A stretch of 64,000 nt of DNA from an uncultured Ruminiclostridium sp. (GTDB taxonomy: Bacteria; Bacillota; Clostridia; Oscillospirales; Ruminococcaceae), in contig CANQED010000009.1 of NCBI GenBank assembly GCA_947594425.1, positions 1-64,000 of the forward strand, written 5' to 3'. The position numbers and the translations under genes are program-made. Numbering within the stretch: position 1 is the first letter of the stretch; each line of letters starts with the position of its first letter. Positions 1 to 64,000 of the stretch are shown piece after piece. A model generated the notes under the pieces. The model was given only the letters and a program-made list of their open reading frames with translations, was not told where the DNA came from and did not search any database.

Positions 1-32
1 ACCAGTAAAAAAGAACAGTGACAAAAAAGACC
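1..32 (+). repeat. IS left terminal inverted repeat
   Basis: The ACCAGT tip, the central GAACAG and the inner ACAAAAAAGACC match the reverse complement of the right end (1268-1299) with mismatches mainly at bases 7-12. The -35 hexamer of the transposase promoter lies inside it. Confidence 0.75.
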
Positions 33-46
33 TCCTATGGTATAAT
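18..46 (+). promoter_or_regulatory. transposase promoter
   Basis: GTGACA (18-23), a 17-bp spacer and a perfect TATAAT (41-46) form a good vegetative sigma promoter. Transcription is expected to start near 52-54, only a few bases before the AGGAGG ribosome-binding site at 55-60. Confidence 0.75.
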
Positions 47-60
47 AGAAACATAGGAGG
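31..60 (+). promoter_or_regulatory. RBS-sequestering inverted repeat
   Basis: CCTCCTATG (31-39) is the exact reverse complement of CATAGGAGG (52-60), which contains the orfA Shine-Dalgarno. A transcript entering from outside the IS would carry both arms and hide the ribosome-binding site. A transcript from the internal promoter starts after the first arm and would leave it free. Confidence 0.7.
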
Positions 61-67
61 TTTTGTT

Positions 68-403
68 ATGGCAAGAAGTTACAGACACATACAGGCGTAT
101 GGAAAAGAAATTTTTGAAATGAAAGAGAAAGGGCTAACGCATAGAGAAATAGCCGAAAAATTCGCATTTAACAAAGAGCAAGTAGATAATTTCGTTAAAC
201 GCGAACTTAGGAAAGAGCGTAAAATAGCTGCGGGAATAGCTTTGAAGAAAAAGGGGCGTCCACCCAAGGACGATAAAATCTCAAATACCGATAAAGTCAA
301 TGAATTGAAGTATATAATCGCACGCAAAGACGCAAAAATCAAGGCTCTCGAAATGGAAAACGAACTTATGCGGGATTTTCTCTCGCTTACAGGAAGGAAG
401 TGA
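68..403 (+). CDS. IS3-family transposase OrfA
   Basis: A 111-aa basic protein with an N-terminal helix-turn-helix (about residues 18-50, around the THREIAEKF segment) and a C-terminal heptad region (about 78-108) typical of the leucine zipper used by IS3 OrfA proteins to multimerise. In this family OrfA binds the terminal repeats and, fused to OrfB, makes the active transposase. The start ATG is preceded by a strong AGGAGG at 55-60, the ribosome-binding site locked in the upstream inverted repeat. The gene ends in GTGA shared with the OrfB start. Confidence 0.88.
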   Translation: MARSYRHIQAYGKEIFEMKEKGLTHREIAEKFAFNKEQVDNFVKRELRKERKIAAGIALKKKGRPPKDDKISNTDKVNELKYIIARKDAKIKALEMENELMRDFLSLTGRK

Positions 404-1254
404 GACCGGAGGTAAAATATAGGGTCATCTATTATCACAAGGATAAATACAGCATAAGCGAAATGTGCAGATTCTTTGAAGTATCCCGAAGTGGATATTA
501 CGGCTTTGTCAAACGCATGGATAAGCCTGCCAAGGATCTGGAGCTTTCAGAACTCATTCGGGAATGTCAGGTAGAAACAAAGCAAACATATGGCTATCGC
601 CGCGTTGCGATATGGCTTGAGCGAAAAGGCATCCATCACAACCCAAAAACTATATTGCGCGTGATGAATAAATATAGCTTGCTTTCAGTTGTCAGACGCA
701 GGAGATACTGTAATTACAGCCAAGCCCTGCATAGATATGACAATCTGCTTAACCGAGATTTTAATGCCGACAGACCAAATCAGAAGTGGGTCACAGACAT
801 TTCGTACATAAAAACTTCTCAAGGATTTTTGTATCTCTCGGTTATCAGAGACCTTTATGACCGCAGCATTGTGGCTTACAAGACATCTACAAATCAGAAC
901 ATAAACCTTGTATTGAACACGATAAGAGCGGCTAAGAAAAAAGAAAAGGTCACCGCAGAGTTGCAGCTCCACAGCGACCAAGGCTTTCAATACACTTCCC
1001 AAGGGTATTTTAAGCTAACTCAATCATACAACATTACGCCGTCAATGTCAAGACGTGGGAACCCGTATGATAACGCTTTAGCGGAAAATTTCTTTTCTAT
1101 TCTCAAAACGGAGTGTATTTACAGGACTAAAATCAAGACATTCGACGAAGCGAGACGTTTAATTGATGACTATATTTACTTTTACAATCATCAACGAATT
1201 CAGTTTAAAACAAAACTGACTCCGCTTGAATTACGAAGTCAGTTCGTTACTTAA
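400..1254 (+). CDS. IS3-family transposase OrfB (DDE integrase core)
   Basis: A 284-aa rve-type integrase with the expected order: an HTH_21-like N-terminal part (TYGYRRVAIWL, about residues 64-74), then the three catalytic acids in WVTDISYI, LHSDQGFQY and AENFFSILKTE, with the IS3-type C-terminal YNHQRIQFKTKLTPLE. It is in the -1 frame relative to OrfA. The GTG start overlaps the OrfA stop (GTGA) and has AGGAAGGA directly upstream, so translational coupling is possible in addition to, or instead of, the programmed frameshift usual in the family. I saw no obvious long A slippery heptamer at the junction. Confidence 0.9.
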   Translation: MRPEVKYRVIYYHKDKYSISEMCRFFEVSRSGYYGFVKRMDKPAKDLELSELIRECQVETKQTYGYRRVAIWLERKGIHHNPKTILRVMNKYSLLSVVRRRRYCNYSQALHRYDNLLNRDFNADRPNQKWVTDISYIKTSQGFLYLSVIRDLYDRSIVAYKTSTNQNINLVLNTIRAAKKKEKVTAELQLHSDQGFQYTSQGYFKLTQSYNITPSMSRRGNPYDNALAENFFSILKTECIYRTKIKTFDEARRLIDDYIYFYNHQRIQFKTKLTPLELRSQFVT

Positions 1255-1267
1255 TTTAATTTGCCGT

Positions 1268-1299
1268 AGGGGTCTTTTGTGCTGTTCGCACAAACTGGT
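1268..1299 (+). repeat. IS right terminal inverted repeat
   Basis: The reverse complement begins ACCAGT and contains GAACAG and an AAAAGACCCC-like segment, matching the left end. It lies just after the OrfB stop. Confidence 0.75.
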
Positions 1300-1326
1300 G
1301 CGGTTCATAAAAGCACGGTATTTTTG

Positions 1327-1785
1327 TTATTGCTTATCCTCTATCTGCGCGGGCTTGCGACGTATCAGGGTATACTTTTTGGCAGGCTCGTAAAAAAGCT
1401 TTGTCCGTAAAAAGTCGTCGGTCACTATCCCGACAAACGACAAAAAGTACCACGCCAACGAAAAATACAGGCACACCTGCCCGAAGAGGTTGAGCGGCAA
1501 CGCCTCATAATTCCACACCTGCCAGCCGAGCAGGAGATTTACCACGCACCCGCATAAAAATTCGAGCACGGTTATTATCACGGCGGATATGCCCATCTGT
1601 GCGGCGAGCGGCATATCGGTAAACACCGAGTTTATCCCCCCGATAAGCAAAAAGCATATCCCGCCGAGGATAAACATACTCCAGTGGCTGCTCTGCCTGA
1701 AAAGCAATTCGACTATTGTGTACAGCCCCCCGCCGAAAGAAAATAAAATAAACAGCTTCATAGGTCTGTCGATAGTGCAGTCCAT
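1327..1785 (-). CDS. CmpB-like putative ABC-transporter membrane protein
   Basis: A 152-aa integral membrane protein with four to five hydrophobic segments. The early GLYTIVELLFR and HWSMFILGG motifs and the terminal FLSFVGIVTDDFLR region resemble the family annotated as putative ABC-transporter type IV/CmpB, common in Clostridia. No ATPase partner is adjacent and the function is not established. It ends about 27 bases from the IS right end, so the insertion falls immediately downstream and leaves the coding region intact. It is divergent from the carboxypeptidase gene across about 118 bp. Confidence 0.6.
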   Translation of the reverse strand: MDCTIDRPMKLFILFSFGGGLYTIVELLFRQSSHWSMFILGGICFLLIGGINSVFTDMPLAAQMGISAVIITVLEFLCGCVVNLLLGWQVWNYEALPLNLFGQVCLYFSLAWYFLSFVGIVTDDFLRTKLFYEPAKKYTLIRRKPAQIEDKQ

Positions 1786-1903
1786 AACATCACTCCCTTT
1801 TTTGATATTTTTACCCGCGCTTAGAATATTATTCGGAAAAAAACAGGAAAGCGCGGCATATATTCGTATAGGACATTCCTATCAAAGCTAAGGAGGAGAA
1901 ATT

Positions 1904-3067
1904 ATGAAAGGGCTTTATAAATCGATCATCGCCGTGCTCTCGGCGGTGACATTATCTGTCAATATGTTCATATATTCGGGGGCAGAGGAACAAGCGGCTG
2001 TCGACGTCGGCACAGCAAAGGCGGCGATAGTCGTCGAATGTTCCACCGGTCAGGTGCTGTATGAACAAAATTCTCATCAAAAGCTGCCAATGGCGTCGGT
2101 GACTAAGCTTATGAGCCTGCTTATATTTGCGGAAGAAATATCGGCGGGGAGGCTGAATTTCGAGGACACGGTCACCTGCACCGCCCACGCAAACAGTATG
2201 GACGGGTCGGTGATATGGCTTGAGACGGGGGAACAGATGTCGGCGGGCGATATGCTTAAATCGGTGGTCATAGCCTCGGCAAACGACGCGTGCGTCGCGC
2301 TCGCCGAGCATATAAGCGGCACCGAGGAAGCGTTTGTCAAGCGTATGAACAAGCGCGCCGCCGAGCTGGGTATGAGCGACACAAACTATGTAAACTGCGT
2401 GGGCTTTGACGATAAAGAGCACTATACCACGGCATATGACACCGCCCTGCTCTGCGCCGAGATAAGCAAGTACGGCTGCTATGACGAGTTTTACCAAACG
2501 CGGCTCGACTATGTGCGAGAGGGCGAACGTCAGACCCAGCTGTTAAACACCAACAAGCTTATGGGACACTATGACGGGCTTATCGGCGGAAAGACGGGCA
2601 CTACCGACCTTGCGGGCTGCTGCTTTGCGGCGTGGGCTAAGCGCGGGGATATGCTGACGGCGGCGGTGGAGCTCGGGTGCGAAAACGGCGACGAGCGCTT
2701 TGACATATGCGAGGGGCTGCTCGATCATGCCTTTGCGCGCTACGAGATGTTCCGCCCGACGGTGGACAGCGCCGAGCTAAAGCCGATAATTGTCGAAAAC
2801 GGCGTTAAAAAGCAGGTGGACGTAAGGGTGAAAAAGCTCACCAGCGCGGTTATTCCAAAGGGCGGCTCGAAAAAGGCCGAATACGAGTATACTCTTCTCG
2901 AAAGCCTCGACGCGCCGGTGCAATGCGGCCAGACAGCCGGGAGAATGACGGTCACTCTTGACGGCGAGGAGATATTTTCGGGAGAAATTGTCACAGTCAG
3001 CGAGGTAGAGGAGCTTACGGTGTGGAAGAGCATACTTATCATCCTATCGAGGATATTTAACTTATGA
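1904..3067 (+). CDS. dacF: D-alanyl-D-alanine carboxypeptidase (DacF/PBP5 type)
   Basis: A 387-aa secreted low-molecular-weight penicillin-binding protein that trims the terminal D-Ala from peptidoglycan stem peptides. The N-terminal signal segment (about residues 5-26) is followed by the active-site SxxK in ASVTKL (Ser65, Lys68), the SxN in ASANDACV and the KTG in GGKTGTT. A PBP5-like beta domain follows from about residue 275, and the C-terminal SILIILSRIFNL is a likely membrane-association helix. All three catalytic motifs are intact. The start is supported by AAGGAGGAG eight bases upstream. The gene symbol is a family-level assignment. Confidence 0.88.
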   Translation: MKGLYKSIIAVLSAVTLSVNMFIYSGAEEQAAVDVGTAKAAIVVECSTGQVLYEQNSHQKLPMASVTKLMSLLIFAEEISAGRLNFEDTVTCTAHANSMDGSVIWLETGEQMSAGDMLKSVVIASANDACVALAEHISGTEEAFVKRMNKRAAELGMSDTNYVNCVGFDDKEHYTTAYDTALLCAEISKYGCYDEFYQTRLDYVREGERQTQLLNTNKLMGHYDGLIGGKTGTTDLAGCCFAAWAKRGDMLTAAVELGCENGDERFDICEGLLDHAFARYEMFRPTVDSAELKPIIVENGVKKQVDVRVKKLTSAVIPKGGSKKAEYEYTLLESLDAPVQCGQTAGRMTVTLDGEEIFSGEIVTVSEVEELTVWKSILIILSRIFNL

Positions 3068-3137
3068 TAATGTTGCACAAAAATCGTGAAGAAAGATGTA
3101 CAGTTTAAACAAAACTCGCCGTTGTTTCTAAAACATC

Positions 3138-3166
3138 TTGCAAAACAGGAAGATTTCAGCTATAAT
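3138..3166 (+). promoter_or_regulatory. pgi promoter
   Basis: TTGCAA (3138-3143), a 17-bp spacer and TATAAT (3161-3166). Because this promoter lies inside the longest possible reading frame, the upstream TTG at 3138 cannot be the pgi start; the ATG at 3240 is used. Confidence 0.7.
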
Positions 3167-3239
3167 ATATTTATATAAAAGGTCAAGTCGGCTTTTCGCC
3201 GTCCTGCCGTATTTTAAGAATAAAAAAGAGGAAAGAAAA

Positions 3240-4577
3240 ATGGCTGTTAAAGTTAATCAGAGGTATTTGAGCTCATATATAGCTCCTCACGAGCTGAAAG
3301 CCATAGAGCCCGCGGTAAAGGCCGCGCACGAGCTCTTGACAAATAAGAGCGGCGCGGGCAACGATTTTTTAGGCTGGGTAGATCTTCCCGTAAATTATGA
3401 CAAGGAAGAATTTGCACGCATTAAAAAGGCTGCCGAGAAGATAAAGTCCGACAGCGATATACTTATAGTAATAGGAATAGGCGGGTCGTATCTCGGAGCG
3501 AGAGCGGCTATCGAGGCGCTTAGGTCGTCTCTTTACAATTCGCTTGCAAAGGACACTCCCAAGATATTTTTTGTCGGAAACAGCATAAGCCCGTCCTATC
3601 TTAACGACATCATCGACATAGTACGTGACAAGGACTTTTCGGTAAACGTGATATCTAAATCCGGCACCACCACCGAGCCCGCGCTCGCGTTTAGGGTATT
3701 CAGAGAAATGCTCGAGCAAAAGTACGGAGCCGAGGGCGCTAAGGAGAGGATATACGCCACCACCGATAAGGCGAGAGGCACGCTTAAAGAGCTCTCGGAC
3801 AAGATGGGATATCAGACGTTCGTTATCCCCGACGACGTAGGCGGGCGCTTTTCGGTGCTTACGGCGGTGGGACTGCTGCCGATAGCCTGCGCGGGCTGCG
3901 ATATAGACGCGCTTATGAGCGGAGCAGCTAAGGCGAGAGAGGACTTTGCCGACTGCGATATAGAAAACAACGACTGCTATAAGTACGCCGCGTTGCGCAA
4001 TATCCTGCGCAATAAGGGCTATAAGTGCGAAATGCTCGTGTCATATGAGAACTCTTTCGCTATGATGAGCGAGTGGTTTAAGCAGCTCTTCGGCGAGAGC
4101 GAGGGCAAGGACAAAAAGGGGCTGTTCCCTACCTCGGCTTCATTCTCTACCGACCTGCATTCGCTCGGGCAGTTTATACAGGACGGCTCTAAGATACTGT
4201 TTGAGACGGTGGTACATATCGACAAGCCTCAGCGCGACTTTTTCTTAAAAGAAGAGGCCGAGAACGGTGACGGGCTGAACTTCTTATCCAATCAAAATAT
4301 GTCGGTAGTCAATCAAAAGGCATACGAGGGCACGCTGCTCGCGCACACCGAGGGCGGCACGCCTAATATCGTGCTTGAGCTCCCCGAGATAAACGAGAGC
4401 GAGCTTGGCTATCTCATATATTTCTTTGAGAAAGCCTGCGCGATATCGGGATATATCCTCGGGGTAAATCCGTTCGACCAGCCCGGCGTAGAAAGCTATA
4501 AGAAGAACATGTTCGCCCTGCTCGGAAAGCCCGGCTACGAGTCGGCTAAGGCGGAGCTCGAGGCAAAGCTCGGATAA
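3240..4577 (+). CDS. pgi: glucose-6-phosphate isomerase
   Basis: A 445-aa cytoplasmic enzyme interconverting glucose 6-phosphate and fructose 6-phosphate. The bacterial PGI fold is recognisable from the SIS-domain sugar-phosphate segment [28 protein letters not shown], the [14 protein letters not shown] region and the C-terminal [13 protein letters not shown] with its conserved lysine. Length is normal for Firmicutes PGI. The ATG has AGAGGAAAG upstream. It is monocistronic between its own promoter and a hairpin terminator. Confidence 0.95.
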
Positions 4578-4578
4578 T

Positions 4579-4600
4579 AAATCAGCGCGCTGATTTTTAT
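4579..4600 (+). terminator. pgi terminator
   Basis: AAATCAGC, a 2-base GC loop and GCTGATTT followed by a short T run, starting at the pgi stop. A second small hairpin (GGGGC TTT GCCCC, about 4608-4620) follows. Confidence 0.65.
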
Positions 4601-4669
4601 ATATGTGGGGCTTTGCCCCAAAACATTAAGCGGGGGCTAAGGCTGCCCGTGTATACGGAGGATTTAGTA

Positions 4670-5077
4670 ATGATCAATTTAATTCCCGGGAAGAAAGGGT
4701 CAGGCAAGACCAAGATACTTATTGACGCTATCCACGCCGCCGAAAAGGCAAGCAACGGCAACGTAGTGGCAATACAAGTAGGGTCATCGCTCAACAGGGA
4801 CATTTATCATAAGGTACGCCTTATCAACATCGAGGACTACAAGGTGACAAATTACGACGAAATGGCAGGCTTTATCGCGGGCATTCTCGCGTCGGACTAT
4901 GACTGCACCGATATCTTTGTCGACGGTATCCTTAAAATATGCGGCAGAGATTATGAACTTGTCGGCAATATGTTCGATAAGATAGCCGCAGTAAGCGGAG
5001 AGAGCACAAATATCACCTTTACTATTTCGGCGGACGTTTCTGACCTTACCGAAAATGTAAAAAAATATCTGAAATAA
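4670..5077 (+). CDS. small P-loop ATP-binding protein, function unknown
   Basis: A 135-aa cytoplasmic protein starting MINLIPGKKGSGKTK, so the Walker A motif is at the very N terminus (about residues 7-14). A hydrophobic strand ending in an acidic residue (DCTDIFVDGIL) could act as Walker B. The Walker A placement and a late NITFTISAD strand resemble a minimal RecA/ASCE core. No effector domain is visible. The start is chosen because CGGAGGA lies 7 bases upstream of this ATG, whereas the in-frame upstream starts lack a ribosome-binding site. It precedes rpmF, which has its own promoter, so a functional link is not implied. Confidence 0.6.
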   Translation: MINLIPGKKGSGKTKILIDAIHAAEKASNGNVVAIQVGSSLNRDIYHKVRLINIEDYKVTNYDEMAGFIAGILASDYDCTDIFVDGILKICGRDYELVGNMFDKIAAVSGESTNITFTISADVSDLTENVKKYLK

Positions 5078-5080
5078 CTA

Positions 5081-5109
5081 TTGACAAATAAATAAATCTG
5101 CTGTATAAT
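5081..5109 (+). promoter_or_regulatory. rpmF promoter
   Basis: Perfect TTGACA (5081-5086), 17-bp spacer, perfect TATAAT (5104-5109), starting right after the upstream stop codon. Confidence 0.85.
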
Positions 5110-5185
5110 GGATAAGTGTTGATTTTCAGTGTGTTTGATATACGGCTGATTTAGACTATTAAGGACATCAGAGGGGGGTGCTAAA

Positions 5186-5371
5186 ATGGCAGTTCCGAAG
5201 AGAAAAACATCTAAAGCAAGACGTGACAAGAGACGTTCACAGGTATGGAAGCTATCCGCACCTGCATTCTCGCGTTGCCCCCAGTGCGGTGAGCTTAAGG
5301 TTCCTCACAGGGTGTGCGGTAATTGCGGCTATTACAAAGGCAAAGAGGTCATTGCGCACAAAGAGGCGTGA
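5186..5371 (+). CDS. rpmF: 50S ribosomal protein L32
   Basis: A 61-aa basic protein beginning [18 protein letters not shown], the L32 signature. The zinc-ribbon form has CPQC and CGNC pairs (about residues 31-34 and 44-47), so this is the zinc-binding version. A strong GAGGGGGGTG lies upstream of the ATG. It is transcribed from its own consensus promoter; the following 150 bp is an unusual degenerate repeat rather than a partner gene such as plsX. Confidence 0.95.
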
Positions 5372-5505
5372 GGTCACTGTGCGGGAGCGTAAGGCTGTTG
5401 CGCAGGCGGCGTAAGGTCACTGTACAAGAGGCACAGTCATTGTGCGGGAGCGTGAAACGTTGCACAAGCGGCGTAAAGACCGACGTTTTGCTTAAGCTTT
5501 ATGCA
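5358..5505 (+). repeat. degenerate tandem repeat after rpmF
   Basis: Two imperfect copies of a roughly 50-60-nt unit follow the rpmF stop. Recurring blocks are GGTCACTGT or AGTCATTGT, TGTGCGGGAGCGT (twice, exact) and a GCGGCGTAA ending (twice). It is GC-rich, and no convincing gene is present in any frame. A hairpin terminator follows at 5525. Confidence 0.5.
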
Positions 5506-5524
5506 ATACGGCGTAAACTTAAAA

Positions 5525-5553
5525 GGGGCTTAGTTCGTGCTAAGCCCTATTTT
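5525..5553 (+). terminator. rho-independent terminator after rpmF
   Basis: GGGCTTAG (5526-5533), 6-base loop, CTAAGCCC (5540-5547), then a T-rich tail. Confidence 0.8.
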
Positions 5554-5585
5554 AATATCACCTTATAGTTAAGGAGGCGGGACGA

Positions 5586-6875
5586 GTGGTAAATATCAAG
5601 TCGGTAGAGCACGGCTCTCCCGCCGAGCGCAAAGGCATACGCGCGGGAGAAAGGCTGATAAGCATAAACGGTCACGAGATAAACGACGTGCTGGACTATA
5701 GATTTTATTCTACGGATAAAAAGCTGTCGATAAGGCTCGAGGACCGCGTAATAAAGCTTAAAAAGCAGGAATACGACGACTTAGGGCTCGAATTTGACAC
5801 CTATCTTATGGACGAGAAGCGGCACTGTAAGAACAAATGTATGTTCTGCTTTATCGACCAGATGCCTAAGGGTATGCGGGACACGCTGTACTTTAAGGAC
5901 GACGACGCGCGGCTGAGCTTTCTTCAGGGCAATTATATCACAATGACCAACCTAAGCGAGCAGGATGTAGAGCGCATTATCGATATGCGGCTGCCCATGA
6001 ACATATCCGTACACACCACCGACCCCGACCTCAGAGTAAAAATGACCTCTAACCCCAACGCGGGAAAGAGCCTTGATTACCTGTACAAAATGGCGGCGGC
6101 GGGGATAGAATTAAACACGCAGATAGTGCTAGTCCCCGGGGTAAACGACGGGGCGCAGCTTGAGAAGACGCTGACCGACCTGTGTATGCTGTACCCCTCG
6201 GTAAAGAGCGTCGCCTGCGTGCCCGTGGGGCTGACAAAGTACCGTCAGGGGCTGCCCGAGATAAAGCCCTTTGATAAGCAATCCGCTAAGGCGGCGATAG
6301 ACATAATGCAGCAGTTCGGCGATATGATGTATGAAAAATACCACGACCGAGTGGTGTACCCGTCGGACGAGTTCTTCTTAACGGCCGAGCTAAATATGCC
6401 CGATTATGACTACTACGGGGATTTTGACCAGTTCGAAAACGGGGTCGGGATGTGCGCGAGCCTGCAAAAAGAATTTATTGACGCGCTAAACGCCTGCGAC
6501 ACCGAGCCTCTCCCCCGCCGTATGACGATAGCGACGGGACAGCTCGCCGCGCCGCTTATACGCTCGCTAATAAAGCAGCTGAACGCGCGCTTTCCGCAGA
6601 TAAAGGTGGAAGTAGCGGCGATACGCAACGACTTTTTCGGTGAGAATGTCACGGTGGCGGGACTGATAACCGCGGGCGATATAATAAGACAATTACAGGA
6701 TAAAAAGGACTCTCTCGGCGAAAAGCTGCTTATCACCAAAAGCATGCTTAAAGCCGACGAGGATATTTTTCTTGACGATAAGACCCCCGAGGATATAGAA
6801 AAGGCTCTCGGAATAAAGGTCGTTGCTGTCGAAAACGACGGATACGCGCTTTTTGACGCGGTGACGGCAGACTAA
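5586..6875 (+). CDS. PDZ and radical-SAM domain protein (DUF512 family)
   Basis: A 429-aa protein with an N-terminal PDZ-like segment (about residues 1-60, SVEHGSPAERKGIRAGERL), a radical-SAM-type cysteine cluster CKNKCMFCF near residue 80 and a C-terminal DUF512-like domain including the ATGQLAAPLI region. The family is widespread in Clostridia and cyanobacteria; its substrate is not known. The GTG start at 5586 has AAGGAGGCGGG upstream. It lies 16 bp before der, a conserved neighbourhood in Firmicutes, and probably starts the der-plsY-gpsA transcript. Confidence 0.85.
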   Translation: MVNIKSVEHGSPAERKGIRAGERLISINGHEINDVLDYRFYSTDKKLSIRLEDRVIKLKKQEYDDLGLEFDTYLMDEKRHCKNKCMFCFIDQMPKGMRDTLYFKDDDARLSFLQGNYITMTNLSEQDVERIIDMRLPMNISVHTTDPDLRVKMTSNPNAGKSLDYLYKMAAAGIELNTQIVLVPGVNDGAQLEKTLTDLCMLYPSVKSVACVPVGLTKYRQGLPEIKPFDKQSAKAAIDIMQQFGDMMYEKYHDRVVYPSDEFFLTAELNMPDYDYYGDFDQFENGVGMCASLQKEFIDALNACDTEPLPRRMTIATGQLAAPLIRSLIKQLNARFPQIKVEVAAIRNDFFGENVTVAGLITAGDIIRQLQDKKDSLGEKLLITKSMLKADEDIFLDDKTPEDIEKALGIKVVAVENDGYALFDAVTAD

Positions 6876-6891
6876 TAGAAAGGACGGACAG

Positions 6892-8211
6892 ATGTACGGA
6901 ACGGTAGCGATAGTCGGACGACCTAATGTGGGAAAATCGACTTTATTTAACCGCATTGTGGGCAAAAGGCTGTCAATAGTGGACAATACCCCGGGAGTTA
7001 CCCGCGACAGGATATACTCTAAGGCGGAGTGGCTGGGCAAAGAGTTTACTCTTATAGATACTGGCGGGATAGAGCCGCAAAGCAAGGACGTCATCCTCTC
7101 GCAGATGCGCTCGCAGGCGCAGCTCGCGATAGACAAGGCGGACGTGATAATCCTTGTGACGGATATCACCACGGGCGTTACCGCGACCGACTCTGACGTC
7201 GCGGGTATGCTTATGAAAAGCGGCAAGCCCGTAATCTTATGTGTTAATAAATGCGACTCGATAGGCGATGTGCCCAACGAATTTTACGAATTTTACAACC
7301 TCGGGCTTGGCGAGCCGATAGCGGTATCGTCGGTGCACGGGCACGGCACGGGCGACCTGCTCGACGCGGTGTTTGCGGCTATGCCCGAGCAAGGCGTAAA
7401 CGACGATTATCCCGAGGACGCTATTAAGGTGGCCGTAATAGGAAAGCCCAACGCGGGCAAATCCTCGCTGATAAACCGCATACTCGGCGAAAACAGGATG
7501 ATAGTGTCGGATATAGCGGGCACTACCCGCGACGCGGTGGACACGGTCGTGACGCGCGGAGATAAGACATATGTATTTATCGACACCGCGGGGATAAGGC
7601 GAAAATCCAAGGTAAACGAGCAGATAGAAAAGTACAGCGTCCTGCGCGCCTATATGGCGGTGGACAGAGCCGACGTATGCGTGATAATGATAGACGCGAA
7701 CGAGGGCTATACCGAGCAGGACTCTAAGATAGCGGGCTATGCCCACGAGCAGGGCAAGGCGAGCGTTATCGCCGTAAACAAGTGGGACAGCATAGAAAAA
7801 GACGGCAAGACCATGCAGGAGTTTACCAAAAAGCTGCAAGTGGACTTTTCGTTTATGTCATATGCGCCGTTCGTATTCATCTCGGCGCTGACGGGGCAAA
7901 GGACGGACAAGCTGTTCGAGCTTATCGGGTACACATATGAGCAAAATGCCCGCAGGATAACCACGGGCACGTTAAACGACCTGCTCGCCTATGCTACCGC
8001 GAGAGTTCAGCCGCCCTCGGACAAGGGCAGACGGCTAAAGCTGTATTATATGACCCAAGCCTCGGTAAAGCCGCCGTGCTTTGTCATATTCTGCAACAAA
8101 AAGGAGCTTTTCCATTATTCATATCAAAGATATATCGAAAATCAGATAAGGGAGAATTTCGGCTTAGACGGAACGCCGATAAAGATAGTGATAAGAGAGC
8201 GGGGCGAGTGA
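6892..8211 (+). CDS. der: ribosome-assembly GTPase Der (EngA)
   Basis: A 439-aa protein with two tandem GTPase domains and a C-terminal KH-like domain, the arrangement unique to Der, which acts late in 50S subunit assembly. The first G1 is GRPNVGKST (about residues 7-15) with DTGG as G3 and NKCD as G4. The second G1 is GKPNAGKSS (about 183-191) with DTAG and NKWD. The KH-like part carries PPSDKGRRLKLYYMTQ. RBS AGAAAGGAC. The 1-bp gap to plsY shows an operon. Confidence 0.96.
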   Translation: MYGTVAIVGRPNVGKSTLFNRIVGKRLSIVDNTPGVTRDRIYSKAEWLGKEFTLIDTGGIEPQSKDVILSQMRSQAQLAIDKADVIILVTDITTGVTATDSDVAGMLMKSGKPVILCVNKCDSIGDVPNEFYEFYNLGLGEPIAVSSVHGHGTGDLLDAVFAAMPEQGVNDDYPEDAIKVAVIGKPNAGKSSLINRILGENRMIVSDIAGTTRDAVDTVVTRGDKTYVFIDTAGIRRKSKVNEQIEKYSVLRAYMAVDRADVCVIMIDANEGYTEQDSKIAGYAHEQGKASVIAVNKWDSIEKDGKTMQEFTKKLQVDFSFMSYAPFVFISALTGQRTDKLFELIGYTYEQNARRITTGTLNDLLAYATARVQPPSDKGRRLKLYYMTQASVKPPCFVIFCNKKELFHYSYQRYIENQIRENFGLDGTPIKIVIRERGE

Positions 8212-8212
8212 T

Positions 8213-8869
8213 ATGCTGTATGTATGCTATGCGATAATGGTGATAGCACCGTATCTGCTGTGCGGGATAAATTCGGCGATAATCGTAACAAGGATAAAGT
8301 CCCATCAGGACATACGCGAGCTCGGCAGCAAAAACGCGGGGCTGACGAATACCCTAAGGACGCAGGGCAAGCTTGCGGCGCTTTTCGTATTGCTCGGAGA
8401 CGTGCTAAAGGGAGTGCTGTCGGTAATAATAGTAAGGCTGGCGTTTTTCTACCTCGCGGGGATAGACACAACGGTATACGCAAATAATATGAACTATGTC
8501 GGGTTCGTCGCGGCGCTGACGGGTATACTCGGGCACGTCTTTCCCGTATATTACGGCTTTAGGGGCGGAAAGGGCATACTCGTGTCGGTGTCGATACTCA
8601 TGACGGTAGAATGGCTGCCCGCGTGCATACTGCTCGGGCTGTTCATAATAGCGGTGGCGATAACGAGGTACGTCTCGCTCGGCTCTTGCTTAGCGGCGAT
8701 ACTGTACGGCCCGACCGTGCTTGTCTACGGGCTTGTCACGGGCGACCCGTGCGCGGTGATAAACACCGTGATAGCCCTGCTAATCGGCGCGCTGATAGTA
8801 TATATGCACAGAAGCAATATAGTAAGGCTTAAAAACGGCACGGAGAAGAAGCTCGGTCAAAAGGCATAA
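8213..8869 (+). CDS. plsY: acyl-phosphate:glycerol-3-phosphate acyltransferase
   Basis: A 218-aa polytopic membrane enzyme catalysing the first acylation in phospholipid synthesis. Family motifs are present in order: GSKNAGLTNTLRTQG in the first cytoplasmic loop, LGDVLKG, and GHVFPVYYGFRGGKG. About five to six membrane segments are visible. It starts 1 bp after the der stop and is followed 11 bp later by gpsA, which makes its substrate, so the two steps are coupled genetically. Confidence 0.94.
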   Translation: MLYVCYAIMVIAPYLLCGINSAIIVTRIKSHQDIRELGSKNAGLTNTLRTQGKLAALFVLLGDVLKGVLSVIIVRLAFFYLAGIDTTVYANNMNYVGFVAALTGILGHVFPVYYGFRGGKGILVSVSILMTVEWLPACILLGLFIIAVAITRYVSLGSCLAAILYGPTVLVYGLVTGDPCAVINTVIALLIGALIVYMHRSNIVRLKNGTEKKLGQKA

Positions 8870-8880
8870 CGGGAGGAAGT

Positions 8881-9873
8881 ATGGCTAAGATAACGGTATT
8901 AGGCTGCGGTTTTGGTACGGCATTGTCCATATTATGGAACAACTACGGGCATACCGTCACCGCATGGTCAAAGTATAAGGAAGAGATAGACGCCATAGTA
9001 AAGGACGGCGAGCACAAAAGGCTGCTCCCCGGCGTCATCGTGCCGCCCACGATACGCTTTACCGACGATATAGCCTGCGCGCGCGGCGCGGATATACTGG
9101 TATTTGCCATCCCCTCGCGCTTTGTCAGAGAGGCGGCGATACGCGTAAAGCCGTATGTGGACAAAAACACCGTGATAATGAACGTCGGCAAGGGGCTTGA
9201 AGAGGGCACCGACAAGCGGCTGTCGCAGGTGATATCCGAGGAGATACCCGACAACCCCGTCGTTGTAATGGCGGGCCCGTGTCACGCGGAGGAGATAGGG
9301 CGCGGCATACCCACCACCGTGGTCTGCTCCTGCAAGGATAAAAAATACGCCGAGTATATACAAGAGACCTTACAAAACGATATATTCAGAATATATGTAA
9401 ACAGCGACCTTATCGGCTGTGAGCTGGGGGCGGCATTAAAAAACCCCATCGCCCTGTGCTGTGGTATAGTCGAGGGTATGGGGTTCGGCGATAATACGCT
9501 CGCCGCGCTTATGACAAGAGGTTTAGCGGAGATCGCCCGACTAGGCGTCGCAATGGGCGCAAAGCGCGAGACATTCAACGGGCTGTCGGGCGTTGGAGAC
9601 TTAATTGTCACCTGCACCTCCGCACATTCGAGAAATCACCGTGCCGGTCTGCTGATAGGTCAGGGTATCCCCGCCGACGAGGCGGTCGCGAGAGTAGGCA
9701 CAGTGGAGGGTTATCAGTGCGCTAAAATTGCCTATGCCATAGCGTGTAGGCTCAATGTATCGGTGCCTATCACCGAGCAATTGTGCGCGGTATGCTATGA
9801 CGGCGGCGACCCCCGCGAGAGCCTTATTAAGCTTATGGGCAGACCCAGCAAGGCTGAGGAAGAAATCTTTTGA
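8881..9873 (+). CDS. gpsA: NAD(P)-dependent glycerol-3-phosphate dehydrogenase
   Basis: A 330-aa cytoplasmic enzyme reducing dihydroxyacetone phosphate to sn-glycerol 3-phosphate, the PlsY substrate. An N-terminal Rossmann motif GCGFGTALS (about residues 8-16), the NVGKGLE segment, MAGPCHAEEI, the catalytic-lysine region ALKNPIALCCG and the C-terminal GLSGVGDLIVTCTS with the RNHR motif are all intact. The glycine-rich loop reads GCGFG instead of the common GAGxxG, a small variation. RBS GGGAGGAAG 4 bp upstream. It is the last gene of the der operon. Confidence 0.95.
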   Translation: MAKITVLGCGFGTALSILWNNYGHTVTAWSKYKEEIDAIVKDGEHKRLLPGVIVPPTIRFTDDIACARGADILVFAIPSRFVREAAIRVKPYVDKNTVIMNVGKGLEEGTDKRLSQVISEEIPDNPVVVMAGPCHAEEIGRGIPTTVVCSCKDKKYAEYIQETLQNDIFRIYVNSDLIGCELGAALKNPIALCCGIVEGMGFGDNTLAALMTRGLAEIARLGVAMGAKRETFNGLSGVGDLIVTCTSAHSRNHRAGLLIGQGIPADEAVARVGTVEGYQCAKIAYAIACRLNVSVPITEQLCAVCYDGGDPRESLIKLMGRPSKAEEEIF

Positions 9874-9903
9874 AGAAGCATACAGACACAGACAGCATGC
9901 TTT

Positions 9904-9931
9904 AGGAAGCTTTTCTCAAGAAGCTTTCCTT
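9904..9931. terminator. hairpin between gpsA and a leftward small ORF
   Basis: AGGAAGCTT (9904-9912) pairs with AAGCTTTCCT (9921-9930, one extra T). It lies between the two convergent reading frames; the T run on the plus side is short. Confidence 0.45.
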
Positions 9932-10083
9932 ATCTTAGTGGAAAGCTCTATCCTTTCGATAACGGCAGCCCTTTTCTCACTTGAACGGGCTGTTTTTATC
10001 TTTTCACTCAAAACGTCAAAGACCGCCGACAGCACCGCCGCTAATACAGGCAGCAACACGGCAAACACTATAAACATCATCAT
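9916..10083 (-). CDS. small single-pass membrane protein, unknown
   Basis: A 55-codon ORF beginning with three consecutive ATG codons (10075-10083) and preceded by AAAGGA at a sensible distance. Translation gives MMMFIVFAVLLPVLAAVLSA, then VFDVLSEKIKTARSSEKRAA and VIERIELSTKIRKAS: one hydrophobic helix (about residues 4-24) followed by a charged amphipathic tail. I do not recognise it. An internal CAGCCC/GGGCTG-TTTTT hairpin on the plus strand (9966-9997) could instead be a gpsA terminator, which lowers confidence that this is a gene. Confidence 0.5.
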   Translation of the reverse strand: MMMFIVFAVLLPVLAAVLSAVFDVLSEKIKTARSSEKRAAVIERIELSTKIRKAS

Positions 10084-10209
10084 TTTTATCCATCCTTTCT
10101 ATCACCTAACGCAAGCCCTTTTTGACTGCATGTATATTGTAGCATATCGTCAGTCCCATAAAAAGTACCGAGAGCCGCTTTTTTGATAGCTTTAGGCGAC
10201 ATTTTTGCG

Positions 10210-10238
10210 TTGACAACACGGGTGAATTATGGTATACT
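10210..10238 (+). promoter_or_regulatory. promoter of the ddl-like/argS operon
   Basis: TTGACA (10210-10215), 17-bp spacer, TATACT (10233-10238), about 50 bp before the start codon. Confidence 0.75.
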
Positions 10239-10289
10239 TTAATATATACGGTTTACGCGGCATAAAAAAGCTTGAGATAAGGAGAAATT

Positions 10290-11354
10290 ATGGCTAAGAA
10301 AAGGATCTGCGTGCTGTTCGGGGGTGCGTCTGCCGACCACAGCGCGTCGCTGACAACGGCATATTCGGTGCTTAATGCTATACCTAAGGACAAGTACGAG
10401 GCGCTGCCTATCGGTATCACCCGCGCGGGGAGATGGCTGTTCTACCCGGGGAGCTATGAGAATATCCCCGACGGCAGCTGGGAGACCGACAGCGACTGCT
10501 GCTCGTGCATACTCAGCTGTGACGCGCTGCATAAGGGCGTAGTAAAGATAATGCCCGGCGGGGACGCGTCCATACACCGCGTAGACGCGGTATTTCCGAT
10601 ACTTCACGGCAAATACGGCGAGGACGGCAGGATACAGGGATTGTGCAAGCTGTCTGGGCTGCCTATGGTGGGCAACGATTTAGCGTCCTCTAACGCCTGC
10701 CTTGATAAAAAGCTTACTTATACCCTGCTGCGCGAGGCAGGGCTAAAGACAGCGGAGTATATCTCGCTAGAGCGCGCGGTGATAAACGAGCTAGAGAGCC
10801 ACCTCGCAATGATAGAAGAAAAGATAGGCTATCCCGCGTATGTTATGCCCGCTAATTGCAGCACCTCGATAGGCGCATACCGCGCCGAGAACCGCGAAGA
10901 GCTCGAGAGCGCCGTAAAGACGGCATTTTCTCACCACCATATAATAATTGTCGAGAAAGAGCTTAAGGGGCGTATGCTCGAATGCGCGATAATAAGCGGC
11001 AGCTTTCATAACAGCCGCACCGCCGTCGGCGAGCTAATCGTGCAGGACAAGATGATAGACAAAGCGTCGGACAATATCACGCGGACGTTCGCATTCGAGG
11101 TGCCCGCTAAGCTAAACGGCGTACTTCAGAGCAAGATAAAGGACGCGGCACGCTCGGCATTCAACGCGCTGTCCTGCAAGGGGTTTGCGCGAATAGATAT
11201 GATGCTTTGCGGCGAGGATATAATAATAAGACGCGTGCGGGGACTGCCCGGACTTGAAAAGAACAGCATATTCTCCACCATACTCGCCGAGTGCGGCATA
11301 ACGTATGAGGAGATGCTCGATCACCTTATTTCCTCGGCTATCGAAGCGAGATAA
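10290..11354 (+). CDS. D-Ala-D-Ala ligase-like ATP-grasp protein, active site degenerate
   Basis: A 354-aa protein with clear Ddl architecture: VLFGGASADHSAS at the N terminus, LHGKYGEDGRIQG and an ATP-grasp C-terminal half. Residues used for catalysis in DdlB are changed. The ATP-binding Lys of the VKP motif is Met (AYVMPANCSTSIG), the E-x-x-V motif after it reads RMLECAI, and the metal-binding E-x-N of the LLEANT motif is replaced by R-x-R (IIIRRVRGLPG). The EH of the GGxSxEH motif is DH. This suggests a pseudoenzyme or a ligase with altered chemistry, not the cell's housekeeping Ddl. It is the first gene after a promoter and 17 bp before DUF1934-argS. RBS AAGGAG. Confidence 0.75.
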   Translation: MAKKRICVLFGGASADHSASLTTAYSVLNAIPKDKYEALPIGITRAGRWLFYPGSYENIPDGSWETDSDCCSCILSCDALHKGVVKIMPGGDASIHRVDAVFPILHGKYGEDGRIQGLCKLSGLPMVGNDLASSNACLDKKLTYTLLREAGLKTAEYISLERAVINELESHLAMIEEKIGYPAYVMPANCSTSIGAYRAENREELESAVKTAFSHHHIIIVEKELKGRMLECAIISGSFHNSRTAVGELIVQDKMIDKASDNITRTFAFEVPAKLNGVLQSKIKDAARSAFNALSCKGFARIDMMLCGEDIIIRRVRGLPGLEKNSIFSTILAECGITYEEMLDHLISSAIEAR

Positions 11355-11371
11355 AAGAAAGGATAATTATA

Positions 11372-11800
11372 TTGAAAAACGTGTGCATAAAAATAAAGAG
11401 CACTCAGACGGCGGAGGGTACCGACGACAAGGACACCACTGAGCTTTTCACCTACGGTAAGATGGAGACAATAAAGGACGGCTTTAGGCTCGGCTACGAC
11501 GAGAGCGAGGCTACCGGCTTTCAGGGCAGTCACGTGGTTATGGAGGTCTTTTCCGACAAGGTGACCGTCGAGAGGAAAGGCAGAGCGGTAAGCTCGCTGA
11601 TAATAGAGCGCGGCAAAAAGCACCACTGCCACTACGGCACCGAATACGGCGACTTTATGATAGGGGTAAATACCGACGTGGTAAACTCAGACCTCACCGC
11701 GGACGGCGGCAATATATATCTTAAGTATACATTGGATATCAATTCGAGCTATATGTCTGAAAATGAGATGTTCATAAACGTGCAAGACTGCACTCAATGA
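11372..11800 (+). CDS. DUF1934 beta-barrel protein (YwiB-like)
   Basis: A 142-aa cytoplasmic protein predicted as a small calycin-like barrel, commonly encoded just before argS in Firmicutes, as here (15 bp). Motifs VERKGRAVSSLIIERGKKH and HYGTEYGDFMIGV fit the family. Molecular function is unknown. The start is TTG at 11372, preceded by AGAAAGGA; the next in-frame alternative (GTG for Val4) is too close to matter. Confidence 0.75.
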   Translation: MKNVCIKIKSTQTAEGTDDKDTTELFTYGKMETIKDGFRLGYDESEATGFQGSHVVMEVFSDKVTVERKGRAVSSLIIERGKKHHCHYGTEYGDFMIGVNTDVVNSDLTADGGNIYLKYTLDINSSYMSENEMFINVQDCTQ

Positions 11801-11815
11801 AAGGAAATTTTTACG

Positions 11816-13564
11816 ATGAATAATTTAACGGAGCTTGCCAAAAAGCAGGCGTCCCAAATAATACTGAATACATTAGGCGAATTAGTCGCCGAGGGCAAGA
11901 TACCCGCCGAGCCGCTCCCCGCGTTCAATATAGAGCGTCCCGCCGACCCGTCGCACGGGGACTTTTCCTGCAACGCGGCGCTCGCCTTTGCCAAGGCGCT
12001 GAAAACTAACCCCCGCGCGATAGCGCAGATGATCATAGACAACGCCGTTACCGTAGGCACGGCATTTGACAGGATAGAGACGGCGGGTCCCGGCTTTATA
12101 AATTTTTACCTTAGTGAAAAGTGGTTCTCCGACACGGTAAAGACCGTTTTGACCGAGGGCGGGGACTATGGCAAGACCGACTACGGCAAGGGCAAGAGGA
12201 TACTGCTCGAATTTGTCTCCGCTAACCCCACGGGCCCTATGCATATAGGCAACGCACGCGGCGGCGCGCTGGGCGACAGCTTGGCTTCGCTGCTGCAATA
12301 CGCGGGATTTTATGTAGAGCGCGAATTTTACATCAACGACGCGGGCAATCAGATAGAAAAGTTCGGAAGATCCCTGTCGCTGAGATATATGCAGATAGCC
12401 GACGGCACTAAGGCGGACATTATCGCCAAATTCTCCGAGGATGAGATATGCGGCGGGATATTTGCCGACGAGGAGAATTTTCCCATGCCCGAGGACGTAT
12501 ATAAGGGCGTAGACATAATAGAACACGCGTATAATTATTATAAGCTGTACGGCAACATCCTCGTAAATAAGGACGAGGACGAGCGCAAGCGCGCGCTCAC
12601 CGATTACGCCCTGCCGCTCAATATAGCGGGGCTCGAGCGCGATTTAAAGAAATACAGAATAGTATACGATACATGGTTTAAAGAGAGCAGCCTGCACCAA
12701 AGCGGAGAGGTCAAACGCATAGTAGATATGCTGACCGAGAAAGGCCACACCTACGAAAAGGACGGCGCGATATGGTTTAAGTCCTCCGAGTTCGGCGACG
12801 ACCAAGACAGGGTGCTGGTAAGGGCAAACGGCATACCGACCTATTTTGTGCCCGATATTGCCTATCACTATAACAAGCTCGTAACGCGCGGCTTTGACAG
12901 GGCGGTGGATATACTCGGGGCGGATCATCACGGCTATGTGCCGAGGATGAAGGCGGCATTAACCGCCCTCGGCGTGGACGCGTCTAAGCTCGACGTGGTA
13001 ATTATGCAGATGGTTATGTTAGTGCGCAACGGGGAGACCGTAAAGCTGTCAAAGCGCTCGGGCAAGGCGATAACGCTCTCTACCCTGCTCGACGAGGTGC
13101 CGATAGACGCGGCGAGATTTTTCTTCAATCTGCGCGACCCGAATACGCACCTCGAGTTTGACCTCGAGCTTGCGATAAAAGAGAGCGCGGACAACCCCGT
13201 ATTCTACGTACAGTACGCTCACGCGAGGATATGCAGCATACTGCGCAGGCTTAAAGACGAGGGGGTAGAATTAAAGGACGGCGCGGATATATCATACAGT
13301 GACCCCAACGAGCTCGCCCTAATACGGCATATAGCGGCATTGCCCGACTGCGTAAACGACGCGGCGAAGAGCTATAACCCCTCAAAGATAACTAAATACA
13401 TCCACGAGCTCGCCCAGCTGTTTCATAAGTTCTATGATACCTGCCGCATTAAGGGCGAGGAAGAGAATACAGTGCAGTCAAGGCTGGCGCTGTGCGTCGC
13501 GGCAAAGACGGTATTTAAGAATATGCTGGATATGCTTAAGGTCGACGCACCCGAGAAAATGTGA
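11816..13564 (+). CDS. argS: arginyl-tRNA synthetase
   Basis: A 582-aa class I aminoacyl-tRNA synthetase. The N-terminal additional domain (about 1-110), the HIGH motif in PTGPMHIGNARGG (about 139-151), a KMSKS-equivalent VKLSKRSGK (near 410-418) and the C-terminal DALR anticodon-binding domain ending KMLDMLKVDAPEKM are complete. RBS AAAGGAAA before the ATG. It follows DUF1934 in one operon. Confidence 0.96.
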   Translation: MNNLTELAKKQASQIILNTLGELVAEGKIPAEPLPAFNIERPADPSHGDFSCNAALAFAKALKTNPRAIAQMIIDNAVTVGTAFDRIETAGPGFINFYLSEKWFSDTVKTVLTEGGDYGKTDYGKGKRILLEFVSANPTGPMHIGNARGGALGDSLASLLQYAGFYVEREFYINDAGNQIEKFGRSLSLRYMQIADGTKADIIAKFSEDEICGGIFADEENFPMPEDVYKGVDIIEHAYNYYKLYGNILVNKDEDERKRALTDYALPLNIAGLERDLKKYRIVYDTWFKESSLHQSGEVKRIVDMLTEKGHTYEKDGAIWFKSSEFGDDQDRVLVRANGIPTYFVPDIAYHYNKLVTRGFDRAVDILGADHHGYVPRMKAALTALGVDASKLDVVIMQMVMLVRNGETVKLSKRSGKAITLSTLLDEVPIDAARFFFNLRDPNTHLEFDLELAIKESADNPVFYVQYAHARICSILRRLKDEGVELKDGADISYSDPNELALIRHIAALPDCVNDAAKSYNPSKITKYIHELAQLFHKFYDTCRIKGEEENTVQSRLALCVAAKTVFKNMLDMLKVDAPEKM

Positions 13565-13580
13565 CCCGAAAGGAATACAA

Positions 13581-14807
13581 ATGGACAGTAACCCGCGAGA
13601 TAACGAACCCCCGTTACCGATAATACTTGACGGCGACATTATCGCCGATATTATAGGGCTAGGCTATGACCTTAGCGTGCCCCCTGCCCTCTGGGCGGTG
13701 AAGAACACCGACACGATAAAAAAATTACACGCCGCATATACAGCCTCGGGCGCGTCGGTGATAAATACCCTAACCGACGGAGCAAGCCCCGCTATATTGG
13801 AAAAGTACGGCGAGCAGGAGCACATCGGCGAGATAAACCGCCGATTGGCGATGTGCGCTAAAGAGGCGGGCGCGCGCATTGTCGCGGGCAAATTGACCGC
13901 CTCTGAGGTGATGATAGAGCCCTACGGCGATGTGTCCTTTTCTAAGCTGATAGACATCTACCGCGAGCAGGCCGAGGCGCTGAGCGAGTGTGATTATTAT
14001 GCGATAGAATGCGCTTTAACATTATGGGATATGAGAGCGGCGGTGCTCGCCTGCAAAAGGTTTAAAAAGCCGATAACTGTCGTGCTTAACGTAGACGACG
14101 AGGGTATGACCGACGCGGGGTGCAATTTTGTATCCGCGCTGATAATATTGCAAGAGCTCGGCATAGCGGCGTTCGGCATAAGCGGCTTATCGCCGAGGCT
14201 GTGTGCGGAATTGTTAAAGGGTGCGTCGCAGTACGCAAATATCCCGCTTATCGCCCGCCCCGACGCGGTATACACCGACGAGGACGGCAATACCGTGTCG
14301 CTATCGGAGAGCGAATACGCCGCGCAGTGCCGCGAGCTTATTGCTGTGGGCGTTAAGCTTATCGGCGGCGGCAGGGGCGCGGGAGCAAGGCATATCGCGG
14401 CACTTTGCGAGGCGGTAAAGGGCATAGCTGTCCCGCAGATACAAAAGGACGAGGACGACGCGCTGGTCTTTGCGTCGGAGGATATGATATTCTTCCTCGA
14501 CCCCGAGACGACCGAGTTCTCTCCCGCGATAGAGTGCTCGCCCGATATGGCCGACCTTATTAATCAGCTCTGCGAGGAGAATTATGACGTACTTACCGTA
14601 GCGATAAATTCTCCCGACGACGCGATAGATTTTGCCAAAAATATGCATATGGCGACACTGCCCGTGTCCTTTCTCTCCGACGACGAAATATCGCTTAAGA
14701 TGGCGCTTATGCTGTATCAAGGAAAGGCGATAGTCGACGTAAAATCGCTGATAGACCCCGAGAGATTAAAGCATATCGCCGAAAAATACGGCGCTGTAAT
14801 ATATTGA
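13581..14807 (+). CDS. homocysteine S-methyltransferase-like protein lacking zinc cysteines
   Basis: A 408-aa protein resembling the N-terminal barrel of MetH and related methyltransferases (PILDGDII, SGASVINTLTDGA, KPITVVLNV, VKLIGGGRGAGARHIAALCEAV). The family binds zinc with one Cys in a GxNC motif and two in GGCCGT. Here the first reads GISGLSPR and the second GGGRGAG, so all three ligands are missing. The C-terminal 120 residues (QKDEDDALVFASEDMIFFLD onward) form an extra domain I do not recognise. The start ATG is 17 bp after argS with CGAAAGGA; the longer frame overlaps argS and has no ribosome-binding site. It is probably catalytically dead for homocysteine methylation or repurposed. 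Confidence 0.65.
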   Translation: MDSNPRDNEPPLPIILDGDIIADIIGLGYDLSVPPALWAVKNTDTIKKLHAAYTASGASVINTLTDGASPAILEKYGEQEHIGEINRRLAMCAKEAGARIVAGKLTASEVMIEPYGDVSFSKLIDIYREQAEALSECDYYAIECALTLWDMRAAVLACKRFKKPITVVLNVDDEGMTDAGCNFVSALIILQELGIAAFGISGLSPRLCAELLKGASQYANIPLIARPDAVYTDEDGNTVSLSESEYAAQCRELIAVGVKLIGGGRGAGARHIAALCEAVKGIAVPQIQKDEDDALVFASEDMIFFLDPETTEFSPAIECSPDMADLINQLCEENYDVLTVAINSPDDAIDFAKNMHMATLPVSFLSDDEISLKMALMLYQGKAIVDVKSLIDPERLKHIAEKYGAVIY

Positions 14808-14842
14808 TATACTACCCGAAAGGAGCTTTAGGGCGCACAAAG

Positions 14843-17443
14843 ATGTACAAAAAAGAAATGAAATACTACCGCAAGGCGTTTTTTACCGCCGCGATAATGG
14901 CGATACTTATTTTCCTGCCGTTTGTGATAATCGACGGGGGATATTTTATCTATTACGGCGACTATAACGCCCAGCAGATACCGTTTTACGACCTGTGCAA
15001 CAGGGCGATAAAGGACGGGGACGTATTGTGGAACTGGCAGACGGACTTAGGAGCTAACTTTATCGGCTCGTACTCGTTTTATACGATAGGCAGTCCGTTC
15101 TTCTGGCTGACGCTGCCGTTTCCCGCCGAATTTTCAAAGTATCTTATGGCTCCGCTAATCGTACTTAAGCTGTCCTGCTGCAGCCTGTTTGCTTTCGCTT
15201 ATATACGGCGGTTTGTCAGCAAGCCGCAGTCCGCGCTGATAGGCGGTCTGCTGTATGCTTTTTCGGGCTTCTCGATGTACAACATCTTCTTCAATCACTT
15301 TCACGAGGCTATGGTGGTATTTCCGCTTATGCTGATTGCGCTTGAAGAGGCCGTAGTGAATAAGCGGCGGGTGTTCTTCGCGCTGACGGTGGCGCTTAAC
15401 GCTTTTGTCAACTACTTCTTCTTTGCGGGAGAGTGCGTATTTCTTATAATATACTTTATATTCCGCTGCACGGATAAGAATTTCACGATAAATCTAAAGA
15501 CATTCTTATGCCTTGCGTTTGAGTCGGTGGTGGGATTGTTGCTCGCGGGGGTAATGTTCTTGCCCGCGATAATAGCATGCTTTGACGTGCCGCGCACGGA
15601 AAATTATCTGTCGGGGTGGAATTTAGTGTTCCACAACCCGTCACAGCGGTACGGGCTGATATTCCAGAGCCTCTTCTTCCCTGCCGATATACCCGCGCGG
15701 CAAAACTTCTTCCCCGATACGTCGGCGAGATGGTCGAGCGTGTCGGCGTACCTGCCGCTGTTCTCTATGGCGGGAGTGATATCCTTTATCAAATTCAAGA
15801 AAAATCACTGGGCAAAGTATCTTATGCCCGTTATGCTGCTGTTCGCGCTGATACCTATGCTGAATTCTACCTTTGTTATGCTAAACAGCAGCTATTACAC
15901 GAGATGGTTCTATATGCCGATACTGATAGCCTGCTTTATGACCTCATATGCATTAGAGCACGAGGAGATAGACATGACCTACGGGGTCAAATGGTGCGGC
16001 TTTGCGGTGGTGCTTATCTCCATGGTGGGGATACTGCCCGGAAAGGTCGAGCAGACCGTCACCGACCCCGTCACACAAAGCGAGACTACGACCTCGGTGC
16101 TTGCCCCGTTTGCCCTGCCCGGGGAGAAGGTGCCGTTCTGGCTGTCGGTATTTATCGCGATAGCGTCATTGATCATATGCTATATACTTGTGCATAAGCG
16201 CAAAAAAATTCCCACTCAAAAATTCTTAAAGACCGCATATATATTCGGCGCGGTCGCCTGCCTGATAACCTCGTACTATACCATAATCTACGGCAGGGCG
16301 ATAGGTCCTAAGGTCGGAGATTATAACAGCATAGTCGACGCCGAGCTGTCGCTGCCTGACCCCGACAACGGGGACTTTTACCGAGTAGAGGGGTACGGGG
16401 TGACAAATAATGCCAATATGCTGTGGGATATGTACGGGTTTAGGAGCTTTCACAGCATTCTGCCGGGCTCGACCTTTGAGTATTATGACAGCCTCGACTT
16501 TTCGCGCTCGGTAAACACCGACCCCGACGGGACATATTACGCGATACGCTCGCTTACTTCTACCAAATACCTTATAGTCCAGACCTATAAGACGACCTAT
16601 AAGGACACAAAGACCCTGCTGCAAAATATGCAATGTTTTGAGAAGCTGAAAGAAGAGGACGGCTTTACCATATACGAGAATAAGGCGTTTATCCCCATGG
16701 GGTACACCTATGACCACTATATCACCGAGCACCAGCTCGACTACACCGCCGACGCGTCAAAGGATAACCTGTATGTCAAGGGCGTATTGCTAAGCGATAA
16801 GCAGATAGCAAAGTACGGGGATATCCTCACCCCGCTAAGCACCGAGGACTCAAGCAAGCTCTCCTACGACCAATTTCTCACGGACTGCAAGGCGCTCTCC
16901 GAGGACTGCGTAGACAGCTTTGTCCCCGTGACAAACGGCTTTGTCGCTAAGTCGTCCTTTGACACCGACCGATTTGCGGTATTCTCCGTCCCGTGGGAAA
17001 GCGGGTGGACCGCGACGATAAACGGTAAGCCCGTAGATATAGAAAAGGTCGCGCACGGCCTAATGGGCGTGAGAGTCCCCGCGGGCGAATGCGAGATAGT
17101 GTTCGACTATTTCACCCCGGGGCTGAAAGAGGGCATAATCCTCTCGATAGCGGCGGCGGTACTGCTGATATGCTATTATGTTGTGCTAAAATTCGGCTTT
17201 AAGTATAAGCCCGACAAATACGCACACCTCTACCCCGCCGAGCAGCTGAGCAGGATAAAGCTGCACTCGGCATATATCAACACGGTATTTGACGAGGCAA
17301 AGCAGGCCGAAAAGGAAGAAGTCGAGGACAGCTCGGATACATCCGAAAGGCAGGAAGCCGAGGACAGCTCGGACACCGCAGATAAGGAAGAACCCGAGGA
17401 CAGCTCGGACGCAGCCGATAATAACGACACCGAAAAGGAGTAA
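14843..17443 (+). CDS. YfhO-family polytopic membrane protein
   Basis: An 866-aa protein with about 12-14 membrane segments over the first two thirds and a large extracytoplasmic domain (about 500-770) before a final membrane helix. The N-terminal DGGYFIYYGDYNAQQIPFY with acidic residues in the first loop and the late FSVPWESGWTATINGKPV segment are hallmarks of the YfhO family, GT-C-like enzymes implicated in glycosylating teichoic acids or other wall polymers. The C-terminal tail is highly acidic and repeats EDSSDT-like units three times. The start is uncertain: the ATG at 14843 has AAAGGAGC 17 bp upstream, and a TTG at 14804 overlapping the previous gene is the alternative. Confidence 0.8.
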   Translation: MYKKEMKYYRKAFFTAAIMAILIFLPFVIIDGGYFIYYGDYNAQQIPFYDLCNRAIKDGDVLWNWQTDLGANFIGSYSFYTIGSPFFWLTLPFPAEFSKYLMAPLIVLKLSCCSLFAFAYIRRFVSKPQSALIGGLLYAFSGFSMYNIFFNHFHEAMVVFPLMLIALEEAVVNKRRVFFALTVALNAFVNYFFFAGECVFLIIYFIFRCTDKNFTINLKTFLCLAFESVVGLLLAGVMFLPAIIACFDVPRTENYLSGWNLVFHNPSQRYGLIFQSLFFPADIPARQNFFPDTSARWSSVSAYLPLFSMAGVISFIKFKKNHWAKYLMPVMLLFALIPMLNSTFVMLNSSYYTRWFYMPILIACFMTSYALEHEEIDMTYGVKWCGFAVVLISMVGILPGKVEQTVTDPVTQSETTTSVLAPFALPGEKVPFWLSVFIAIASLIICYILVHKRKKIPTQKFLKTAYIFGAVACLITSYYTIIYGRAIGPKVGDYNSIVDAELSLPDPDNGDFYRVEGYGVTNNANMLWDMYGFRSFHSILPGSTFEYYDSLDFSRSVNTDPDGTYYAIRSLTSTKYLIVQTYKTTYKDTKTLLQNMQCFEKLKEEDGFTIYENKAFIPMGYTYDHYITEHQLDYTADASKDNLYVKGVLLSDKQIAKYGDILTPLSTEDSSKLSYDQFLTDCKALSEDCVDSFVPVTNGFVAKSSFDTDRFAVFSVPWESGWTATINGKPVDIEKVAHGLMGVRVPAGECEIVFDYFTPGLKEGIILSIAAAVLLICYYVVLKFGFKYKPDKYAHLYPAEQLSRIKLHSAYINTVFDEAKQAEKEEVEDSSDTSERQEAEDSSDTADKEEPEDSSDAADNNDTEKE

Positions 17444-17445
17444 AT

Positions 17446-17991
17446 ATGCGTTTATTTGAGAAAAAGATAAGCAGCGAGGTAAAATACGAGGGCAGGATAC
17501 TGACCGTATGCTCGGACAAGGTAGAGCTCGAGAACGGGACAGAGGCATACCGCGACGTAATTCGACACAGCGGCGGGGTATGCGTGGTTCCGCTCACCGA
17601 TAATAACGAGGTGCTTATGGTGCGGCAGTTTAGGTACCCGTTTGCAAAGGTATTGCTCGAGCTCCCCGCCGGGAAGCTGAACGAGGGCGAGGATCACTAT
17701 GCCTGCGGGCTGAGAGAGCTTGAAGAAGAGACGGGCTGCACCTGCACCGAGTATAAATATCTCGGCTGTCTGTACCCCACCCCCGCATATTGCTCGGAGA
17801 TAACCCATATGTATTATGCCGCGGGGCTAAAGCGCGGCACGCAGCACCTAGACGACGACGAATTTCTCGAGGTCGAGAAGATACCGCTTGATAAGGCGGT
17901 AGAGATGGTCATGAACAACGAGATATCCGACGCGAAAACGCAGCTCGCCCTGCTTAAGGTCAAAATGCTGCTTGATAATAATAAAGCGTGA
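17446..17991 (+). CDS. Nudix hydrolase, ADP-ribose pyrophosphatase-like
   Basis: A 181-aa protein with an intact Nudix box: GKLNEGEDHYACGLRELEEE followed by TGC fits Gx5Ex7REUxEExGU. The upstream VRQFRYPFAKVLLELPAG segment and the YPTPAYCSEITHMYYA region after the box match ADP-ribose pyrophosphatases (NudF-like), which cleave ADP-ribose to AMP and ribose 5-phosphate. Its RBS lies in the end of the YfhO gene 2 bp upstream, so it is co-transcribed. Convergent with spoVG, with the two stop codons directly abutting. Confidence 0.88.
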   Translation: MRLFEKKISSEVKYEGRILTVCSDKVELENGTEAYRDVIRHSGGVCVVPLTDNNEVLMVRQFRYPFAKVLLELPAGKLNEGEDHYACGLRELEEETGCTCTEYKYLGCLYPTPAYCSEITHMYYAAGLKRGTQHLDDDEFLEVEKIPLDKAVEMVMNNEISDAKTQLALLKVKMLLDNNKA

Positions 17992-18243
17992 TCATAAAGC
18001 GTTATACGCGTCAATGATACGGTTTTCTATCTCGGCGCGAACCTCGGGGTGTATAGGGTGCACTATGTCGCGGTATCTGCCCGCGTCGTCACGGCGGCTG
18101 GGCATAGCGACGAACAGCCTCTCGTCCCCCTGCACTAGGCGTATATCGTGTATCGCCACCGCGTCGTCTATAGTTACGCTGACAACGGCACGCAGCCTGC
18201 CCTCTTGGTTCAGTTTTCTTATCCTAACATCGCTGATAGTCAT
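17992..18243 (-). CDS. spoVG: SpoVG family regulator
   Basis: An 83-aa protein starting MTISDVRIRKLNQEGRLRAV with the conserved FVAMPSRRDDAGRYRDIVHP, a near-textbook SpoVG. SpoVG is a small nucleic-acid-binding regulator affecting septation, sporulation and virulence gene expression in Firmicutes. The start at 18243 has AGAAAGGA 8 bases upstream; the longer frame to 18369 runs through its own leader and is rejected. A TATAAT lies at 18313-18318 on this strand. Confidence 0.92.
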   Translation of the reverse strand: MTISDVRIRKLNQEGRLRAVVSVTIDDAVAIHDIRLVQGDERLFVAMPSRRDDAGRYRDIVHPIHPEVRAEIENRIIDAYNAL

Positions 18244-18398
18244 AATATCTGTCCTTTCTGCGAAAAGTACCGCGTGTATAGCTTTTGCATAAGGGATGAT
18301 ATTATTCATATAATTATAGCATGCGGGAGCCGAGCCCAAGTCGGTTTTTGCGGGCATCTTTCCGCCCATACTTCGTCGACCTCACTCGACATACACAA

Positions 18399-18588
18399 AG
18401 TATGCCTTCGTTCGGTCTCCTCGTCTGGACGAAAATCTGCTCCGTAAAAACTGCTGCGCACCCCACGACGATTTAAATTGCGGCAATTTTTGACACTAAA
18501 TGCGCAGACTTATGATCGTCAAGACAAAGGGTCGAATAACATCAATAGACATCGTCGTGGGGCGACTCGGGTTCGACTCCGGCATGCT
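18399..18588 (+). ncRNA. candidate structured RNA or leader upstream of murC
   Basis: The 378-bp gap between spoVG and murC holds no ORF. It can close a long-range helix between AGTATGCC (18399-18406) and GGCATGCT (18581-18588; 8 pairs, one G-U), and contains a perfect 12-bp helix CCCCACGACGAT (18461-18472) with ATCGTCGTGGGG (18551-18562). The enclosed 78 bases carry a small AAATTG/CAATTT hairpin at 18475-18489. A T-loop-like GGTTCGACTCC occurs at 18569-18579 but no cloverleaf can be drawn. The strand is not certain. I cannot match it to tmRNA, 6S, SRP or RNase P RNA by eye. Confidence 0.45.
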
Positions 18589-18621
18589 AATAGCTGTCTT
18601 TATTTTTCAAAGGAGGAAAAT

Positions 18622-20001
18622 ATGGAAGATTTTCTTCAAGGGAAAAAGCACATACATTTTATCGGCATAGGCGGCAGCGGGATGTACCCGCTCGCGCAGA
18701 TACTACACGAGAAAGGGTACTATCTGACCGGCTCGGACAACAACGAGACCGAAACGCTCAAAGCCGTGCGAAATATGGGGATAAAGGTGTTTATGGGGCA
18801 CGACCCGCACAACATAGACGGCGCGGACCTTATCGTCCATACCGCCGCGATAATGAGCGACAACCCCGAGCTTATCGCCGCAAAAAACAGCGGCGCTATG
18901 GTTATCGAGCGCAGCGTACTGCTCGGCCTTGTGACAAGCTGGTACGATAAGGCGGTATGCGTATCGGGCACCCACGGAAAGACGACTACATCGTCCATGA
19001 TTACGCATATCCTCTTGGCTGCGGGGATAGATATATCCGCCGTGATAGGCGGCAAGCTGCGCGCAATAGGCGGCAGCGGCAGGGTCGGCAAGAGCGACAC
19101 TATGGTTTGCGAGGCGTGCGAGTTCTCTAATACATTCTTAAAGCTGTACCCGAACATCTCGGTGATACTTAATATCGACGCGGATCACCTCGACTTTTTC
19201 AAGACGATGGACAATCTGCGCGCGTCGTTTACTAAATTTATCGACAACACCACCGATATACTCGTGATAAACGGCGACGACGAGAACACTCTCCGTGCTG
19301 TCAAAGCGTCGCACTTTGACAAAGAGATAATAACTTTCGGCAACAGCGATAAGAACCGCTATTACCCCGCTAATATCGAATTTGTCAGCGATTTTACCAC
19401 CGAATTTGACCTTATGGAATGCGGCACAAAGCTCGACAGGATATCTATCCACGTCCCCGGCAGGCACAACGTACTTAACGCCGTGGCGGCGTCTGCGGCG
19501 GCATTAGCGGCGGGAGCTAAGGTAGAGGATATCAATAAGGGGCTGTCCACCTTTTTCGGGGCGATAAGGCGCTTTGAAAAGCTTGCCGAGATAGGCGGGA
19601 TAACGGTGGTGGACGATTATGCCCACCACCCCGCCGAGGTCGAGGCTACGCTAAAGACCGCTAAGGGCATGAGTTTTAAGCGGGTATGGGCGGTGCATCA
19701 GCCGTTCACCTACTCGCGCACCGCGACGCTGCTGAATGAGTTCGCCGCCGCGCTTAGCATTGCGGATAAGACCGTCCTCACCGAAATTATGGGCAGCAGG
19801 GAGAAGAACACCTATAATATCTACGCCGCAGACCTATGCGAGAAGATAGCGGGCGCGAGGTGGTTTCCTACCTTTGACGAGGTGGCACGATATGTAGCCG
19901 ACAACGCCGAGAGCGGCGACCTTATCATCACACTAGGCTGCGGAGACGTATACAAGGTGGCGTATAAGATAATCGAGCTGTTAAAAGAAAAGCAGAAATA
20001 A
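18622..20001 (+). CDS. murC: UDP-N-acetylmuramate--L-alanine ligase
   Basis: A 459-aa cytoplasmic enzyme adding the first amino acid to UDP-MurNAc. The N-terminal HFIGIGGSGMYPLA Rossmann motif, the Mur-ligase P-loop GTHGKTTTSSM (near residue 117), ADHLDFF, and DDYAHHPAEV are intact and diagnostic for MurC. The ATG at 18622 is preceded by AAAGGAGG at 5 bp; the longer frame reaches back into the structured region and is rejected. Followed directly by a strong terminator. Confidence 0.95.
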   Translation: MEDFLQGKKHIHFIGIGGSGMYPLAQILHEKGYYLTGSDNNETETLKAVRNMGIKVFMGHDPHNIDGADLIVHTAAIMSDNPELIAAKNSGAMVIERSVLLGLVTSWYDKAVCVSGTHGKTTTSSMITHILLAAGIDISAVIGGKLRAIGGSGRVGKSDTMVCEACEFSNTFLKLYPNISVILNIDADHLDFFKTMDNLRASFTKFIDNTTDILVINGDDENTLRAVKASHFDKEIITFGNSDKNRYYPANIEFVSDFTTEFDLMECGTKLDRISIHVPGRHNVLNAVAASAAALAAGAKVEDINKGLSTFFGAIRRFEKLAEIGGITVVDDYAHHPAEVEATLKTAKGMSFKRVWAVHQPFTYSRTATLLNEFAAALSIADKTVLTEIMGSREKNTYNIYAADLCEKIAGARWFPTFDEVARYVADNAESGDLIITLGCGDVYKVAYKIIELLKEKQK

Positions 20002-20005
20002 AGCA

Positions 20006-20037
20006 AAACGGCGACCCTGAGCAGGTCGCCATTTTTA
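20006..20037. terminator. bidirectional terminator between murC and nrdD
   Basis: GGCGACC (20010-20016), 7-base loop, GGTCGCC (20024-20030), then ATTTTT on the plus side and a partly T-rich tail on the minus side. Confidence 0.85.
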
Positions 20038-20052
20038 TGCCTAATTATGTGC

Positions 20053-22314
20053 TTATACCTTTATGCGAGGTATGCGGTCGTGTCTTACGTTGTCGCCGTG
20101 GTCGCTCCTGCCGCACTTAGGGCATACGTCGCCGATAATGCCGGTATAGCCGCAGCACGGGTCGCGGTCGACGGGGTGATTGATAGAGCCGTAGCCTATG
20201 CCCGATTCTTTCATACAGCGTATCACCTGCTCAAACGCCTCGATGTTCTCGAGCGGGTCGCCGTCGAGCTCGACATAGCTGATATGCCCCGCGTTGGTCA
20301 GCGCGTGATAGGGAGCCTCGAGCTTAATCTTCTTAAACGCGTTTATCGGGAAGTATACGGGGATATGGAATGAGTTGGTATAATAATCCCTGTCGGTAAC
20401 TCCCTCTATCTTGCCGAACTTTTTGCGGTCTATCCTTACAAATCTGCCCGAAAGGCCCTCCGCGGGGGTGGCGAGCAGTGAGAAGTTTAGCCCCGTCTTT
20501 TTGCTCTCCTCGTCCATTCTCGCCCTCATGCGGGTGATTATCCTAAGACCGAGCTGCTGCGCCTCTTCGCTCTCGCCGTGGTGTACGCCGATAAGCGACT
20601 TAAGGCACTCCGCAAGCCCGATAAAGCCCATAGAGAGCGTGCCGTGCTTAAGTATCTCGCCTACGGTGTCGTTGGGGCTTAGGCGGTCGGAATCTATCCA
20701 TATTCCCTGCCCCATAAGGAACGGGAAGTTCTTTACCTTTTTCTGGGATTGTATCTTAAATCTGTACAGCAGCTGGTCTATGACGAGGTTCATCCTATCC
20801 TCGAGCAGCTCGAAGAATTTGACTATATCCCCACCCGCCATTATGCCGAGCCTCGGGAGATTTATCGAGGTAAAGGACAAGTTGCCTCTGCCTGTGACTA
20901 TCTCCCTAGACGGGTCGTGTATGTTGCCGATAACTCTTGTGCGGCAGCCCATATACGCTATCTCGGTGTTATAATCGCCGGGCTTGTAGTATTGCAGGTT
21001 GTACGGCGCGTCAATAAAGGAGAAATTCGGGAACAGGCGCTTAGCCGATACCCTGCACGCAAGCTTGAACAGGTCGTAGTTGGGCTCGCCCTCGTTATAG
21101 TTTATACCGTCTTTTACCTTAAATATATGTATCGGGAAGATGGGGGTCTCGCCGTTGCCGAGTCCCGCCTCGTTAGCGAGCAGGATATTCTTTATTACCA
21201 TCCTGCCCTCGGGAGAGGTGTCAGTGCCGTAATTTATCGAGGAGAACGGGGTCTGCGCGCCCGCGCGGCTGTTCATGGTGTTGAGGTTGTGTACCAGCGC
21301 CTCCATAGCCTGATAGGTAGCCCTGTCGGTCTCGTTGTAGGCGTGCTTTAGGGCAAAGCGCTGTATCTTATCTACCTGCTCGTCGGATATGTCGGGGCAA
21401 ATTTCCTTGATATAAGGCTTCTCCGCCTCGGTAAAGCCGTTATCGTTGGCGATAGTGGGGACGAGGTCTTGCTCCTCGAGCTTCTTCATATAATCCTTGA
21501 CCTTAGGCTCGACGGATACCACGTCTTCAAGCCCGCCGATAAGCTCGACAGCGCGCACGATATTCTGTGCGTATCTGTGCTTATAGGTCTTTCTTACGCC
21601 GCCCGCCATAGCGTAGTCGAAGTTGGGGATAGACTGACCGCCGTGCTGGTCGTTCTGATTGGACTGTATCGCAATGCAGGCAAGAGCCGAATAGCTGCCT
21701 ATCTCGTTGGGCTCTCTCAATATGCCGTGACCCGTCGAAAAGCCGTTCTTGAACAGCTTGATAAGGTCTATCTGGCAGCAAGTGGTCGTAAGCGTCAGAA
21801 AGTCGAGGTCGTGTATATGTATATCCCCCTCAAGGTGCGCCTTAGAATGCTCGGGGGCGAGCACGTACATCTCGTTGAACTGCTTAGCGCCCTCAGAGCC
21901 GTATTTCAGCATGGTGCCCATTGCGGTGTCGCCGTCAATATTTGCGTTCTCGCGCTTGATATCGCAGTCACGCGCCGCCTTAAAGGTGAGATCCTCGTAT
22001 ATCTTCATAAGCCCCGTGTTCATCTCTCTTACACGGGTGCGGTCGGCTCTGTAAAGTATGTAAGCCTTAGCGGTCTTGGCGTGACCGTTCTCGACCAGTA
22101 TCTTTTCCACCGCGTCTTGAACTATCTCCACGGTGGGTATCTCGCCCTGCGGCAGGCTCTTCTCGAGATATTCGCATACCTTTTCGGCGAGCATGCTCGC
22201 CTCGTTATAATCGTTTCCTCCGACTGCGCGCGCCGCCTTGTAGATAGCGTCCGCTATCTTCTCGATGTTGAATACGACCGTGCGACCGTCTCTCTTTTGT
22301 ATCCTCGTCAGCAT
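20053..22314 (-). CDS. nrdD: anaerobic ribonucleoside-triphosphate reductase, C terminus missing
   Basis: A 753-aa class III ribonucleotide reductase large subunit. An N-terminal ATP-cone (about residues 3-95), the ten-stranded barrel core (THSKAHLEGDIHIHDLD-like and NTMNSRAGAQTPFSS segments) and the C-terminal zinc site (CCGY and CPKC, about residues 720-736) are present. The family then continues with an R-R-x-x-GYL motif carrying the glycyl radical. Here the protein ends HDRIPRIKV and stops 16 bp before the murC terminator. I find no GYL-encoding sequence in any frame of the next 50 bp. No nrdG activase gene is adjacent. NrdR boxes and a consensus promoter precede it. Confidence 0.9.
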   Translation of the reverse strand: MLTRIQKRDGRTVVFNIEKIADAIYKAARAVGGNDYNEASMLAEKVCEYLEKSLPQGEIPTVEIVQDAVEKILVENGHAKTAKAYILYRADRTRVREMNTGLMKIYEDLTFKAARDCDIKRENANIDGDTAMGTMLKYGSEGAKQFNEMYVLAPEHSKAHLEGDIHIHDLDFLTLTTTCCQIDLIKLFKNGFSTGHGILREPNEIGSYSALACIAIQSNQNDQHGGQSIPNFDYAMAGGVRKTYKHRYAQNIVRAVELIGGLEDVVSVEPKVKDYMKKLEEQDLVPTIANDNGFTEAEKPYIKEICPDISDEQVDKIQRFALKHAYNETDRATYQAMEALVHNLNTMNSRAGAQTPFSSINYGTDTSPEGRMVIKNILLANEAGLGNGETPIFPIHIFKVKDGINYNEGEPNYDLFKLACRVSAKRLFPNFSFIDAPYNLQYYKPGDYNTEIAYMGCRTRVIGNIHDPSREIVTGRGNLSFTSINLPRLGIMAGGDIVKFFELLEDRMNLVIDQLLYRFKIQSQKKVKNFPFLMGQGIWIDSDRLSPNDTVGEILKHGTLSMGFIGLAECLKSLIGVHHGESEEAQQLGLRIITRMRARMDEESKKTGLNFSLLATPAEGLSGRFVRIDRKKFGKIEGVTDRDYYTNSFHIPVYFPINAFKKIKLEAPYHALTNAGHISYVELDGDPLENIEAFEQVIRCMKESGIGYGSINHPVDRDPCCGYTGIIGDVCPKCGRSDHGDNVRHDRIPRIKV

Positions 22315-22341
22315 ATCTATTTCCTTTCATTTTATTAAAAA

Positions 22342-22389
22342 CCACAATATGTTGTGCTTTTTAAAAGTCTATTTAATATTATATAGTGT
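22342..22389 (-). promoter_or_regulatory. tandem NrdR boxes
   Basis: A near-consensus box (CCACAATATGTTGTGC, centre about 22349.5, in 22342-22357) and a weaker box (TAATATTATATAGTGT, 22374-22389) have centres 32 bp apart, three helical turns, as is usual for NrdR pairs. The second overlaps the -10 of the nrdD promoter, so NrdR binding should repress. Confidence 0.75.
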
Positions 22390-22406
22390 TTAGTGAGTTT
22401 TGTCAA
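22378..22406 (-). promoter_or_regulatory. nrdD promoter
   Basis: On the minus strand: perfect TTGACA (22401-22406), 17-bp spacer, perfect TATAAT (22378-22383). Confidence 0.85.
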
Positions 22407-22500
22407 TAGATTTTTATTCGTGATATTGATATAAAATCAGGCGTAAAATTTAGTAAAAACGCCAAAATTTTTTTTAGGGGGAATTTTTGGGGAAAACAGG

Positions 22501-22529
22501 AAAATAAAAAGCTCCCGAAAATCGGGAGC
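22501..22529 (-). terminator. terminator of the 22553-23823 genes
   Basis: On the minus strand GCTCCCGA, 3-base loop, TCGGGAGC, then a run of T residues; it lies 24 bp beyond the stop of the leftward gene. Confidence 0.85.
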
Positions 22530-22552
22530 GCAGGAAAAATAAGTCAGTATCT

Positions 22553-23470
22553 TTATTCCAACCCGTCAAACGCCTTAAGGAACCGCATATTATTGATAGT
22601 CGCGTACGCGCGGCACCAGACCTCGGCGACGTTCCACTCTTTATAATCATTGCCCCACGTCCACGGGACATAGTACGAGCCGTCGGGGTCCTGCTTAGCC
22701 TTTAAAAACTCGCACTCGGCGCGGCACGCCTCCTCTAAGCCGTCATTGTAAAAGCGGCTGTCGCGCGAGGAGATAAACGCCGAGGGGCGCGGCAGGTACT
22801 CGTACCAGCGCGCGGGGTCGCGGCATATCGACTTGTCCACTACCTCGTCTATCGTAGACATCAGAGCGTCCGCGTCAAAGGGCATATTCTCCGCCGCCTT
22901 ACAGTCCTCATACATTGTGATAAAGCACCGCGCGATATGCTGCTCGACGGGCGCATTGGCGATAAACCACTCGGCAGCCTCTTTAGCGAGCTGTACGCCC
23001 TTATTGTAAATATCGCTGCCCTTTTCGGCGTATCTTATGATAAACCCCGCGAGAGCGGCGGTGGGGTTGTACCGATAATCGCTGCCGCCGTCGGAATACT
23101 TCCACCATACGGCGCAGGGATAGTCATTGCTCGACGGCACGGTGTTCATCCACTGATTGTGCTCGGCGTTAAAGCCGTCTCCGCTGTCGAGATAGCGCAA
23201 TATTCCCTTAATTATGGGGTGCGAGGGGGATATGCCGCCCACCTCGCGGATGTACTCGGTAGCTTTCCACACGCCGAGGGGGAGCGAATTAGGGTTAAAA
23301 TTGTCCGCCTCTAACGCATTGCCGAAGCCGCCGTCCGGGTTCTGATACGCACTCAGCGCGGTGATAACATCATCGCCCGAGCCGCCCTCGAAATAATACT
23401 TGAATAAGGCTAAATCTATCGGCCTTGCGCAGCGATAAATGTATGCGCGGGCTTTGTCATAAACTGTCAT
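22553..23470 (-). CDS. prenyltransferase/squalene-cyclase-like alpha-toroid protein, unknown
   Basis: A 305-aa soluble protein with no signal peptide. Two QW-like repeats, AYQNPDGGFGNALEAD (about residue 43) and KAKQDPDGSYYVPWTWG (about 263), indicate an alpha/alpha toroid of the terpenoid-cyclase/prenyltransferase superfamily. No DXDD or DCTAE-type cyclase catalytic motif is seen, so enzymatic function is not claimed. The start at 23470 has AGGAGA 7 bases upstream; the longer frame overlaps the preceding gene. Its ribosome-binding site sits at the end of that upstream membrane-protein gene, so they are coupled. Confidence 0.6.
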   Translation of the reverse strand: MTVYDKARAYIYRCARPIDLALFKYYFEGGSGDDVITALSAYQNPDGGFGNALEADNFNPNSLPLGVWKATEYIREVGGISPSHPIIKGILRYLDSGDGFNAEHNQWMNTVPSSNDYPCAVWWKYSDGGSDYRYNPTAALAGFIIRYAEKGSDIYNKGVQLAKEAAEWFIANAPVEQHIARCFITMYEDCKAAENMPFDADALMSTIDEVVDKSICRDPARWYEYLPRPSAFISSRDSRFYNDGLEEACRAECEFLKAKQDPDGSYYVPWTWGNDYKEWNVAEVWCRAYATINNMRFLKAFDGLE

Positions 23471-23478
23471 ATCTTCTC

Positions 23479-23823
23479 CTAAACTGTCAAATAATGGTTG
23501 ATAAGTATTACCCCCAAAATGATATTGAACAAGAAGCCCACTATCAGATAGGGTATCCGCATCTTCTGGGTATTGAGCATACAGGACGCTATACCTAGCC
23601 AAATGCAGGAAACGGTAGCGGAGATAAGTATAACGGTAAGCGCCACCGTGTCGGACATCTCTATGCCCAGCGCGTTGGTGCAGATAAAGTTGGCTATGCT
23701 GTTAGCGCACGGGAGGATACCGATAGGTATAGTCGCTAATACCCACCTAATTCTGTTAGCGTGAGCAAAGGAAAACACTATTGCAGCTAAAATAAGGGTT
23801 ATTACAAAGCATTCTATCGCCAT
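23479..23823 (-). CDS. four-helix membrane protein, unknown
   Basis: A 114-aa protein made almost entirely of four hydrophobic segments (about residues 4-20, 25-50, 60-82 and 91-111) with short polar loops. I do not recognise the family. A GAGGG ribosome-binding site precedes the ATG. It ends 8 bp before the start of the toroid-fold gene and is co-transcribed with it. Confidence 0.6.
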   Translation of the reverse strand: MAIECFVITLILAAIVFSFAHANRIRWVLATIPIGILPCANSIANFICTNALGIEMSDTVALTVILISATVSCIWLGIASCMLNTQKMRIPYLIVGFLFNIILGVILINHYLTV

Positions 23824-23859
23824 AACAGGTATCCCTCGCTTTCGTGCGTGATCTAAGTA

Positions 23860-24462
23860 TTACTGAGCGTAGCTCTCGAATAATGACTTTACTTTCTTGT
23901 TGTCGGTGGTGATAATAATAGCGACGCTGTTGCCTTTCCTTGCAACATTATTGTCGTCAAACTTATATACCTCGTCTAAATTGTAATTCTCAAAGGTCTC
24001 CTTTTGATTAGCCGCGCGGTCGTTAAGCACTTTCTCCGCCGCGTCGGCGGCTTCTGCAGACTTCATCATAAATATCGCAAGCTCGTCGGCTCTTGCGCCC
24101 GACCCGCAGATATACGAAATGCAGCTGTCCACATTAGCAAGGTCGATATCGTAATAGTCGTTTATCCTGTCCTCTTTTATCTCCGCCATACTCGGAAACT
24201 CTACCTCGGCCATTATCGACTGAGCGATATCGGTCGCGGTGAGCGCGCTCTCTTCCTCGGAGGATACATCCTCTGCGGAGCTCTCATCTTCTGCTGCCGA
24301 GCTCTCACCCTCTGCGGAGCTCTCGGCCGCACTGCTATCGGCCGCACTGCTATCGGCGGCGCTCGAGGCTGACGAATTGCTTTCGCCCGAGGAGCAAGCC
24401 GCAAGCGACAGCATAGATACTACGGCAAGCACTGCCGCGATAAGCTTTAAACTTCTTTTCAT
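23860..24462 (-). CDS. DUF4358-like lipoprotein
   Basis: A 200-aa exported lipoprotein: signal peptide with lipobox LSLAAC (Cys23), a low-complexity Ser/Ala/Glu spacer with repeated SSAADSSAA-type units (about 24-75), then a globular domain (about 76-200) beginning TDIAQSIMAEVEFPSMAEI that resembles DUF4358 lipoproteins of gut Clostridia. The linker probably spans the cell wall. It sits 18 bp after the SGNH-hydrolase gene in the same orientation. Confidence 0.75.
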   Translation of the reverse strand: MKRSLKLIAAVLAVVSMLSLAACSSGESNSSASSAADSSAADSSAAESSAEGESSAAEDESSAEDVSSEEESALTATDIAQSIMAEVEFPSMAEIKEDRINDYYDIDLANVDSCISYICGSGARADELAIFMMKSAEAADAAEKVLNDRAANQKETFENYNLDEVYKFDDNNVARKGNSVAIIITTDNKKVKSLFESYAQ

Positions 24463-24480
24463 AATAAAATTCCTTTCCGG

Positions 24481-25437
24481 TTATTCAAAGGCTTTCTGCA
24501 CTGTAGAAAGCATTATCTGATACGCCTTTCCCGAAAAATGTATACCGTCGGGCTCGGCATAATCCTCATAAAAATAGTCGGTGCCGTTGGTCAGCGGGGT
24601 GTACAGGTCTATGTATGTCATACCGTTAGCCTCGGCGTATTCTTTAACAGTGGCGTTGTAGGTCAATATCGCGGAGGAGGAGAGCGCGTTATCGGTACTC
24701 TGCTCTGCGGCTAGGGTTATCGGGGAGACCGATACAACGCCTATCTCGCCCTTAAACAGGCTCTTTAGCGTAGCGAGCGTGTCGCACATCTGCTGAGCTA
24801 TAACGTCTATCTCGCCGTAGCCTATGCCGTTAGAGCCGAGCATGATCACTATCCTCTCGGGCTTTACCGAGGATATTTTCGACTCGCAGGTCTCCCCGCC
24901 TATTTCGGTGGAGAAAAGCGTAGAGGGCGCAAGCCCCTGTATAGCGAAAACATAGTCCGCGTCTACAAAACCGTACAGGCTGAGCCCCGTGCTTATAGAG
25001 TCGCCGATAAACAGCGTATTAGAGAAAAACGATTGGTCGTACTCGTCTATAGCCGCCGAGCTCTCTTCCTCGCTGCTGACCTCTTCGCCGCTCTCCTCAC
25101 TGCCGCTGTCCTCGCTGTCCTCACTGCCGCTGTCGGTAGCTGCCGAGCTTTCGCCCGAGATGTCGGAGGACGAGCCTGCGCCGCTTGACACCTCTTCAGC
25201 CGAGGTCTCGGGGGGAGGAGTCTCGTCGGGTTCTTCGGTGACGGGGGTAAACGGCGCCTCTGACGAGGTCTCTATATTATTGCCCGTTACTACATTGTAA
25301 GTAAAATAACAAGCCATACATACCGCCAGTACTACTACCAGATTTAAAAAGACGGTGGACGCCTTAATGGAAAACTTATTCTTCTTCCCTTTATCGGGCT
25401 CTTTCTTCGCTTGTTCCTGTTCCTGCGTAGTCAACAC
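24481..25437 (-). CDS. membrane-anchored SGNH/GDSL hydrolase
   Basis: A 318-aa type II membrane protein: a cytoplasmic basic N terminus, one transmembrane helix (about residues 27-48), a long Ser/Glu/Pro-rich linker (about 56-130) and an extracytoplasmic SGNH domain. Catalytic motifs are FIGDSIS (Ser nucleophile), the oxyanion LGSNGIGYG and DGIHFSGKAY with the Asp-His pair. Such enzymes deacylate wall polysaccharides or lipids; the substrate here is unknown. The start is GTG at 25437 with AAAGAG overlapping it, so the exact start is uncertain. Confidence 0.8.
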   Translation of the reverse strand: MLTTQEQEQAKKEPDKGKKNKFSIKASTVFLNLVVVLAVCMACYFTYNVVTGNNIETSSEAPFTPVTEEPDETPPPETSAEEVSSGAGSSSDISGESSAATDSGSEDSEDSGSEESGEEVSSEEESSAAIDEYDQSFFSNTLFIGDSISTGLSLYGFVDADYVFAIQGLAPSTLFSTEIGGETCESKISSVKPERIVIMLGSNGIGYGEIDVIAQQMCDTLATLKSLFKGEIGVVSVSPITLAAEQSTDNALSSSAILTYNATVKEYAEANGMTYIDLYTPLTNGTDYFYEDYAEPDGIHFSGKAYQIMLSTVQKAFE

Positions 25438-25540
25438 CTCTTTCAGTGTGTTATATCCTAAAACATTAGGTCAACATAGATATTATACTTCATTTCGGCA
25501 AAATAATCAATACCTTTTTTACTAAACAGGTATTTTTTTC

Positions 25541-25576
25541 AAAAAAAATCGGCGCACAATAAATGCACCGAATTTT
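25541..25576 (-). terminator. rpsF-ssb-rpsR terminator
   Basis: On the minus strand TCGGTGCA, 7-base loop, TGCGCCGA (one G-U pair), followed by eight T residues. Confidence 0.85.
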
Positions 25577-25593
25577 TCATTCAATTCTCCGAC

Positions 25594-25851
25594 TTAGTCG
25601 GATACATAAGGAATAAGTGCGATCTGTCTTGCCTTTTTGATCGCGGTGGTGAGCTCTCTTTGATGATAAGCGCAGCAGCCTGTCACTCTGCGGGGCAGGA
25701 TCTTATAACGCTCGGTCATACACTTTTTGAGCTTAGCTACATCCTTATAGTCGATAAATTCCGCTCTGTCCGCGCAAAAGCTGCACACCTTTTTTCTCGG
25801 GCGCTTTGTGGGGCGAACTGCGGGTCTTTCGTTCTTTTCCTTTTCGGGCAT
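25594..25851 (-). CDS. rpsR: 30S ribosomal protein S18
   Basis: An 85-aa basic protein with the S18 core: [38 protein letters not shown] and [20 protein letters not shown]. Four cysteines suggest the zinc-binding form. TAAGGAGG precedes the ATG. It is the last gene of the conserved rpsF-ssb-rpsR operon and lies 24 bp after ssb. Confidence 0.96.
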
Positions 25852-25875
25852 TTCTATTCCTCCTTAATGATCTTT

Positions 25876-26337
25876 TCAAAACGGGTAATCGTCGTCGTCA
25901 TCCGCCGAGGTAAAATCAGCGGGCGAACCCTGACTGACTGCCGCGGGTGCGGAATTGGATACCTCTGCGGGATGAGGGGCGGGATAGCCCTGATATGACG
26001 GCTGACCGCCGCCGTTTGCTTTTTCCCCGGTAAAGCATGCACGGTCCGCTATTATCTCGGTGGTATACATCGTGTTGCCGTTCTTGTCTGTGTACTGGCG
26101 GGTCTGCAGCTCTCCCTCGATAAGTATCATGCGCCCCTTAGCGAAAAATCTTGAGATAAATTCCGCCTCATAGCGCCATGCGACTACATTGAAGAAGTCC
26201 GACTTTCTTTCCTCGCCCTTAGTCTGGTACCTGCGGTCTACCGCGATCCTGAACGACAATACGGATACTCCCGCCTGCGTCGTCTTGAGCTCTAGGTCGT
26301 TTGCAATGCGACCCATCAATATTACTCTGTTGTACAT
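25876..26337 (-). CDS. ssb: single-stranded DNA-binding protein
   Basis: A 153-aa SSB: N-terminal OB fold (MYNRVILMGRIANDLEL, RIAVDRRYQ, DFFNVVAWR, EGELQTRQYTDK), a flexible Gly/Gln/Pro/Ser-rich linker (about 112-142) and the acidic C-terminal tip DDDDYPF that recruits repair and replication partners. It protects single-stranded DNA. Middle gene of the operon. Confidence 0.96.
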   Translation of the reverse strand: MYNRVILMGRIANDLELKTTQAGVSVLSFRIAVDRRYQTKGEERKSDFFNVVAWRYEAEFISRFFAKGRMILIEGELQTRQYTDKNGNTMYTTEIIADRACFTGEKANGGGQPSYQGYPAPHPAEVSNSAPAAVSQGSPADFTSADDDDDYPF

Positions 26338-26357
26338 ACCTGTCTCCTAAAAAAGCC

Positions 26358-26651
26358 TTACTTGCGTACCGTTACCAGCGAACGCAGAACACCGTCGGTG
26401 ATGTTGATGATACGCTCGAATTCCATCGGGAAATCGGGCTTGCTGTCAAAGCTGTATACTACATAATAGCCGTCGCTCTCGTAGTTTATCTCGTAAGCGA
26501 GCTTACGATTGCCCCATTCGTCAACATTTACCAATGTTCCGTGCTCTTTGATCAGATCGGAGAATTTCTCCACGAGCGCCTTAACCGCGTCCTCGCCGTT
26601 CTTAAGCGAGAGGACAACGACTGCCTCGTACTTCTCACTGAGCTTTGCCAT
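26358..26651 (-). CDS. rpsF: 30S ribosomal protein S6
   Basis: A 97-aa protein with typical S6 elements KYEAVVVLSLKNGEDAV, VDEWGNRKLAYEI and YVVYSFDSKPDFPMEFER. The ATG at 26651 is preceded by AAGGAGGTG; the upstream GTG falls inside that ribosome-binding site and is not the start. First gene of rpsF-ssb-rpsR. Confidence 0.96.
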   Translation of the reverse strand: MAKLSEKYEAVVVLSLKNGEDAVKALVEKFSDLIKEHGTLVNVDEWGNRKLAYEINYESDGYYVVYSFDSKPDFPMEFERIINITDGVLRSLVTVRK

Positions 26652-26728
26652 TAGCTGCACCTCCTTTTGGATATAGCCCGCACTATATGTGTGAGCAAGG
26701 ATATTGCTTAATTTTTACAAGCCTAATT

Positions 26729-26757
26729 ATTATAACAGACTATCCGAGTTTTGTCAA
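26729..26757 (-). promoter_or_regulatory. rpsF operon promoter
   Basis: Minus strand TTGACA (26752-26757), 17-bp spacer, TATAAT (26729-26734). Confidence 0.85.
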
Positions 26758-26796
26758 GGGTTTTAAAAAATATTTTTAAATAAGGAAAATTACCCC

Positions 26797-26825
26797 TTGA
26801 CATTTTGCCTTAGGCGTGTTATAAT
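26797..26825 (+). promoter_or_regulatory. tRNA cluster promoter
   Basis: TTGACA (26797-26802), 17-bp spacer, TATAAT (26820-26825), 38 bp before the first tRNA. Confidence 0.85.
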
Positions 26826-26862
26826 ATACAAGCGTTGCTGAAAAGGTACGTATATCGGGTAT

Positions 26863-26936
26863 GCGGGTGTAGTTCAATGGCAGAATCCCAGCCTTCCAAG
26901 CTGGTTGTGTGGGTTCGATTCCCATCACCCGCTCCA
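26863..26936 (+). tRNA. tRNA-Gly (TCC)
   Basis: Acceptor GCGGGTG pairs with CACCCGC; anticodon loop CTTCCAA gives TCC; T-arm GTGGGTTCGATTCCCAT. CCA is encoded (26934-26936). Confidence 0.96.
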
Positions 26937-26996
26937 AAGTTCTCACACGGTGAGGACTTTATTTATGCGTATACAGTACGGTATATACCGCACTAT

Positions 26997-27073
<77 letters not shown>

Positions 27074-27076
27074 TAT

Positions 27077-27154
27077 GGTAGATGTAGCTTAGCTGGTTAA
27101 AGCGTCGGATTGTGGCTCCGAAGACCAAGGGTTCGAATCCCTTCTTCTACCCCA
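27077..27154 (+). tRNA. tRNA-His (GTG)
   Basis: The anticodon loop TTGTGGC gives GTG. An extra 5' G (27077) faces C73, the tRNA-His identity element. The acceptor stem GTAGATG/CTTCTAC has a T-T mismatch at positions 6:67. CCA encoded. Confidence 0.93.
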
Positions 27155-27235
27155 TAGCTTTACGAGTGCCGCACACGCTGTTTTCGGCGTCGTGCGGTAC
27201 TTATATTTTAGTATGCTCAAAGCATACCTGTATCT

Positions 27236-27310
27236 TGGGATATAGCCAAGGGGTAAGGCAACGGACTTTGACTCCGTCATCCGCTGGTTCAAATCCAGCT
27301 ATCCCAGCCA
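27236..27310 (+). tRNA. tRNA-Gln (TTG)
   Basis: Acceptor TGGGATA pairs with TATCCCA; anticodon loop CTTTGAC gives TTG; T-arm GCTGGTTCAAATCCAGC; CCA encoded (27308-27310). Confidence 0.95.
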
Positions 27311-27313
27311 GCC

Positions 27314-27355
27314 GGTCAGTTCAGAAAACACCTTGCGGTGTTTTCTGAGTTGACC
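27314..27355 (+). terminator. long hairpin ending the tRNA cluster
   Basis: TCAGAAAACACC (27321-27332), loop TTGC, GGTGTTTTCTGA (27337-27348), extended by GGTCA/TGACC outside a 2-base mismatch. A clear T run is lacking, so it may be a processing or repeat hairpin. Confidence 0.6.
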
Positions 27356-27376
27356 TGCAATTATTTTAAAAGAGAG

Positions 27377-27421
27377 GAAAACCCTGATGGTTTTCCCCTC
27401 ATACGTCTCTTTCTTTCCGTA
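27377..27421 (+). repeat. dispersed intergenic repeat, copy 1
   Basis: About 45 nt starting GAAAACCCTGATGG-TTTTCCCCTCA matches 56196-56240 with about six mismatches. The first half folds into a GAGGAAAACC/GGTTTTCC hairpin. Confidence 0.65.
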
Positions 27422-27499
27422 TTGTAAACGTGTGTTTTTTATAAAGACTTATTCTACAGTTCAAAAAGCACCTTGCGGTGTTTTCCTCGGCGGCGAGTA

Positions 27500-27526
27500 C
27501 GCTCTGCGATTTACGCAGGGCGTTTT
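27500..27526 (+). terminator. terminator-like hairpin
   Basis: CGCTCTGCG (27500-27508), loop ATTTA, CGCAGGGCG (27514-27522; one G-U), then TTTT. No gene immediately precedes it, so it may end read-through from the tRNA cluster. Confidence 0.6.
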
Positions 27527-27637
27527 CCTTTATCCCCGAGCAATATTTTTATACCATTATATATACCCATATTATACCCGCGAGGGGGGAAATTTTGCCC
27601 GCGGCTGAAATTTTCATCAAATTTTTAAAAAAACAGG

Positions 27638-27666
27638 TTTACAAAAAGGCAAAAATAGGGTATACT
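27638..27666 (+). promoter_or_regulatory. glycosyltransferase gene promoter
   Basis: TTTACA (27638-27643), 17-bp spacer, TATACT (27661-27666), 45 bp before the ATG. Confidence 0.7.
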
Positions 27667-27710
27667 TGTCATTGTACCGTAATACTTTTCTCTAACGAAA
27701 GGACAAATAT

Positions 27711-28679
27711 ATGAAAGACACACCCGAAATACTCTATATAGTCGTACCCTGTTATAATGAAGAAGAGGTACTCGGCGAGACGTCCTCGCGCCTAAAGGCT
27801 AAGATGAGCGCGCTTATATCCGAGGGGCGCATATCCGACAAGAGCCGCGTGCTGTTTGTCGACGACGGCAGCAAGGACAAGACCTGGGAGATAATAAGCG
27901 GGCTCAATTCCTCGGACAAGCTCTTTGCCGGGGTAAAGCTCAGCCGCAATAAAGGTCACCAAAACGCATTGCTCGCGGGGCTGATGACCGCGCGCGAAAA
28001 GGCGGACGTTACCATCTCTATGGACGCGGACCTGCAAGACGACATCGACGCGATAGATAAATTTCTCGACAAATACGACGAGGGCTGCGAGATAGTATAC
28101 GGCGTGCGCTCGTCGAGAGCCAAGGACACCGCGTTTAAGCGCGGCACGGCGAATATGTTCTACAACTTTATGCGGCTGCTCGGCGTGGATATAATCAACA
28201 ATCACGCGGATTACCGCCTTATATCACGGCGGGCGCTGGAGGCGCTGTCCGAGTATAAGGAGGTCAATATCTTTTTGCGCGGGCTGGTAAAGCAGCTCGG
28301 CTTTAAGAGCGACATAGTCTATTACGAGCGCAACGAGCGCTTTGCGGGGCAGTCAAAGTACCCGCTGAAAAAGATGCTGTCCTTTGCCTTTGACGGTATC
28401 ACAAGCTTTTCTGTAAAGCCGATACGCATGGTGACGGTGGTGGGCTTTCTGGTATTCTTATTCAGCCTAGGATTTATAATCTACGCGATAGTACAGGGCA
28501 TACTCGGCAACTCGCAGGCGGGGTGGAGCTCGCTGTTCTGCTCGATATGGTTTCTAAGCGGGATACAAATAATGGCAATAGGCATTGTCGGAGAATATAT
28601 CGGCAAAATTTACACCGAAGTCAAGGCTCGCCCGAAATACATTATCGAAAAGTACATCAATACCGAGGATACCGAGTGA
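27711..28679 (+). CDS. GT2 glycosyltransferase, polyprenyl-phosphate sugar transferase type
   Basis: A 322-aa membrane-anchored GT-A enzyme. The N-terminal IVVPCYNEEEVL, FVDDGSKDKTWEI and catalytic DADLQDD (about residues 103-109) are followed by an amphipathic region and two C-terminal transmembrane helices (about 235-260 and 268-292). This arrangement matches DPM1/GtrB-like enzymes that transfer a hexose from a nucleotide sugar to undecaprenyl phosphate on the cytoplasmic face for wall glycosylation. RBS CGAAAGGAC. It could supply lipid-linked sugar for YfhO- or GT-C-type transferases such as the one at 14843. Confidence 0.88.
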   Translation: MKDTPEILYIVVPCYNEEEVLGETSSRLKAKMSALISEGRISDKSRVLFVDDGSKDKTWEIISGLNSSDKLFAGVKLSRNKGHQNALLAGLMTAREKADVTISMDADLQDDIDAIDKFLDKYDEGCEIVYGVRSSRAKDTAFKRGTANMFYNFMRLLGVDIINNHADYRLISRRALEALSEYKEVNIFLRGLVKQLGFKSDIVYYERNERFAGQSKYPLKKMLSFAFDGITSFSVKPIRMVTVVGFLVFLFSLGFIIYAIVQGILGNSQAGWSSLFCSIWFLSGIQIMAIGIVGEYIGKIYTEVKARPKYIIEKYINTEDTE

Positions 28680-28720
28680 CAAATTTTGCCCGTCGGGCAT
28701 AGCATATACGGGGTGAGAGT

Positions 28721-28981
28721 ATGCGTATGCCATTAACGGCGCTGGCGGCGGGGTTTTCTGCCCGAGTATGCGGGATAAACGCCTCGGCGGATATGAACAG
28801 GCGCTTTCGCGATATAGGGCTTATCGACGGCACAAGGATAAAATGCGTGCTAAACGGCGGGGGCGGTATGTCCGCCTATCTTATAAGGGGCGCGCTGATA
28901 GCGATACGAAAGCGTGACGCCGAAAATATAGCCGTTTCGCCGCTTACAGAAAAAACTATTGACAATCAGGTCAAACGGTAG
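28721..28981 (+). CDS. FeoA-like SH3-fold protein
   Basis: An 86-aa protein with FeoA-domain features: NRRFRDIGLIDGTRIKCVLNGGG and YLIRGALIAIRKRDAENIAV. FeoA domains modulate the ferrous iron transporter FeoB or act as DtxR C-terminal domains. No feoB is adjacent, so this is an orphan FeoA. The rubrerythrin promoter lies in its last codons. The ATG at 28721 or the one two codons later could be used; GGGGTGAGAG precedes both. Confidence 0.7.
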   Translation: MRMPLTALAAGFSARVCGINASADMNRRFRDIGLIDGTRIKCVLNGGGGMSAYLIRGALIAIRKRDAENIAVSPLTEKTIDNQVKR

Positions 28982-28987
28982 TATAAT
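28959..28987 (+). promoter_or_regulatory. rubrerythrin promoter
   Basis: TTGACA (28959-28964), 17-bp spacer, TATAAT (28982-28987), overlapping the end of the FeoA-like gene. Confidence 0.85.
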
Positions 28988-28996
28988 AAAGGTAAT

Positions 28997-29019
28997 AAAT
29001 CAGTAACAATTACTGATTT
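28997..29019 (+). promoter_or_regulatory. perfect inverted repeat at the rubrerythrin transcription start
   Basis: AAATCAGTAA, CAA, TTACTGATTT: 10 perfect pairs with a 3-base centre, 9 bp beyond the -10. It could be an operator or a 5' mRNA hairpin. It does not match the PerR or Fur consensus closely. Confidence 0.6.
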
Positions 29020-29046
29020 GGAATAAAACCAAAAGGAGAGATAACA

Positions 29047-29598
29047 ATGAAGAAGTTTGTATGTCCCGTATGCGGATATGTTTACGAGGGAGATACCCCT
29101 CCGGAGTTCTGCCCTCAGTGCAAGGTGCCCGGGGATAAATTTAAAGAGGTATCCGACAACGGCGGGCTGGTATTCGCCGACGAGCACAAGATAGGCGTAG
29201 CTAAGGCTGTCGAGGACGAGGAGATACTCGCGGGGCTTAAGGCTAACTTTGAGGGCGAATGCACCGAGGTAGGTATGTACCTCGCCATGGCGAGAGCCGC
29301 TCACAGAGAGGGCTATCCCGAGGTAGGCCTTTATTATGAAAAGGCAGCATGGGAAGAGGCAGAGCACGCGGCTAAGTTTGCCGAGCTGCTCGGCGACGTA
29401 GTAAGCGCTTCTACCAAAGAGAACCTCGAGAAGAGGGTTATGGCGGAGCACGGCGCTACTCAGGGCAAGCTCGACCTCGCCAAGAGAGCTAAGGCGCTCA
29501 ACCTCGACGCTATCCACGACACCGTCCACGAGATGGCTAAGGACGAGGCAAGACACGGAAAGGCATTCGAGGGATTGCTTAAGAGGTATTTTAAGTAA
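29047..29598 (+). CDS. rubrerythrin, reverse type
   Basis: A 183-aa peroxide-detoxifying non-haem iron protein. A rubredoxin domain is at the N terminus ([10 protein letters not shown] and CPQC, about residues 5-30), then a ferritin-like four-helix domain with [19 protein letters not shown] and [10 protein letters not shown] as di-iron ligands. The rubredoxin-first order is the 'reverse rubrerythrin' of clostridia, used to reduce peroxide and oxygen with NADH-derived electrons. RBS AAAAGGAGAG. Its last 26 codons are the sequence duplicated at 48416, marking the edge of the island. Confidence 0.93.
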
Positions 29599-29604
29599 TA
29601 CTTA
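29519..29604 (+). repeat. left direct repeat of the island (rubrerythrin 3' end)
   Basis: 86 bp identical to 48416-48501 except for one base (ATTGCTT here, GTTGCTT there). It covers the last 26 codons, the stop and 6 bp after it. The hairpin terminators just beyond both copies are related but diverged. Confidence 0.9.
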
Positions 29605-29631
29605 TAAGCGCTGATAATTCATAATGATAAA

Positions 29632-29661
29632 TCGGCACGGCATAGGCTGTGCCGAATTTTT
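29632..29661 (+). terminator. rubrerythrin terminator
   Basis: TCGGCAC (29632-29638), loop of 10, GTGCCGA (29649-29655), then ATTTTT. Confidence 0.8.
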
Positions 29662-29713
29662 ATGCTAAAAACCGTTGCCGAAACACATTGTCACTTATGT
29701 GTATAAAATTTCC

Positions 29714-29742
29714 TTGCTTTTAGCCTAAAATTCTGATATAAT
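29714..29742 (+). promoter_or_regulatory. promoter of the methyltransferase/helicase pair
   Basis: TTGCTT (29714-29719), 17-bp spacer, TATAAT (29737-29742), 52 bp before the start codon. Confidence 0.7.
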
Positions 29743-29793
29743 AGAATAAAACGTAAACATAAATACCTCTCGGATAAGGAGGCGTTCCCTCTT

Positions 29794-31782
29794 GTGGAGA
29801 AATTGATCGACATAAGCAGTTATCGTATCGCGAATGTGCTGGAAATACTGCTCCAGGATAAAACAACAAAACAAAATATAATCTGGGCGACGGACACCTA
29901 CGAGGAACTCGGCGAGGGGTTTTCCGACAAGGTGCAGATGAACGCATTTTCGCTGTTACAGCGCCCCGACATTATCCGCCCGCGTATTCAGAAAACGCTC
30001 TGCGAGCAGGCACAGCGCACCCGCAAGAAAGCCGAGGTTTTCACGCCCGCGTGGCTGTGCAACAAGATGAACAACCACTGCGACGAGGAATGGTTCGGGC
30101 GGGCGAATGTGTTCAACTGTGAGAACGCAGACAACTCTTGGACAGTCACCGAGGGCAAGATTGAATTTCCTAAGCGCAAAACGTGGAAACAATACGTTGA
30201 CAGCCGCCGCCTTGAGATAACCTGCGGAGAGGCTCCGTATCTTGTTTCACGGTATGATGTGTCAACGGGAGAATTGATAATCCCGCCGAAAAAGCGGATA
30301 GGAATGCTTGACCGAAAGCTGAGGATCGTAAACGAAAACACGGACACTCACGACGAGTGGCTGAAATGGACGCTGCGGGCGTTTGAGGCGGTTTACGGGT
30401 ACGAGTATCAGGGCGACAATCTGCTTATCGCAAGGATAAATTTGCTGTTGTCGTTTGCGGATTATTATGAGAAGCGGTGGGAGCGAAAACCCGACGATAA
30501 TGTACTTCGGAAAATTGCGGACATAATCGCGAGAAATATATGGCAAATGGACGGGTTAAAAGGCACCGTGCCGCTCGGCAAGCCGTATTATGAATTTGAG
30601 CAGCTGTCACTTTTGGATATATCAGGAGAGGAAGAAAAGCCTAAGCAAGAGGCGGCGCCCTGCAAAATATACGACTGGAGAAGTAAAGTTTCTCTGAAAT
30701 TTAGTGATTTAAAGGAGATGCAAACCATGGGAAAGAAACTGTTTAGTTATGTCATTGGAAATCCGCCGTATCAGGAGGAACAAATTTCTACGGATACCGA
30801 GGGTTCATTAAAAAATTTCGCTCCACCAGTGTATAATTTATTTATGGACGCGTCTTATTCCGTTGCAGATAAAGTAGAATTGATAACGCCTGCTCGTTTC
30901 TTGTTTAATGCGGGAAGTACGCCCAAAGATTGGAATAAAAAAATGCTGAGTGATGGGCATTTTAAAATTCTGCATTATGAGGCGGATAGTAGCAAAATAT
31001 TTTCTAATACAGTTATAAAAGGCGGGATTGTTATAAGCTATCGCGACACAACAAAAGATTTTGGGGCAATAAAAATTTTTACTAATTATTCAGAAATGAA
31101 TGATGTGTTAAAAAAAGTTTTAAATCACGATGAATATAAAAGCATAGATGAAATAGTTTTTTCTCGTACATCGTTTAGGTTTACGGACAAATTACATGAT
31201 GATTTTCCTGATGCAAAAAACTTATTAAGCAAAGGTCATATGTATGATGTTTCTTCAAATATTTTTCAACGCTTACCGTTTGTTTTTTTAGATGAACCAA
31301 CAGATGACAAAGACTATGTGAAAATAATTGGCAGAGTTGGTAATAAACGCGTAGAAAAATATATTTGCAGAGAATATCTTAACAAAGGCAAAAATCTTGA
31401 TAGCTATAAATTATTCATTCCGCAAGCGAGCGGAAATGGTGAATTTGGAGAACCATTAGGAACTATGATTTTAGGTACGCCAAATATGGCTTCAACAGAA
31501 ACATTTTTAAGTATTGGCGTATTTTCAAACGAACAATGTGCATTAAACGTTGAAAAATATTTGAAAACTAAATTTGCACGTTCTTTATTAGGATTGTTAA
31601 AAGTAACTCAAATTGGTAACAAACCAGTTTATGAATACGTCCCCCTCCAAGACTTCACCGAAAACTCCGACATTGATTGGAGCAAATCCGTGGCTGAGAT
31701 AGACAAACAGCTTTACAAAAAATACGGTCTTACGCCCGAGGAAATTGACTTTATCGAAACCCATGTAAAGGAGATGTCATAA
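29794..31782 (+). CDS. Eco57I-type N6-adenine DNA methyltransferase
   Basis: A 662-aa protein. The N-terminal part has AEVFTPAWLCNKM (a motif X-like FTP), ITCGEAPYLVSRYD, YGYEYQGDNLLIARINLL and NIWQMDGL. The catalytic NPPY of an amino-methyltransferase is in VIGNPPYQEE (about residues 321-330). The rest, up to about 610, is a variable target-recognition region, and the C terminus KKYGLTPEEIDFIE is conserved in such enzymes. It should methylate adenine in a specific DNA sequence and protect the host from its partner. GTG start at 29794 with AAGGAGG upstream. It overlaps the next gene by one base. The recognition region (about 30690-31620) is much more AT-rich than the rest of the gene. Confidence 0.85.
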   Translation: MEKLIDISSYRIANVLEILLQDKTTKQNIIWATDTYEELGEGFSDKVQMNAFSLLQRPDIIRPRIQKTLCEQAQRTRKKAEVFTPAWLCNKMNNHCDEEWFGRANVFNCENADNSWTVTEGKIEFPKRKTWKQYVDSRRLEITCGEAPYLVSRYDVSTGELIIPPKKRIGMLDRKLRIVNENTDTHDEWLKWTLRAFEAVYGYEYQGDNLLIARINLLLSFADYYEKRWERKPDDNVLRKIADIIARNIWQMDGLKGTVPLGKPYYEFEQLSLLDISGEEEKPKQEAAPCKIYDWRSKVSLKFSDLKEMQTMGKKLFSYVIGNPPYQEEQISTDTEGSLKNFAPPVYNLFMDASYSVADKVELITPARFLFNAGSTPKDWNKKMLSDGHFKILHYEADSSKIFSNTVIKGGIVISYRDTTKDFGAIKIFTNYSEMNDVLKKVLNHDEYKSIDEIVFSRTSFRFTDKLHDDFPDAKNLLSKGHMYDVSSNIFQRLPFVFLDEPTDDKDYVKIIGRVGNKRVEKYICREYLNKGKNLDSYKLFIPQASGNGEFGEPLGTMILGTPNMASTETFLSIGVFSNEQCALNVEKYLKTKFARSLLGLLKVTQIGNKPVYEYVPLQDFTENSDIDWSKSVAEIDKQLYKKYGLTPEEIDFIETHVKEMS

Positions 31783-34700
31783 TGGCTGTCATAAATATTA
31801 AAACCTCCGAAAAAGTAACGCCGCAGTGCTATGCCTATACAACTCCCGGCGTTACATATCACGACGGCTGGACGAAAATCGGCTTTACCGAGCGCGACGT
31901 TGAAACCCGCATAAACGAGCAGACACACACCGCAGGCATTGAACACAAAACGTGGTGGGCAATGCGCGCAGCGTTTATGACCGAGCCTTACGGCACTTTC
32001 ACCGACAAGGATTTTCACGCGTATCTGAAAAAGCTCGGTATCCCCCGCGAGGACGGCACGGAGTGGTTTAAAATCGACCCGAATGACGCTCGCGGAGATT
32101 ATATGGACTTTACGACAAATCACGGAGTTTTGGACGACAATGACGCAGACGCCGTTATTCCGTATAAACTCCGCGAAGAGCAGGCGCAGGCTGTCGAAAA
32201 GACCGCCGAGTATTTTAAAAGCGTACAAAACGCGGAGTTTCTCTGGAACGCAAAGCCACGTTTCGGGAAAACGCTCGCGGCATACGACCTTTGTATGAAA
32301 CTCGGCGCGCAAAATATTCTTATCGTCACAAACCGCCCCGCTATCGCAAATTCGTGGTATGCCGACTATGAAACGTTTATCGGTCCGCAGTCGGGTTATA
32401 TATTTGTCAGCAATGTAGACGGAATAAAGGATAAAAAGTACGTTTACAGCCGTGATGAATATAGAAGGAAAATAAATAAAGACACAAAGGGCTGCATTGA
32501 ATTTGTAAGCTTACAGGATATTAAAGGCTCAATTTACTTCGGCGGGCAGTATGACAAGCTGTCTGAACTTAGCGACAAAAAGGGCATTATATGGGATATT
32601 CTTATCATCGACGAAGCGCACGAGGGCGTTGACACTTACAGAACGGATATTGCCTTTGACCATATCCGCCGCAAGTGGACGCTGCACCTTTCGGGTACGC
32701 CGTTCAAGGCTCTTGCGAATGACAAATTCCCCGAAAGCGCTATCTACAATTGGACTTACGCCGACGAACAGCAGAAGAAACGCGACTGGGATAATTCTGA
32801 CGAATCGGAAAACCCGTATATAAATTTGCCGCGGCTGTCGCTGTTTACATATCAGATGTCGGATATTGTCCGCGACAGGGTTAAAAAGGGCATAGAGCTT
32901 GCGGATAACGATATTGAAGAATTTGCGTTTGATTTGAACGAATTTTTCAAGACAAACGAGAGCGGGAATTTTGTTCACGACAACGACGTAAACAAGTTCC
33001 TTGACGCGCTGACAAAACAGGAGAAATTCCCGTTTTCAACTCCCGAACTCCGCGATGAGTTAAAGCATACGTTCTGGATATTAAACCGCGTTGCAAGCGC
33101 AAAGGCTTTAGCTAAAAAGCTGAAACTGCACCCCGTGTTCAAGGATTATGAAATTATCATTGCGGCAGGCGACGGGAAATTAGATGACGACGACGAAAAC
33201 GAGAAGTCCTTTGACAAGGTTACAAAGGCAATTGCCGAACACGAAAAGACGATAACCCTTTCCGTTGGACAGCTTACAACGGGCGTTACTATCCCCGAAT
33301 GGACGGCGGTGCTTATGCTGTCGAATATGTCAAGCCCCGCGCTTTATATGCAGGCGGCTTTCCGCGCGCAAAATCCGTGCCTGTTCACCGACAAGGACGG
33401 CAACACTTTCAGAAAGCAGAACGCGTATGTTTTCGACTTTGACCCCGCGCGGACGCTTACTATTTTTGAGCAGTTTGCCAACGACTTAATTCCCGAAACT
33501 TCGGGCGACAAGGGCGATTTTGACAGCCGCAGAAACAACGTAAGAGAACTGCTGAACTTCTTCCCCGTGTACGGCGAGGACGATAACGGCGCAATGATCG
33601 AGCTTGACGCGGAAAAGGTATTGACAATTCCGCGCCATATCCACGCAAGAGAGGTTGTGGAGCGCGGGTTTATGTCAAATTTCCTGTTCGCAAATATCAG
33701 CGGAATTTTCGGCGCGCCGAAGGAGATCATCGACATTATCAACAATATGCAGGCTCTTGAACAGCCGAAAACTCTCGCGCCCGCGGATATTGACGAAAGC
33801 ACTAAAGAAAAGCTTTCGCTGAATGATAACGGAGAGGTTGAGGTGTCGAAAGAAAAAATTATAGGTGTGGAAAATCAGCTTTTCGGCGGTAAGGTCTACG
33901 GTGCTATTGAAAATCAATTGACGGCGGCTGTTGAAGATGTTAAAAGCAAGGTTGAACTGACTGAAAAACACAAGAGAGATGAACTCAAAGAACTGCAAAA
34001 AACTTTTGCCGCTCCCATAACGCAAACTCTTATGGATACCGCTATGGAGCAATACGGAAGTGATCTGAAAAAATCTACGCAAAATCACCTTGAGCGGAAG
34101 ATCCAAGATACGACAAACGCTGTTGTAACGCACGAATACGGCAATTATACCATACGCGACCACCAGCTTGCCAAAGAACGTGACGAGAAGATAAAGAAGG
34201 CACAGCAGGCGGGCGCAACAATGGAGGATATTACGAAAATTGATGAAGATTACAGCGAGCGCCGCAAGCAGGGCTACCGCGATATGGTGGACAGTATCAA
34301 CGAGAAGCTTCACAGCGAAGAAACGGTGAAAAAGGCTGCGGAAACAATAGTTGAAACGGTTGAAACCGAAAAGCTGAAAAACAAAAAAGACGAGATCGAG
34401 GGAAATGTGCGCGACCACCTGCGCGGATTTTCAAGAACAATTCCCGCGTTCCTTATGGCGTACGGCGACGAGAATACAACGCTCGCGAATTTTGACAAAC
34501 TCGTGCCGAAAGAAGTGTTCTGGGAGGTTACCGTAAATCCGCAGAACGGGCAAGGCGTAACGCTCGAGCAGTTTTGCCTGTTGCGCGACGGCGGAGATTA
34601 TACAACGGAAAGCGGCGAAGTGCGGCATTTTGACGGGCATTTGTTTGACGAAGTTGTGTTTAACGACGCAGTCGGAGAATTTATGAAAAAACGCGTTGAG

Positions 34701-35159
34701 CTGGCTGATTATTTCAAGCCTGACCGCAAGGGCGATATTTTCGATTATATTCCCCCGCAGCGCACGAACCAGATATTCACTCCCAAAAAGGTTGTAAAGG
34801 ATATGGCAGACAAGTTGGAACAGGAAAACCCGGGCTGTTTTGACGACCCCGATGCGACCTTTGCCGACCTTTATATGAAGTCGGGAATGTATATAACCGA
34901 GATAGTAACGCGCTTGTATCAGAGCAAGCGTATGAAAGAGTTATACCCCGACGACGGCGAGAGGCTTAATCACATTTTCGCAAAGCAGGTGTACGGCTGC
35001 GCTCCTACGGAAATAATATACCGAATTTGCCTGAGGTATGTTTTGGGGTTCAGCGATAAGACCCACATTAACAAACATAATATAAAGCTTTGCGATACGC
35101 TTGAATTTGCCAAGAACGGGACTATGGAAGCAGAGCTGAAAAAGCTTTTTGATATGTGA
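31782..35159 (+). CDS. GIY-YIG nuclease / DEAH helicase / methylase-like fusion
   Basis: A 1125-aa protein, the presumed restriction partner of the methyltransferase it overlaps (TAATG). The N terminus (about 12-100, YAYTTPGVTYHDGWTKIGF and TERDVETRINEQ) is a GIY-YIG-type nuclease of the T5orf172/MUG113 kind. A superfamily 2 helicase follows, with Walker A KPRFGKT near residue 160, DEAH near 275 and a QLTTGVTIPEW segment. A charged coiled region (about 700-870) comes next. The C-terminal 130 residues resemble a DNA methylase (QIFTPKKVVKDM, FADLYMKSGMYITEIV), but the usual DPxxGSG motif I is eroded and there is no NPPY. It is likely an ATP-dependent endonuclease. Confidence 0.8.
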   Translation: MAVINIKTSEKVTPQCYAYTTPGVTYHDGWTKIGFTERDVETRINEQTHTAGIEHKTWWAMRAAFMTEPYGTFTDKDFHAYLKKLGIPREDGTEWFKIDPNDARGDYMDFTTNHGVLDDNDADAVIPYKLREEQAQAVEKTAEYFKSVQNAEFLWNAKPRFGKTLAAYDLCMKLGAQNILIVTNRPAIANSWYADYETFIGPQSGYIFVSNVDGIKDKKYVYSRDEYRRKINKDTKGCIEFVSLQDIKGSIYFGGQYDKLSELSDKKGIIWDILIIDEAHEGVDTYRTDIAFDHIRRKWTLHLSGTPFKALANDKFPESAIYNWTYADEQQKKRDWDNSDESENPYINLPRLSLFTYQMSDIVRDRVKKGIELADNDIEEFAFDLNEFFKTNESGNFVHDNDVNKFLDALTKQEKFPFSTPELRDELKHTFWILNRVASAKALAKKLKLHPVFKDYEIIIAAGDGKLDDDDENEKSFDKVTKAIAEHEKTITLSVGQLTTGVTIPEWTAVLMLSNMSSPALYMQAAFRAQNPCLFTDKDGNTFRKQNAYVFDFDPARTLTIFEQFANDLIPETSGDKGDFDSRRNNVRELLNFFPVYGEDDNGAMIELDAEKVLTIPRHIHAREVVERGFMSNFLFANISGIFGAPKEIIDIINNMQALEQPKTLAPADIDESTKEKLSLNDNGEVEVSKEKIIGVENQLFGGKVYGAIENQLTAAVEDVKSKVELTEKHKRDELKELQKTFAAPITQTLMDTAMEQYGSDLKKSTQNHLERKIQDTTNAVVTHEYGNYTIRDHQLAKERDEKIKKAQQAGATMEDITKIDEDYSERRKQGYRDMVDSINEKLHSEETVKKAAETIVETVETEKLKNKKDEIEGNVRDHLRGFSRTIPAFLMAYGDENTTLANFDKLVPKEVFWEVTVNPQNGQGVTLEQFCLLRDGGDYTTESGEVRHFDGHLFDEVVFNDAVGEFMKKRVELADYFKPDRKGDIFDYIPPQRTNQIFTPKKVVKDMADKLEQENPGCFDDPDATFADLYMKSGMYITEIVTRLYQSKRMKELYPDDGERLNHIFAKQVYGCAPTEIIYRICLRYVLGFSDKTHINKHNIKLCDTLEFAKNGTMEAELKKLFDM

Positions 35160-35233
35160 TAACACCTGATATGAGCAGGTATATTATATCGTTCGGATAC
35201 TACGCTTAACGATGACGCCGAGATTATATAATC
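35160..35233. other. convergent junction
   Basis: The 74 bp between the convergent restriction and DrmB genes hold a weak ACCTG/CAGGT hairpin (35164-35180) and a perfect 16-bp palindrome GAGATTATATAATCTC (35220-35235). No gene. Confidence 0.5.
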
Positions 35234-37033
35234 TCATTTAAAGAAGCCTAAATCGGGATTGTCGGGCAGACCGACAATTGAGGCTCTATCAAGGAAACAG
35301 TTAAAGCGTTCGCAAGATGTTTCCGGAAGCAGAGTACAATCATGACAGGCAGCATAATTGAGATTTTTATATCCTTGCTTTTTTGAACAAATACACAAGG
35401 GGTCACTGCTGCACCAGCTTGCTCGCTCAAGCATACTATCCATAATTTCTTCAAATACATCAGGATTATCCGCCACACTGATAAGTCCGCCAAGACTGCT
35501 GTCACTGTCTGATGACGAAACATAAACAAGTACACCGCACATGCCGACTTCGTCATTATCTTTGATCTCACTATATATTTTCTCTCTGATAGAAGCAACG
35601 CTATAGCCGCAGACATTGGATATTTCACGAATGAATAAGTGTGCAAAAGTATGTAACATAACATAGGTTTCAGAAAAAGTATCAAAGGTAAATTTATTGT
35701 CCTCCATTGCTTTCCTCATCATATTATAATGTGAAGAATTAGCCTTTCTCCATTTTGACACTTTATCCTTATTTAATCTTATGAAGATACCTTCTCCCGT
35801 CAGTTCGACCGCCGGCAGCCACGACTTAGGGTATTGAGATATAGCTACGCTGTTCATCTCGTTACGAGTTATTCTGGTAAAGCCGGTAAAAGCCTGAGTA
35901 ACAGTAAGCCTGTCAACTACTGCAATTTGATCAAAATAAGGTTTATACTTTTCAGGAACCGAAGAAGAATATGACGAGAAATTATCTTCATTTTGATTTT
36001 CTTCTTTTGAAAGAACGACATATTCATCTTCAAAAACAGATAATTCCGAGCGCTGCTCTTTGCGCTCCATTGAGTATTTTATCGCATTCCATGAACGCAT
36101 GATCTCGTCATCCGGAATACTATTATCGTCAAGAACCTGCCTTATTGTGTACGCAATATTATCTTTTTCAACAGTTTTTAATATTCTGTAATTTTTTTGA
36201 ATACAATTAGCTACTTTTTTACTCCAAGGCGGGATAAGCAAAGCTGCTTTAGTTATTGGGAAATACACACCTGAAGCAGAGCGCAATCTTGCCCTCATTT
36301 TTTCATGGCAGCCATACTGCGCTCTCGCATAAGAATCCTTAAAGTGTGGGTGCTTACAAGTGCATTTAAACTCCGAGAGGGCATTTTCAGAGAACACCTG
36401 CACCATACTTCTTGTAGCCTTGCATTCGGTACATTCAAGTCTTAGACTATCAATATCTGTTCTGTTATAGATATTTATCATTTTTATTCTCGGAGGCTTA
36501 ACTCCGGACGGACAGGGCTTTCCGTTATGTACCCACCAGTCATAAGGGAAATCATCCATATGCCCCTTAGGACAAACAACAATAAACCGTGAAGCGTTGA
36601 TATTATTGCCACATTGCGGACACTTGTGACGGTTTTTAACATCTAATTCTCGAAAATCATAAATGTTACCGCATCGAGAACAATGAAGCTTTTCGGGAAA
36701 AACATATGAAACAATATTCTTGCCATTAGAAAAGCCGTTAGTACTTCGAGAGGTTCTCGGCATCAAGAAATATTCTGCTCCTGTTATAACCGACAGATTT
36801 TCGTTGTATATTTTTCTGTTTTCAACTTCTTCCATATCATTGGAATTATGATCCCAATCGTCTGTAGAACCTATAACAACAGTATCGTCTTTAAAATCGA
36901 CAATAGAACCGACGCCAAAAGTTGTTATCAGCTGAGTTTTCCGTATATCGCCGACAGAAATCTTTTCACTTGAAAATTTGGAAATAGTCCCGTCGGCGTC
37001 GTTCGCTTTTTTTCTAAATGTAGGCTTTGACAT
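35234..37033 (-). CDS. drmB: DrmB-like DUF1998 zinc-ribbon protein
   Basis: A 599-aa protein. The N-terminal IRKTQLITTFGVGSIVDF is typical of DrmB. Zinc-ribbon pairs follow (CSRCGNIYDF, CPQCGNN, CPKGHMDDFPY, CTECKA, CTCKH, about residues 115-240). The C-terminal DUF1998 region is cysteine-rich (SDPLCICSKKQG, ACHDCTLLPETSCERFNCF, about 540-585). In DISARM, DrmB forms a complex with the helicase DrmA and is needed for phage-DNA handling. It is the last gene of the six-gene operon, 11 bp after DrmA. Confidence 0.82.
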   Translation of the reverse strand: MSKPTFRKKANDADGTISKFSSEKISVGDIRKTQLITTFGVGSIVDFKDDTVVIGSTDDWDHNSNDMEEVENRKIYNENLSVITGAEYFLMPRTSRSTNGFSNGKNIVSYVFPEKLHCSRCGNIYDFRELDVKNRHKCPQCGNNINASRFIVVCPKGHMDDFPYDWWVHNGKPCPSGVKPPRIKMINIYNRTDIDSLRLECTECKATRSMVQVFSENALSEFKCTCKHPHFKDSYARAQYGCHEKMRARLRSASGVYFPITKAALLIPPWSKKVANCIQKNYRILKTVEKDNIAYTIRQVLDDNSIPDDEIMRSWNAIKYSMERKEQRSELSVFEDEYVVLSKEENQNEDNFSSYSSSVPEKYKPYFDQIAVVDRLTVTQAFTGFTRITRNEMNSVAISQYPKSWLPAVELTGEGIFIRLNKDKVSKWRKANSSHYNMMRKAMEDNKFTFDTFSETYVMLHTFAHLFIREISNVCGYSVASIREKIYSEIKDNDEVGMCGVLVYVSSSDSDSSLGGLISVADNPDVFEEIMDSMLERASWCSSDPLCICSKKQGYKNLNYAACHDCTLLPETSCERFNCFLDRASIVGLPDNPDLGFFK

Positions 37034-37044
37034 CTCTTAGCCCC

Positions 37045-40000
37045 CTATCTCTTTACAAAATAAATATTTACTGTCGGCTCAACGTTTCTTACAGAATTAA
37101 GGATCGAGGGTATATCTGAAACGTTCTGATTATCCGCACTGCGGAATAGAGCTACGTCTTCATTATGATAATCCGAAAACACCAATTTATTCGGCAAACT
37201 TTCAGCAAGGTCACTCCAGCTATCCAAATAATAATTTAGCCATTTATCCGCATAATCTGTGATACGGGGTTCTATATCATTGACACGGGCGAGTATACTT
37301 TGCTTAACGCGTTCTACCGCTTCATCGTTCCTGATAAATTTACGAGCATTTTCATTCGGATTATATTTTGGGATAGTATGCCTTATAATAGCCATCATGG
37401 CACAGTGTAAAGCTTTTTCGATCGCGCGAGGAGAATACGAGGTAACACTTGTAGACTCAACGTATTTATAAAACATGCTGTGATAGCGGCAAAACTGCTC
37501 ATAATAAGACTTATCTCTCGATCTCATATTATTGTAGACGGAGATAACAAGACCGGGGTTTGTTCTTCCGACACGGCTTGTAGCTTGGATATACTCTGAA
37601 TTGGATTTTGGCTGACCATAGACACACATAACTCCGAGCCTGTCGATATCTATGCCGACAGACAACATATTTGAAGCCATAATATAATCAAAGCAATTGT
37701 CACTCGTGTATCTATTTGCAAGTCTTTCAAGAACCGACTTGATTTCCTTAGCCGAATTACGGCTTGTAAGCTCATTATTTCTGAAATATGACGGTATATC
37801 GGCATTAGCACAATCGACTTTCAAATTTACGCTTTCAGCTTCTTTTCTGAACTTATAGGCTGCAAGATACTTTATCTCCGCATTGATACGATCTGATATT
37901 ATTATTGAATTTGAACCAAGCTCTTTCAGCGAATTGAAGTAACCCACATATGTATAGAACTGATCTATAATATCCGTCGGCTTGCCTTGCAGCCTGTATA
38001 AATGCTTCATAAAAGTCAATAAGGCAAAGGTCTTTATGAGCATTTCAGATGTTCCCGAGCCAATAGAACAAACTCCGAGATAAGTTCTTGCAGGACGTTT
38101 AGACTCATCAGCTTCGATAGCAAAAAACGAATCGGTGTGTAATAATCCGTTAGGTGGAAACTGTATCATATTTCTATTGTATAGTATCTTTATTTGTTTG
38201 GCGGCATTCTTTACAGTTGCGGTCGATGCAATTATCTTAGGGACTTTTCCGTAATGTCTGCATATATTCTCAATAGCTATTTCGTATATGCCTGTGATAG
38301 AGCCAAGCGGACCCGAGATAAGATGAAGCTCGTCCTGTATAATGAGCTCGGGCGGGTTACAACCGTTCGCGCCGAGCAAATTTCCCGCCTGTTCTTCCCA
38401 AGTTATTCTTGCAAATTTATCTACAGTACTTAGGATAAATGTCGGTGCCATACGATAAATGTCATCATCAACTACATAGATAGGTAAATGACTATGAAAT
38501 TCGCATTCGGGATTATTGCAACAGGAAATATTCATTCCGTCGCTTATGATTTCGTATCCGCCTACATCGATCCGGGCACCGCACCAAGGACATTTGGTGA
38601 TCTGCATAGGATTTGCATCATATATTGCAGCAGTTGAGTCCTCACGGATTTTCTTTAACGTTTCAGAAGCATCTTCAATATGGTTAGGCGTCATTCCCGA
38701 ACCTATCCACAATCCTATGGAAATCTCGCGCCCCGGAATATCGTACTTATTTCTCATATGTTCACAAGCGCAGACAAGGGCTGTTGCTCTTTCAAACTGT
38801 TGAAGCGTAAGAAGACGCAAAGTGTACCTCATAATAATAGTAACACCATTCATTTTTTTATCATCACCGCTTAGCCTTCTAAAAAATATAGAAAACGCAG
38901 ACAGACCGAGGTATGCCTCTGTTTTACCGCCGCCTGTAGGGAACCACAGAAGATCGACATAGTTACGAAATTCAGAAGTATCATCGACAATATCGGGTAT
39001 TATTTGAAGGATATAAGCCATCTGAAACGGATACCAACTTACTATATCGGGAGAACAATGCTTTGTTTTAACACGCTGTAAAAGCATAGCTTCGTTCATA
39101 TAAACAAACGATTTCCAAGCAATATCATTATTTTTGAGTATTTCTACACCAGTGCAAAGACGGTTAATGCATTGCTTGATCATTGCAAAAGATCCGGAGG
39201 AAGCATCCGGATATTTAGCGATAAGCTCGGATTTCTTATTAAGTTCGGCATACCACTGCCGATACTGCATAATAAAGTCATCGAGCATATAACAAGCCGC
39301 ACTTCTATCAGCTTCTCTCCAATATTTCATATAAAGATATTCCGAATTGTCCAATAATCTCGGCATCATCTGTAACATTCTATATTGCGGAACAAACTCA
39401 CTCCTCACTTCTGTTACAATACCTTGATTTTCAATGTGAACAGACGAACAGCCGTGACCTTGAGAATAATTGTTTACACAATCATAGAGCATATCGTTTT
39501 TTTCGTCTTCAAAAGTTTTATGCGTTTTTCTTCCGTATATAGGCACAAATCCTTGACCGCTCTTAATGGACAGTACACACTGAAACAATGCGCCTTCGTT
39601 GACTTCTATAAAATGGGTCCCTGCTTTGCGCTTGTTAAGAACAGACACCGTTACAAGCTCACTGCTGTCATTATTGATCTTTCTAACATGTAAATATAGG
39701 ATTATATCGCCGTTTTCCTTTCCGGAAATTATTTTATTACACACTTCATTCGGAACAATAACATTTGTATGAAATTTTTTAGCTTCTCTTGTATAATAAT
39801 GTCTTTTTACTTCCTTGTCATTATCTGTTATCATCTTTTCCGAATGATGATATACGGCATAAATAAAGTCGATATTCAATATTTCGTTCGAGTACACCAC
39901 AAAAGAAACGCCCATAGTTGACGGCTTAAAAACACTAATATCCTTAGGCTCTTCGCTGTCGTTCGATATATCTTCAAACATTTCTTCCTCAGCGCTATCC

Positions 40001-40179
40001 ATATCGTTTGGTTCAGATTCTTTGCTCTTCGGTCGTGCCCAAAGAATCCCAAGTGAATAACGACTTAACGGCTCCTCCATTTCTAATTCTTCTTTATCCT
40101 CAATCGGACCGATAAAATCGGTTCTGAGATGATCTGTAATATCATCTATCGCGCTATAAAACTCAGAATAGTTCGACAT
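37045..40179 (-). CDS. drmA: DrmA-like superfamily 2 helicase
   Basis: A 1044-aa protein with the DrmA N-terminal pattern (LRTDFIGP, PLSRYSLGILWARP). The helicase core has Walker A FPTGGGKTEAY (about residue 413), a zinc ribbon insert (CPWC, CCNNPEC, about 530-555), a DELH box in IQDELHLISGPLGS (about 617) and C-terminal ASNMLSVGIDIDRLGVM and QATSRVGRTNPG. DrmA is the DNA-loading helicase of DISARM. The start at 40179 follows the upstream stop by 4 bp and has AAGAAGTG before it; the longer frame overlaps the upstream gene. Confidence 0.85.
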   Translation of the reverse strand: MSNYSEFYSAIDDITDHLRTDFIGPIEDKEELEMEEPLSRYSLGILWARPKSKESEPNDMDSAEEEMFEDISNDSEEPKDISVFKPSTMGVSFVVYSNEILNIDFIYAVYHHSEKMITDNDKEVKRHYYTREAKKFHTNVIVPNEVCNKIISGKENGDIILYLHVRKINNDSSELVTVSVLNKRKAGTHFIEVNEGALFQCVLSIKSGQGFVPIYGRKTHKTFEDEKNDMLYDCVNNYSQGHGCSSVHIENQGIVTEVRSEFVPQYRMLQMMPRLLDNSEYLYMKYWREADRSAACYMLDDFIMQYRQWYAELNKKSELIAKYPDASSGSFAMIKQCINRLCTGVEILKNNDIAWKSFVYMNEAMLLQRVKTKHCSPDIVSWYPFQMAYILQIIPDIVDDTSEFRNYVDLLWFPTGGGKTEAYLGLSAFSIFFRRLSGDDKKMNGVTIIMRYTLRLLTLQQFERATALVCACEHMRNKYDIPGREISIGLWIGSGMTPNHIEDASETLKKIREDSTAAIYDANPMQITKCPWCGARIDVGGYEIISDGMNISCCNNPECEFHSHLPIYVVDDDIYRMAPTFILSTVDKFARITWEEQAGNLLGANGCNPPELIIQDELHLISGPLGSITGIYEIAIENICRHYGKVPKIIASTATVKNAAKQIKILYNRNMIQFPPNGLLHTDSFFAIEADESKRPARTYLGVCSIGSGTSEMLIKTFALLTFMKHLYRLQGKPTDIIDQFYTYVGYFNSLKELGSNSIIISDRINAEIKYLAAYKFRKEAESVNLKVDCANADIPSYFRNNELTSRNSAKEIKSVLERLANRYTSDNCFDYIMASNMLSVGIDIDRLGVMCVYGQPKSNSEYIQATSRVGRTNPGLVISVYNNMRSRDKSYYEQFCRYHSMFYKYVESTSVTSYSPRAIEKALHCAMMAIIRHTIPKYNPNENARKFIRNDEAVERVKQSILARVNDIEPRITDYADKWLNYYLDSWSDLAESLPNKLVFSDYHNEDVALFRSADNQNVSDIPSILNSVRNVEPTVNIYFVKR

Positions 40180-40183
40180 ATCA

Positions 40184-42505
40184 TCACTTCTTTTCAAATA
40201 CAAGTTTAGCAAGTCCCGTTAATTGAATACCAAAGCACATCCTTGATTTTTGATACTCATTCGGAACATTTTCGCTGAATTGTTTCAGTATTTCTGTAGT
40301 AATACCGCTAACATAGAGGTTTTCTAATCTGTCGGGAAGATTCTTCTTATAGTCCGTTAACCTTATACCGGCTTCAAGTTCGTCAACAATTTTTTGTGAA
40401 AAACAGCCTATATAGCGGTCTTTATGAAATATTTCGTACAGCTTGGTAGTAGGTGAACGCTTAGCCGTCAGCTTGTCATACAACCTAATATTATGAATGA
40501 TATACTCCTGTAAATCAAGTATTGTATTGAACTCTCCGGCCACAAACGAATTATTATCAATATCTCCGGTCAATCCCACAGTTATGCACTTGCAATACCG
40601 ATCACTTGTTTTATATACATTATACAGTCCCGTTTCAATCACCCTTCCCGACATAGTACGTTTAAAATACTTCGAGTTTTTCTTCATAGTAATAAACTGC
40701 GTCTTGGGACGAGTCAGTGCGACATATCGCACTCTCGCTTCTTCTGCGCTGTCGGGAGAAGGCTTAATATATGATTCGATAAGAATTACTCTATCAAATT
40801 CACTACCTTTTGCCTTATGTATGGTTGAAACAGTCAGCATAGGTGCTTCATCATAAAGCTCGGAAGGAATATTATTGGTTATAGTAAGAGCGGAAGTCAA
40901 AGCCGGAATGCTTATTTCAGCATTATCTTTTGATTTTGAAAGTTTACACAAAAGTTTCCAAAGTGTTTCGGGATCCGATTTTAACTCAGTCCTTAAAACC
41001 AATCTCTCAATAAAGGCGGCTTTGCTTATAGTATCAAGGCAATAATCCCAAAATACATCTGCTATCCAACGAGGAAGCGGCTGAACGTTATTAACGCCCC
41101 TGTTTAGAATGTGAACGATGCCTTTCTCGCATAACAATCCGCTGATATACTCAGCCTCGCCGTTATTTCGGCAGAGAATGGCTGTAGAAACAGTCGGCGC
41201 TTTCTCAAGCGTTTTTATGTACGATTCGATCTTTATTCCTCCTGAAAAGTGCGATATTACACTGTCAGCATACTTGTTCTGATCTTTAAAAGTGTCATTA
41301 AGCAACACTTTACGCATTTTTGCAGCCTCTTCAGCAAGCTCGGGAGCTTGTCTTCTGTTGACAGTAATTTCGTATCGGAGCATATCATCCGGAAACTGCA
41401 TCTCAGCCTTTTTGTAAAATTCTACAGAATCAACTGTCGCATCTTCATCAGCTTCATAGTCATAGATCGACTGACAGCGGTCTCCCGCAAGCAAGTAGCC
41501 GCATTTAAGATTATTCAATATTTTTAGGACCATCTCGGCACGTTCGTTCACAAGGTCCTGTATTTCATCAACTATAAAGTAGCTGACGCCCTCAAAATCT
41601 TCAGCAGAAATATATTTATTGAACAATTTAATACGGTCGTTGTATTCATAACTCTCAAATTGCTCTTTAACAATTCCCTGTTCTTTCATAGCCATAAGAA
41701 AATATGTAGCATACGAGTCAAATGTCAGCACACAGATGCTTTTTGCAGACGGCTCGATCATGCCGTTATCAACAGCCTGTGCTATCTTACTTTCGATGAT
41801 TCTCTTTGCTGAACGGGTATAACATAAGATGTATATTTCATCTGCGGGGCACAGATTATTTTTTAGAAGATAAATTAAGCGCTGAATGATAGTGTATGTT
41901 TTTCCTGTTCCCGGTCCCGAATTAAGTATAATGTGAGAATTCAGCGGTGCCGTAATGATGCGATCGGGTGTGGTTATTTCAATATACCGTTTATTAATTT
42001 CGCGAATTTCTTCAACAGTATGTTCTTTAGGAGCGAAATATTCTTTTGAGCTTTCCTCAACCTTAATTGTGTTTTTATCTCTTTCAAACACAACGTTATC
42101 ATCTTGTATTATTATCCCGAGAGATTCTAAGAACTCCTTTAAACTTTTTTTCTCCTCGGTTTCATCCTCCGCCGCAGGTTCACGAGTAACAGCTTTAGGG
42201 ACACAGCCATCAAATCCGGGACATTCAACATATTCGCATCTGCTTTGCCAGCAAAGGACGCCGTCTATCATCACCGGTCCAAATGACATTTCGCCATTTT
42301 TAGCCAATGAACATATTTGGTTTCCGGACAATATTCGTTCCTGAACTTCATTTAAAGCGATAGACGCAAGTCCCACATAATTCTGACGAATATTTTTTAG
42401 CAGTTTAGCTCCTGTTATCTTACCGGTGTATTTTTTATCCTTTGTGATATCGCGATTACTTCTTATGTAAATATTTGAAACTATACTGATATTAGATCCA
42501 TTCAT
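40184..42505 (-). CDS. UvrD/Rep-like superfamily 1 helicase
   Basis: A 773-aa protein. The N-terminal domain (about 1-150) has a cysteine group CEYVECPGFDGC (about 89-100) that could bind metal. The SF1A core then shows Walker A SGPGTGKT (about 197), YTRSAKRIIESKI, Walker B FIVDEIQDL (about 312), LLAGDRCQSIYDY, STIHKAKGSEFDRVIL and VRYVALTRPKTQF. It should translocate on single-stranded DNA with ATP. It is not part of canonical DISARM, but lies 5 bp from both its neighbours, between the Hsp70-like and DrmA genes. Confidence 0.88.
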   Translation of the reverse strand: MNGSNISIVSNIYIRSNRDITKDKKYTGKITGAKLLKNIRQNYVGLASIALNEVQERILSGNQICSLAKNGEMSFGPVMIDGVLCWQSRCEYVECPGFDGCVPKAVTREPAAEDETEEKKSLKEFLESLGIIIQDDNVVFERDKNTIKVEESSKEYFAPKEHTVEEIREINKRYIEITTPDRIITAPLNSHIILNSGPGTGKTYTIIQRLIYLLKNNLCPADEIYILCYTRSAKRIIESKIAQAVDNGMIEPSAKSICVLTFDSYATYFLMAMKEQGIVKEQFESYEYNDRIKLFNKYISAEDFEGVSYFIVDEIQDLVNERAEMVLKILNNLKCGYLLAGDRCQSIYDYEADEDATVDSVEFYKKAEMQFPDDMLRYEITVNRRQAPELAEEAAKMRKVLLNDTFKDQNKYADSVISHFSGGIKIESYIKTLEKAPTVSTAILCRNNGEAEYISGLLCEKGIVHILNRGVNNVQPLPRWIADVFWDYCLDTISKAAFIERLVLRTELKSDPETLWKLLCKLSKSKDNAEISIPALTSALTITNNIPSELYDEAPMLTVSTIHKAKGSEFDRVILIESYIKPSPDSAEEARVRYVALTRPKTQFITMKKNSKYFKRTMSGRVIETGLYNVYKTSDRYCKCITVGLTGDIDNNSFVAGEFNTILDLQEYIIHNIRLYDKLTAKRSPTTKLYEIFHKDRYIGCFSQKIVDELEAGIRLTDYKKNLPDRLENLYVSGITTEILKQFSENVPNEYQKSRMCFGIQLTGLAKLVFEKK

Positions 42506-42510
42506 AATAA

Positions 42511-43950
42511 TTAATCCTCGATATCTTTCAAATCATAATAAAATCTGAGCTTATTGATTTCATGATGAACATGATAGTCAGAGCCCATATAGTCGTTTTT
42601 TATGTCGACTTTAGCTATTTGGTCTTTTCCTATTTCTACCGATAAATCGAACTTCTCATCTACGAACCCTTTAGCGTTTACCGATATAACAGCATAACGG
42701 TTTTTACCTGTAGAATCGGTAAATATAAAATGTGCATCATAAGAATCGGCAGTCAAAGAGAATGAGATAGGGTCGCTTTTATCTCCGACCTTGTTTTTAT
42801 CTTTCTTCAAAACAGGGTAAACTTCCCCATCACTCAACAAAACACAAATATCATCACCAAGTCTGTAATCACAATCTATCGCAGATGTTATAGCCGCTCC
42901 CTTAGCAACGATCCACTGATACCGATTATTCTCATTGTCAAAAATGATTTTATCCTCGCCAAACAATGAAAGGATAATATCCGCAAACGGTCTTAATCCG
43001 CTTGAACCGCCCGCAAGGATAACAGTGTCTATATTTTCGGGGCTGACATTAGCTTTCTCCATTATTTTTAGAATGGAATTAAGCACGTTTTCGGTAATTA
43101 GCGGGGTGATTATATCCGAGAACGTATCATAATCTATGTCAACCGGTCGGGACCCCTCTCCTAAAGTCATAGTATAATCATCGTATTCGGAAAATTCGAT
43201 TTTCATACGCTCCACTTCATTCATGAGCTTGTCTTTTTTGCGTGATTCAAGCTCCTCATAGGATACACCGGGATAAACTTTAGGCATCAATCTTAGAGCA
43301 AGCTCTTTATCTATATCGTCGCCGCCGAATTTTATACCATAAACAGCATCCTCAAAAACACAGTTATGTTTAAGATCAAGTATACTCAAATCAAGCGTAC
43401 CGCCGCCGAAATCAATAACCATAACTTTAGAAAACGCCTTAATATCCTTGACTTTTGAGATATAAGCGGCTGAGGACTCACTTACAAAGCCTTTAACCTT
43501 AATGCCCGCAAGCTCCGCTGCTTCTAATAATTCTGTTCTTGCTTTAGCGGAAAAATCAACAGGGATAGAGAATACCGCTTTATTAAAATCAGGTCTTACG
43601 GCATCTAATGTATTCTTAACATATTTCAAAAAAAGGTACACTAATACTTTTCCGTTGTATCTTACGTTATTTACTGCGATTTCGTGATCAGTTCCGAGAA
43701 GCGACTTAAACGATGTAACGATCTTATAATCGTCAGCATATTCGTTTATTTTTTCCTTGACCTCACGACCGTATTTAATATCATTATCAGCCGTCTTCGA
43801 TATTGCTATACAAGAACTAAACGGAGTAATATCTTTTCCGTCTGTACCGTATCCGGCTTCTCGTGAACCCTTTCCCTGTTCATAATTATACAAGTAGACC
43901 GATGTATTTGTCGTTCCAAAATCGATGCCGTAATATGATCCGTTTTTCAT
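42511..43950 (-). CDS. Hsp70/DnaK-like ATPase, short form
   Basis: A 479-aa actin-fold ATPase. Phosphate 1 YYGIDFGTTNTSVYLY (about residue 7), the VFSIPVDFS segment, connect SESSAAYIS, phosphate 2 MVIDFGGGTLDLSIL and the adenosine motif ILAGGSSGLRPF are all present. After the ATPase domain (about 1-375) only about 100 residues follow, so the peptide-binding domain is diverged and the helical lid is missing. A defence-dedicated chaperone or a nucleotide-controlled switch is the likely role. Its ATG shares one base with the stop of the coiled-coil gene, suggesting strict co-expression. Confidence 0.88.
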   Translation of the reverse strand: MKNGSYYGIDFGTTNTSVYLYNYEQGKGSREAGYGTDGKDITPFSSCIAISKTADNDIKYGREVKEKINEYADDYKIVTSFKSLLGTDHEIAVNNVRYNGKVLVYLFLKYVKNTLDAVRPDFNKAVFSIPVDFSAKARTELLEAAELAGIKVKGFVSESSAAYISKVKDIKAFSKVMVIDFGGGTLDLSILDLKHNCVFEDAVYGIKFGGDDIDKELALRLMPKVYPGVSYEELESRKKDKLMNEVERMKIEFSEYDDYTMTLGEGSRPVDIDYDTFSDIITPLITENVLNSILKIMEKANVSPENIDTVILAGGSSGLRPFADIILSLFGEDKIIFDNENNRYQWIVAKGAAITSAIDCDYRLGDDICVLLSDGEVYPVLKKDKNKVGDKSDPISFSLTADSYDAHFIFTDSTGKNRYAVISVNAKGFVDEKFDLSVEIGKDQIAKVDIKNDYMGSDYHVHHEINKLRFYYDLKDIED

Positions 43951-45326
43951 TAGTTATTCCCCTTAAAGTCTATTCCGTTTCTTTCCAACGAGCGGAAAAT
44001 CTTTTTTATAATAGCCTGTAAAGACTCATAATTCTCCTCACTAACATCCGAAAACTCATATTCAAGCCAATCTTCGTATAAAAAAGCAAACGCCTTTTTA
44101 AGTTCTGAACGCACCTTCTCTGCTTCAAGCGATGACTCGCGGCTGTTTATCTTATACACGTCATTCAGCTTGTTGTCAAGGTCCGAAATCTGACTTTCAA
44201 GAGATAAAATCCTGCTTTTAAGTTCATCATTTTCGGTTTTGGCAGCCATTAAAGATTGATTTACAGCTTGGTATTCGGCTTTCTGTTCAAATAACCGATC
44301 CTCTAAATGAGCGATTTTAGCTTTTAATGATTCATTCTCGATGCCTATTTCGCGGCTCTTATTTATCTCGCCTTTAATGGATTCAAGCATCTTGCCGATA
44401 GGTGAGATCATACCGGTAAAAGCTGTTATTATCGCTTCCTGCTCTTTATTTATATCACTTTTTATGCTTTCATATATCGCTTTATCGGTGCTCTTTCTTG
44501 TATGTGCTTTATCTAAAGCAGTTGGTGGGTCGGAATTATCTTTAGATGATGTATCAGCCTTTATATCTAAAGCGGACAAGGGTTTATCTGCTGATGCCGA
44601 ATTTTTCTTTTTGACAGGTTTGCCTGCTTCGGTCAGCTCTTGTTTAGAAACAACAGATCGCTCTATATTAGCCGAACTATCCTGTTTAACAGAAGCATCG
44701 ACACCCATAGTTTTGATAATACCGTATTTCTTACCCCATTCGGTGATAAGATGTTCGTATTTCGCTTTCGTTAGATCCGGATAAATGCTGTTTATTACAT
44801 TCCATATGTTTATCAAGGACTTTTTGCTTATATTTGAATAATCAAGCAGGAAAATCTCTCCTGCGCTGTTATTGATAAGATTATAAAATTTACTTTTATT
44901 TCTGTCGGATTTAGCAGCAAAGCCGGCTATAAACTCAACCAACTTCGGCAGAATAGAAGAATGATAAGATTCCTCCTTATAACATTTTATTGTTGAAACA
45001 ATAGCGGGCGCAAATTTAGAAACATAGTATTGGGATAATTTTGCTTCGGTGTCGGTTGCAAGAAATTCACTCAATATATCTTCTACAGCGTGTAAAGGCA
45101 GCGTCTTGACTTTCGTAAGATCTTCAAAAAAACGTACGGAAACTTCCGCCGAAAATCTTGCAAGCTCGACCGCAACATCATGCAGACTTCCGTCTTTTGA
45201 TAACATAATGTCCGTAACAAGCTGAGCCACAGCTTTAGTTTTTCCGCCATTTAATGTATTCTTATTATCTTTATATTCTTGATAATAGTTATCAAGCTGT
45301 ACTTTAATCTCATTTAAATTTCCCAT
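43950..45326 (-). CDS. coiled-coil protein partnered with the Hsp70-like ATPase
   Basis: A 458-aa cytoplasmic protein without a recognisable enzyme domain. Residues about 1-205 are helical, about 206-280 are Lys/Ser/Asp-rich and likely disordered, and about 300-400 are a long heptad coiled coil (ESLKAKIAHLEDRLFEQK, LESQISDLDNKLNDVY). The last 55 residues (KKAFAFLYEDWLEYEF on) form a small helical domain. The coiled coil plus small C-terminal domain, translationally coupled to an Hsp70, suggests a GrpE-like exchange factor or scaffold; this is inference. The start at 45326 has GAGGAG upstream; the longer frame's GTG falls in that site. Confidence 0.7.
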   Translation of the reverse strand: MGNLNEIKVQLDNYYQEYKDNKNTLNGGKTKAVAQLVTDIMLSKDGSLHDVAVELARFSAEVSVRFFEDLTKVKTLPLHAVEDILSEFLATDTEAKLSQYYVSKFAPAIVSTIKCYKEESYHSSILPKLVEFIAGFAAKSDRNKSKFYNLINNSAGEIFLLDYSNISKKSLINIWNVINSIYPDLTKAKYEHLITEWGKKYGIIKTMGVDASVKQDSSANIERSVVSKQELTEAGKPVKKKNSASADKPLSALDIKADTSSKDNSDPPTALDKAHTRKSTDKAIYESIKSDINKEQEAIITAFTGMISPIGKMLESIKGEINKSREIGIENESLKAKIAHLEDRLFEQKAEYQAVNQSLMAAKTENDELKSRILSLESQISDLDNKLNDVYKINSRESSLEAEKVRSELKKAFAFLYEDWLEYEFSDVSEENYESLQAIIKKIFRSLERNGIDFKGNN

Positions 45327-45337
45327 TATAAATCTCC

Positions 45338-48211
45338 TCACCGACTAATAATAGTTATCATATCATCATCTATCTGACAATATCTTTTTACCGCTGATGT
45401 AATCGTCTGTAAATCAGAAAGCGTGGAAACGGCTGTTATCTGTAATCCGTTGGACAACCTGTTACAACCGTCTACAGGCACCGGCTTTCGATAAAAAACG
45501 CTGTTTCCATGCAGCAGAATATCTTGTTCGTTCATACGCGCCATTTTAAACGGCTTGCAGTTGATAGAAAACTCACATACCTTATTCAACGCATCGGAAT
45601 AATCGTAAGCCCTGATCACATTTCCGTTAAGCCTAAGAATAACATTTCTTGCGTCAGAGTCTTCTTTCGGCGGCTCATACTCAACGGTCTTTGTAATTGG
45701 AGTTTCTGCAGCATTTTTCATTGGATCTTTTGTATAATCTTCAGCTTTATCAGAAGCTCCTACAGATGCTTCGGTTTTTTTCTCGGCCCGGACAAGAGTA
45801 TAATAGCCGTCCTCCGTCCCACAAAGCTCAGAGCACCCGGACATTAACGCTTCGATCTCATCTTCTGACACATTAGTGTAGCCCTTATGAGAAAGCAGCG
45901 ACTTTACTTCATATGCTCCAAATCCATCCTCATATTGCAGAGCATCTATGTTTTCGTTGATCACTTCAATAATTGCATCTATTGTCAACGCCGCGCCATT
46001 TTTGGGATCAAAAGTACAATCTGCTGTTGGTTCTTCGTGTATAAAGACAGGAGAAGCTGTATGAACAGGTTCGGAAATAATATCCTCAGACCGGTTATTT
46101 TCAATGTTCTCAGGCTCGACGTCCTGTTGGGAGATCAATGCTTTGTTCACAATATAGCAGCCTTTGCCTACCAACTGAAACCTTTTATCCACCAACAGGA
46201 TCTTAGCCATTTCAAACAAGTCTATTGTTTTTCCGTAATACTTTTTGATAAGCTCACGGAGGTTCTTTGTAGAAATACCGCCCTTATGCTCGCAATATTT
46301 AGTAACCTCGGGCGCATCGGTTAGCAATATTTCGACCAGAGCATCACCCAAGACAAACGGTTTTACGGTGTTTGGAGTGAAAAGAACAGATGCAGGAGAA
46401 TTTTCAGCATTTATGCTTGGATCCTTTGCCCGGGTCAATTCTTGATCATAATCAAGATCAATCTTTTGTTCAGAAGTCGAAATTTCGGAAGGCGGCTTAA
46501 GGTCGGCTGTTACATCATCATTATAACCATCAGGCAAAACAATTTCATTATCTTCTTCCTGTGCGGAATATTTTATGATCATTTGTTCATCGCCAATAGA
46601 GCAAAGCTCCATCAAACATTTGATATGCTTGATTATATCAGCAGCAGATAAGTTGCCTTCTGCAAAGAAATTTTCAGATACTCTTATCGGTCTGCGCAAT
46701 TTATTGCTATTACTTTTATCGGTAAAATCAATGCGATGACCGTATATTGACCTTCCGTTCAAGCTTTTTATTATGTCGGAATATGTATTATCAGCATATA
46801 GCAGGATAAGAAATTGTTTATATAAATCAAACCAGCTTTTCACAGAATATTGCCGTTCGTTAAAAATAAACACACACGGCTTATAGTAAGTGCAGTTATG
46901 AGGATTTTCAAAATCCACTGTTTTAACAATATAAGGCAGCGTACTTACGGGCGGCTGATAATGCTTCTTATCTGATGTATTTTTAAGCCCTAAAACAGAA
47001 ATATCGGCAAATTGGGCGAACTTACTTAAAGATATGCTAAAGCCGTTATGCCTTCGATCGTTAGCGTCTATATACTCGCTTCTCTTAATAAGCGCCTCTA
47101 TTATAATTGCGGCATTATCTGTAGATGTCGCACCGAGAATATTTTGCCTTATGCCAAAAATGTTTTGGTATAGTTTTTCTATGCTATGTATGTTTGATAT
47201 ATATTGCTTAGCTGTCGTGTCGGTCAAGCCACCCACAGATACGAGCCAGTCAAAGAATGCCTGTTCCGTTAGCTGAGGTCGGTCAGGTAAAACGTCAGTC
47301 TCAAGTTCCGGCGTTATATCCGAAACAAATTGAGTGTCATCATATTCATAGGCTGATACATTTGCTTCTTCTTGAGCAGATTTTTTCTTTTCAGCGTCAT
47401 GATTATTAAGGAGCGGCGTATTTATTTGTGCGGTTATATCGACATAATCTTGAGCAACATCGATAAGGGATACTAAAAGCTCATCATATAGGCGAAATCT
47501 CTTTCTTCTTTCACGAATTTCACTCTGTACACGATGGTATTCTTCCTCATCATCAATATCGAGAGATCCATTATACGCTTTTTGTATCTTCTTCAAGACG
47601 TCACTAATATCCGTCTGCAATTTATTGAGATAAATATCTGTATACTCTTTAGTGATTGGAATAATGCTGTCTGCATTCGGCTTAATTGCATGGTTTTGAA
47701 TGACATCTTTTGAGCATAAAAGCAACTTTTGTACTAATCGAGCCCTATCCAACACTGATAATAATTCTTCAACATTAACCTTGTCAGAATAAATAAATGT
47801 AAGATATTCTTTTGTTGTTTGATCATAAACATTAACTATATTCTGAACAAAACCGAGGATATCGGATTCTATTTCTTCCTCTTTGCGGCATACCAATTCG
47901 CAATTAATTTTAACTATAAGTTTTGGCGTTTCAGGATCGAGGTCTGCTTTTAATATATCAACAGAAAAAGCATATCTTCCACTATCTATTGCTTGAGCAT
48001 ATAAGTAAGCATAGCTTTTGGGAAGAAAGCCGAGTTCTTCCCCATCATCGGTAACTAATATGACGGCATTGTGATCATAAGGATTGTCGTTTTGATGTTT
48101 AAGTATAAGAGTTTTTTGAAAAAGCTCAGGCCGTAAATTAAATGCGAGATCTTCATATTGCGCTACGACTATCTCTATTACAGTTTCGCTTTGTATATCA
48201 ATATCGTTCAT
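45338..48211 (-). CDS. HIRAN-domain multidomain protein
   Basis: A 957-aa protein, first gene of the operon. A HIRAN domain (about residues 15-95: LKHQNDNPYDHNAVILV, GEELGFLPKSYAYLYAQ) recognises DNA ends or stalled forks in other proteins. Then come a charged helical region, a segment like the core-binding domain of tyrosine recombinases (AFFDWLVSVGGLTDTTAKQY, about 313-350) without any recombinase catalytic part, and two winged-helix-like segments (about 640-690 and 765-800). The C terminus is unassigned. It probably senses DNA and recruits the helicases. The start at 48211 has GAAAGG upstream; an upstream ATG at 48253 coincides with the predicted transcription start. Confidence 0.75.
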   Translation of the reverse strand: MNDIDIQSETVIEIVVAQYEDLAFNLRPELFQKTLILKHQNDNPYDHNAVILVTDDGEELGFLPKSYAYLYAQAIDSGRYAFSVDILKADLDPETPKLIVKINCELVCRKEEEIESDILGFVQNIVNVYDQTTKEYLTFIYSDKVNVEELLSVLDRARLVQKLLLCSKDVIQNHAIKPNADSIIPITKEYTDIYLNKLQTDISDVLKKIQKAYNGSLDIDDEEEYHRVQSEIRERRKRFRLYDELLVSLIDVAQDYVDITAQINTPLLNNHDAEKKKSAQEEANVSAYEYDDTQFVSDITPELETDVLPDRPQLTEQAFFDWLVSVGGLTDTTAKQYISNIHSIEKLYQNIFGIRQNILGATSTDNAAIIIEALIKRSEYIDANDRRHNGFSISLSKFAQFADISVLGLKNTSDKKHYQPPVSTLPYIVKTVDFENPHNCTYYKPCVFIFNERQYSVKSWFDLYKQFLILLYADNTYSDIIKSLNGRSIYGHRIDFTDKSNSNKLRRPIRVSENFFAEGNLSAADIIKHIKCLMELCSIGDEQMIIKYSAQEEDNEIVLPDGYNDDVTADLKPPSEISTSEQKIDLDYDQELTRAKDPSINAENSPASVLFTPNTVKPFVLGDALVEILLTDAPEVTKYCEHKGGISTKNLRELIKKYYGKTIDLFEMAKILLVDKRFQLVGKGCYIVNKALISQQDVEPENIENNRSEDIISEPVHTASPVFIHEEPTADCTFDPKNGAALTIDAIIEVINENIDALQYEDGFGAYEVKSLLSHKGYTNVSEDEIEALMSGCSELCGTEDGYYTLVRAEKKTEASVGASDKAEDYTKDPMKNAAETPITKTVEYEPPKEDSDARNVILRLNGNVIRAYDYSDALNKVCEFSINCKPFKMARMNEQDILLHGNSVFYRKPVPVDGCNRLSNGLQITAVSTLSDLQTITSAVKRYCQIDDDMITIISR

Positions 48212-48259
48212 ATTATCAAACCTTTCGACAAAAAAGTCATCCGAATTACACATGCTTGT

Positions 48260-48288
48260 ATTATACCACATTTTTACTAAAATATCAA
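48260..48288 (-). promoter_or_regulatory. promoter of the six-gene operon
   Basis: Minus strand TTGATA (48283-48288), 17-bp spacer, TATAAT (48260-48265), 49 bp before the HIRAN gene start. Confidence 0.8.
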
Positions 48289-48308
48289 TAGCTCGTGTCA
48301 TTTTTCGT

Positions 48309-48361
48309 CTGTAAAAATACAATATTTGTTTACAGTTTTAAAGTTTTGAAATCACTGTAAA
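48309..48361. promoter_or_regulatory. three TTTACAG/CTGTAAA boxes upstream of the operon
   Basis: CTGTAAA at 48309-48315, TTTACAG at 48329-48335 and CTGTAAA at 48355-48361. The last two extend to a perfect 9-bp inverted repeat, GTTTACAGT (48328-48336) and ACTGTAAAC (48354-48362). They lie just upstream of the -35, a plausible activator or repressor site. Confidence 0.55.
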
Positions 48362-48415
48362 CTTGTAGGTATGAATATGAAAAAGATATTCGCTTATCCT
48401 AAATTTAGTCAAAAA

Positions 48416-48495
48416 ACACCGTCCACGAGATGGCTAAGGACGAGGCAAGACACGGAAAGGCATTCGAGGGGTTGCTTAAGAGGTATTTTAAGTAA
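48416..48495 (+). pseudogene. rubrerythrin 3' fragment
   Basis: The last 26 codons and stop of a rubrerythrin gene, with one base different from the intact copy at 29047. There is no start or upstream coding sequence. It marks the right edge of the island. Confidence 0.85.
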
Positions 48496-48501
48496 TACTT
48501 A
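48416..48501 (+). repeat. right direct repeat of the island
   Basis: Matches 29519-29604 at 85 of 86 bases, in the same orientation. Confidence 0.9.
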
Positions 48502-48516
48502 CGATAATAAAACAAG

Positions 48517-48547
48517 TCGGCACGGCGGAAGCTGTGCCGATGTTTTT
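48517..48547. terminator. bidirectional hairpin terminator at the island right edge
   Basis: TCGGCACGGC, loop GGAA, GCTGTGCCGA (10 pairs, one G-U), then TGTTTTT on the plus strand. It also follows the leftward ABC operon. Confidence 0.8.
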
Positions 48548-49616
48548 ATACACTAAGATTTTTTCTTTGCAAAAGGTATATAGCAAAATTCGCCGCAGCA
48601 GCGGTAACCGCAGCCGCGATAACGCTTAAAGTAAGCGAGGTTTCCGCCACCGCAAAGCCTGTCAGCTGCGCGCCTGCAAGCATAGTCTTAAGCCAATCCG
48701 GCAGCGCTTTTGCCGCAGCGAGCGGGATAAATATCACTGCCGCAGATACCGCAAGGCTCGCGTAGGTGTTCTTTACAAGGCGCTTGACAGTCAGCAGAAT
48801 AACGCACAGCGCCGCACTCCAGGTTATTCTTACCAGTAATATGAGCAGCAGATATTGCAATACCGTGACGTCATACCCGCAGTCTGCGAAAATTTCCATG
48901 CTGCATATCGGCATATTGAAATATTCCCCGCCGCAGCGCATGACAAGGCTCAGCATATCAAAGCCCATTGAAATAACGCACCCGACCGTGCAGAATATCA
49001 CCAACGCGGCAATGCCGAGGGCGCTGCGCTTTTGCCTGCCGTAAGGGGTCGCGCCCACCGACAGGCTCATGCCGTATAATTCGTCCGCGCTGAAAAACCT
49101 CAGCCCGAACACGATAATAAATACTAAAAACAGCGGATCGGCACCGAAGCCCGCGAGAAATTCCGACAGCGGGAGCTCGTAAAACCACCATGGCGTTTTA
49201 CCGCTTTCCGACAGCGAATCAAAATATTCACAATGTGCCGCCGCTCTTTCAAAAGCGGGATAGCGGTTACTTGCGCGGATAAGCTCGGTGTTGTAACGGT
49301 CGTATTCCTCCGCAGTGAGCTCTCCATTGGTAAAAGCGTCCGCCATTTCCCGCTCTTTAGAAATTATATCGTCCAACCTCGCCCGCTCGTCAAGTATGTA
49401 CTGCGATTTTTCGGGGGTATGCTCTCCGTACAACGTTTCGGTATATTCGCGGTAGAAATTCAGGTTAAAATCATACTCCGGCGGGTAGTACCATAGCATC
49501 ATTAACGGCTTTATCAGCATAAGTACAAGGAAAACTATTATGTTCACCGCTGTCAGCAGCTTTTTAAGCTCAAAACCGAGCAGCCGTGCCGTACCGCCGT
49601 GCATATTATTCTTCAT
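48546..49616 (-). CDS. ABC-2 type transporter permease
   Basis: A 356-aa membrane protein: one N-terminal helix (about residues 18-40), a large extracytoplasmic region of about 110 residues rich in Glu/Tyr/Arg, then five to six C-terminal helices. This is the layout of ABC-2 exporter permeases that work with a separate ATPase. The start ATG at 49616 overlaps the ATPase 3' end by 11 bp. Last gene of the four-gene transporter operon. Confidence 0.7.
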   Translation of the reverse strand: MKNNMHGGTARLLGFELKKLLTAVNIIVFLVLMLIKPLMMLWYYPPEYDFNLNFYREYTETLYGEHTPEKSQYILDERARLDDIISKEREMADAFTNGELTAEEYDRYNTELIRASNRYPAFERAAAHCEYFDSLSESGKTPWWFYELPLSEFLAGFGADPLFLVFIIVFGLRFFSADELYGMSLSVGATPYGRQKRSALGIAALVIFCTVGCVISMGFDMLSLVMRCGGEYFNMPICSMEIFADCGYDVTVLQYLLLILLVRITWSAALCVILLTVKRLVKNTYASLAVSAAVIFIPLAAAKALPDWLKTMLAGAQLTGFAVAETSLTLSVIAAAVTAAAANFAIYLLQRKNLSV

Positions 49617-50340
49617 GGCTGTCCGCCTTTTGCCCGAAGCTTGACATATACATTTCTTCAAGAGCGTCGGTGTGGCTTTGGATATTCTTATCGTTCACCA
49701 CCGTTCGGATAAGCTGTCCGTTTTTGATAAACAGCGTATGATCCGCCACCGCCTCTATATCCGAAATGATGTGAGTGGCGAGTATCACGGTGCGGGTTTT
49801 GCCCATTTCGCGGATAAGATTTTTGAACCTGACGCGTTCCTCGGGATCAAGTCCCGCGGTGGGCTCGTCGAATATCACCACCTCCGGCTCTCCGATAAGC
49901 GTCACCGCGATGCCGAGCCGCCGCTTCATTCCGCCCGAAAAGCCGCCTACGCGCTTTTTCGCCGAGGAGAGAAGATTTACCCCGTCCAGCGCCTGTTCGA
50001 CAGTTTCGGCGTTGTATTTTCCGCCTTTTAACAGCGTGAAATATTTTATCACGTCCGCTGCGGTAAAAGAGTGGTAAAAATCTATATCCTGCGGCATAAA
50101 GCCGAGCACCTTGCGAAAATCCGCGCCGAGCGAATATATATCCTCCCCGCCATAGGTTATCCTGCCCGAAGTCGGACGGATAATATCGGCGATACACTTC
50201 ATCGGCGTGGACTTGCCGCTGCCGTTAGGACCGAGCAGACCGTATATTCCGAGCCCGAGTTCGGCGGAAAATCTGTCCAAGGCGTTTAAGCCTCCGTAGC
50301 TTTTGGTGACTTTATCAAAGATAAGAGTTTTGCTTTCCAT
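49606..50340 (-). CDS. ABC transporter ATP-binding protein
   Basis: A 244-aa ATPase. Walker A GLLGPNGSGKST (about 34-45), Q-loop LGFMPQDIDFYHSFTA, signature VGGFSGGMKRRLGIA and Walker B VVIFDEPTAGLDP, with the switch His in ILATHIISD. It is of the class that powers ABC-2 permeases. Its start lies 55 bp inside the end of the preceding permease gene. It energises the two permeases encoded on either side. Confidence 0.93.
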   Translation of the reverse strand: MESKTLIFDKVTKSYGGLNALDRFSAELGLGIYGLLGPNGSGKSTPMKCIADIIRPTSGRITYGGEDIYSLGADFRKVLGFMPQDIDFYHSFTAADVIKYFTLLKGGKYNAETVEQALDGVNLLSSAKKRVGGFSGGMKRRLGIAVTLIGEPEVVIFDEPTAGLDPEERVRFKNLIREMGKTRTVILATHIISDIEAVADHTLFIKNGQLIRTVVNDKNIQSHTDALEEMYMSSFGQKADSHEE

Positions 50341-51491
50341 CTTATATCAGCGCTCCTTCCGTATAGCTTTGCAGATATTATTATCGCCGCCGCTACAAAG
50401 ATCACGGTAACAGCCATAGTTACGGCAAATCTCGGTACTGCGGCCGTAAACAGCAGAGTATGATCAAACCTGCTTATAAACGGCATAACGTCGGTAAGAC
50501 TTAGTGGGAAAAACATTCTCAGCGTATTGCCAAGCTCCGCCGTTTCGCCCGACATAGAGGACAGGTAATTTATATATCCCGTTCCCGCATAAGCCGCCGC
50601 GCCGAGGATAAGCCCGACGACCGTCCCGCGAACGGGGCTTGCCGCTCGTATACAAACAAGAGAAGTAATAAACACCCCGAACATCAAGCCGAAAAATTCC
50701 GTTAAATAAGTCAGAAAATACAGCCCCGCTACCGTTAAATTATACGGGCAATATTCCAACATTTCATGCGACTGCACCGGAGCGAAAAGGTCTATTTTGA
50801 ACACAAGCGCGCCGGTCATAAGCTCGGTAAGCAGCATTACCGCAAGCAATAAAAATATCACGGCGGTAAGGGCGGATATTTTGCAAAGGTAAAGCGCCGC
50901 TCTGCCTTTTTGTGCGGAATATACAACGCCGCGCTCGCAGCACAACAGATAAGCCGTAAGCAATGCCACCCACGCCGTCAACACCGCGCCGAACAGCTGC
51001 GGATCGCTGTGCGGGGAAAAGAATGCCGCGAATACCTCTTTATTTACTATTTCCGGTTTTATTACGGTGTTATAAGCTGATACCGCGCTTTGGTATAAGG
51101 TGCGACGCTCTGAGCTTTCGGCGTTTCTCATAACGAGATTGCGCTTTACCATATCTCTCATATCACTTTTGTATTGTTCGGCATATTCCGATTGAGAAAC
51201 GATACTACTTTCGATAAAATAATCTTTTGATAGTTGATATGAATTTGAACCGCTGCCAAGCGCGGTATAATATTCCTCGCTCTCTTTTGCATTGCGCTCT
51301 TTGAGCTCGGACAAATATTCTTCGGTAAGCGGATGAGCTTTAATATATTCGTCGAACTCGGCGGCGCTGCGCACATTCTCTTCGTTAAAAATGCAGCCCG
51401 CAAGCTGTAATACGAACATCAGCAGCACAATGGCGGTGCTTATGACAAACAATTTTGACCTGATGAGTTTTCTAAGCTCAAACAAAAACAT
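50286..51491 (-). CDS. ABC-2 type transporter permease
   Basis: A 401-aa membrane protein with an N-terminal helix (about 13-32), a polar extracytoplasmic domain (about 33-160) and six C-terminal helices, the same layout as the other permease of the operon; the pair probably forms a heterodimer. Start at 51491 with AGGGAGGG 7 bp upstream, overlapping the 3' end of the lipoprotein gene region; the longer frame starts upstream of that site. The C terminus overlaps the ATPase start. Confidence 0.7.
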   Translation of the reverse strand: MFLFELRKLIRSKLFVISTAIVLLMFVLQLAGCIFNEENVRSAAEFDEYIKAHPLTEEYLSELKERNAKESEEYYTALGSGSNSYQLSKDYFIESSIVSQSEYAEQYKSDMRDMVKRNLVMRNAESSERRTLYQSAVSAYNTVIKPEIVNKEVFAAFFSPHSDPQLFGAVLTAWVALLTAYLLCCERGVVYSAQKGRAALYLCKISALTAVIFLLLAVMLLTELMTGALVFKIDLFAPVQSHEMLEYCPYNLTVAGLYFLTYLTEFFGLMFGVFITSLVCIRAASPVRGTVVGLILGAAAYAGTGYINYLSSMSGETAELGNTLRMFFPLSLTDVMPFISRFDHTLLFTAAVPRFAVTMAVTVIFVAAAIIISAKLYGRSADIRWKAKLLSLIKSPKATEA

Positions 51492-51511
51492 AAGTTGTTC
51501 CCTCCCTAAAA

Positions 51512-52693
51512 TCATTCATACACAGTGGTTATTTTTTTATCAAAAATATCCGTGTAGCAGGTGGGCTCCTCCCCGTTTATGCCTAACGTTATCACAGCGT
51601 CCTCGCCGTCGGCGGATACTCTCAGCGCGATAAGCTCCATATTCGGCAGATACTCTACCGAGCCGATACCGTACAGTTCAACATTGTCTTTGCCGCCGCA
51701 AAGCGTTAACTTTTCCCGCTCGGATATATCCAAAATCAGCGTTTTTTCATTAGTGCTAAGGTCAAAGGTGTACAGCTTTGTATTGTTGTCGGCAAGGTAC
51801 AGCAGCTTATTTTTACCGTCGAGGAAATAAAAATTATTATCGCCGAAATCCTCTATCAAGACTCGTACATCCTCGCCGTTCAGGTCGCAGCTTTGCAAGG
51901 AATAACCGTTGTCATTTTTCACTACACAGTATATCCTGCCGTTAAAATACGCGGGGGATCTTGCGTTCTGCCGAAAATCGCACAGCTTTGTAACATTGCG
52001 CTCTTTTAAGTCTATCGCCCATGCACAGGACATTGACGACGAAAAAAGCCTGCCGTCCTCCATAAGCGCGATACTCCCCGAAAGCCACATCTCCTCAGGC
52101 TTTTTGAGCGGCTCGCTCAACAGCTTTCCGTCAAGGCTCAGAGAAAACCAGTAATCAGGACCGGAGCAGTATACCGTTTCACCGTCGGTAAACAGCGGGT
52201 TAAACCCTCCGACCGTGCCGTATACTTCCTTTTCGTAATCGTCCGTATAGGTGTTTAGGTAAAGCTCCGTTACTTCGCCGTTTTCGCTCAGGACCAGACG
52301 AAAGCCGTCATTTTTCTCGGCGCAGGGTCGCACCTGAAGCAGCCCGCCGTCGCAGGCGATACAACCGCTTATCGTTGCTTCGCTCGGTATTCCCGACATT
52401 ATAACGCTTTCGCAGGAAGTCGTATTATGCGCACAGCCGGGTATACCGCATAAGAAATCGGAAGTCTTATTCACGGTATCTATTTTGTAGATTCCGGTGT
52501 AAATATATCTTCCGTCGGCGGTAAAATCGTTCACCTGCCGCACTCTTACGTCGGTATCGGCGGGAAAGGGCGCGTCTTCCGCGGCTTCTTCGGGTATTTC
52601 GATATACTCTCCGTAAGTTGTACTGCAAGACGTCAGCAAAAGCGCGGACAGAAAGCAAAAAAGCGCTGAAACAACTAAAGAATTTTTCCTCAT
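51512..52693 (-). CDS. lipoprotein with CxxPGCxH motif, ABC-operon leader
   Basis: A 393-aa lipoprotein (lipobox LLTSC, Cys23) whose body is a repeated beta-strand pattern, probably a beta-propeller. A DFLCGIPGCAHNTTSCES motif follows at about residue 80. It is paralogous to the protein at 53096: both share the CxxPGCxHxxxxC motif, LYLNTYTDDYEKEVYG or its equivalent and the C-terminal LGINGEEP. It is the first gene of the transporter operon and could be a surface sensor or substrate-delivery protein; no function is known. Confidence 0.7.
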   Translation of the reverse strand: MRKNSLVVSALFCFLSALLLTSCSTTYGEYIEIPEEAAEDAPFPADTDVRVRQVNDFTADGRYIYTGIYKIDTVNKTSDFLCGIPGCAHNTTSCESVIMSGIPSEATISGCIACDGGLLQVRPCAEKNDGFRLVLSENGEVTELYLNTYTDDYEKEVYGTVGGFNPLFTDGETVYCSGPDYWFSLSLDGKLLSEPLKKPEEMWLSGSIALMEDGRLFSSSMSCAWAIDLKERNVTKLCDFRQNARSPAYFNGRIYCVVKNDNGYSLQSCDLNGEDVRVLIEDFGDNNFYFLDGKNKLLYLADNNTKLYTFDLSTNEKTLILDISEREKLTLCGGKDNVELYGIGSVEYLPNMELIALRVSADGEDAVITLGINGEEPTCYTDIFDKKITTVYE

Positions 52694-52795
52694 AAAAATA
52701 CCTGCCTTTGAAAAATTAATGCTTCCGCTATAAAAATAAATGATTGGGAGAATAAAGTCAATATCTTTGCATCAAACGCCGCGTATTTGCATTAA

Positions 52796-52957
52796 ACGGC
52801 AGGAAACACCCCGCCCGACACCGCGACCGAGCGGATATACAGCAGGATATACGAGAACAGCATAATATATAAGCTGCTCGGCGAGGACAGGCGCAGAGAA
52901 AAGCTTAAGCTGAATATGAAAGCCGAGGCGGAGAGGATAATGGGGTACAGACAATAA
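52796..52957 (+). pseudogene. 3' remnant of an unknown gene
   Basis: 53 codons open to a TAA at 52955-52957, giving ERIYSRIYENSIIYKLLGED then RRREKLKLNMKAEAERIMGY. The Arg/Lys/Glu-rich helical composition and host-like codon use look like a real C terminus, but a stop at 52793 blocks it upstream, and no start or ribosome-binding site is seen. Confidence 0.35.
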
Positions 52958-53020
52958 AAATAAGCGGCAGTACACTTGCCGCTTAAATAAAAATAAGCGG
53001 CAGTACGCTTGCCGCTTAAA
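52955..53020. terminator. two tandem hairpins in a 33-bp direct repeat
   Basis: AAGCGGCA-loop-TGCCGCTT at 52962-52984 and again at 52995-53017, each within an identical ATAAAAATAAGCGGCAGTAC-type 33-bp unit (one base differs). T- and A-rich flanks make them usable in both directions, chiefly to end the leftward lipoprotein gene at 53096. Confidence 0.75.
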
Positions 53021-53095
53021 TTTAACGCTTGCCGCTGAAAATATGTGCGCGACCGTACTCGGTGTAGGTACGGGGAAGCCGCAGCGCACTAAATT

Positions 53096-54304
53096 TCAGA
53101 TATCGGTATTGTATACGACCGGGTCCTCGCCGTTTATGCCCAAGACGGCGGTATAACTTTCCGAGCCGCCGCGTATTTGCAGGACAAAAAGGTCCATATT
53201 AGGGATAAATTCCACCCAACTGATAAACGGGTCGGACATATCCGCATAGCCGACGACGGTATAGCTGTCGGCGGCCGTAAAGTCGACAAGCAGGGCCTTT
53301 TCTTTAGTGTCGAGGTCGAGCTTATACAGCTTAGACGGGTCGTCCTCGGGAAGATAGGCTACGCTGTTATCGCTCTCTATAAGCACAATGCGGTAAGAAT
53401 TTATCTCGCCTATCTCCTGTATATCGCCGCCCGACATATCGGTGCTGATAAGCTTTGTGCCGTCCGTCCCGTACAGCCTGTCGTTGTGGTATAATGTATA
53501 CTTTAGCTCGGGGCAAATCTCGACCGTCCCCGCCGCAAGGTCTATCTTGACAATATCGCCCCTCGTGGACTGGGCGAGCAATATATTTTTATCCCCGGTG
53601 GTGTGGTACGAGCCCATTGTCGTCCCCTCGGGAGCCTCGATAGGCTGTACGAGCAATTCTCCTCCGTAGCCGAGCTTAAATATATAGTTGGGGCCTTGGC
53701 AGAAAATGCCGTCCTCTACGCAAAAGCCGAGCGTAAACGCTCCCCTGTCGCCGTAATTCTCCTTTTCAAAGTCGTTGGTATAGGTATTGCGGTAAAGCTC
53801 CCGTGTCTCGCCGTCTTTCATATACATAAGGCTGTGATAATTGTCGTCGGTGGCGTCGGGGTCGCCCTCATACTTTTGTGTAAAGATAAATCCCCCGTCA
53901 TACGGAATATAGATATCGCCGCAGTCTAAAATACGCGCATAGCACTCATCGGTATTATGCTGACAGCCGGGCTTGGTGCAGACATTAGCGACGGTGTGGT
54001 CTTTGGCGTTTATCGCAAATTGCTGCATGTAGACATTCACCCCGTCAGAGGACATAGTAGCCGCTTGCGTCCTTATGTCGAGAGAGGTACCCGTGGGGAA
54101 TTGCGGGGCGGAATTATCGGCGGAGCTTTCAGCAGATGTGTCCGCATTATCACTGTCAGTGTCCGAGGAGGTGTCCGCTTGCGCGGCGGAGCTATCGGCG
54201 GAGCTTTCAGCGTCGGAAATGGCTGTACTATCGCTGTCGGAGCCCGAGCAGGAGGTGAGCAAAAGCAAGGAGGATAAGATAACGGCAAATAACTTTTTCA
54301 TCAT
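53096..54304 (-). CDS. lipoprotein with CxxPGCxH motif, second paralogue
   Basis: A 402-aa lipoprotein: lipobox LLTSC (Cys19), a long Ser/Asp/Ala-rich spacer (about 20-68), then a beta-rich body with NVCTKPGCQHNTDECYA (about 107-123), LYRNTYTNDFEKENYG and a C-terminal FIPNMDLFVLQI plus VLGINGEDP. It is clearly related to the protein at 51512. It has its own consensus promoter and terminator. Unlike its paralogue it carries no transporter genes. Function unknown. Confidence 0.72.
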   Translation of the reverse strand: MMKKLFAVILSSLLLLTSCSGSDSDSTAISDAESSADSSAAQADTSSDTDSDNADTSAESSADNSAPQFPTGTSLDIRTQAATMSSDGVNVYMQQFAINAKDHTVANVCTKPGCQHNTDECYARILDCGDIYIPYDGGFIFTQKYEGDPDATDDNYHSLMYMKDGETRELYRNTYTNDFEKENYGDRGAFTLGFCVEDGIFCQGPNYIFKLGYGGELLVQPIEAPEGTTMGSYHTTGDKNILLAQSTRGDIVKIDLAAGTVEICPELKYTLYHNDRLYGTDGTKLISTDMSGGDIQEIGEINSYRIVLIESDNSVAYLPEDDPSKLYKLDLDTKEKALLVDFTAADSYTVVGYADMSDPFISWVEFIPNMDLFVLQIRGGSESYTAVLGINGEDPVVYNTDI

Positions 54305-54346
54305 TTTCCCTTTCGCAAAAGTATTATTTCGCTTTGTATTGATATA

Positions 54347-54375
54347 ATTATAGACTATAGCGGTGGATTTGTCAA
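54347..54375 (-). promoter_or_regulatory. lipoprotein gene promoter
   Basis: Minus strand TTGACA (54370-54375), 17-bp spacer, TATAAT (54347-54352). Confidence 0.85.
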
Positions 54376-54444
54376 CGGGGCATAAATAAAGCGATCGGCG
54401 AGAAATCCCCGCCGATTACTAAATCGTATTTACTGTGCGCGCCG

Positions 54445-54642
54445 CTAATCCCAATTTATTTTATCGTGGTCTACGGTCGCGCCCCGCTCGTATTCGTCCC
54501 GCGCCGCGGCTATCGCCTTTAGGTCGTCCTCGGTCGCTGCGTCGTCCGGCAAAAATCTCTTTGCTATCTCAAAAAGTAAAAGCTGCTCCTGCTCCGGCAG
54601 GCTGTCTATTACGTCTACAAGCATATTTCTGATAGGTGACAT
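54445..54642 (-). CDS. type II antitoxin, RelB-like
   Basis: A 65-aa acidic protein (MSPIRNMLVDVIDSLPEQEQ at the start, RDEYERGATVDHDKINWD at the end). The acidic C-terminal tail after a helical region fits antitoxins paired with RelE/ParE toxins. It begins 2 bp after the toxin stop, so it is translated from the same mRNA, toxin first. Confidence 0.7.
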   Translation of the reverse strand: MSPIRNMLVDVIDSLPEQEQLLLFEIAKRFLPDDAATEDDLKAIAAARDEYERGATVDHDKINWD

Positions 54643-54644
54643 AT

Positions 54645-54887
54645 TTAAACCCCCTTGTATACCTCGCCTCGAGGGGCGATTTTTTCAATCAATATTATAT
54701 CCTTTTCGGGATATGAAAATAATATGCGCCAGTCCCCTACTCGCAGTCTATAACTCCCCTTGCTGCCTTGCAGGGGCTTAACGTCGCCGCTCGGCAAGCC
54801 CTCAACAGCCGCTTTAATTCGCTGCTTAGTAGGTCTGTCCATTCTTTCAATAGCTTTAACCGCTTGCTTTGAATATGTGATACTCAT
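54645..54887 (-). CDS. RelE/ParE-family toxin
   Basis: An 80-aa basic protein. MSITYSKQAVKAIERMDRPT, LPSGDVKPLQGSKGSYRLRV and GDWRILFSYPEKDIILIEKI fit the RelE/ParE fold (an mRNA interferase or gyrase poison). The central basic residues and the terminal IAPRGEVYK are family features. A TATAAT lies about 30 bp upstream on the minus strand. Gene order is toxin before antitoxin. Confidence 0.85.
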   Translation of the reverse strand: MSITYSKQAVKAIERMDRPTKQRIKAAVEGLPSGDVKPLQGSKGSYRLRVGDWRILFSYPEKDIILIEKIAPRGEVYKGV

Positions 54888-55135
54888 TTACTGATACACC
54901 CCACTAATTATATTATATCACCTTTTAAGCTGATAATCTACCGTAAGATTATACAAAAAATCTGCCGTAAGACCGTATAATTTACCGATTTATCTGCCAT
55001 AAAAAAGTATAATTCAATAATGAACAGGCACCAATAGCGCACCACACCGTCAATTTCTCGCAAACAAAAAACGCCCCGAATAAACAAAAAACGCCCCGAG
55101 AACTTCGGGACGTTAATGTTGCCGGTCTGACCGGC
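54888..55135. other. intergenic region, tRNA-Pro terminator
   Basis: An AT-rich stretch with the TA promoter, then a duplicated AAACAAAAAACGCCCCGA block (55063-55080 and 55082-55099) whose second copy is the left arm of the tRNA-Pro terminator. No gene. Confidence 0.6.
55085..55112 (-). terminator. tRNA-Pro terminator
   Basis: Minus strand CGTCCCGA, 5-base loop, TCGGGGCG, then six or more T residues. Confidence 0.8.
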
Positions 55136-55212
55136 TGGTCTGAGTGACAGGATTTGAACCTGCGGCCTCTACCACCCCAAGGTAGCGCGCTACCAATCTG
55201 CGCCACACCCAG
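55136..55212 (-). tRNA. tRNA-Pro (TGG)
   Basis: Acceptor CTGGGTG pairs with CACTCAG (one G-T); anticodon loop CTTGGGG gives TGG; T-arm GCAGGTTCAAATCCTGT; CCA encoded. It is a lone tRNA with its own promoter. Confidence 0.95.
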
Positions 55213-55223
55213 ATAACGTATCT

Positions 55224-55252
55224 ATTATATACTTTTTTTGTCGGTTTGTCAA
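55224..55252 (-). promoter_or_regulatory. tRNA-Pro promoter
   Basis: Minus strand TTGACA (55247-55252), 17-bp spacer, TATAAT (55224-55229), 12 bp before the tRNA. Confidence 0.85.
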
Positions 55253-55375
55253 GGGGTTTTTTTAATTTTTCTCCTATTTGCAAAAAATTTGTCTGTATCA
55301 AGTTATATCACCCCTCCCTGCGCAAAAAAGCCAAATAATAAATTTGTACGTTTATTATTTTCGGCTAAAAACGCT

Positions 55376-55411
55376 TTTGATATTTTTGCTTAAAAATGCT
55401 AAAATATCAAA
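55376..55411 (+). promoter_or_regulatory. promoter wrapped in an inverted repeat
   Basis: TTTGATATTTT (55376-55386) and AAAATATCAAA (55401-55411) are perfect reverse complements. They cover the -35 (TTGATA, 55377-55382) and -10 (TAAAAT, 55400-55405), which are 17 bp apart, a likely repressor site for the DUF2798 gene. Confidence 0.55.
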
Positions 55412-55438
55412 GTAAAATTATCAAAGAGAGGTAAATCT

Positions 55439-56020
55439 ATGCCACAGACAAAATTTGAAAGAATGGTGTTTGCGTTTATAACGGTGCTTATTACAGTACA
55501 CGCTTATGTGTTCTACAGCCTGTATGTGATAAACGGCGACACCTTTATGGCGCTTACGGGCGAGACGGGCGTGCTGCGCGCCATCGACGCTATGGGAGGC
55601 GTGTCGGTGCTCGGCAGAGGGGTGCCGATATGGTGCGTCGTGCTTATCGAGTTTATCCTTGCTTATACGCTTGAATTGACGCTCGGAAGTCCCTTATCAT
55701 TTAAGCTCGTGTGCCGTGTTATGCAGCCGCAAAGCGTCAACCCCGCGATATTTGAAACGGCGATAATCACCGCCACGGTCGGCATTATGTGCCCCGCTAT
55801 GAGCTTCCTTGCGGCTGTATTGTACTACCCTTACGCGACGGTCGACTTTAACCTGCTGACGCTGCTTGCCAACTGGCTTAAGCTGATATGCTATAATCTC
55901 CCGTTCGCGTTCTTCTCTCAGCTTATCTTTATCCAGCCGTTTGTACGCACGGTGTTTAAGGTTATTTTCAGGCGGAAAAAATCGGTGGCGCTCGACGCCG
56001 CGCAGTATTCCGAGACATAA
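55439..56020 (+). CDS. DUF2798 membrane protein
   Basis: A 193-aa protein starting MPQTKFERMVFAFITVLITV, with about four transmembrane segments (about 10-30, 60-82, 105-130 and 145-168) and the DUF2798-like pattern. Function unknown; homologues are often regulated as stress or efflux-linked genes. A GAGAGG ribosome-binding site and a promoter overlapped by an inverted repeat precede it. Confidence 0.7.
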   Translation: MPQTKFERMVFAFITVLITVHAYVFYSLYVINGDTFMALTGETGVLRAIDAMGGVSVLGRGVPIWCVVLIEFILAYTLELTLGSPLSFKLVCRVMQPQSVNPAIFETAIITATVGIMCPAMSFLAAVLYYPYATVDFNLLTLLANWLKLICYNLPFAFFSQLIFIQPFVRTVFKVIFRRKKSVALDAAQYSET

Positions 56021-56314
56021 AAGCTTACAGACAGCAAACCCGCCCGACGTACTTACACATCGGGCGGCCAGCTTGTCGAAAAACCCTCCCTATGGGTCGG
56101 ATTTTCCGACAAGCTGCCAAAAAATCGACCACCCGCTGTAGCGGGTTTCCTCGATTTTGCCGCTCTGCGAGCGGCTTTTATCTAAACTTGAGGGTGAAAA
56201 CCCTGATGATTTTCCCCTCAAACTCCTCTTTCCTTCCGCTTTATATCGACCTTTTTCTACAGACTGACCGCCCGACGTACTACAACATCGGGCGGTTGCT
56301 TTTATATCAAATTA
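56021..56314. repeat. stack of inverted repeats between convergent genes
   Basis: No gene. Hairpins in order: CGCCCGA/TCGGGCG (56041-56066); CAGCTTGTCG (56069-56078) with CGACAAGCTG (56107-56116); a nested AAAATCGA/TCGATTTT around ACCCGC-GCGGGT (about 56121-56158); GCCGCT/AGCGGC with T tail (56159-56179), a good terminator for the rightward gene; the dispersed repeat (56196-56240); and ACCGCCCGA/TCGGGCGGT (56267-56296). Confidence 0.7.
56196..56240 (+). repeat. dispersed intergenic repeat, copy 2
   Basis: Second copy of the 45-nt GAAAACCCTGATG-TTTTCCCCTCA element at 27377-27421; about 39 of 45 bases agree. Confidence 0.65.
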
Positions 56315-57703
56315 TCACCTATCAAGCTCTGCGGGGGCGGTATCGGGCGTTTTTTCTCCGAGGAATTTCGGCAGATCCATACCCGCCTGATTGAACATCT
56401 CGCCCATTGGCGGGATAGCCTTAAGCATACCGCTCAGAAAGTCTGCGGTAGCGGTCTTGCCGTCCTTGTTCGAGCCGCCGTCCCATACGGTGACCTTGTC
56501 TATCTTGATATTCTTGATAGCCTCGACCTGTATGCGCATAAGCTCTTCCATATTGTTCGCGATAATGAGCCTTATCGCCTTGTCCGCGTCGCCGCCTGCG
56601 GCGTTTACTAACTGCTGCATACCTGCGGCCTGCTTGCTGAGTATCTCTTGAGCGCCCTTTGCCTGAGCCTCCATCTTGGCGTACAGTGCGTCGGCCTCAC
56701 CTTGTGCGGTGCGGCGGGCTACCTCGGCCTTAGCCTCGGCCTCTATCTCCGCCTGCTCTTTGGCTATCTTAGCCTTAACTATAATGTCAGCCTGTTGGGT
56801 AGCGGTCTCTAGGGCGGCACGGGTCTGCTCGGCTTGCTGCTCGGCTACGTATGCCTCTTCCTTAGCCTTAGCCGCCTGAACCGCCTCAGCGGCGGTAGCT
56901 ATGCGCATAGACTCCGCCTCGCGCTCTCTTCTTAACGCCTCGGACTGGGCTATCTCTATCTTGGACTCGTTCTCGCCCTTGATGGCGGAGGCGTTCGCGG
57001 CGGCGACCTGGATACGCTGGTCTCTGCGGGCGTTAGCTTGACCTATCTCACCGTCGCGGTCCTTTTCGGCGACGGATTTCTTAGCGTCGTTTATCGCCTT
57101 TGCGGCGGCCTCTTTACCGAGAGCCTCGATATAGCCCGACTCGTCGTTGATGTCAGTGAGGTTAACGTTTATCAGCCTAAGCCCTATCTTTTTGAGCTCA
57201 ATTTCGACGTTGTTCGACACCGCCACGAGGAATTTATCGCGGTCGGCGTTAATTTCTTCTATCTCCATTGTCGCGATAACAAGACGCAGCTGACCGAGTA
57301 TGATATCCTTGGCGAGCTCCTGTATCTCGTTCATCTTAAGCCCGAGCAGGCGCTCTGCGGCGTTTTGCATAATGCTCGGCTCGGTGGAAATGCCCACGGT
57401 GAACCTCGACGGTACGTCTACGCGTATATTCTGCTTAGAAAGCGCGTTTTTAAGGTCGACGTTCAGCGAAATGGGCGTTAAGTCCATAAACTGATAGGAC
57501 TGCAGTATCGGCAGGATAAACGCCGCGCCGCCGTGTATGCACTTAGCGCTGCGCGCCTGTCCGTTGTGGTCGCTGCCGACCTTACCGTAGATGACAAGTA
57601 TCTTGTCCGACGGACACTTGCGATAGCGCGACAGTATGCCCATGATTAGGGCAAAAAGTATCACCGCGATAACGCATATTCCTATTAAGATCTCGGGTCG
57701 CAT
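56315..57703 (-). CDS. floT: flotillin-family protein (FloT/YuaG type)
   Basis: A 462-aa membrane-scaffold protein: an N-terminal transmembrane or hairpin segment (about 5-25), SPFH/band-7 domain (about 45-210), then a long Glu/Ala-rich flotillin coiled coil (QANARRDQRIQVAAANA, AYVAEQQAEQTRAALETA) and a C-terminal tail. Flotillins organise functional membrane microdomains. The gene follows an NfeD-like protein 12 bp upstream, the classic partner, as in Bacillus yuaF-yuaG. Confidence 0.92.
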   Translation of the reverse strand: MRPEILIGICVIAVILFALIMGILSRYRKCPSDKILVIYGKVGSDHNGQARSAKCIHGGAAFILPILQSYQFMDLTPISLNVDLKNALSKQNIRVDVPSRFTVGISTEPSIMQNAAERLLGLKMNEIQELAKDIILGQLRLVIATMEIEEINADRDKFLVAVSNNVEIELKKIGLRLINVNLTDINDESGYIEALGKEAAAKAINDAKKSVAEKDRDGEIGQANARRDQRIQVAAANASAIKGENESKIEIAQSEALRREREAESMRIATAAEAVQAAKAKEEAYVAEQQAEQTRAALETATQQADIIVKAKIAKEQAEIEAEAKAEVARRTAQGEADALYAKMEAQAKGAQEILSKQAAGMQQLVNAAGGDADKAIRLIIANNMEELMRIQVEAIKNIKIDKVTVWDGGSNKDGKTATADFLSGMLKAIPPMGEMFNQAGMDLPKFLGEKTPDTAPAELDR

Positions 57704-57715
57704 AAAAAATCCTCC

Positions 57716-58363
57716 TTATGTATCCTTTTCTACCACGAGCACATCGCCGCGTATATCTGTCACGCGTATCGCGGTGCCCGTGGGGATAGTCGTTTGTTCG
57801 TCGGTCACGGCGGAGAGCTCGATAAACCTCTCTCCCGAGGTGACGGTGACCTTTCCCTGCCCCTGCCCTAAGGGCGGTATGGGGATATAGACGCTGCCCT
57901 TCTCCCCTAGCAGCTTTTTAAGGTCGATATTGCCGCTCTGCGCAAGGCGCGCGGTAAGCTGGATAAGCTTAGCCACCCCGAGCATAGCCGCCGCCCCGAG
58001 CACAAGCCCTATGATTATGGCAAGAGCGAGGTGCAGCTTTAGCGACAGGCAGATTATGCCCACCCAGCTGAACACGCACAAGAACGTCATAATACCCTGG
58101 ATGGTAAATATTTGCATTACGCCGAAGTCGGTCGGGTTGCTGCCGTCAGTTATGTCAATGTCCGTGCCGGTGTCGGGGGTATCGGATATATCGGGGATAT
58201 CGAGGTCCAGCCCCGAGGTGTCGCTTACGTCCACACCCGCGCCGCCGTCGCCCATGCCTACCATTATCATTATCGCCTGTATAATAATGATAAGCGTCGA
58301 GGGTATAGCTATACAGTAAAATATCTGCTGTGCAAGCTCAAGCGAGTTCCACCAATCAAGCAT
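57716..58363 (-). CDS. NfeD-like membrane protein (YuaF type)
   Basis: A 215-aa protein: an N-terminal helix, an Asp/Gly/Thr-rich loop (about 36-78), two to three helices (about 82-135), and a C-terminal OB-fold domain with KLLGEKGSVYIPIPPLGQGQ and GKVTV. NfeD proteins of this short form accompany flotillins and probably control microdomain assembly. It lies between the lipoprotein and flotillin genes in one operon. Confidence 0.85.
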   Translation of the reverse strand: MLDWWNSLELAQQIFYCIAIPSTLIIIIQAIMIMVGMGDGGAGVDVSDTSGLDLDIPDISDTPDTGTDIDITDGSNPTDFGVMQIFTIQGIMTFLCVFSWVGIICLSLKLHLALAIIIGLVLGAAAMLGVAKLIQLTARLAQSGNIDLKKLLGEKGSVYIPIPPLGQGQGKVTVTSGERFIELSAVTDEQTTIPTGTAIRVTDIRGDVLVVEKDT

Positions 58364-58376
58364 AATTTCACCCCAT

Positions 58377-58973
58377 TTACTTATAATAGTACCCTAACGT
58401 CAGCAGGATAAGAAAGCTCTTGTCGGACAGCACCCACTCCTCGTCGGTGTACCTAAACTCTATCTCGACCTCGTACGGCTCGGACTTAAGGCTCATATCG
58501 CCCACGACGGAGTTAATATACTCCATCTGCGCGTCAAAGTCGTTTTTCAGCCCGTTGTTTATGTCCGAGTCGGTCAGCTCGTTGAATTTGTCCATATCAA
58601 GCGAGGTAAAAGTCCCCTTTACCACCGCCGAGCGGTCCTCATAGTCGAGATCTTCTTCAAGCTTAGTATAAGTCACGTAGCTGTCGAAAAGCTTATACAT
58701 AGTGTCCGAGTATGTGTCCGTCCACTCGGCATTGTAGGCAGTCTTAGTATCGTCAAAGTACAGCTGCATACTGTACGGCGAAAAGCTGCGGCAGTAATAG
58801 GCGAGCGCGTCGTACTCTTTAGCCTTAGCGAGCGAGAATATGCGCTCTACTATCTGGCGGGGAGAGAGCGACACCTCCTCGGTGGCCTTTTCCTCCTTGC
58901 AGGAGGACAGTATACCCACCATAAGCACCACAGCCATGATAAGCGCCGACAGCCTTATATGCGTCTTTGTCAT
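58377..58973 (-). CDS. lipoprotein, unknown, flotillin operon leader
   Basis: A 198-aa exported lipoprotein (lipobox ILSSC, Cys25) with a single alpha/beta domain containing LSPRQIVERIFSLAKAKEYD and ending WVLSDKSFLILLTLGYYYK. The overall pattern resembles NTF2-like or DUF-type accessory lipoproteins, but I cannot name the family. It is co-transcribed with the NfeD-like and flotillin genes (13 and 12 bp gaps). Confidence 0.65.
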   Translation of the reverse strand: MTKTHIRLSALIMAVVLMVGILSSCKEEKATEEVSLSPRQIVERIFSLAKAKEYDALAYYCRSFSPYSMQLYFDDTKTAYNAEWTDTYSDTMYKLFDSYVTYTKLEEDLDYEDRSAVVKGTFTSLDMDKFNELTDSDINNGLKNDFDAQMEYINSVVGDMSLKSEPYEVEIEFRYTDEEWVLSDKSFLILLTLGYYYK

Positions 58974-59020
58974 TTATGTCACCTTTCGTCTATTCTAAAG
59001 TGTAATTATTATTTACCTTA

Positions 59021-59048
59021 ATTATACCATACTTACGATAAATGTCAA
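59021..59048 (-). promoter_or_regulatory. flotillin operon promoter
   Basis: Minus strand TTGACA (59043-59048), 16-bp spacer, TATAAT (59021-59026). Confidence 0.75.
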
Positions 59049-59169
59049 TATTATTAGGGTCACAAATTAAAAAATCGTCAGTATGTACATCATTTGCGCC
59101 GACATTTTGTGCATAATAGAGAAAATCGGCGGTTTCGGCATAAAATACGGGGAAAAGGCCGCACAGCTA

Positions 59170-59198
59170 TTGATTTTCTCCGCGCTTTCTGCTAAAAT
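59170..59198 (+). promoter_or_regulatory. XRE gene promoter
   Basis: TTGATT (59170-59175), 17-bp spacer, TAAAAT (59193-59198), about 60 bp before the start. Confidence 0.5.
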
Positions 59199-59257
59199 CA
59201 AGATAAGGGTAAATTTTATTTACGATATAGGTAACAAGGGCGAAAGGCGGTGGAGAT

Positions 59258-59773
59258 GTGAACGCGGAGATATTGGGAAAGAGAATTAAAGAGGCTCGCC
59301 TTAAGCGAAAGATGACGCAGTCGGAGCTTGTGGGGGACTTTATCACCCGCAATATGCTAAGCCGCATAGAGAGCGGTAACGCCTACCCCTCGGTAAAGAC
59401 GCTCGAGTACCTCGCGCAGCGGCTCGATATCCCTTTCGGTCAGCTTATGGAGCAGGCGCAGGACGACCACACCGACGACCCGCAGCTCGACATCCTGATA
59501 AGGGCTAAGCAAAGCTATTTAGCCGAAGATTATCCCGCGTGTGAAGAGCTCGCGGGGCGGCTAGAGGGCGGGGCTCTCTCAGACGAGGCTGCCGCGCTGA
59601 AGGCTCGCTGCCGTATAGCCTCAGCCAAAATGCACGAGCAGTCGGGCGAGCTGCGCGACGCGATAACCGACGCCGAGCTTGCGCTAAAATACGCCGACGT
59701 GGGCGTGTATTCTTCCCGCGAGATAAAGACCGAGGCGGTGCTGCTGCTAGACCGCGCGGCGGAGAAGATATAG
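59258..59773 (+). CDS. XRE-family transcriptional regulator with TPR-like C terminus
   Basis: A 171-aa protein. The N-terminal helix-turn-helix (about 5-62: LGKRIKEARLKRKMTQSELV, TRNMLSRIESGNAYPSVKTL) is of the Cro/cI type. The C-terminal helical repeats (about 75-170) suggest a TPR-like sensor domain, as in Rgg/PlcR-like regulators but shorter. The GTG start at 59258 has GAAAGGCGG upstream. It is convergent with the MATE gene, 8 bp apart; the target is unknown. Confidence 0.75.
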   Translation: MNAEILGKRIKEARLKRKMTQSELVGDFITRNMLSRIESGNAYPSVKTLEYLAQRLDIPFGQLMEQAQDDHTDDPQLDILIRAKQSYLAEDYPACEELAGRLEGGALSDEAAALKARCRIASAKMHEQSGELRDAITDAELALKYADVGVYSSREIKTEAVLLLDRAAEKI

Positions 59774-59781
59774 GGCGCGGT

Positions 59782-61137
59782 TTATTTTGCCGGTACCGCG
59801 CTTTTCCTCACAAAGATAAAATAATCCACCGCGACAACGGCGGCGCACACCAGCCATATTATAGGCTCGGTGATACATATGCCGAAGTACCCGAGAGCCG
59901 GGGCGAGGAGAGATGAGGCGACTATCTTCAGCAGCATTTCTATCCCGCTTGCGCTGACGGGTACTATTTTTCTGCCCACGCCTTGCAAACTGCTGCGCAG
60001 TACCACCAACACGCTGAGGATAAAGAAGCACGCGGTGTTAAGCGTGATATAGCTCATAGCCGAGGAGATAACGCAGTCGTTAGCGGTGCCGGTTATCGCC
60101 TGAATAAGCGGCTTGCCGAATATCAGCGTAATTATCACGGTAAACACGCTCCAGCACACCGCGATACCTATACCGCACTTTACGCCCTTGCGCACGCGGT
60201 CTATCTTGCCCGCGCCGAAATTTTGCCCCGAAAAGGTCGCGCTAGACATCGACACGGTCGCGATAGGCTGCATAAATATATCGTCTATCCTGCGGGCGGC
60301 GGTGTGAGCCGTCACGATATCGGTGCCGAGCGAATTAACCGCGCCCTGCAGTATCACCGACCCGACAGATACTATTGCGTACATCAGTCCCATAGACAGC
60401 CCCGTCGCCGCAAGGTCCGCCGTGAGCGCCCTGTCCCGCTTAAGATAACCCTTGTCGAATATCAGAAAGCCGCACTTCTTCTTAGCATATATAAAGCACA
60501 GCGCCACCGATAACGCCTGCGAAATCACGGTCGCTATCGCGGCGCCCCTTACACCCATATCGAATACTTTTATAAACAGCAGATCCAGCCCGATATTAGC
60601 GGCGGAGGACACGGTGAGAAAATACAGCGGCGCGCGGCTGTTGCCGATAGCCCTCATCATCCCCGCAAGCATATTGTAGCCAATTGTAAACACCGAGCAG
60701 CCGATAATTATCGCCATATACCCCTCGGTGTCGGCGATAATGTCGGCGGGCGTGTTAAGCGCGCTCATAAGCGGGTGCAGCCCGATAAGCCCCGCCGCCG
60801 TCAGTATGACCGCTATCGCGGCGGACAGCAGATAGGTCAGCGCGACCGCCTTTCTCATCATGTGTTCATTATCCGCGCCGAAATACCTCGCGATTATCAC
60901 CGCAAAGCCGTTAGTAAGCCCTCCCGCAAAGCCGATAAGCAGATTGCACACGGGAGCCGCCGCACCGACCGCGGCGAGCGACTTATCGCCCAAGATATTG
61001 CCGATGATGGCGGTGTCCGCGACATTGTACAGCTGCTGAAATATGTTGCCGATAAGGATAGGCAGGGCAAACAGGATAAGGCATTTAAGTATACTCCCCT
61101 CGGTAAGCGACTTTGTCTTTGCGTTTGCGATATTCAT
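59782..61137 (-). CDS. MATE-family multidrug exporter
   Basis: A 451-aa membrane protein with 12 predicted helices and two-fold repeat symmetry. Motifs are PILIGNIFQQLYNVADTAIIG in the first half, NVLN-like ANIGLDLLFIKVFDMGVRGAA, and FSGQNFGAGKIDRVRKG in the second. Family members export cationic drugs or metabolites in exchange for Na+ or H+. It lies 3 bp after a flavin-reductase-like gene in the same operon. Confidence 0.92.
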   Translation of the reverse strand: MNIANAKTKSLTEGSILKCLILFALPILIGNIFQQLYNVADTAIIGNILGDKSLAAVGAAAPVCNLLIGFAGGLTNGFAVIIARYFGADNEHMMRKAVALTYLLSAAIAVILTAAGLIGLHPLMSALNTPADIIADTEGYMAIIIGCSVFTIGYNMLAGMMRAIGNSRAPLYFLTVSSAANIGLDLLFIKVFDMGVRGAAIATVISQALSVALCFIYAKKKCGFLIFDKGYLKRDRALTADLAATGLSMGLMYAIVSVGSVILQGAVNSLGTDIVTAHTAARRIDDIFMQPIATVSMSSATFSGQNFGAGKIDRVRKGVKCGIGIAVCWSVFTVIITLIFGKPLIQAITGTANDCVISSAMSYITLNTACFFILSVLVVLRSSLQGVGRKIVPVSASGIEMLLKIVASSLLAPALGYFGICITEPIIWLVCAAVVAVDYFIFVRKSAVPAK

Positions 61138-61140
61138 ACC

Positions 61141-61611
61141 CTACTTGCCGATAATATCGGTGACCTCACCTATATACATGGTGTGCGGCGCTTCGTTTTG
61201 GTAGAAAGCCTCCACCGCGTCGGCGGGCATAAACGCTGTGTCCATATCCTGACGATATATCTTCTTGCAAATAAGCGTCATATGCGCCTGCTCGAAGGTC
61301 ACCGCGCTGTCAAGCGCCTTTGGCGTAAGCCCCGACGCGCTAACCTTGTCGGTATCTCTGCCCGAGAGAGTGCCGAGTGTAAGCAGCGCCCTCCTGTACT
61401 CTTCCGTAAAAAAGCTCAGCGTAAACACGCCGTTTTGCTCCATAAATTCGTGGGTATAGCGTATCGGCTTAACATACACCGTGGCGGTGGGCTTCCCCCA
61501 CAAAGTACCTAATGCGCCCCAGCTTACGGTCATGGTGTTATAGTGTCCGATATCCCCCGCCGTCAGCAGCGCCCACTCTTTATCAAATATCTTAAATACG
61601 TCAGCCGTCAT
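61141..61611 (-). CDS. flavin reductase-like FMN-binding protein
   Basis: A 156-aa split-barrel protein. WALLTAGDIGHYNTMTVSWG, KPTATVYVKPIRYTHEF and FTLSFFTEEYRRAL fit the flavin reductase-like/FMN-binding family of anaerobes (short oxidoreductases). FMN probably binds near the TMTVSWG region. It is the first gene of a pair with the MATE exporter. Confidence 0.82.
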   Translation of the reverse strand: MTADVFKIFDKEWALLTAGDIGHYNTMTVSWGALGTLWGKPTATVYVKPIRYTHEFMEQNGVFTLSFFTEEYRRALLTLGTLSGRDTDKVSASGLTPKALDSAVTFEQAHMTLICKKIYRQDMDTAFMPADAVEAFYQNEAPHTMYIGEVTDIIGK

Positions 61612-61734
61612 TGTACAGCCGCCTCCTTGTGCTTTTGATGATTATATTTTAGCAGAAAATCGAGGGAATGTAAAGAGGGTGTGTGAAATAGATGGGGCGG
61701 GAAAATTTTGATAAATTTTTTTACAAAAAGGTAT

Positions 61735-61763
61735 TGAATATCTCCCCACAAAGTGATATAATT
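61735..61763 (+). promoter_or_regulatory. dus promoter
   Basis: TTGAAT (61735-61740), 17-bp spacer, TATAAT (61758-61763). Confidence 0.7.
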
Positions 61764-61815
61764 ACTGTGTAATGTGCCTTGCACAGCCTAACATATTTTT
61801 AGAGGAAATTCGGAT

Positions 61816-62790
61816 TTGAAATATATAACCATAGGAGACGTAAGGCTTGAGCGCACGGCGGTTTTGGCGCCGCTGGCGTCGGTCGCGGACTATGCGTTCA
61901 GGAGTATGTGCCGACGGTTCGGCGCGGCGGCGGTGACGAGTGAAATGGTCAGCGCTAAGGGCGTATGCTACGGCGATCGCAAGAGCGACGCGCTTATGAC
62001 CGTCACCGAGGGAGAAAGGCCGATGGCCGTGCAGCTATTCGGGAGCGAGCCCGAATTTATGGCTAAGGCGGCCGTACTTGCCGCCGCGCACAAGCCCGAC
62101 TTTATCGATATAAACTGCGGCTGCCCCGTAAATAAGGTCGTGTCGACCGGCGCGGGGGCGGCGCTGATGAAAGATATAGACCTGCTCGGCAGGATAGTAA
62201 AGGCCGTCAGCACCGCCGTAGATATACCCGTCACGGTCAAAATTAGGCGCGGCTGGTCGCTTAGCAGTGAAAACGCCGTAGAGGCGGCGCTGTGTGCCGA
62301 GGCTAACGGCGCGTGCGCGATAACCGTCCACGCCCGCACCAAAGAGCAGCTATACAGCGGCAAGGCCGACCTTGACACCATCGCGAGAGTGAAAAGGGCG
62401 GTAAAGATACCCGTAATAGGCAACGGCGATATAGATTGTGCATACGCCGCAGAAGATATGTACAATAAAACGGGCTGCGACCTTGTTATGATAGGCAGGG
62501 CGGCGTGCGGCAAGCCGTGGATATTTGAGCAGGTGCGGCATTATCTGGACACGGGGGAAATTCTCCCCGACCCGCCCAAGGAGCGGCAATTAGAGATAAT
62601 GACCGAGCATATAGAGCTGCTGGTAAAGGACAAGGGCGAATATATCGGAATGAAAGAGGCGCGCAAGCATACCGCGTGGTATCTTAAGGGTATGAAGAAC
62701 GCCGCCGAATACCGCCGCAGGTGCGGGGCGCTGTCGACGCTGTCGGATTATTATGAGCTGCTGGAGCTTGTTAAAAAAGAGAATTTATGA
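61816..62790 (+). CDS. dus: tRNA-dihydrouridine synthase
   Basis: A 324-aa FMN-dependent TIM-barrel enzyme reducing uridines in the tRNA D-loop. LAPLASVADYAFR, VQLFGSEPE, the active-site INCGCPVNKVVSTGAGAALM (Cys near 95), VKIRRGW, VHARTKEQLYSG and NGDI are all present and match DusB-type enzymes. The start is TTG at 61816 with AGAGGAA upstream; no ATG is nearby in frame. Confidence 0.93.
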   Translation: MKYITIGDVRLERTAVLAPLASVADYAFRSMCRRFGAAAVTSEMVSAKGVCYGDRKSDALMTVTEGERPMAVQLFGSEPEFMAKAAVLAAAHKPDFIDINCGCPVNKVVSTGAGAALMKDIDLLGRIVKAVSTAVDIPVTVKIRRGWSLSSENAVEAALCAEANGACAITVHARTKEQLYSGKADLDTIARVKRAVKIPVIGNGDIDCAYAAEDMYNKTGCDLVMIGRAACGKPWIFEQVRHYLDTGEILPDPPKERQLEIMTEHIELLVKDKGEYIGMKEARKHTAWYLKGMKNAAEYRRRCGALSTLSDYYELLELVKKENL

Positions 62791-62814
62791 CATTGTTCAT
62801 AAGATGGTGATAAT

Positions 62815-64000
62815 ATGAAAGATATTAGATACAAGTTAAGGTCGCTGACCGCTTTTGACGTATCGGAGGACGAGCTGATAAAGCAGTTTTGCCGCCTGTC
62901 GGACAACGATATGGGCATGGCAATATCGGCGTACACCGCGATAGCGAAGAAGCTTATCAGCGAGAATAAGACCCTCGCGGGGTATATCACCGAGCTTATG
63001 ACGCACTGTGACTGCGAGCTGATAAAAAGCTATATCAGAGACGGCGACGAGCACCAGCTGTACGCGATACAGTACGACCTTTCGGTATTTAAAGAGCTTG
63101 CGTCATTGTCCGCGCACAAGCTAAAGGATATGCTGTACGATAAATTTGCCGCCAACTTTATCTTTTCCCTGCCCGAATATGTGTGCGGGGGATTTGACTG
63201 CACGGCGGATTTTTTCATAGAGCATATACGCAAATACGGCACGGGGATATTCTCCGCCTATAAGGCGTTTATGTGGCAGGACGGCGGGATACGCCCGATA
63301 GAGAGCCCCGACCCGATAAAGCTTAGTGACCTTAAAAAATACGAGGCGCAAAGAAAGCTCGTCGTGGATAACACCCTCGCCTTTTTGGCGGGACAGCCCG
63401 CGGACAACGCGCTGCTTTACGGCGACAGAGGCACGGGCAAATCCTCTACGATAAAGGCGCTGATAAACGAATACGACAGGCTCAGGATAATACAGCTCGA
63501 CAAGACAGATATTAGCGCTCTGCCCGAGATATATAAGGCGGTAAAGGACAGCCCGCTTAAATTCATCATCTTTATAGACGACCTGTCTTTTGGGGAAGAT
63601 GACGAGGGCTTTGGCACGCTGAAAAAGCTGTTAGAGGGCTCGCTGTGCGTAAGGCCGTCAAACACGCTGATATACGCCACCACCAACCGCAGACATCTTA
63701 AGAAAGAGACCGAGAGCAGCCGCACGGGCGATAATATCCACCTAGCGGACGAGATAGACGAGAGCGTTTCGCTGTCCGACAGGTTCGGGCTGTTTATCAC
63801 ATTCCTCGCGCCGAATAAGGACGTATACCTCGAGATAGTCCACGGCATAGCCTCAGACAGGGGTATAATTATAGATAAGGACAAGCTGTATAGGTGCGCC
63901 GAGAGGTTCGCGCTAAGGCGAGGCAGCCGCTCTCCCCGCACGGCAAGGCAGTTTGTGGACAGCATACAGTCAAAGATAGCGTTAGGGGTTGATATCGATT
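62815..64000 (+). CDS. DUF815-type AAA ATPase, cut by the window end
   Basis: An open frame from the ATG at 62815 to the window edge (395 codons, no stop reached), starting MKDIRYKLRSLTAFDVSEDE. Residues about 180-200 hold Walker A YGDRGTGKSSTIKAL and about 240-250 Walker B FIIFIDDLSFGED, followed by a sensor-1-like ATTNRRHL and an Arg-rich RRGSRSPRTARQF region. The pattern matches the DUF815 family, whose role is unknown. It starts 24 bp after dus and is probably co-transcribed with it. Confidence 0.82.
   Translation, partial: MKDIRYKLRSLTAFDVSEDELIKQFCRLSDNDMGMAISAYTAIAKKLISENKTLAGYITELMTHCDCELIKSYIRDGDEHQLYAIQYDLSVFKELASLSAHKLKDMLYDKFAANFIFSLPEYVCGGFDCTADFFIEHIRKYGTGIFSAYKAFMWQDGGIRPIESPDPIKLSDLKKYEAQRKLVVDNTLAFLAGQPADNALLYGDRGTGKSSTIKALINEYDRLRIIQLDKTDISALPEIYKAVKDSPLKFIIFIDDLSFGEDDEGFGTLKKLLEGSLCVRPSNTLIYATTNRRHLKKETESSRTGDNIHLADEIDESVSLSDRFGLFITFLAPNKDVYLEIVHGIASDRGIIIDKDKLYRCAERFALRRGSRSPRTARQFVDSIQSKIALGVDID

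Follow-up and report, generated by a model that had tools for sequence, protein, structure and literature searches.

Within the window, the whole 64,000-nucleotide stretch of DNA that was analysed, six co-directional genes of a gut-type bacterium occupy positions 35234-48211 of the minus strand. In transcription order, they encode a HIRAN protein, a coiled-coil protein, an Hsp70-type ATPase, a UvrD-like helicase, DrmA, and DrmB (Table 1). All six open reading frames lie where the first-pass annotation had placed them, and the tight spacing that it described was measured as gaps of 11, 4, 5, -1, and 11 bp (from DrmB/DrmA to coiled-coil/HIRAN), with the Hsp70 and coiled-coil genes overlapping by one base. 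A single promoter had also been proposed ahead of the set. A candidate site upstream matches the promoter consensus at 11 of 12 positions and has TG ahead of the -10, but it is a consensus match only, in a 500-bp region that holds four promoter-like sites against 1.6 expected in shuffles. The operon end given previously, 48322, reflects the longest TTG-initiated ORF of the HIRAN gene; because the promoter-like site falls inside this TTG extension, the ATG at 48211 is favoured as the start.

The operon sits within an AT-rich island of 18.8 kb that is flanked on both sides by copies of an 86-bp direct repeat, a feature that adds to the earlier annotation. The G+C content is 38% in the operon versus 51% in the outer flanks. 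An exact empty site was not found; in the relatives G181 and G714, the contigs that hold the right flank are short and stop close to the junction. A 48-bp repeat that flanks another locus (L020) is weak, since a stretch of the neighbouring repeat is seen again elsewhere within L020, and the cross-locus repeat control is blind to repeats dispersed within one genome.

An Eco57I-type methyltransferase and a GIY-YIG-like helicase are encoded in the same island. A search of 87 loci found no relative of either at E<=1e-3. Both are unlikely members of the system and were judged to form a separate one; the methyltransferase may nevertheless serve the operon.

Table 1. Features of the island and of the six-gene operon (positions in the window).
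Feature	Position	Strand	Evidence or remark
Left copy of the 86-bp repeat	29519..29604	+	3' end of the rubrerythrin gene (29047-29598)
Eco57I-type DNA methyltransferase	29794..31782	+	convergent neighbour; PF07669 2.5e-18; PADLOC MTase_II 3.9e-103
GIY-YIG-like (MUG113)-ResIII helicase	31782..35159	+	methyltransferase partner; PF04851 1.3e-13, PF13455 1.9e-5
DrmB (DUF1998/MrfA Zn-binding), 599 aa	35234..37033	-	NCBIfam DrmB_fam 461 bits
DrmA, YprA-family helicase, 1044 aa	37045..40179	-	PADLOC DrmA E 1.6e-217
UvrD-like SF1 helicase, 773 aa	40184..42505	-	PF00580 6.1e-21, PF13361 3.7e-15
Hsp70-type ATPase, 479 aa	42511..43950	-	PF00012 (HSP70) 1.8e-24
Coiled-coil protein, 458 aa	43950..45326	-	position directly upstream of Hsp70 in relatives
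HIRAN protein, 957 aa	45338..48211	-	PF08797 4.7e-8
Promoter-like site TTGATA-17-TATAAT	48260..48288	-	upstream of operon; consensus match only
Right copy of the 86-bp repeat	48416..48501	+	85/86 identical; island boundary

Features of the encoded proteins

Profiles from PADLOC, Pfam, and NCBIfam bear out the identities first assigned to DrmA, DrmB, UvrD, Hsp70, and HIRAN. DrmA has the helicase feature of DISARM by its PADLOC match and by its PDB match to DISARM DrmA (7s9v, 464 bits), while its score against NCBIfam DISARM_DrmAS, 891.9 bits, is under the equivalog cut-off of 950. The DrmB feature is likewise present, the DrmB_fam score exceeding its cut-off of 240, with further matches to PADLOC DrmB (9.8e-83) and PF09369 (24.9 bits, cut-off 24.2). 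DrmA belongs to the YprA family, which includes DNA-repair branches (excerpt of PMC12458937), and the genes could then form a repair operon like MrfAB/YprA rather than a defence locus. This is highly improbable, as DrmA is closest in PDB to DISARM DrmA and matches YprA only weakly (21.9 bits), and the locus is sporadic (DrmA in 4 of 119 relatives), AT-rich, repeat-bracketed, common to distant hosts, and accompanied in some relatives by restriction genes.

The best PADLOC match of the UvrD-like helicase is GajB (4.8e-22). Its Walker A and B motifs, as well as an N-terminal four-cysteine site (C65, C90, C95, C101), are kept at no less than 92% in 49 sequences.

The Hsp70 consists of a nucleotide-binding domain and a short C-terminal region that leaves no room for a lid. 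Its best PDB match is DnaK (5obu, 1e-22), and D10, K82, E158, D180, T185, and D187 are kept at 96-100% across 51 sequences, one of which (L015, genome G373) comes from the same contig as L059. A profile search over 391 genomes of the class was swamped by DnaK-like proteins (375 genomes with a match), the genome's own protein scoring 632.7 bits and the next best 221.2. With tblastn, plasmids yielded 92 records, all of them below 80% query coverage; the 30 matches listed share 24-29% identity, and the annotated ones are named DnaK, HscC, or Hsp70 family.

The coiled-coil protein comprises a helical head (1-200), a disordered linker (about 205-278), a 146-residue helix (279-424), and a C-terminal helix (430-449). 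Used as a query, it found one distant relative besides its own genome in 295 genomes of the order, indicating that it diverges too fast to serve as a search handle. The C-terminal pattern is suggestive of a GrpE-like exchange factor, but the profile comparison is weak: hhalign matched GrpE with 26% probability over 16 columns (1.2% in the reversed control). GrpE was absent from the 25 of 270 Pfam families listed and from the 50 matches listed per fold search, and the fold searches lend this role no support.

The first-gene protein carries an N-terminal HIRAN domain that is recognised both by sequence (33.2 bits, cut-off 24.7) and by fold. The best PDB folds for its AlphaFold model (mean pLDDT 68.5) are 3k2y (E 2.3e-4) and HLTF HIRAN (4s0n, 6kcs, and 4xzg; E 1.3e-3 to 5.7e-3). 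Beyond this domain, the sequence and model can be read as a helical region, a SAM-like segment, and two winged-helix-like modules, and an alpha/beta module seems to be repeated at the C-terminus.

Recurrence of the gene set

DrmA-like loci were drawn from GTDB genomes, and the best 80 of 264 relatives were examined. An Hsp70 of this family occurs in 49 of the 80, a frequency that is conditional on a search query built from the DrmA alignment of Hsp70-linked members. The 49 loci carry record labels from five phyla. Hsp70 directly precedes UvrD in every one (49/49); the coiled-coil gene lies directly upstream of Hsp70 in 46/46 testable loci, and DrmB follows DrmA in 45/45 testable ones. No locus among the 80 has the coiled-coil gene without Hsp70. 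Some loci are not independent (L194 of G714 shares a contig with L024, and L021 and L022 have identical DrmA). Gaps between -30 and +20 bp account for 170 of 195. The accessory Hsp70, coiled-coil, and UvrD genes thus accompany drmAB in other genomes, contrary to the refuting case that the first-pass annotation had set out.

Recurrence of all six genes together, which it had proposed to check, holds for five of them, in fixed order, and fails for the HIRAN gene. Of 47 testable Hsp70 loci, 17 have a relative of the first-gene protein and four have a different family of ~1000 aa, while in 26 none was recognised. Even within its own family, Pfam detects the HIRAN domain in 6 of 16 members scanned (window included). 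HIRAN is therefore not a general recruiter, and the constant core is coiled-coil, Hsp70, UvrD, DrmA, and DrmB.

The core genes have diversified together: all ten pairs of the five give r of 0.921-0.978, with 0/999 permutations as high, about as tight as DrmA with DrmB. In the DrmA tree, which leaves out L015 as well as L054 and L078 (DrmA frames split or short), one 65-row branch (SH-aLRT 100) contains all 52 Hsp70 rows, and at least nine changes of the Hsp70 label are required. Eight rows inside this branch have UvrD with no Hsp70 directly upstream, which suggests that DrmAB-UvrD may work without Hsp70, unless another first gene substitutes. A reverse search from Hsp70 (E<=1e-30, 398 genomes of the phylum) returned the genome itself and six others; a UvrD-type ORF directly follows Hsp70 in 6/6, and 3/6 show no DrmA. 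The Bacteroides-labelled locus L045 is nearly identical in DrmA to L007 from the window's order, which suggests transfer between hosts or a binning error.

Comparison with DISARM and other systems

DISARM-type systems are understood as restriction tied to methylation and DNA structure. The operon shares with DISARM classes 1 and 2 the adjacent DrmA helicase and DrmB DUF1998 genes, an AT-rich island, and restriction genes near some relatives, but it has constant UvrD, Hsp70, and coiled-coil genes in place of recognised DrmC, DrmD, DrmE, and a dedicated methyltransferase. The absence of the three Drm proteins, claimed earlier, holds in the PADLOC scan of the eight island proteins (for UvrD, the best 25 of 35 matches), and the NCBIfam matches listed for these proteins include neither DrmD nor DrmE. 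A DrmC-type PLD nuclease is absent from the same eight, and PLDc_2 appears in the whole genome only in one 715-aa frame on contig C7. Neither DrmMI nor DrmMII is among the six genes, the genome's C5 methylase being found only on contig C13, and no nuclease was recognised in the window's operon. DrmA is also shorter here (1044 aa) than the solved Serratia DrmA (1325 aa).

The operon might still be ordinary DISARM with passenger genes, in which DrmAB does the work, the methyltransferase and nuclease come from elsewhere, and Hsp70, coiled-coil, and UvrD are accessory. DrmA and DrmB do match DISARM profiles, DrmC appears to be non-essential for DISARM activity (excerpt of PMC9142583), and a C5-methyltransferase lies in the fetched flanks of 9 of the 49 Hsp70 loci, accompanied in two by EcoRII and Vsr. 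Against this, the extra genes are always present, and their co-diversification with DrmAB is about as strong as that between DrmA and DrmB. By BLAST clusters, the C5-methyltransferase is missing from the fetched flanks of 40/49 loci and a DrmC-type PLD from 49/49, with profile scans covering a minority of the flank genes. Passenger genes are accordingly an unlikely explanation, and the evidence supports the gene set as a real recurring unit that differs from DISARM classes 1 and 2.

ARMADA type II (ArmABCD) also combines a YprA-family helicase with a GajB-like UvrD helicase, both of which are required for defence (excerpt of PMC12458937). However, its YprA homologue is fused to OB-CON-DUF1998, whereas DrmA and DrmB are separate ORFs here, as in DISARM. 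ARMADA further has BrxHII-like and PglX-like genes, and the text of PMC12458937 contains no mention of Hsp70 or HIRAN; no BrxHII-like SNF2 helicase or PglX-like methyltransferase is among the six proteins. Druantia and Dpd share a YprA-family helicase with a DUF1998 region, but the matches listed include only weak DpdJ matches of DrmA. Of 45 testable Hsp70 loci, 10 have a NERD-UvrD helicase of DRT and candidate systems (PADLOC RTasNERD-Hel, C3a187) after DrmB. The window's clade lacks it: neither the window nor the Ruminococcus loci L020-L033 yielded a member.

Type III CoCoNuTs also contain an Hsp70-like NBD/SBD protein (CnuD), with coiled-coils and HEAT-like repeats, in a defence operon predicted to target RNA (excerpt of PMC11090510). 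The likeness is one of general parts, an Hsp70 with a coiled-coil partner. By analogy, the Hsp70 here could target the complex to phage RNA or to ribosomes. Such RNA-directed action is very unlikely, since DISARM DrmAB acts on DNA and the six proteins have no match to a McrB-like GTPase (CnuB), McrC (CnuC), or HEPN. CoCoNuTs belong to the McrBC type, include RNases, and have a degenerate Walker A in CnuD (excerpt of PMC11090510), whereas the Hsp70 here keeps its catalytic residues and lies beside DrmAB-UvrD. No named system with this gene set, the other refuting case set out earlier, was found in the literature searched or in PADLOC 2023, although a preprint of 2025 refers to DISARM-like classes that are uncharacterised.

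Proposed mechanism

The locus very probably encodes a DISARM-like system of defence, built on five conserved core genes, and its function is probably antiviral. The fuller account, a horizontally acquired, chaperone-gated, DNA-targeting immune operon of the YprA/DrmAB kind, seems to us evenly poised between right and wrong. DrmAB would be the DNA-engaging helicase complex, as in DISARM, and UvrD with its four-cysteine site would act as a second motor on the same DNA. Serratia DISARM DrmAB is auto-inhibited, and DNA with a 5' overhang activates it (excerpt of PMC9142583). The Hsp70 and coiled-coil proteins may, at slightly less than even odds, gate the helicases, in a presumed complex of the operon's proteins, as an ATP-driven switch that would load, release, or de-repress both on a phage-associated signal. 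The exchangeable first gene, here HIRAN with winged-helix-like modules, would supply the recognition subunit for DNA ends or junctions; that the HIRAN protein reads DNA ends is conceivable but somewhat doubtful. Phage DNA could be damaged through blocking or unwinding, through recruitment of a host nuclease, or, in those relatives that encode it after DrmB, through the NERD-nuclease helicase.

The Hsp70 might instead sense infection, its substrate-binding region capturing a phage polypeptide or a phage J-domain-like protein while the ATPase and coiled-coil license UvrD-DrmAB. Its intact catalytic residues, short lidless C-terminal region, and invariable position before UvrD are consistent with this, and bNACHT25, which requires DnaJ to detect the MS2 coat protein, offers a precedent for chaperone-based sensing (excerpt of PMC12169576). 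The CoCoNuT authors, however, propose RNA binding for their Hsp70s (excerpt of PMC11090510), and we consider the sensor role improbable.

In DISARM proper, DNA structure and methylation are credited with the gating. If the chaperone-gated reading is correct, a branch without the usual methyltransferase and DrmC, and with an apparently active Hsp70, a coiled-coil partner, and a second helicase, would place chaperone ATPases in the core of DNA-targeting immunity. It raises the testable question of whether Hsp70 ATP hydrolysis gates a defence helicase. The gene set also provides search profiles for loci that DrmA and DrmB profiles alone would label as partial DISARM. More tentatively, these loci could represent an unnamed, widespread immune class. 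A true chaperone-type Hsp70 ATPase would then serve a two-helicase DISARM-like effector as its activation switch and perhaps as its sensor, with chaperone gating replacing methylation-based self-recognition. The sensor slot would be modular: most Bacillota loci fill it with Hsp70/coiled-coil, relatives that are mostly actinobacterial with a TmtA-like sacsin(GHKL)-helicase protein, and some with other proteins. At L018, the same Hsp70 triad also neighbours a phosphorothioation-type system, and no DrmAB was recognised there.

Gene content and recurrence of the operon

Reading of the open reading frames (ORFs) in the window recovers the six minus-strand genes listed by the first-pass annotation, in the transcription order it gave: HIRAN, coiled-coil, Hsp70, UvrD, DrmA, and DrmB. 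The gaps between them, taken in turn, are 11, -1, 5, 4, and 11 bp. A start at 48211 is favoured over one at 48322 because of a promoter-like site at 48288-48260, a consensus match only, ahead of the operon. The gene names also agree with PADLOC, Pfam, and NCBIfam profiles. DrmB scores 461 bits (NCBIfam cut-off 240), DrmA matches PADLOC at 1.6e-217 and NCBIfam DrmAS at 891.9 bits, below the equivalog cut-off of 950, and the UvrD, Hsp70, and first-gene proteins have profile matches of 6.1e-21, 1.8e-24 (HSP70), and 4.7e-8 (HIRAN), respectively. The PADLOC matches of the Hsp70 and coiled-coil proteins are marginal (0.004 and 0.0048).

A DrmA alignment built from the window and three related loci (L007, L015, and L017) was used to scan GTDB species genomes, and the best 80 of 264 relatives (L020-L099) were examined, their neighbourhoods annotated by window proteins, BLAST clusters, and family HMMs. 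UvrD lies immediately upstream of DrmA in 72 of the 80 loci (absent from 5, undecidable in 3), and Hsp70 immediately upstream of UvrD in 49 (absent from 18; undecidable in 13, where the contig is cut or UvrD is missing). Since the latter count is defined by adjacency, any Hsp70-family ORF was counted separately; such ORFs occur in 49/80 loci and directly precede UvrD in 49/49. The coiled-coil gene is found in 46 of these 49 loci and DrmB in 45, the other three and four being cut, the three by contig ends, and no coiled-coil gene without Hsp70 was found in the 80 loci. Core gaps, measured on longest ORFs, fall between -30 and +20 bp in 170 of 195 cases. The co-occurrence of the accessory genes with drmAB in other genomes is thereby borne out for the coiled-coil, Hsp70, and UvrD genes, which recur with conserved order in those 49 of 80 loci (the coiled-coil gene in the 46 that are not cut).

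A reverse search from Hsp70 (E<=1e-30) recovered the window's own genome and six others among 398 genomes of the phylum, and a UvrD-type ORF lies directly 3' of Hsp70 in all six. DrmA follows in two, G373 (the L059 contig) and G327, and the locus of G370 ends at the contig end. DrmA was not recognised in the other three (G402, G457, and G644); an opposite-strand ORF comes after the UvrD-type ORF in G402, and G457 has another defence core. A further genome from the window's taxonomic order, G008 (L007), carries a similar set, with a first gene only partly alike. Its UvrD gene is split by a transposase-like ORF (L007 10127-10585), which we read as IS200/IS605-type.

Co-diversification and variable parts

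Matrices of pairwise distance, computed for each of the five core proteins over 39-48 loci, correlate with one another at r 0.921-0.978, with 0.978 for DrmA-DrmB and 0.975 for Hsp70-DrmA; in no case did a permutation (0 of 999) come up to the observed r. A DrmA tree (short search, midpoint root) was built from 78 of the 80 loci together with the window, L007, and L017, making 81 rows. All 52 Hsp70 rows fall inside one 65-row branch (SH-aLRT 100), which also contains eight UvrD rows without Hsp70 and five undecidable rows. The Hsp70 label requires at least nine changes on this tree, and losses or replacements are therefore frequent. By record label, many of them metagenome-assembled genomes, the hosts of the 49 loci are Bacillota (41) and Synergistota, Bacteroidota, Actinomycetota, and Melainabacteria (2 each). 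A Bacteroides-labelled contig has a DrmA nearly identical to that of G008, a sign either of transfer or of an error in binning.

The first gene differs between loci. The window's HIRAN protein has relatives in this slot in 14 of the 49 loci and remote ones in three more, and another family of ~1000 aa holds it in four; two loci are cut, and 26 have no recognised first gene, where a diverged gene may have escaped recognition. The Pfam HIRAN domain is detected in 6 of 16 first-gene family members scanned, including the window's (E<=0.01). Thus, HIRAN belongs to the window operon, as first annotated, and is not a constant part of the set.

In 10 of 45 decidable Hsp70 loci, the gene right after DrmB encodes a helicase that joins a NERD nuclease to a UvrD-type part (PADLOC RTasNERD-Hel, 1.1e-41, for L057); it was not found in the window or in L020-L033. 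A 29-kb IMG/VR contig (L135) carries all five core genes together with that of the NERD helicase, and L061 has a reverse transcriptase gene (15014-17125) immediately 3' of DrmB. In 9/49 Hsp70 loci, the flanks retrieved include a C5 methyltransferase gene, accompanied by EcoRII and Vsr in L064 and L080.

DrmC-type PLD cluster members occur, among the 80 loci, only in L082, L092, L094 (whose protein was the one scanned against PADLOC DrmC models), and L096, and Hsp70 was not found in these four. Where Hsp70 is expected before UvrD(-DrmA-DrmB), L085, L086, L088-L091, and L095, from Actinomycetota and one Acidobacteriota, encode a protein of 1536-1640 aa; the one profiled, from L085, resembles TmtA and combines a sacsin-type N-terminus with a helicase. 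In the G457 locus (L018 485-17376), the coiled-coil/Hsp70/UvrD triad has as neighbours the genes of a DrmC-like PLD protein and of a second UvrD, and SspB-, SspC-, and SspD/BrxP-like genes. The triad may serve a phosphorothioation system. The UvrD proteins of L060, L066, and L069 are 1578-1716 aa long, their first ~940-1060 residues unmatched by the UvrD model, and no Hsp70 was found upstream of them; for this N-terminal part in L060, neither Pfam nor PADLOC gave a match. In L077, a 410-aa protein (6358-7590) with a weak ZorC/EH-signature match (2.9e-4) replaces Hsp70 before UvrD.

Protein anatomy and relation to known systems

Hsp70 residues D10, G12, T13, K82, E158, D180, GGGT 182-185, D187, and G314-G315-S316, which we take to correspond to the phosphate-binding and catalytic residues of DnaK, are 94-100% conserved in 51 sequences. 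At lengths of 468-518, these proteins would have room for a nucleotide domain with a short substrate-binding-like stretch, and none for a lid. Two genomes encode second, divergent GrpE homologues beyond the normal GrpE (G306:C18:34601-35020 and G312:C13:15233-15643; 83 and 66 bits). The AlphaFold model of the coiled-coil protein (mean pLDDT 84.6) places a disordered linker between a helical head and a helix of 146 residues, with a short helix after it; Foldseek returned no match at E<=0.001, and a fold search gave only helical-repeat matches with middling Z. UvrD cysteines 65, 90, 95, and 101 are conserved and the motor motifs intact in 49 sequences. The HIRAN protein, modelled with low confidence as a whole (mean pLDDT 68.5), has a clear fold match for its HIRAN domain only, including DNA-bound HLTF HIRAN.

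The DrmAB core is common to DISARM and the window system. No DrmC, dedicated methyltransferase, or DrmD/DrmE was recognised in the window set, and the annotated absence of the three Drm proteins holds in this membership test. The set is real, recurrent, and by this test not DISARM, and it probably shares the DNA-targeting logic of DISARM. No Hsp70-DrmAB-UvrD set was described in the literature searched (supplements and most subscription papers lay outside its scope), and no existing named system with the same genes was found there or in the 2023 PADLOC release. The nearest descriptions are the CoCoNuT papers, which treat Hsp70-like proteins and, next to McrBC, a DISARM-like cassette (PMC11090510), and the ARMADA preprint (PMC12458937). 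Because the preprint's Figure 1 legend describes a DISARM-like clade with many uncharacterised DISARM-like classes in it, an undescribed helicase branch like the Hsp70-linked DrmA may already lie inside the ARMADA tree.

Three sources offer mechanistic precedents. A trigger loop in DrmA auto-inhibits Serratia DrmAB, and DNA with a 5' overhang activates it; DrmC seems to be dispensable in DISARM (PMC9142583). In type II ARMADA, a Walker A change in the YprA or UvrD helicase abolishes protection (PMC12458937), and phage sensing can be chaperone-mediated (PMC12169576). On the strength of the DrmAB, ARMADA, and chaperone-sensing precedents and the protein anatomy, the Hsp70/coiled-coil proteins would gate a UvrD-DrmAB motor pair, and the variable first gene would encode the reader.

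The island and its boundaries

An 86-bp direct repeat encloses 18.8 kb that holds the operon and a convergent methyltransferase/helicase pair. These eight are the large ORFs of the island, and none was recognised as a recombinase. Together, the methyltransferase and helicase resemble a type IIG-like restriction pair in split form, sharing the island with the operon. The G+C content is 38% in the operon, 45% in the pair, and 51% in the outer flanks.

Features of the island in the window
Feature	Position	Remark
86-bp direct repeat, left copy	29519-29604	rubrerythrin gene 3' end
Eco57I-type methyltransferase, then GIY-YIG-like (MUG113)-ResIII helicase	29794-35159	one shared base
86-bp direct repeat, right copy	48416-48501	85/86 identical to left copy

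DrmA is present in 4 of 119 relatives, own genome counted, and blastn of the window flanks against 16 close loci, several of which hold little flank, gave no matches. A search for 20-mers shared between the two flanks covered all 49 Hsp70 loci, 37 of them with >=300 bp on both sides, and found them in three (L020, L049, and L071, those of L071 far from the operon), compared with 1/756 cross-locus control pairs, a control that leaves repeats within one genome uncovered. The 48-bp repeat of L020 encloses the six genes but adjoins a dispersed repeat. In L049, a 35-bp direct repeat (4384-4418 and 16858-16892), with one of its copies where a gene we read as spoVT-like begins, encloses a small HTH-like ORF and an operon running from the coiled-coil gene to the NERD helicase. 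Both the window operon and that of L049 look like cargo that travels as one block.
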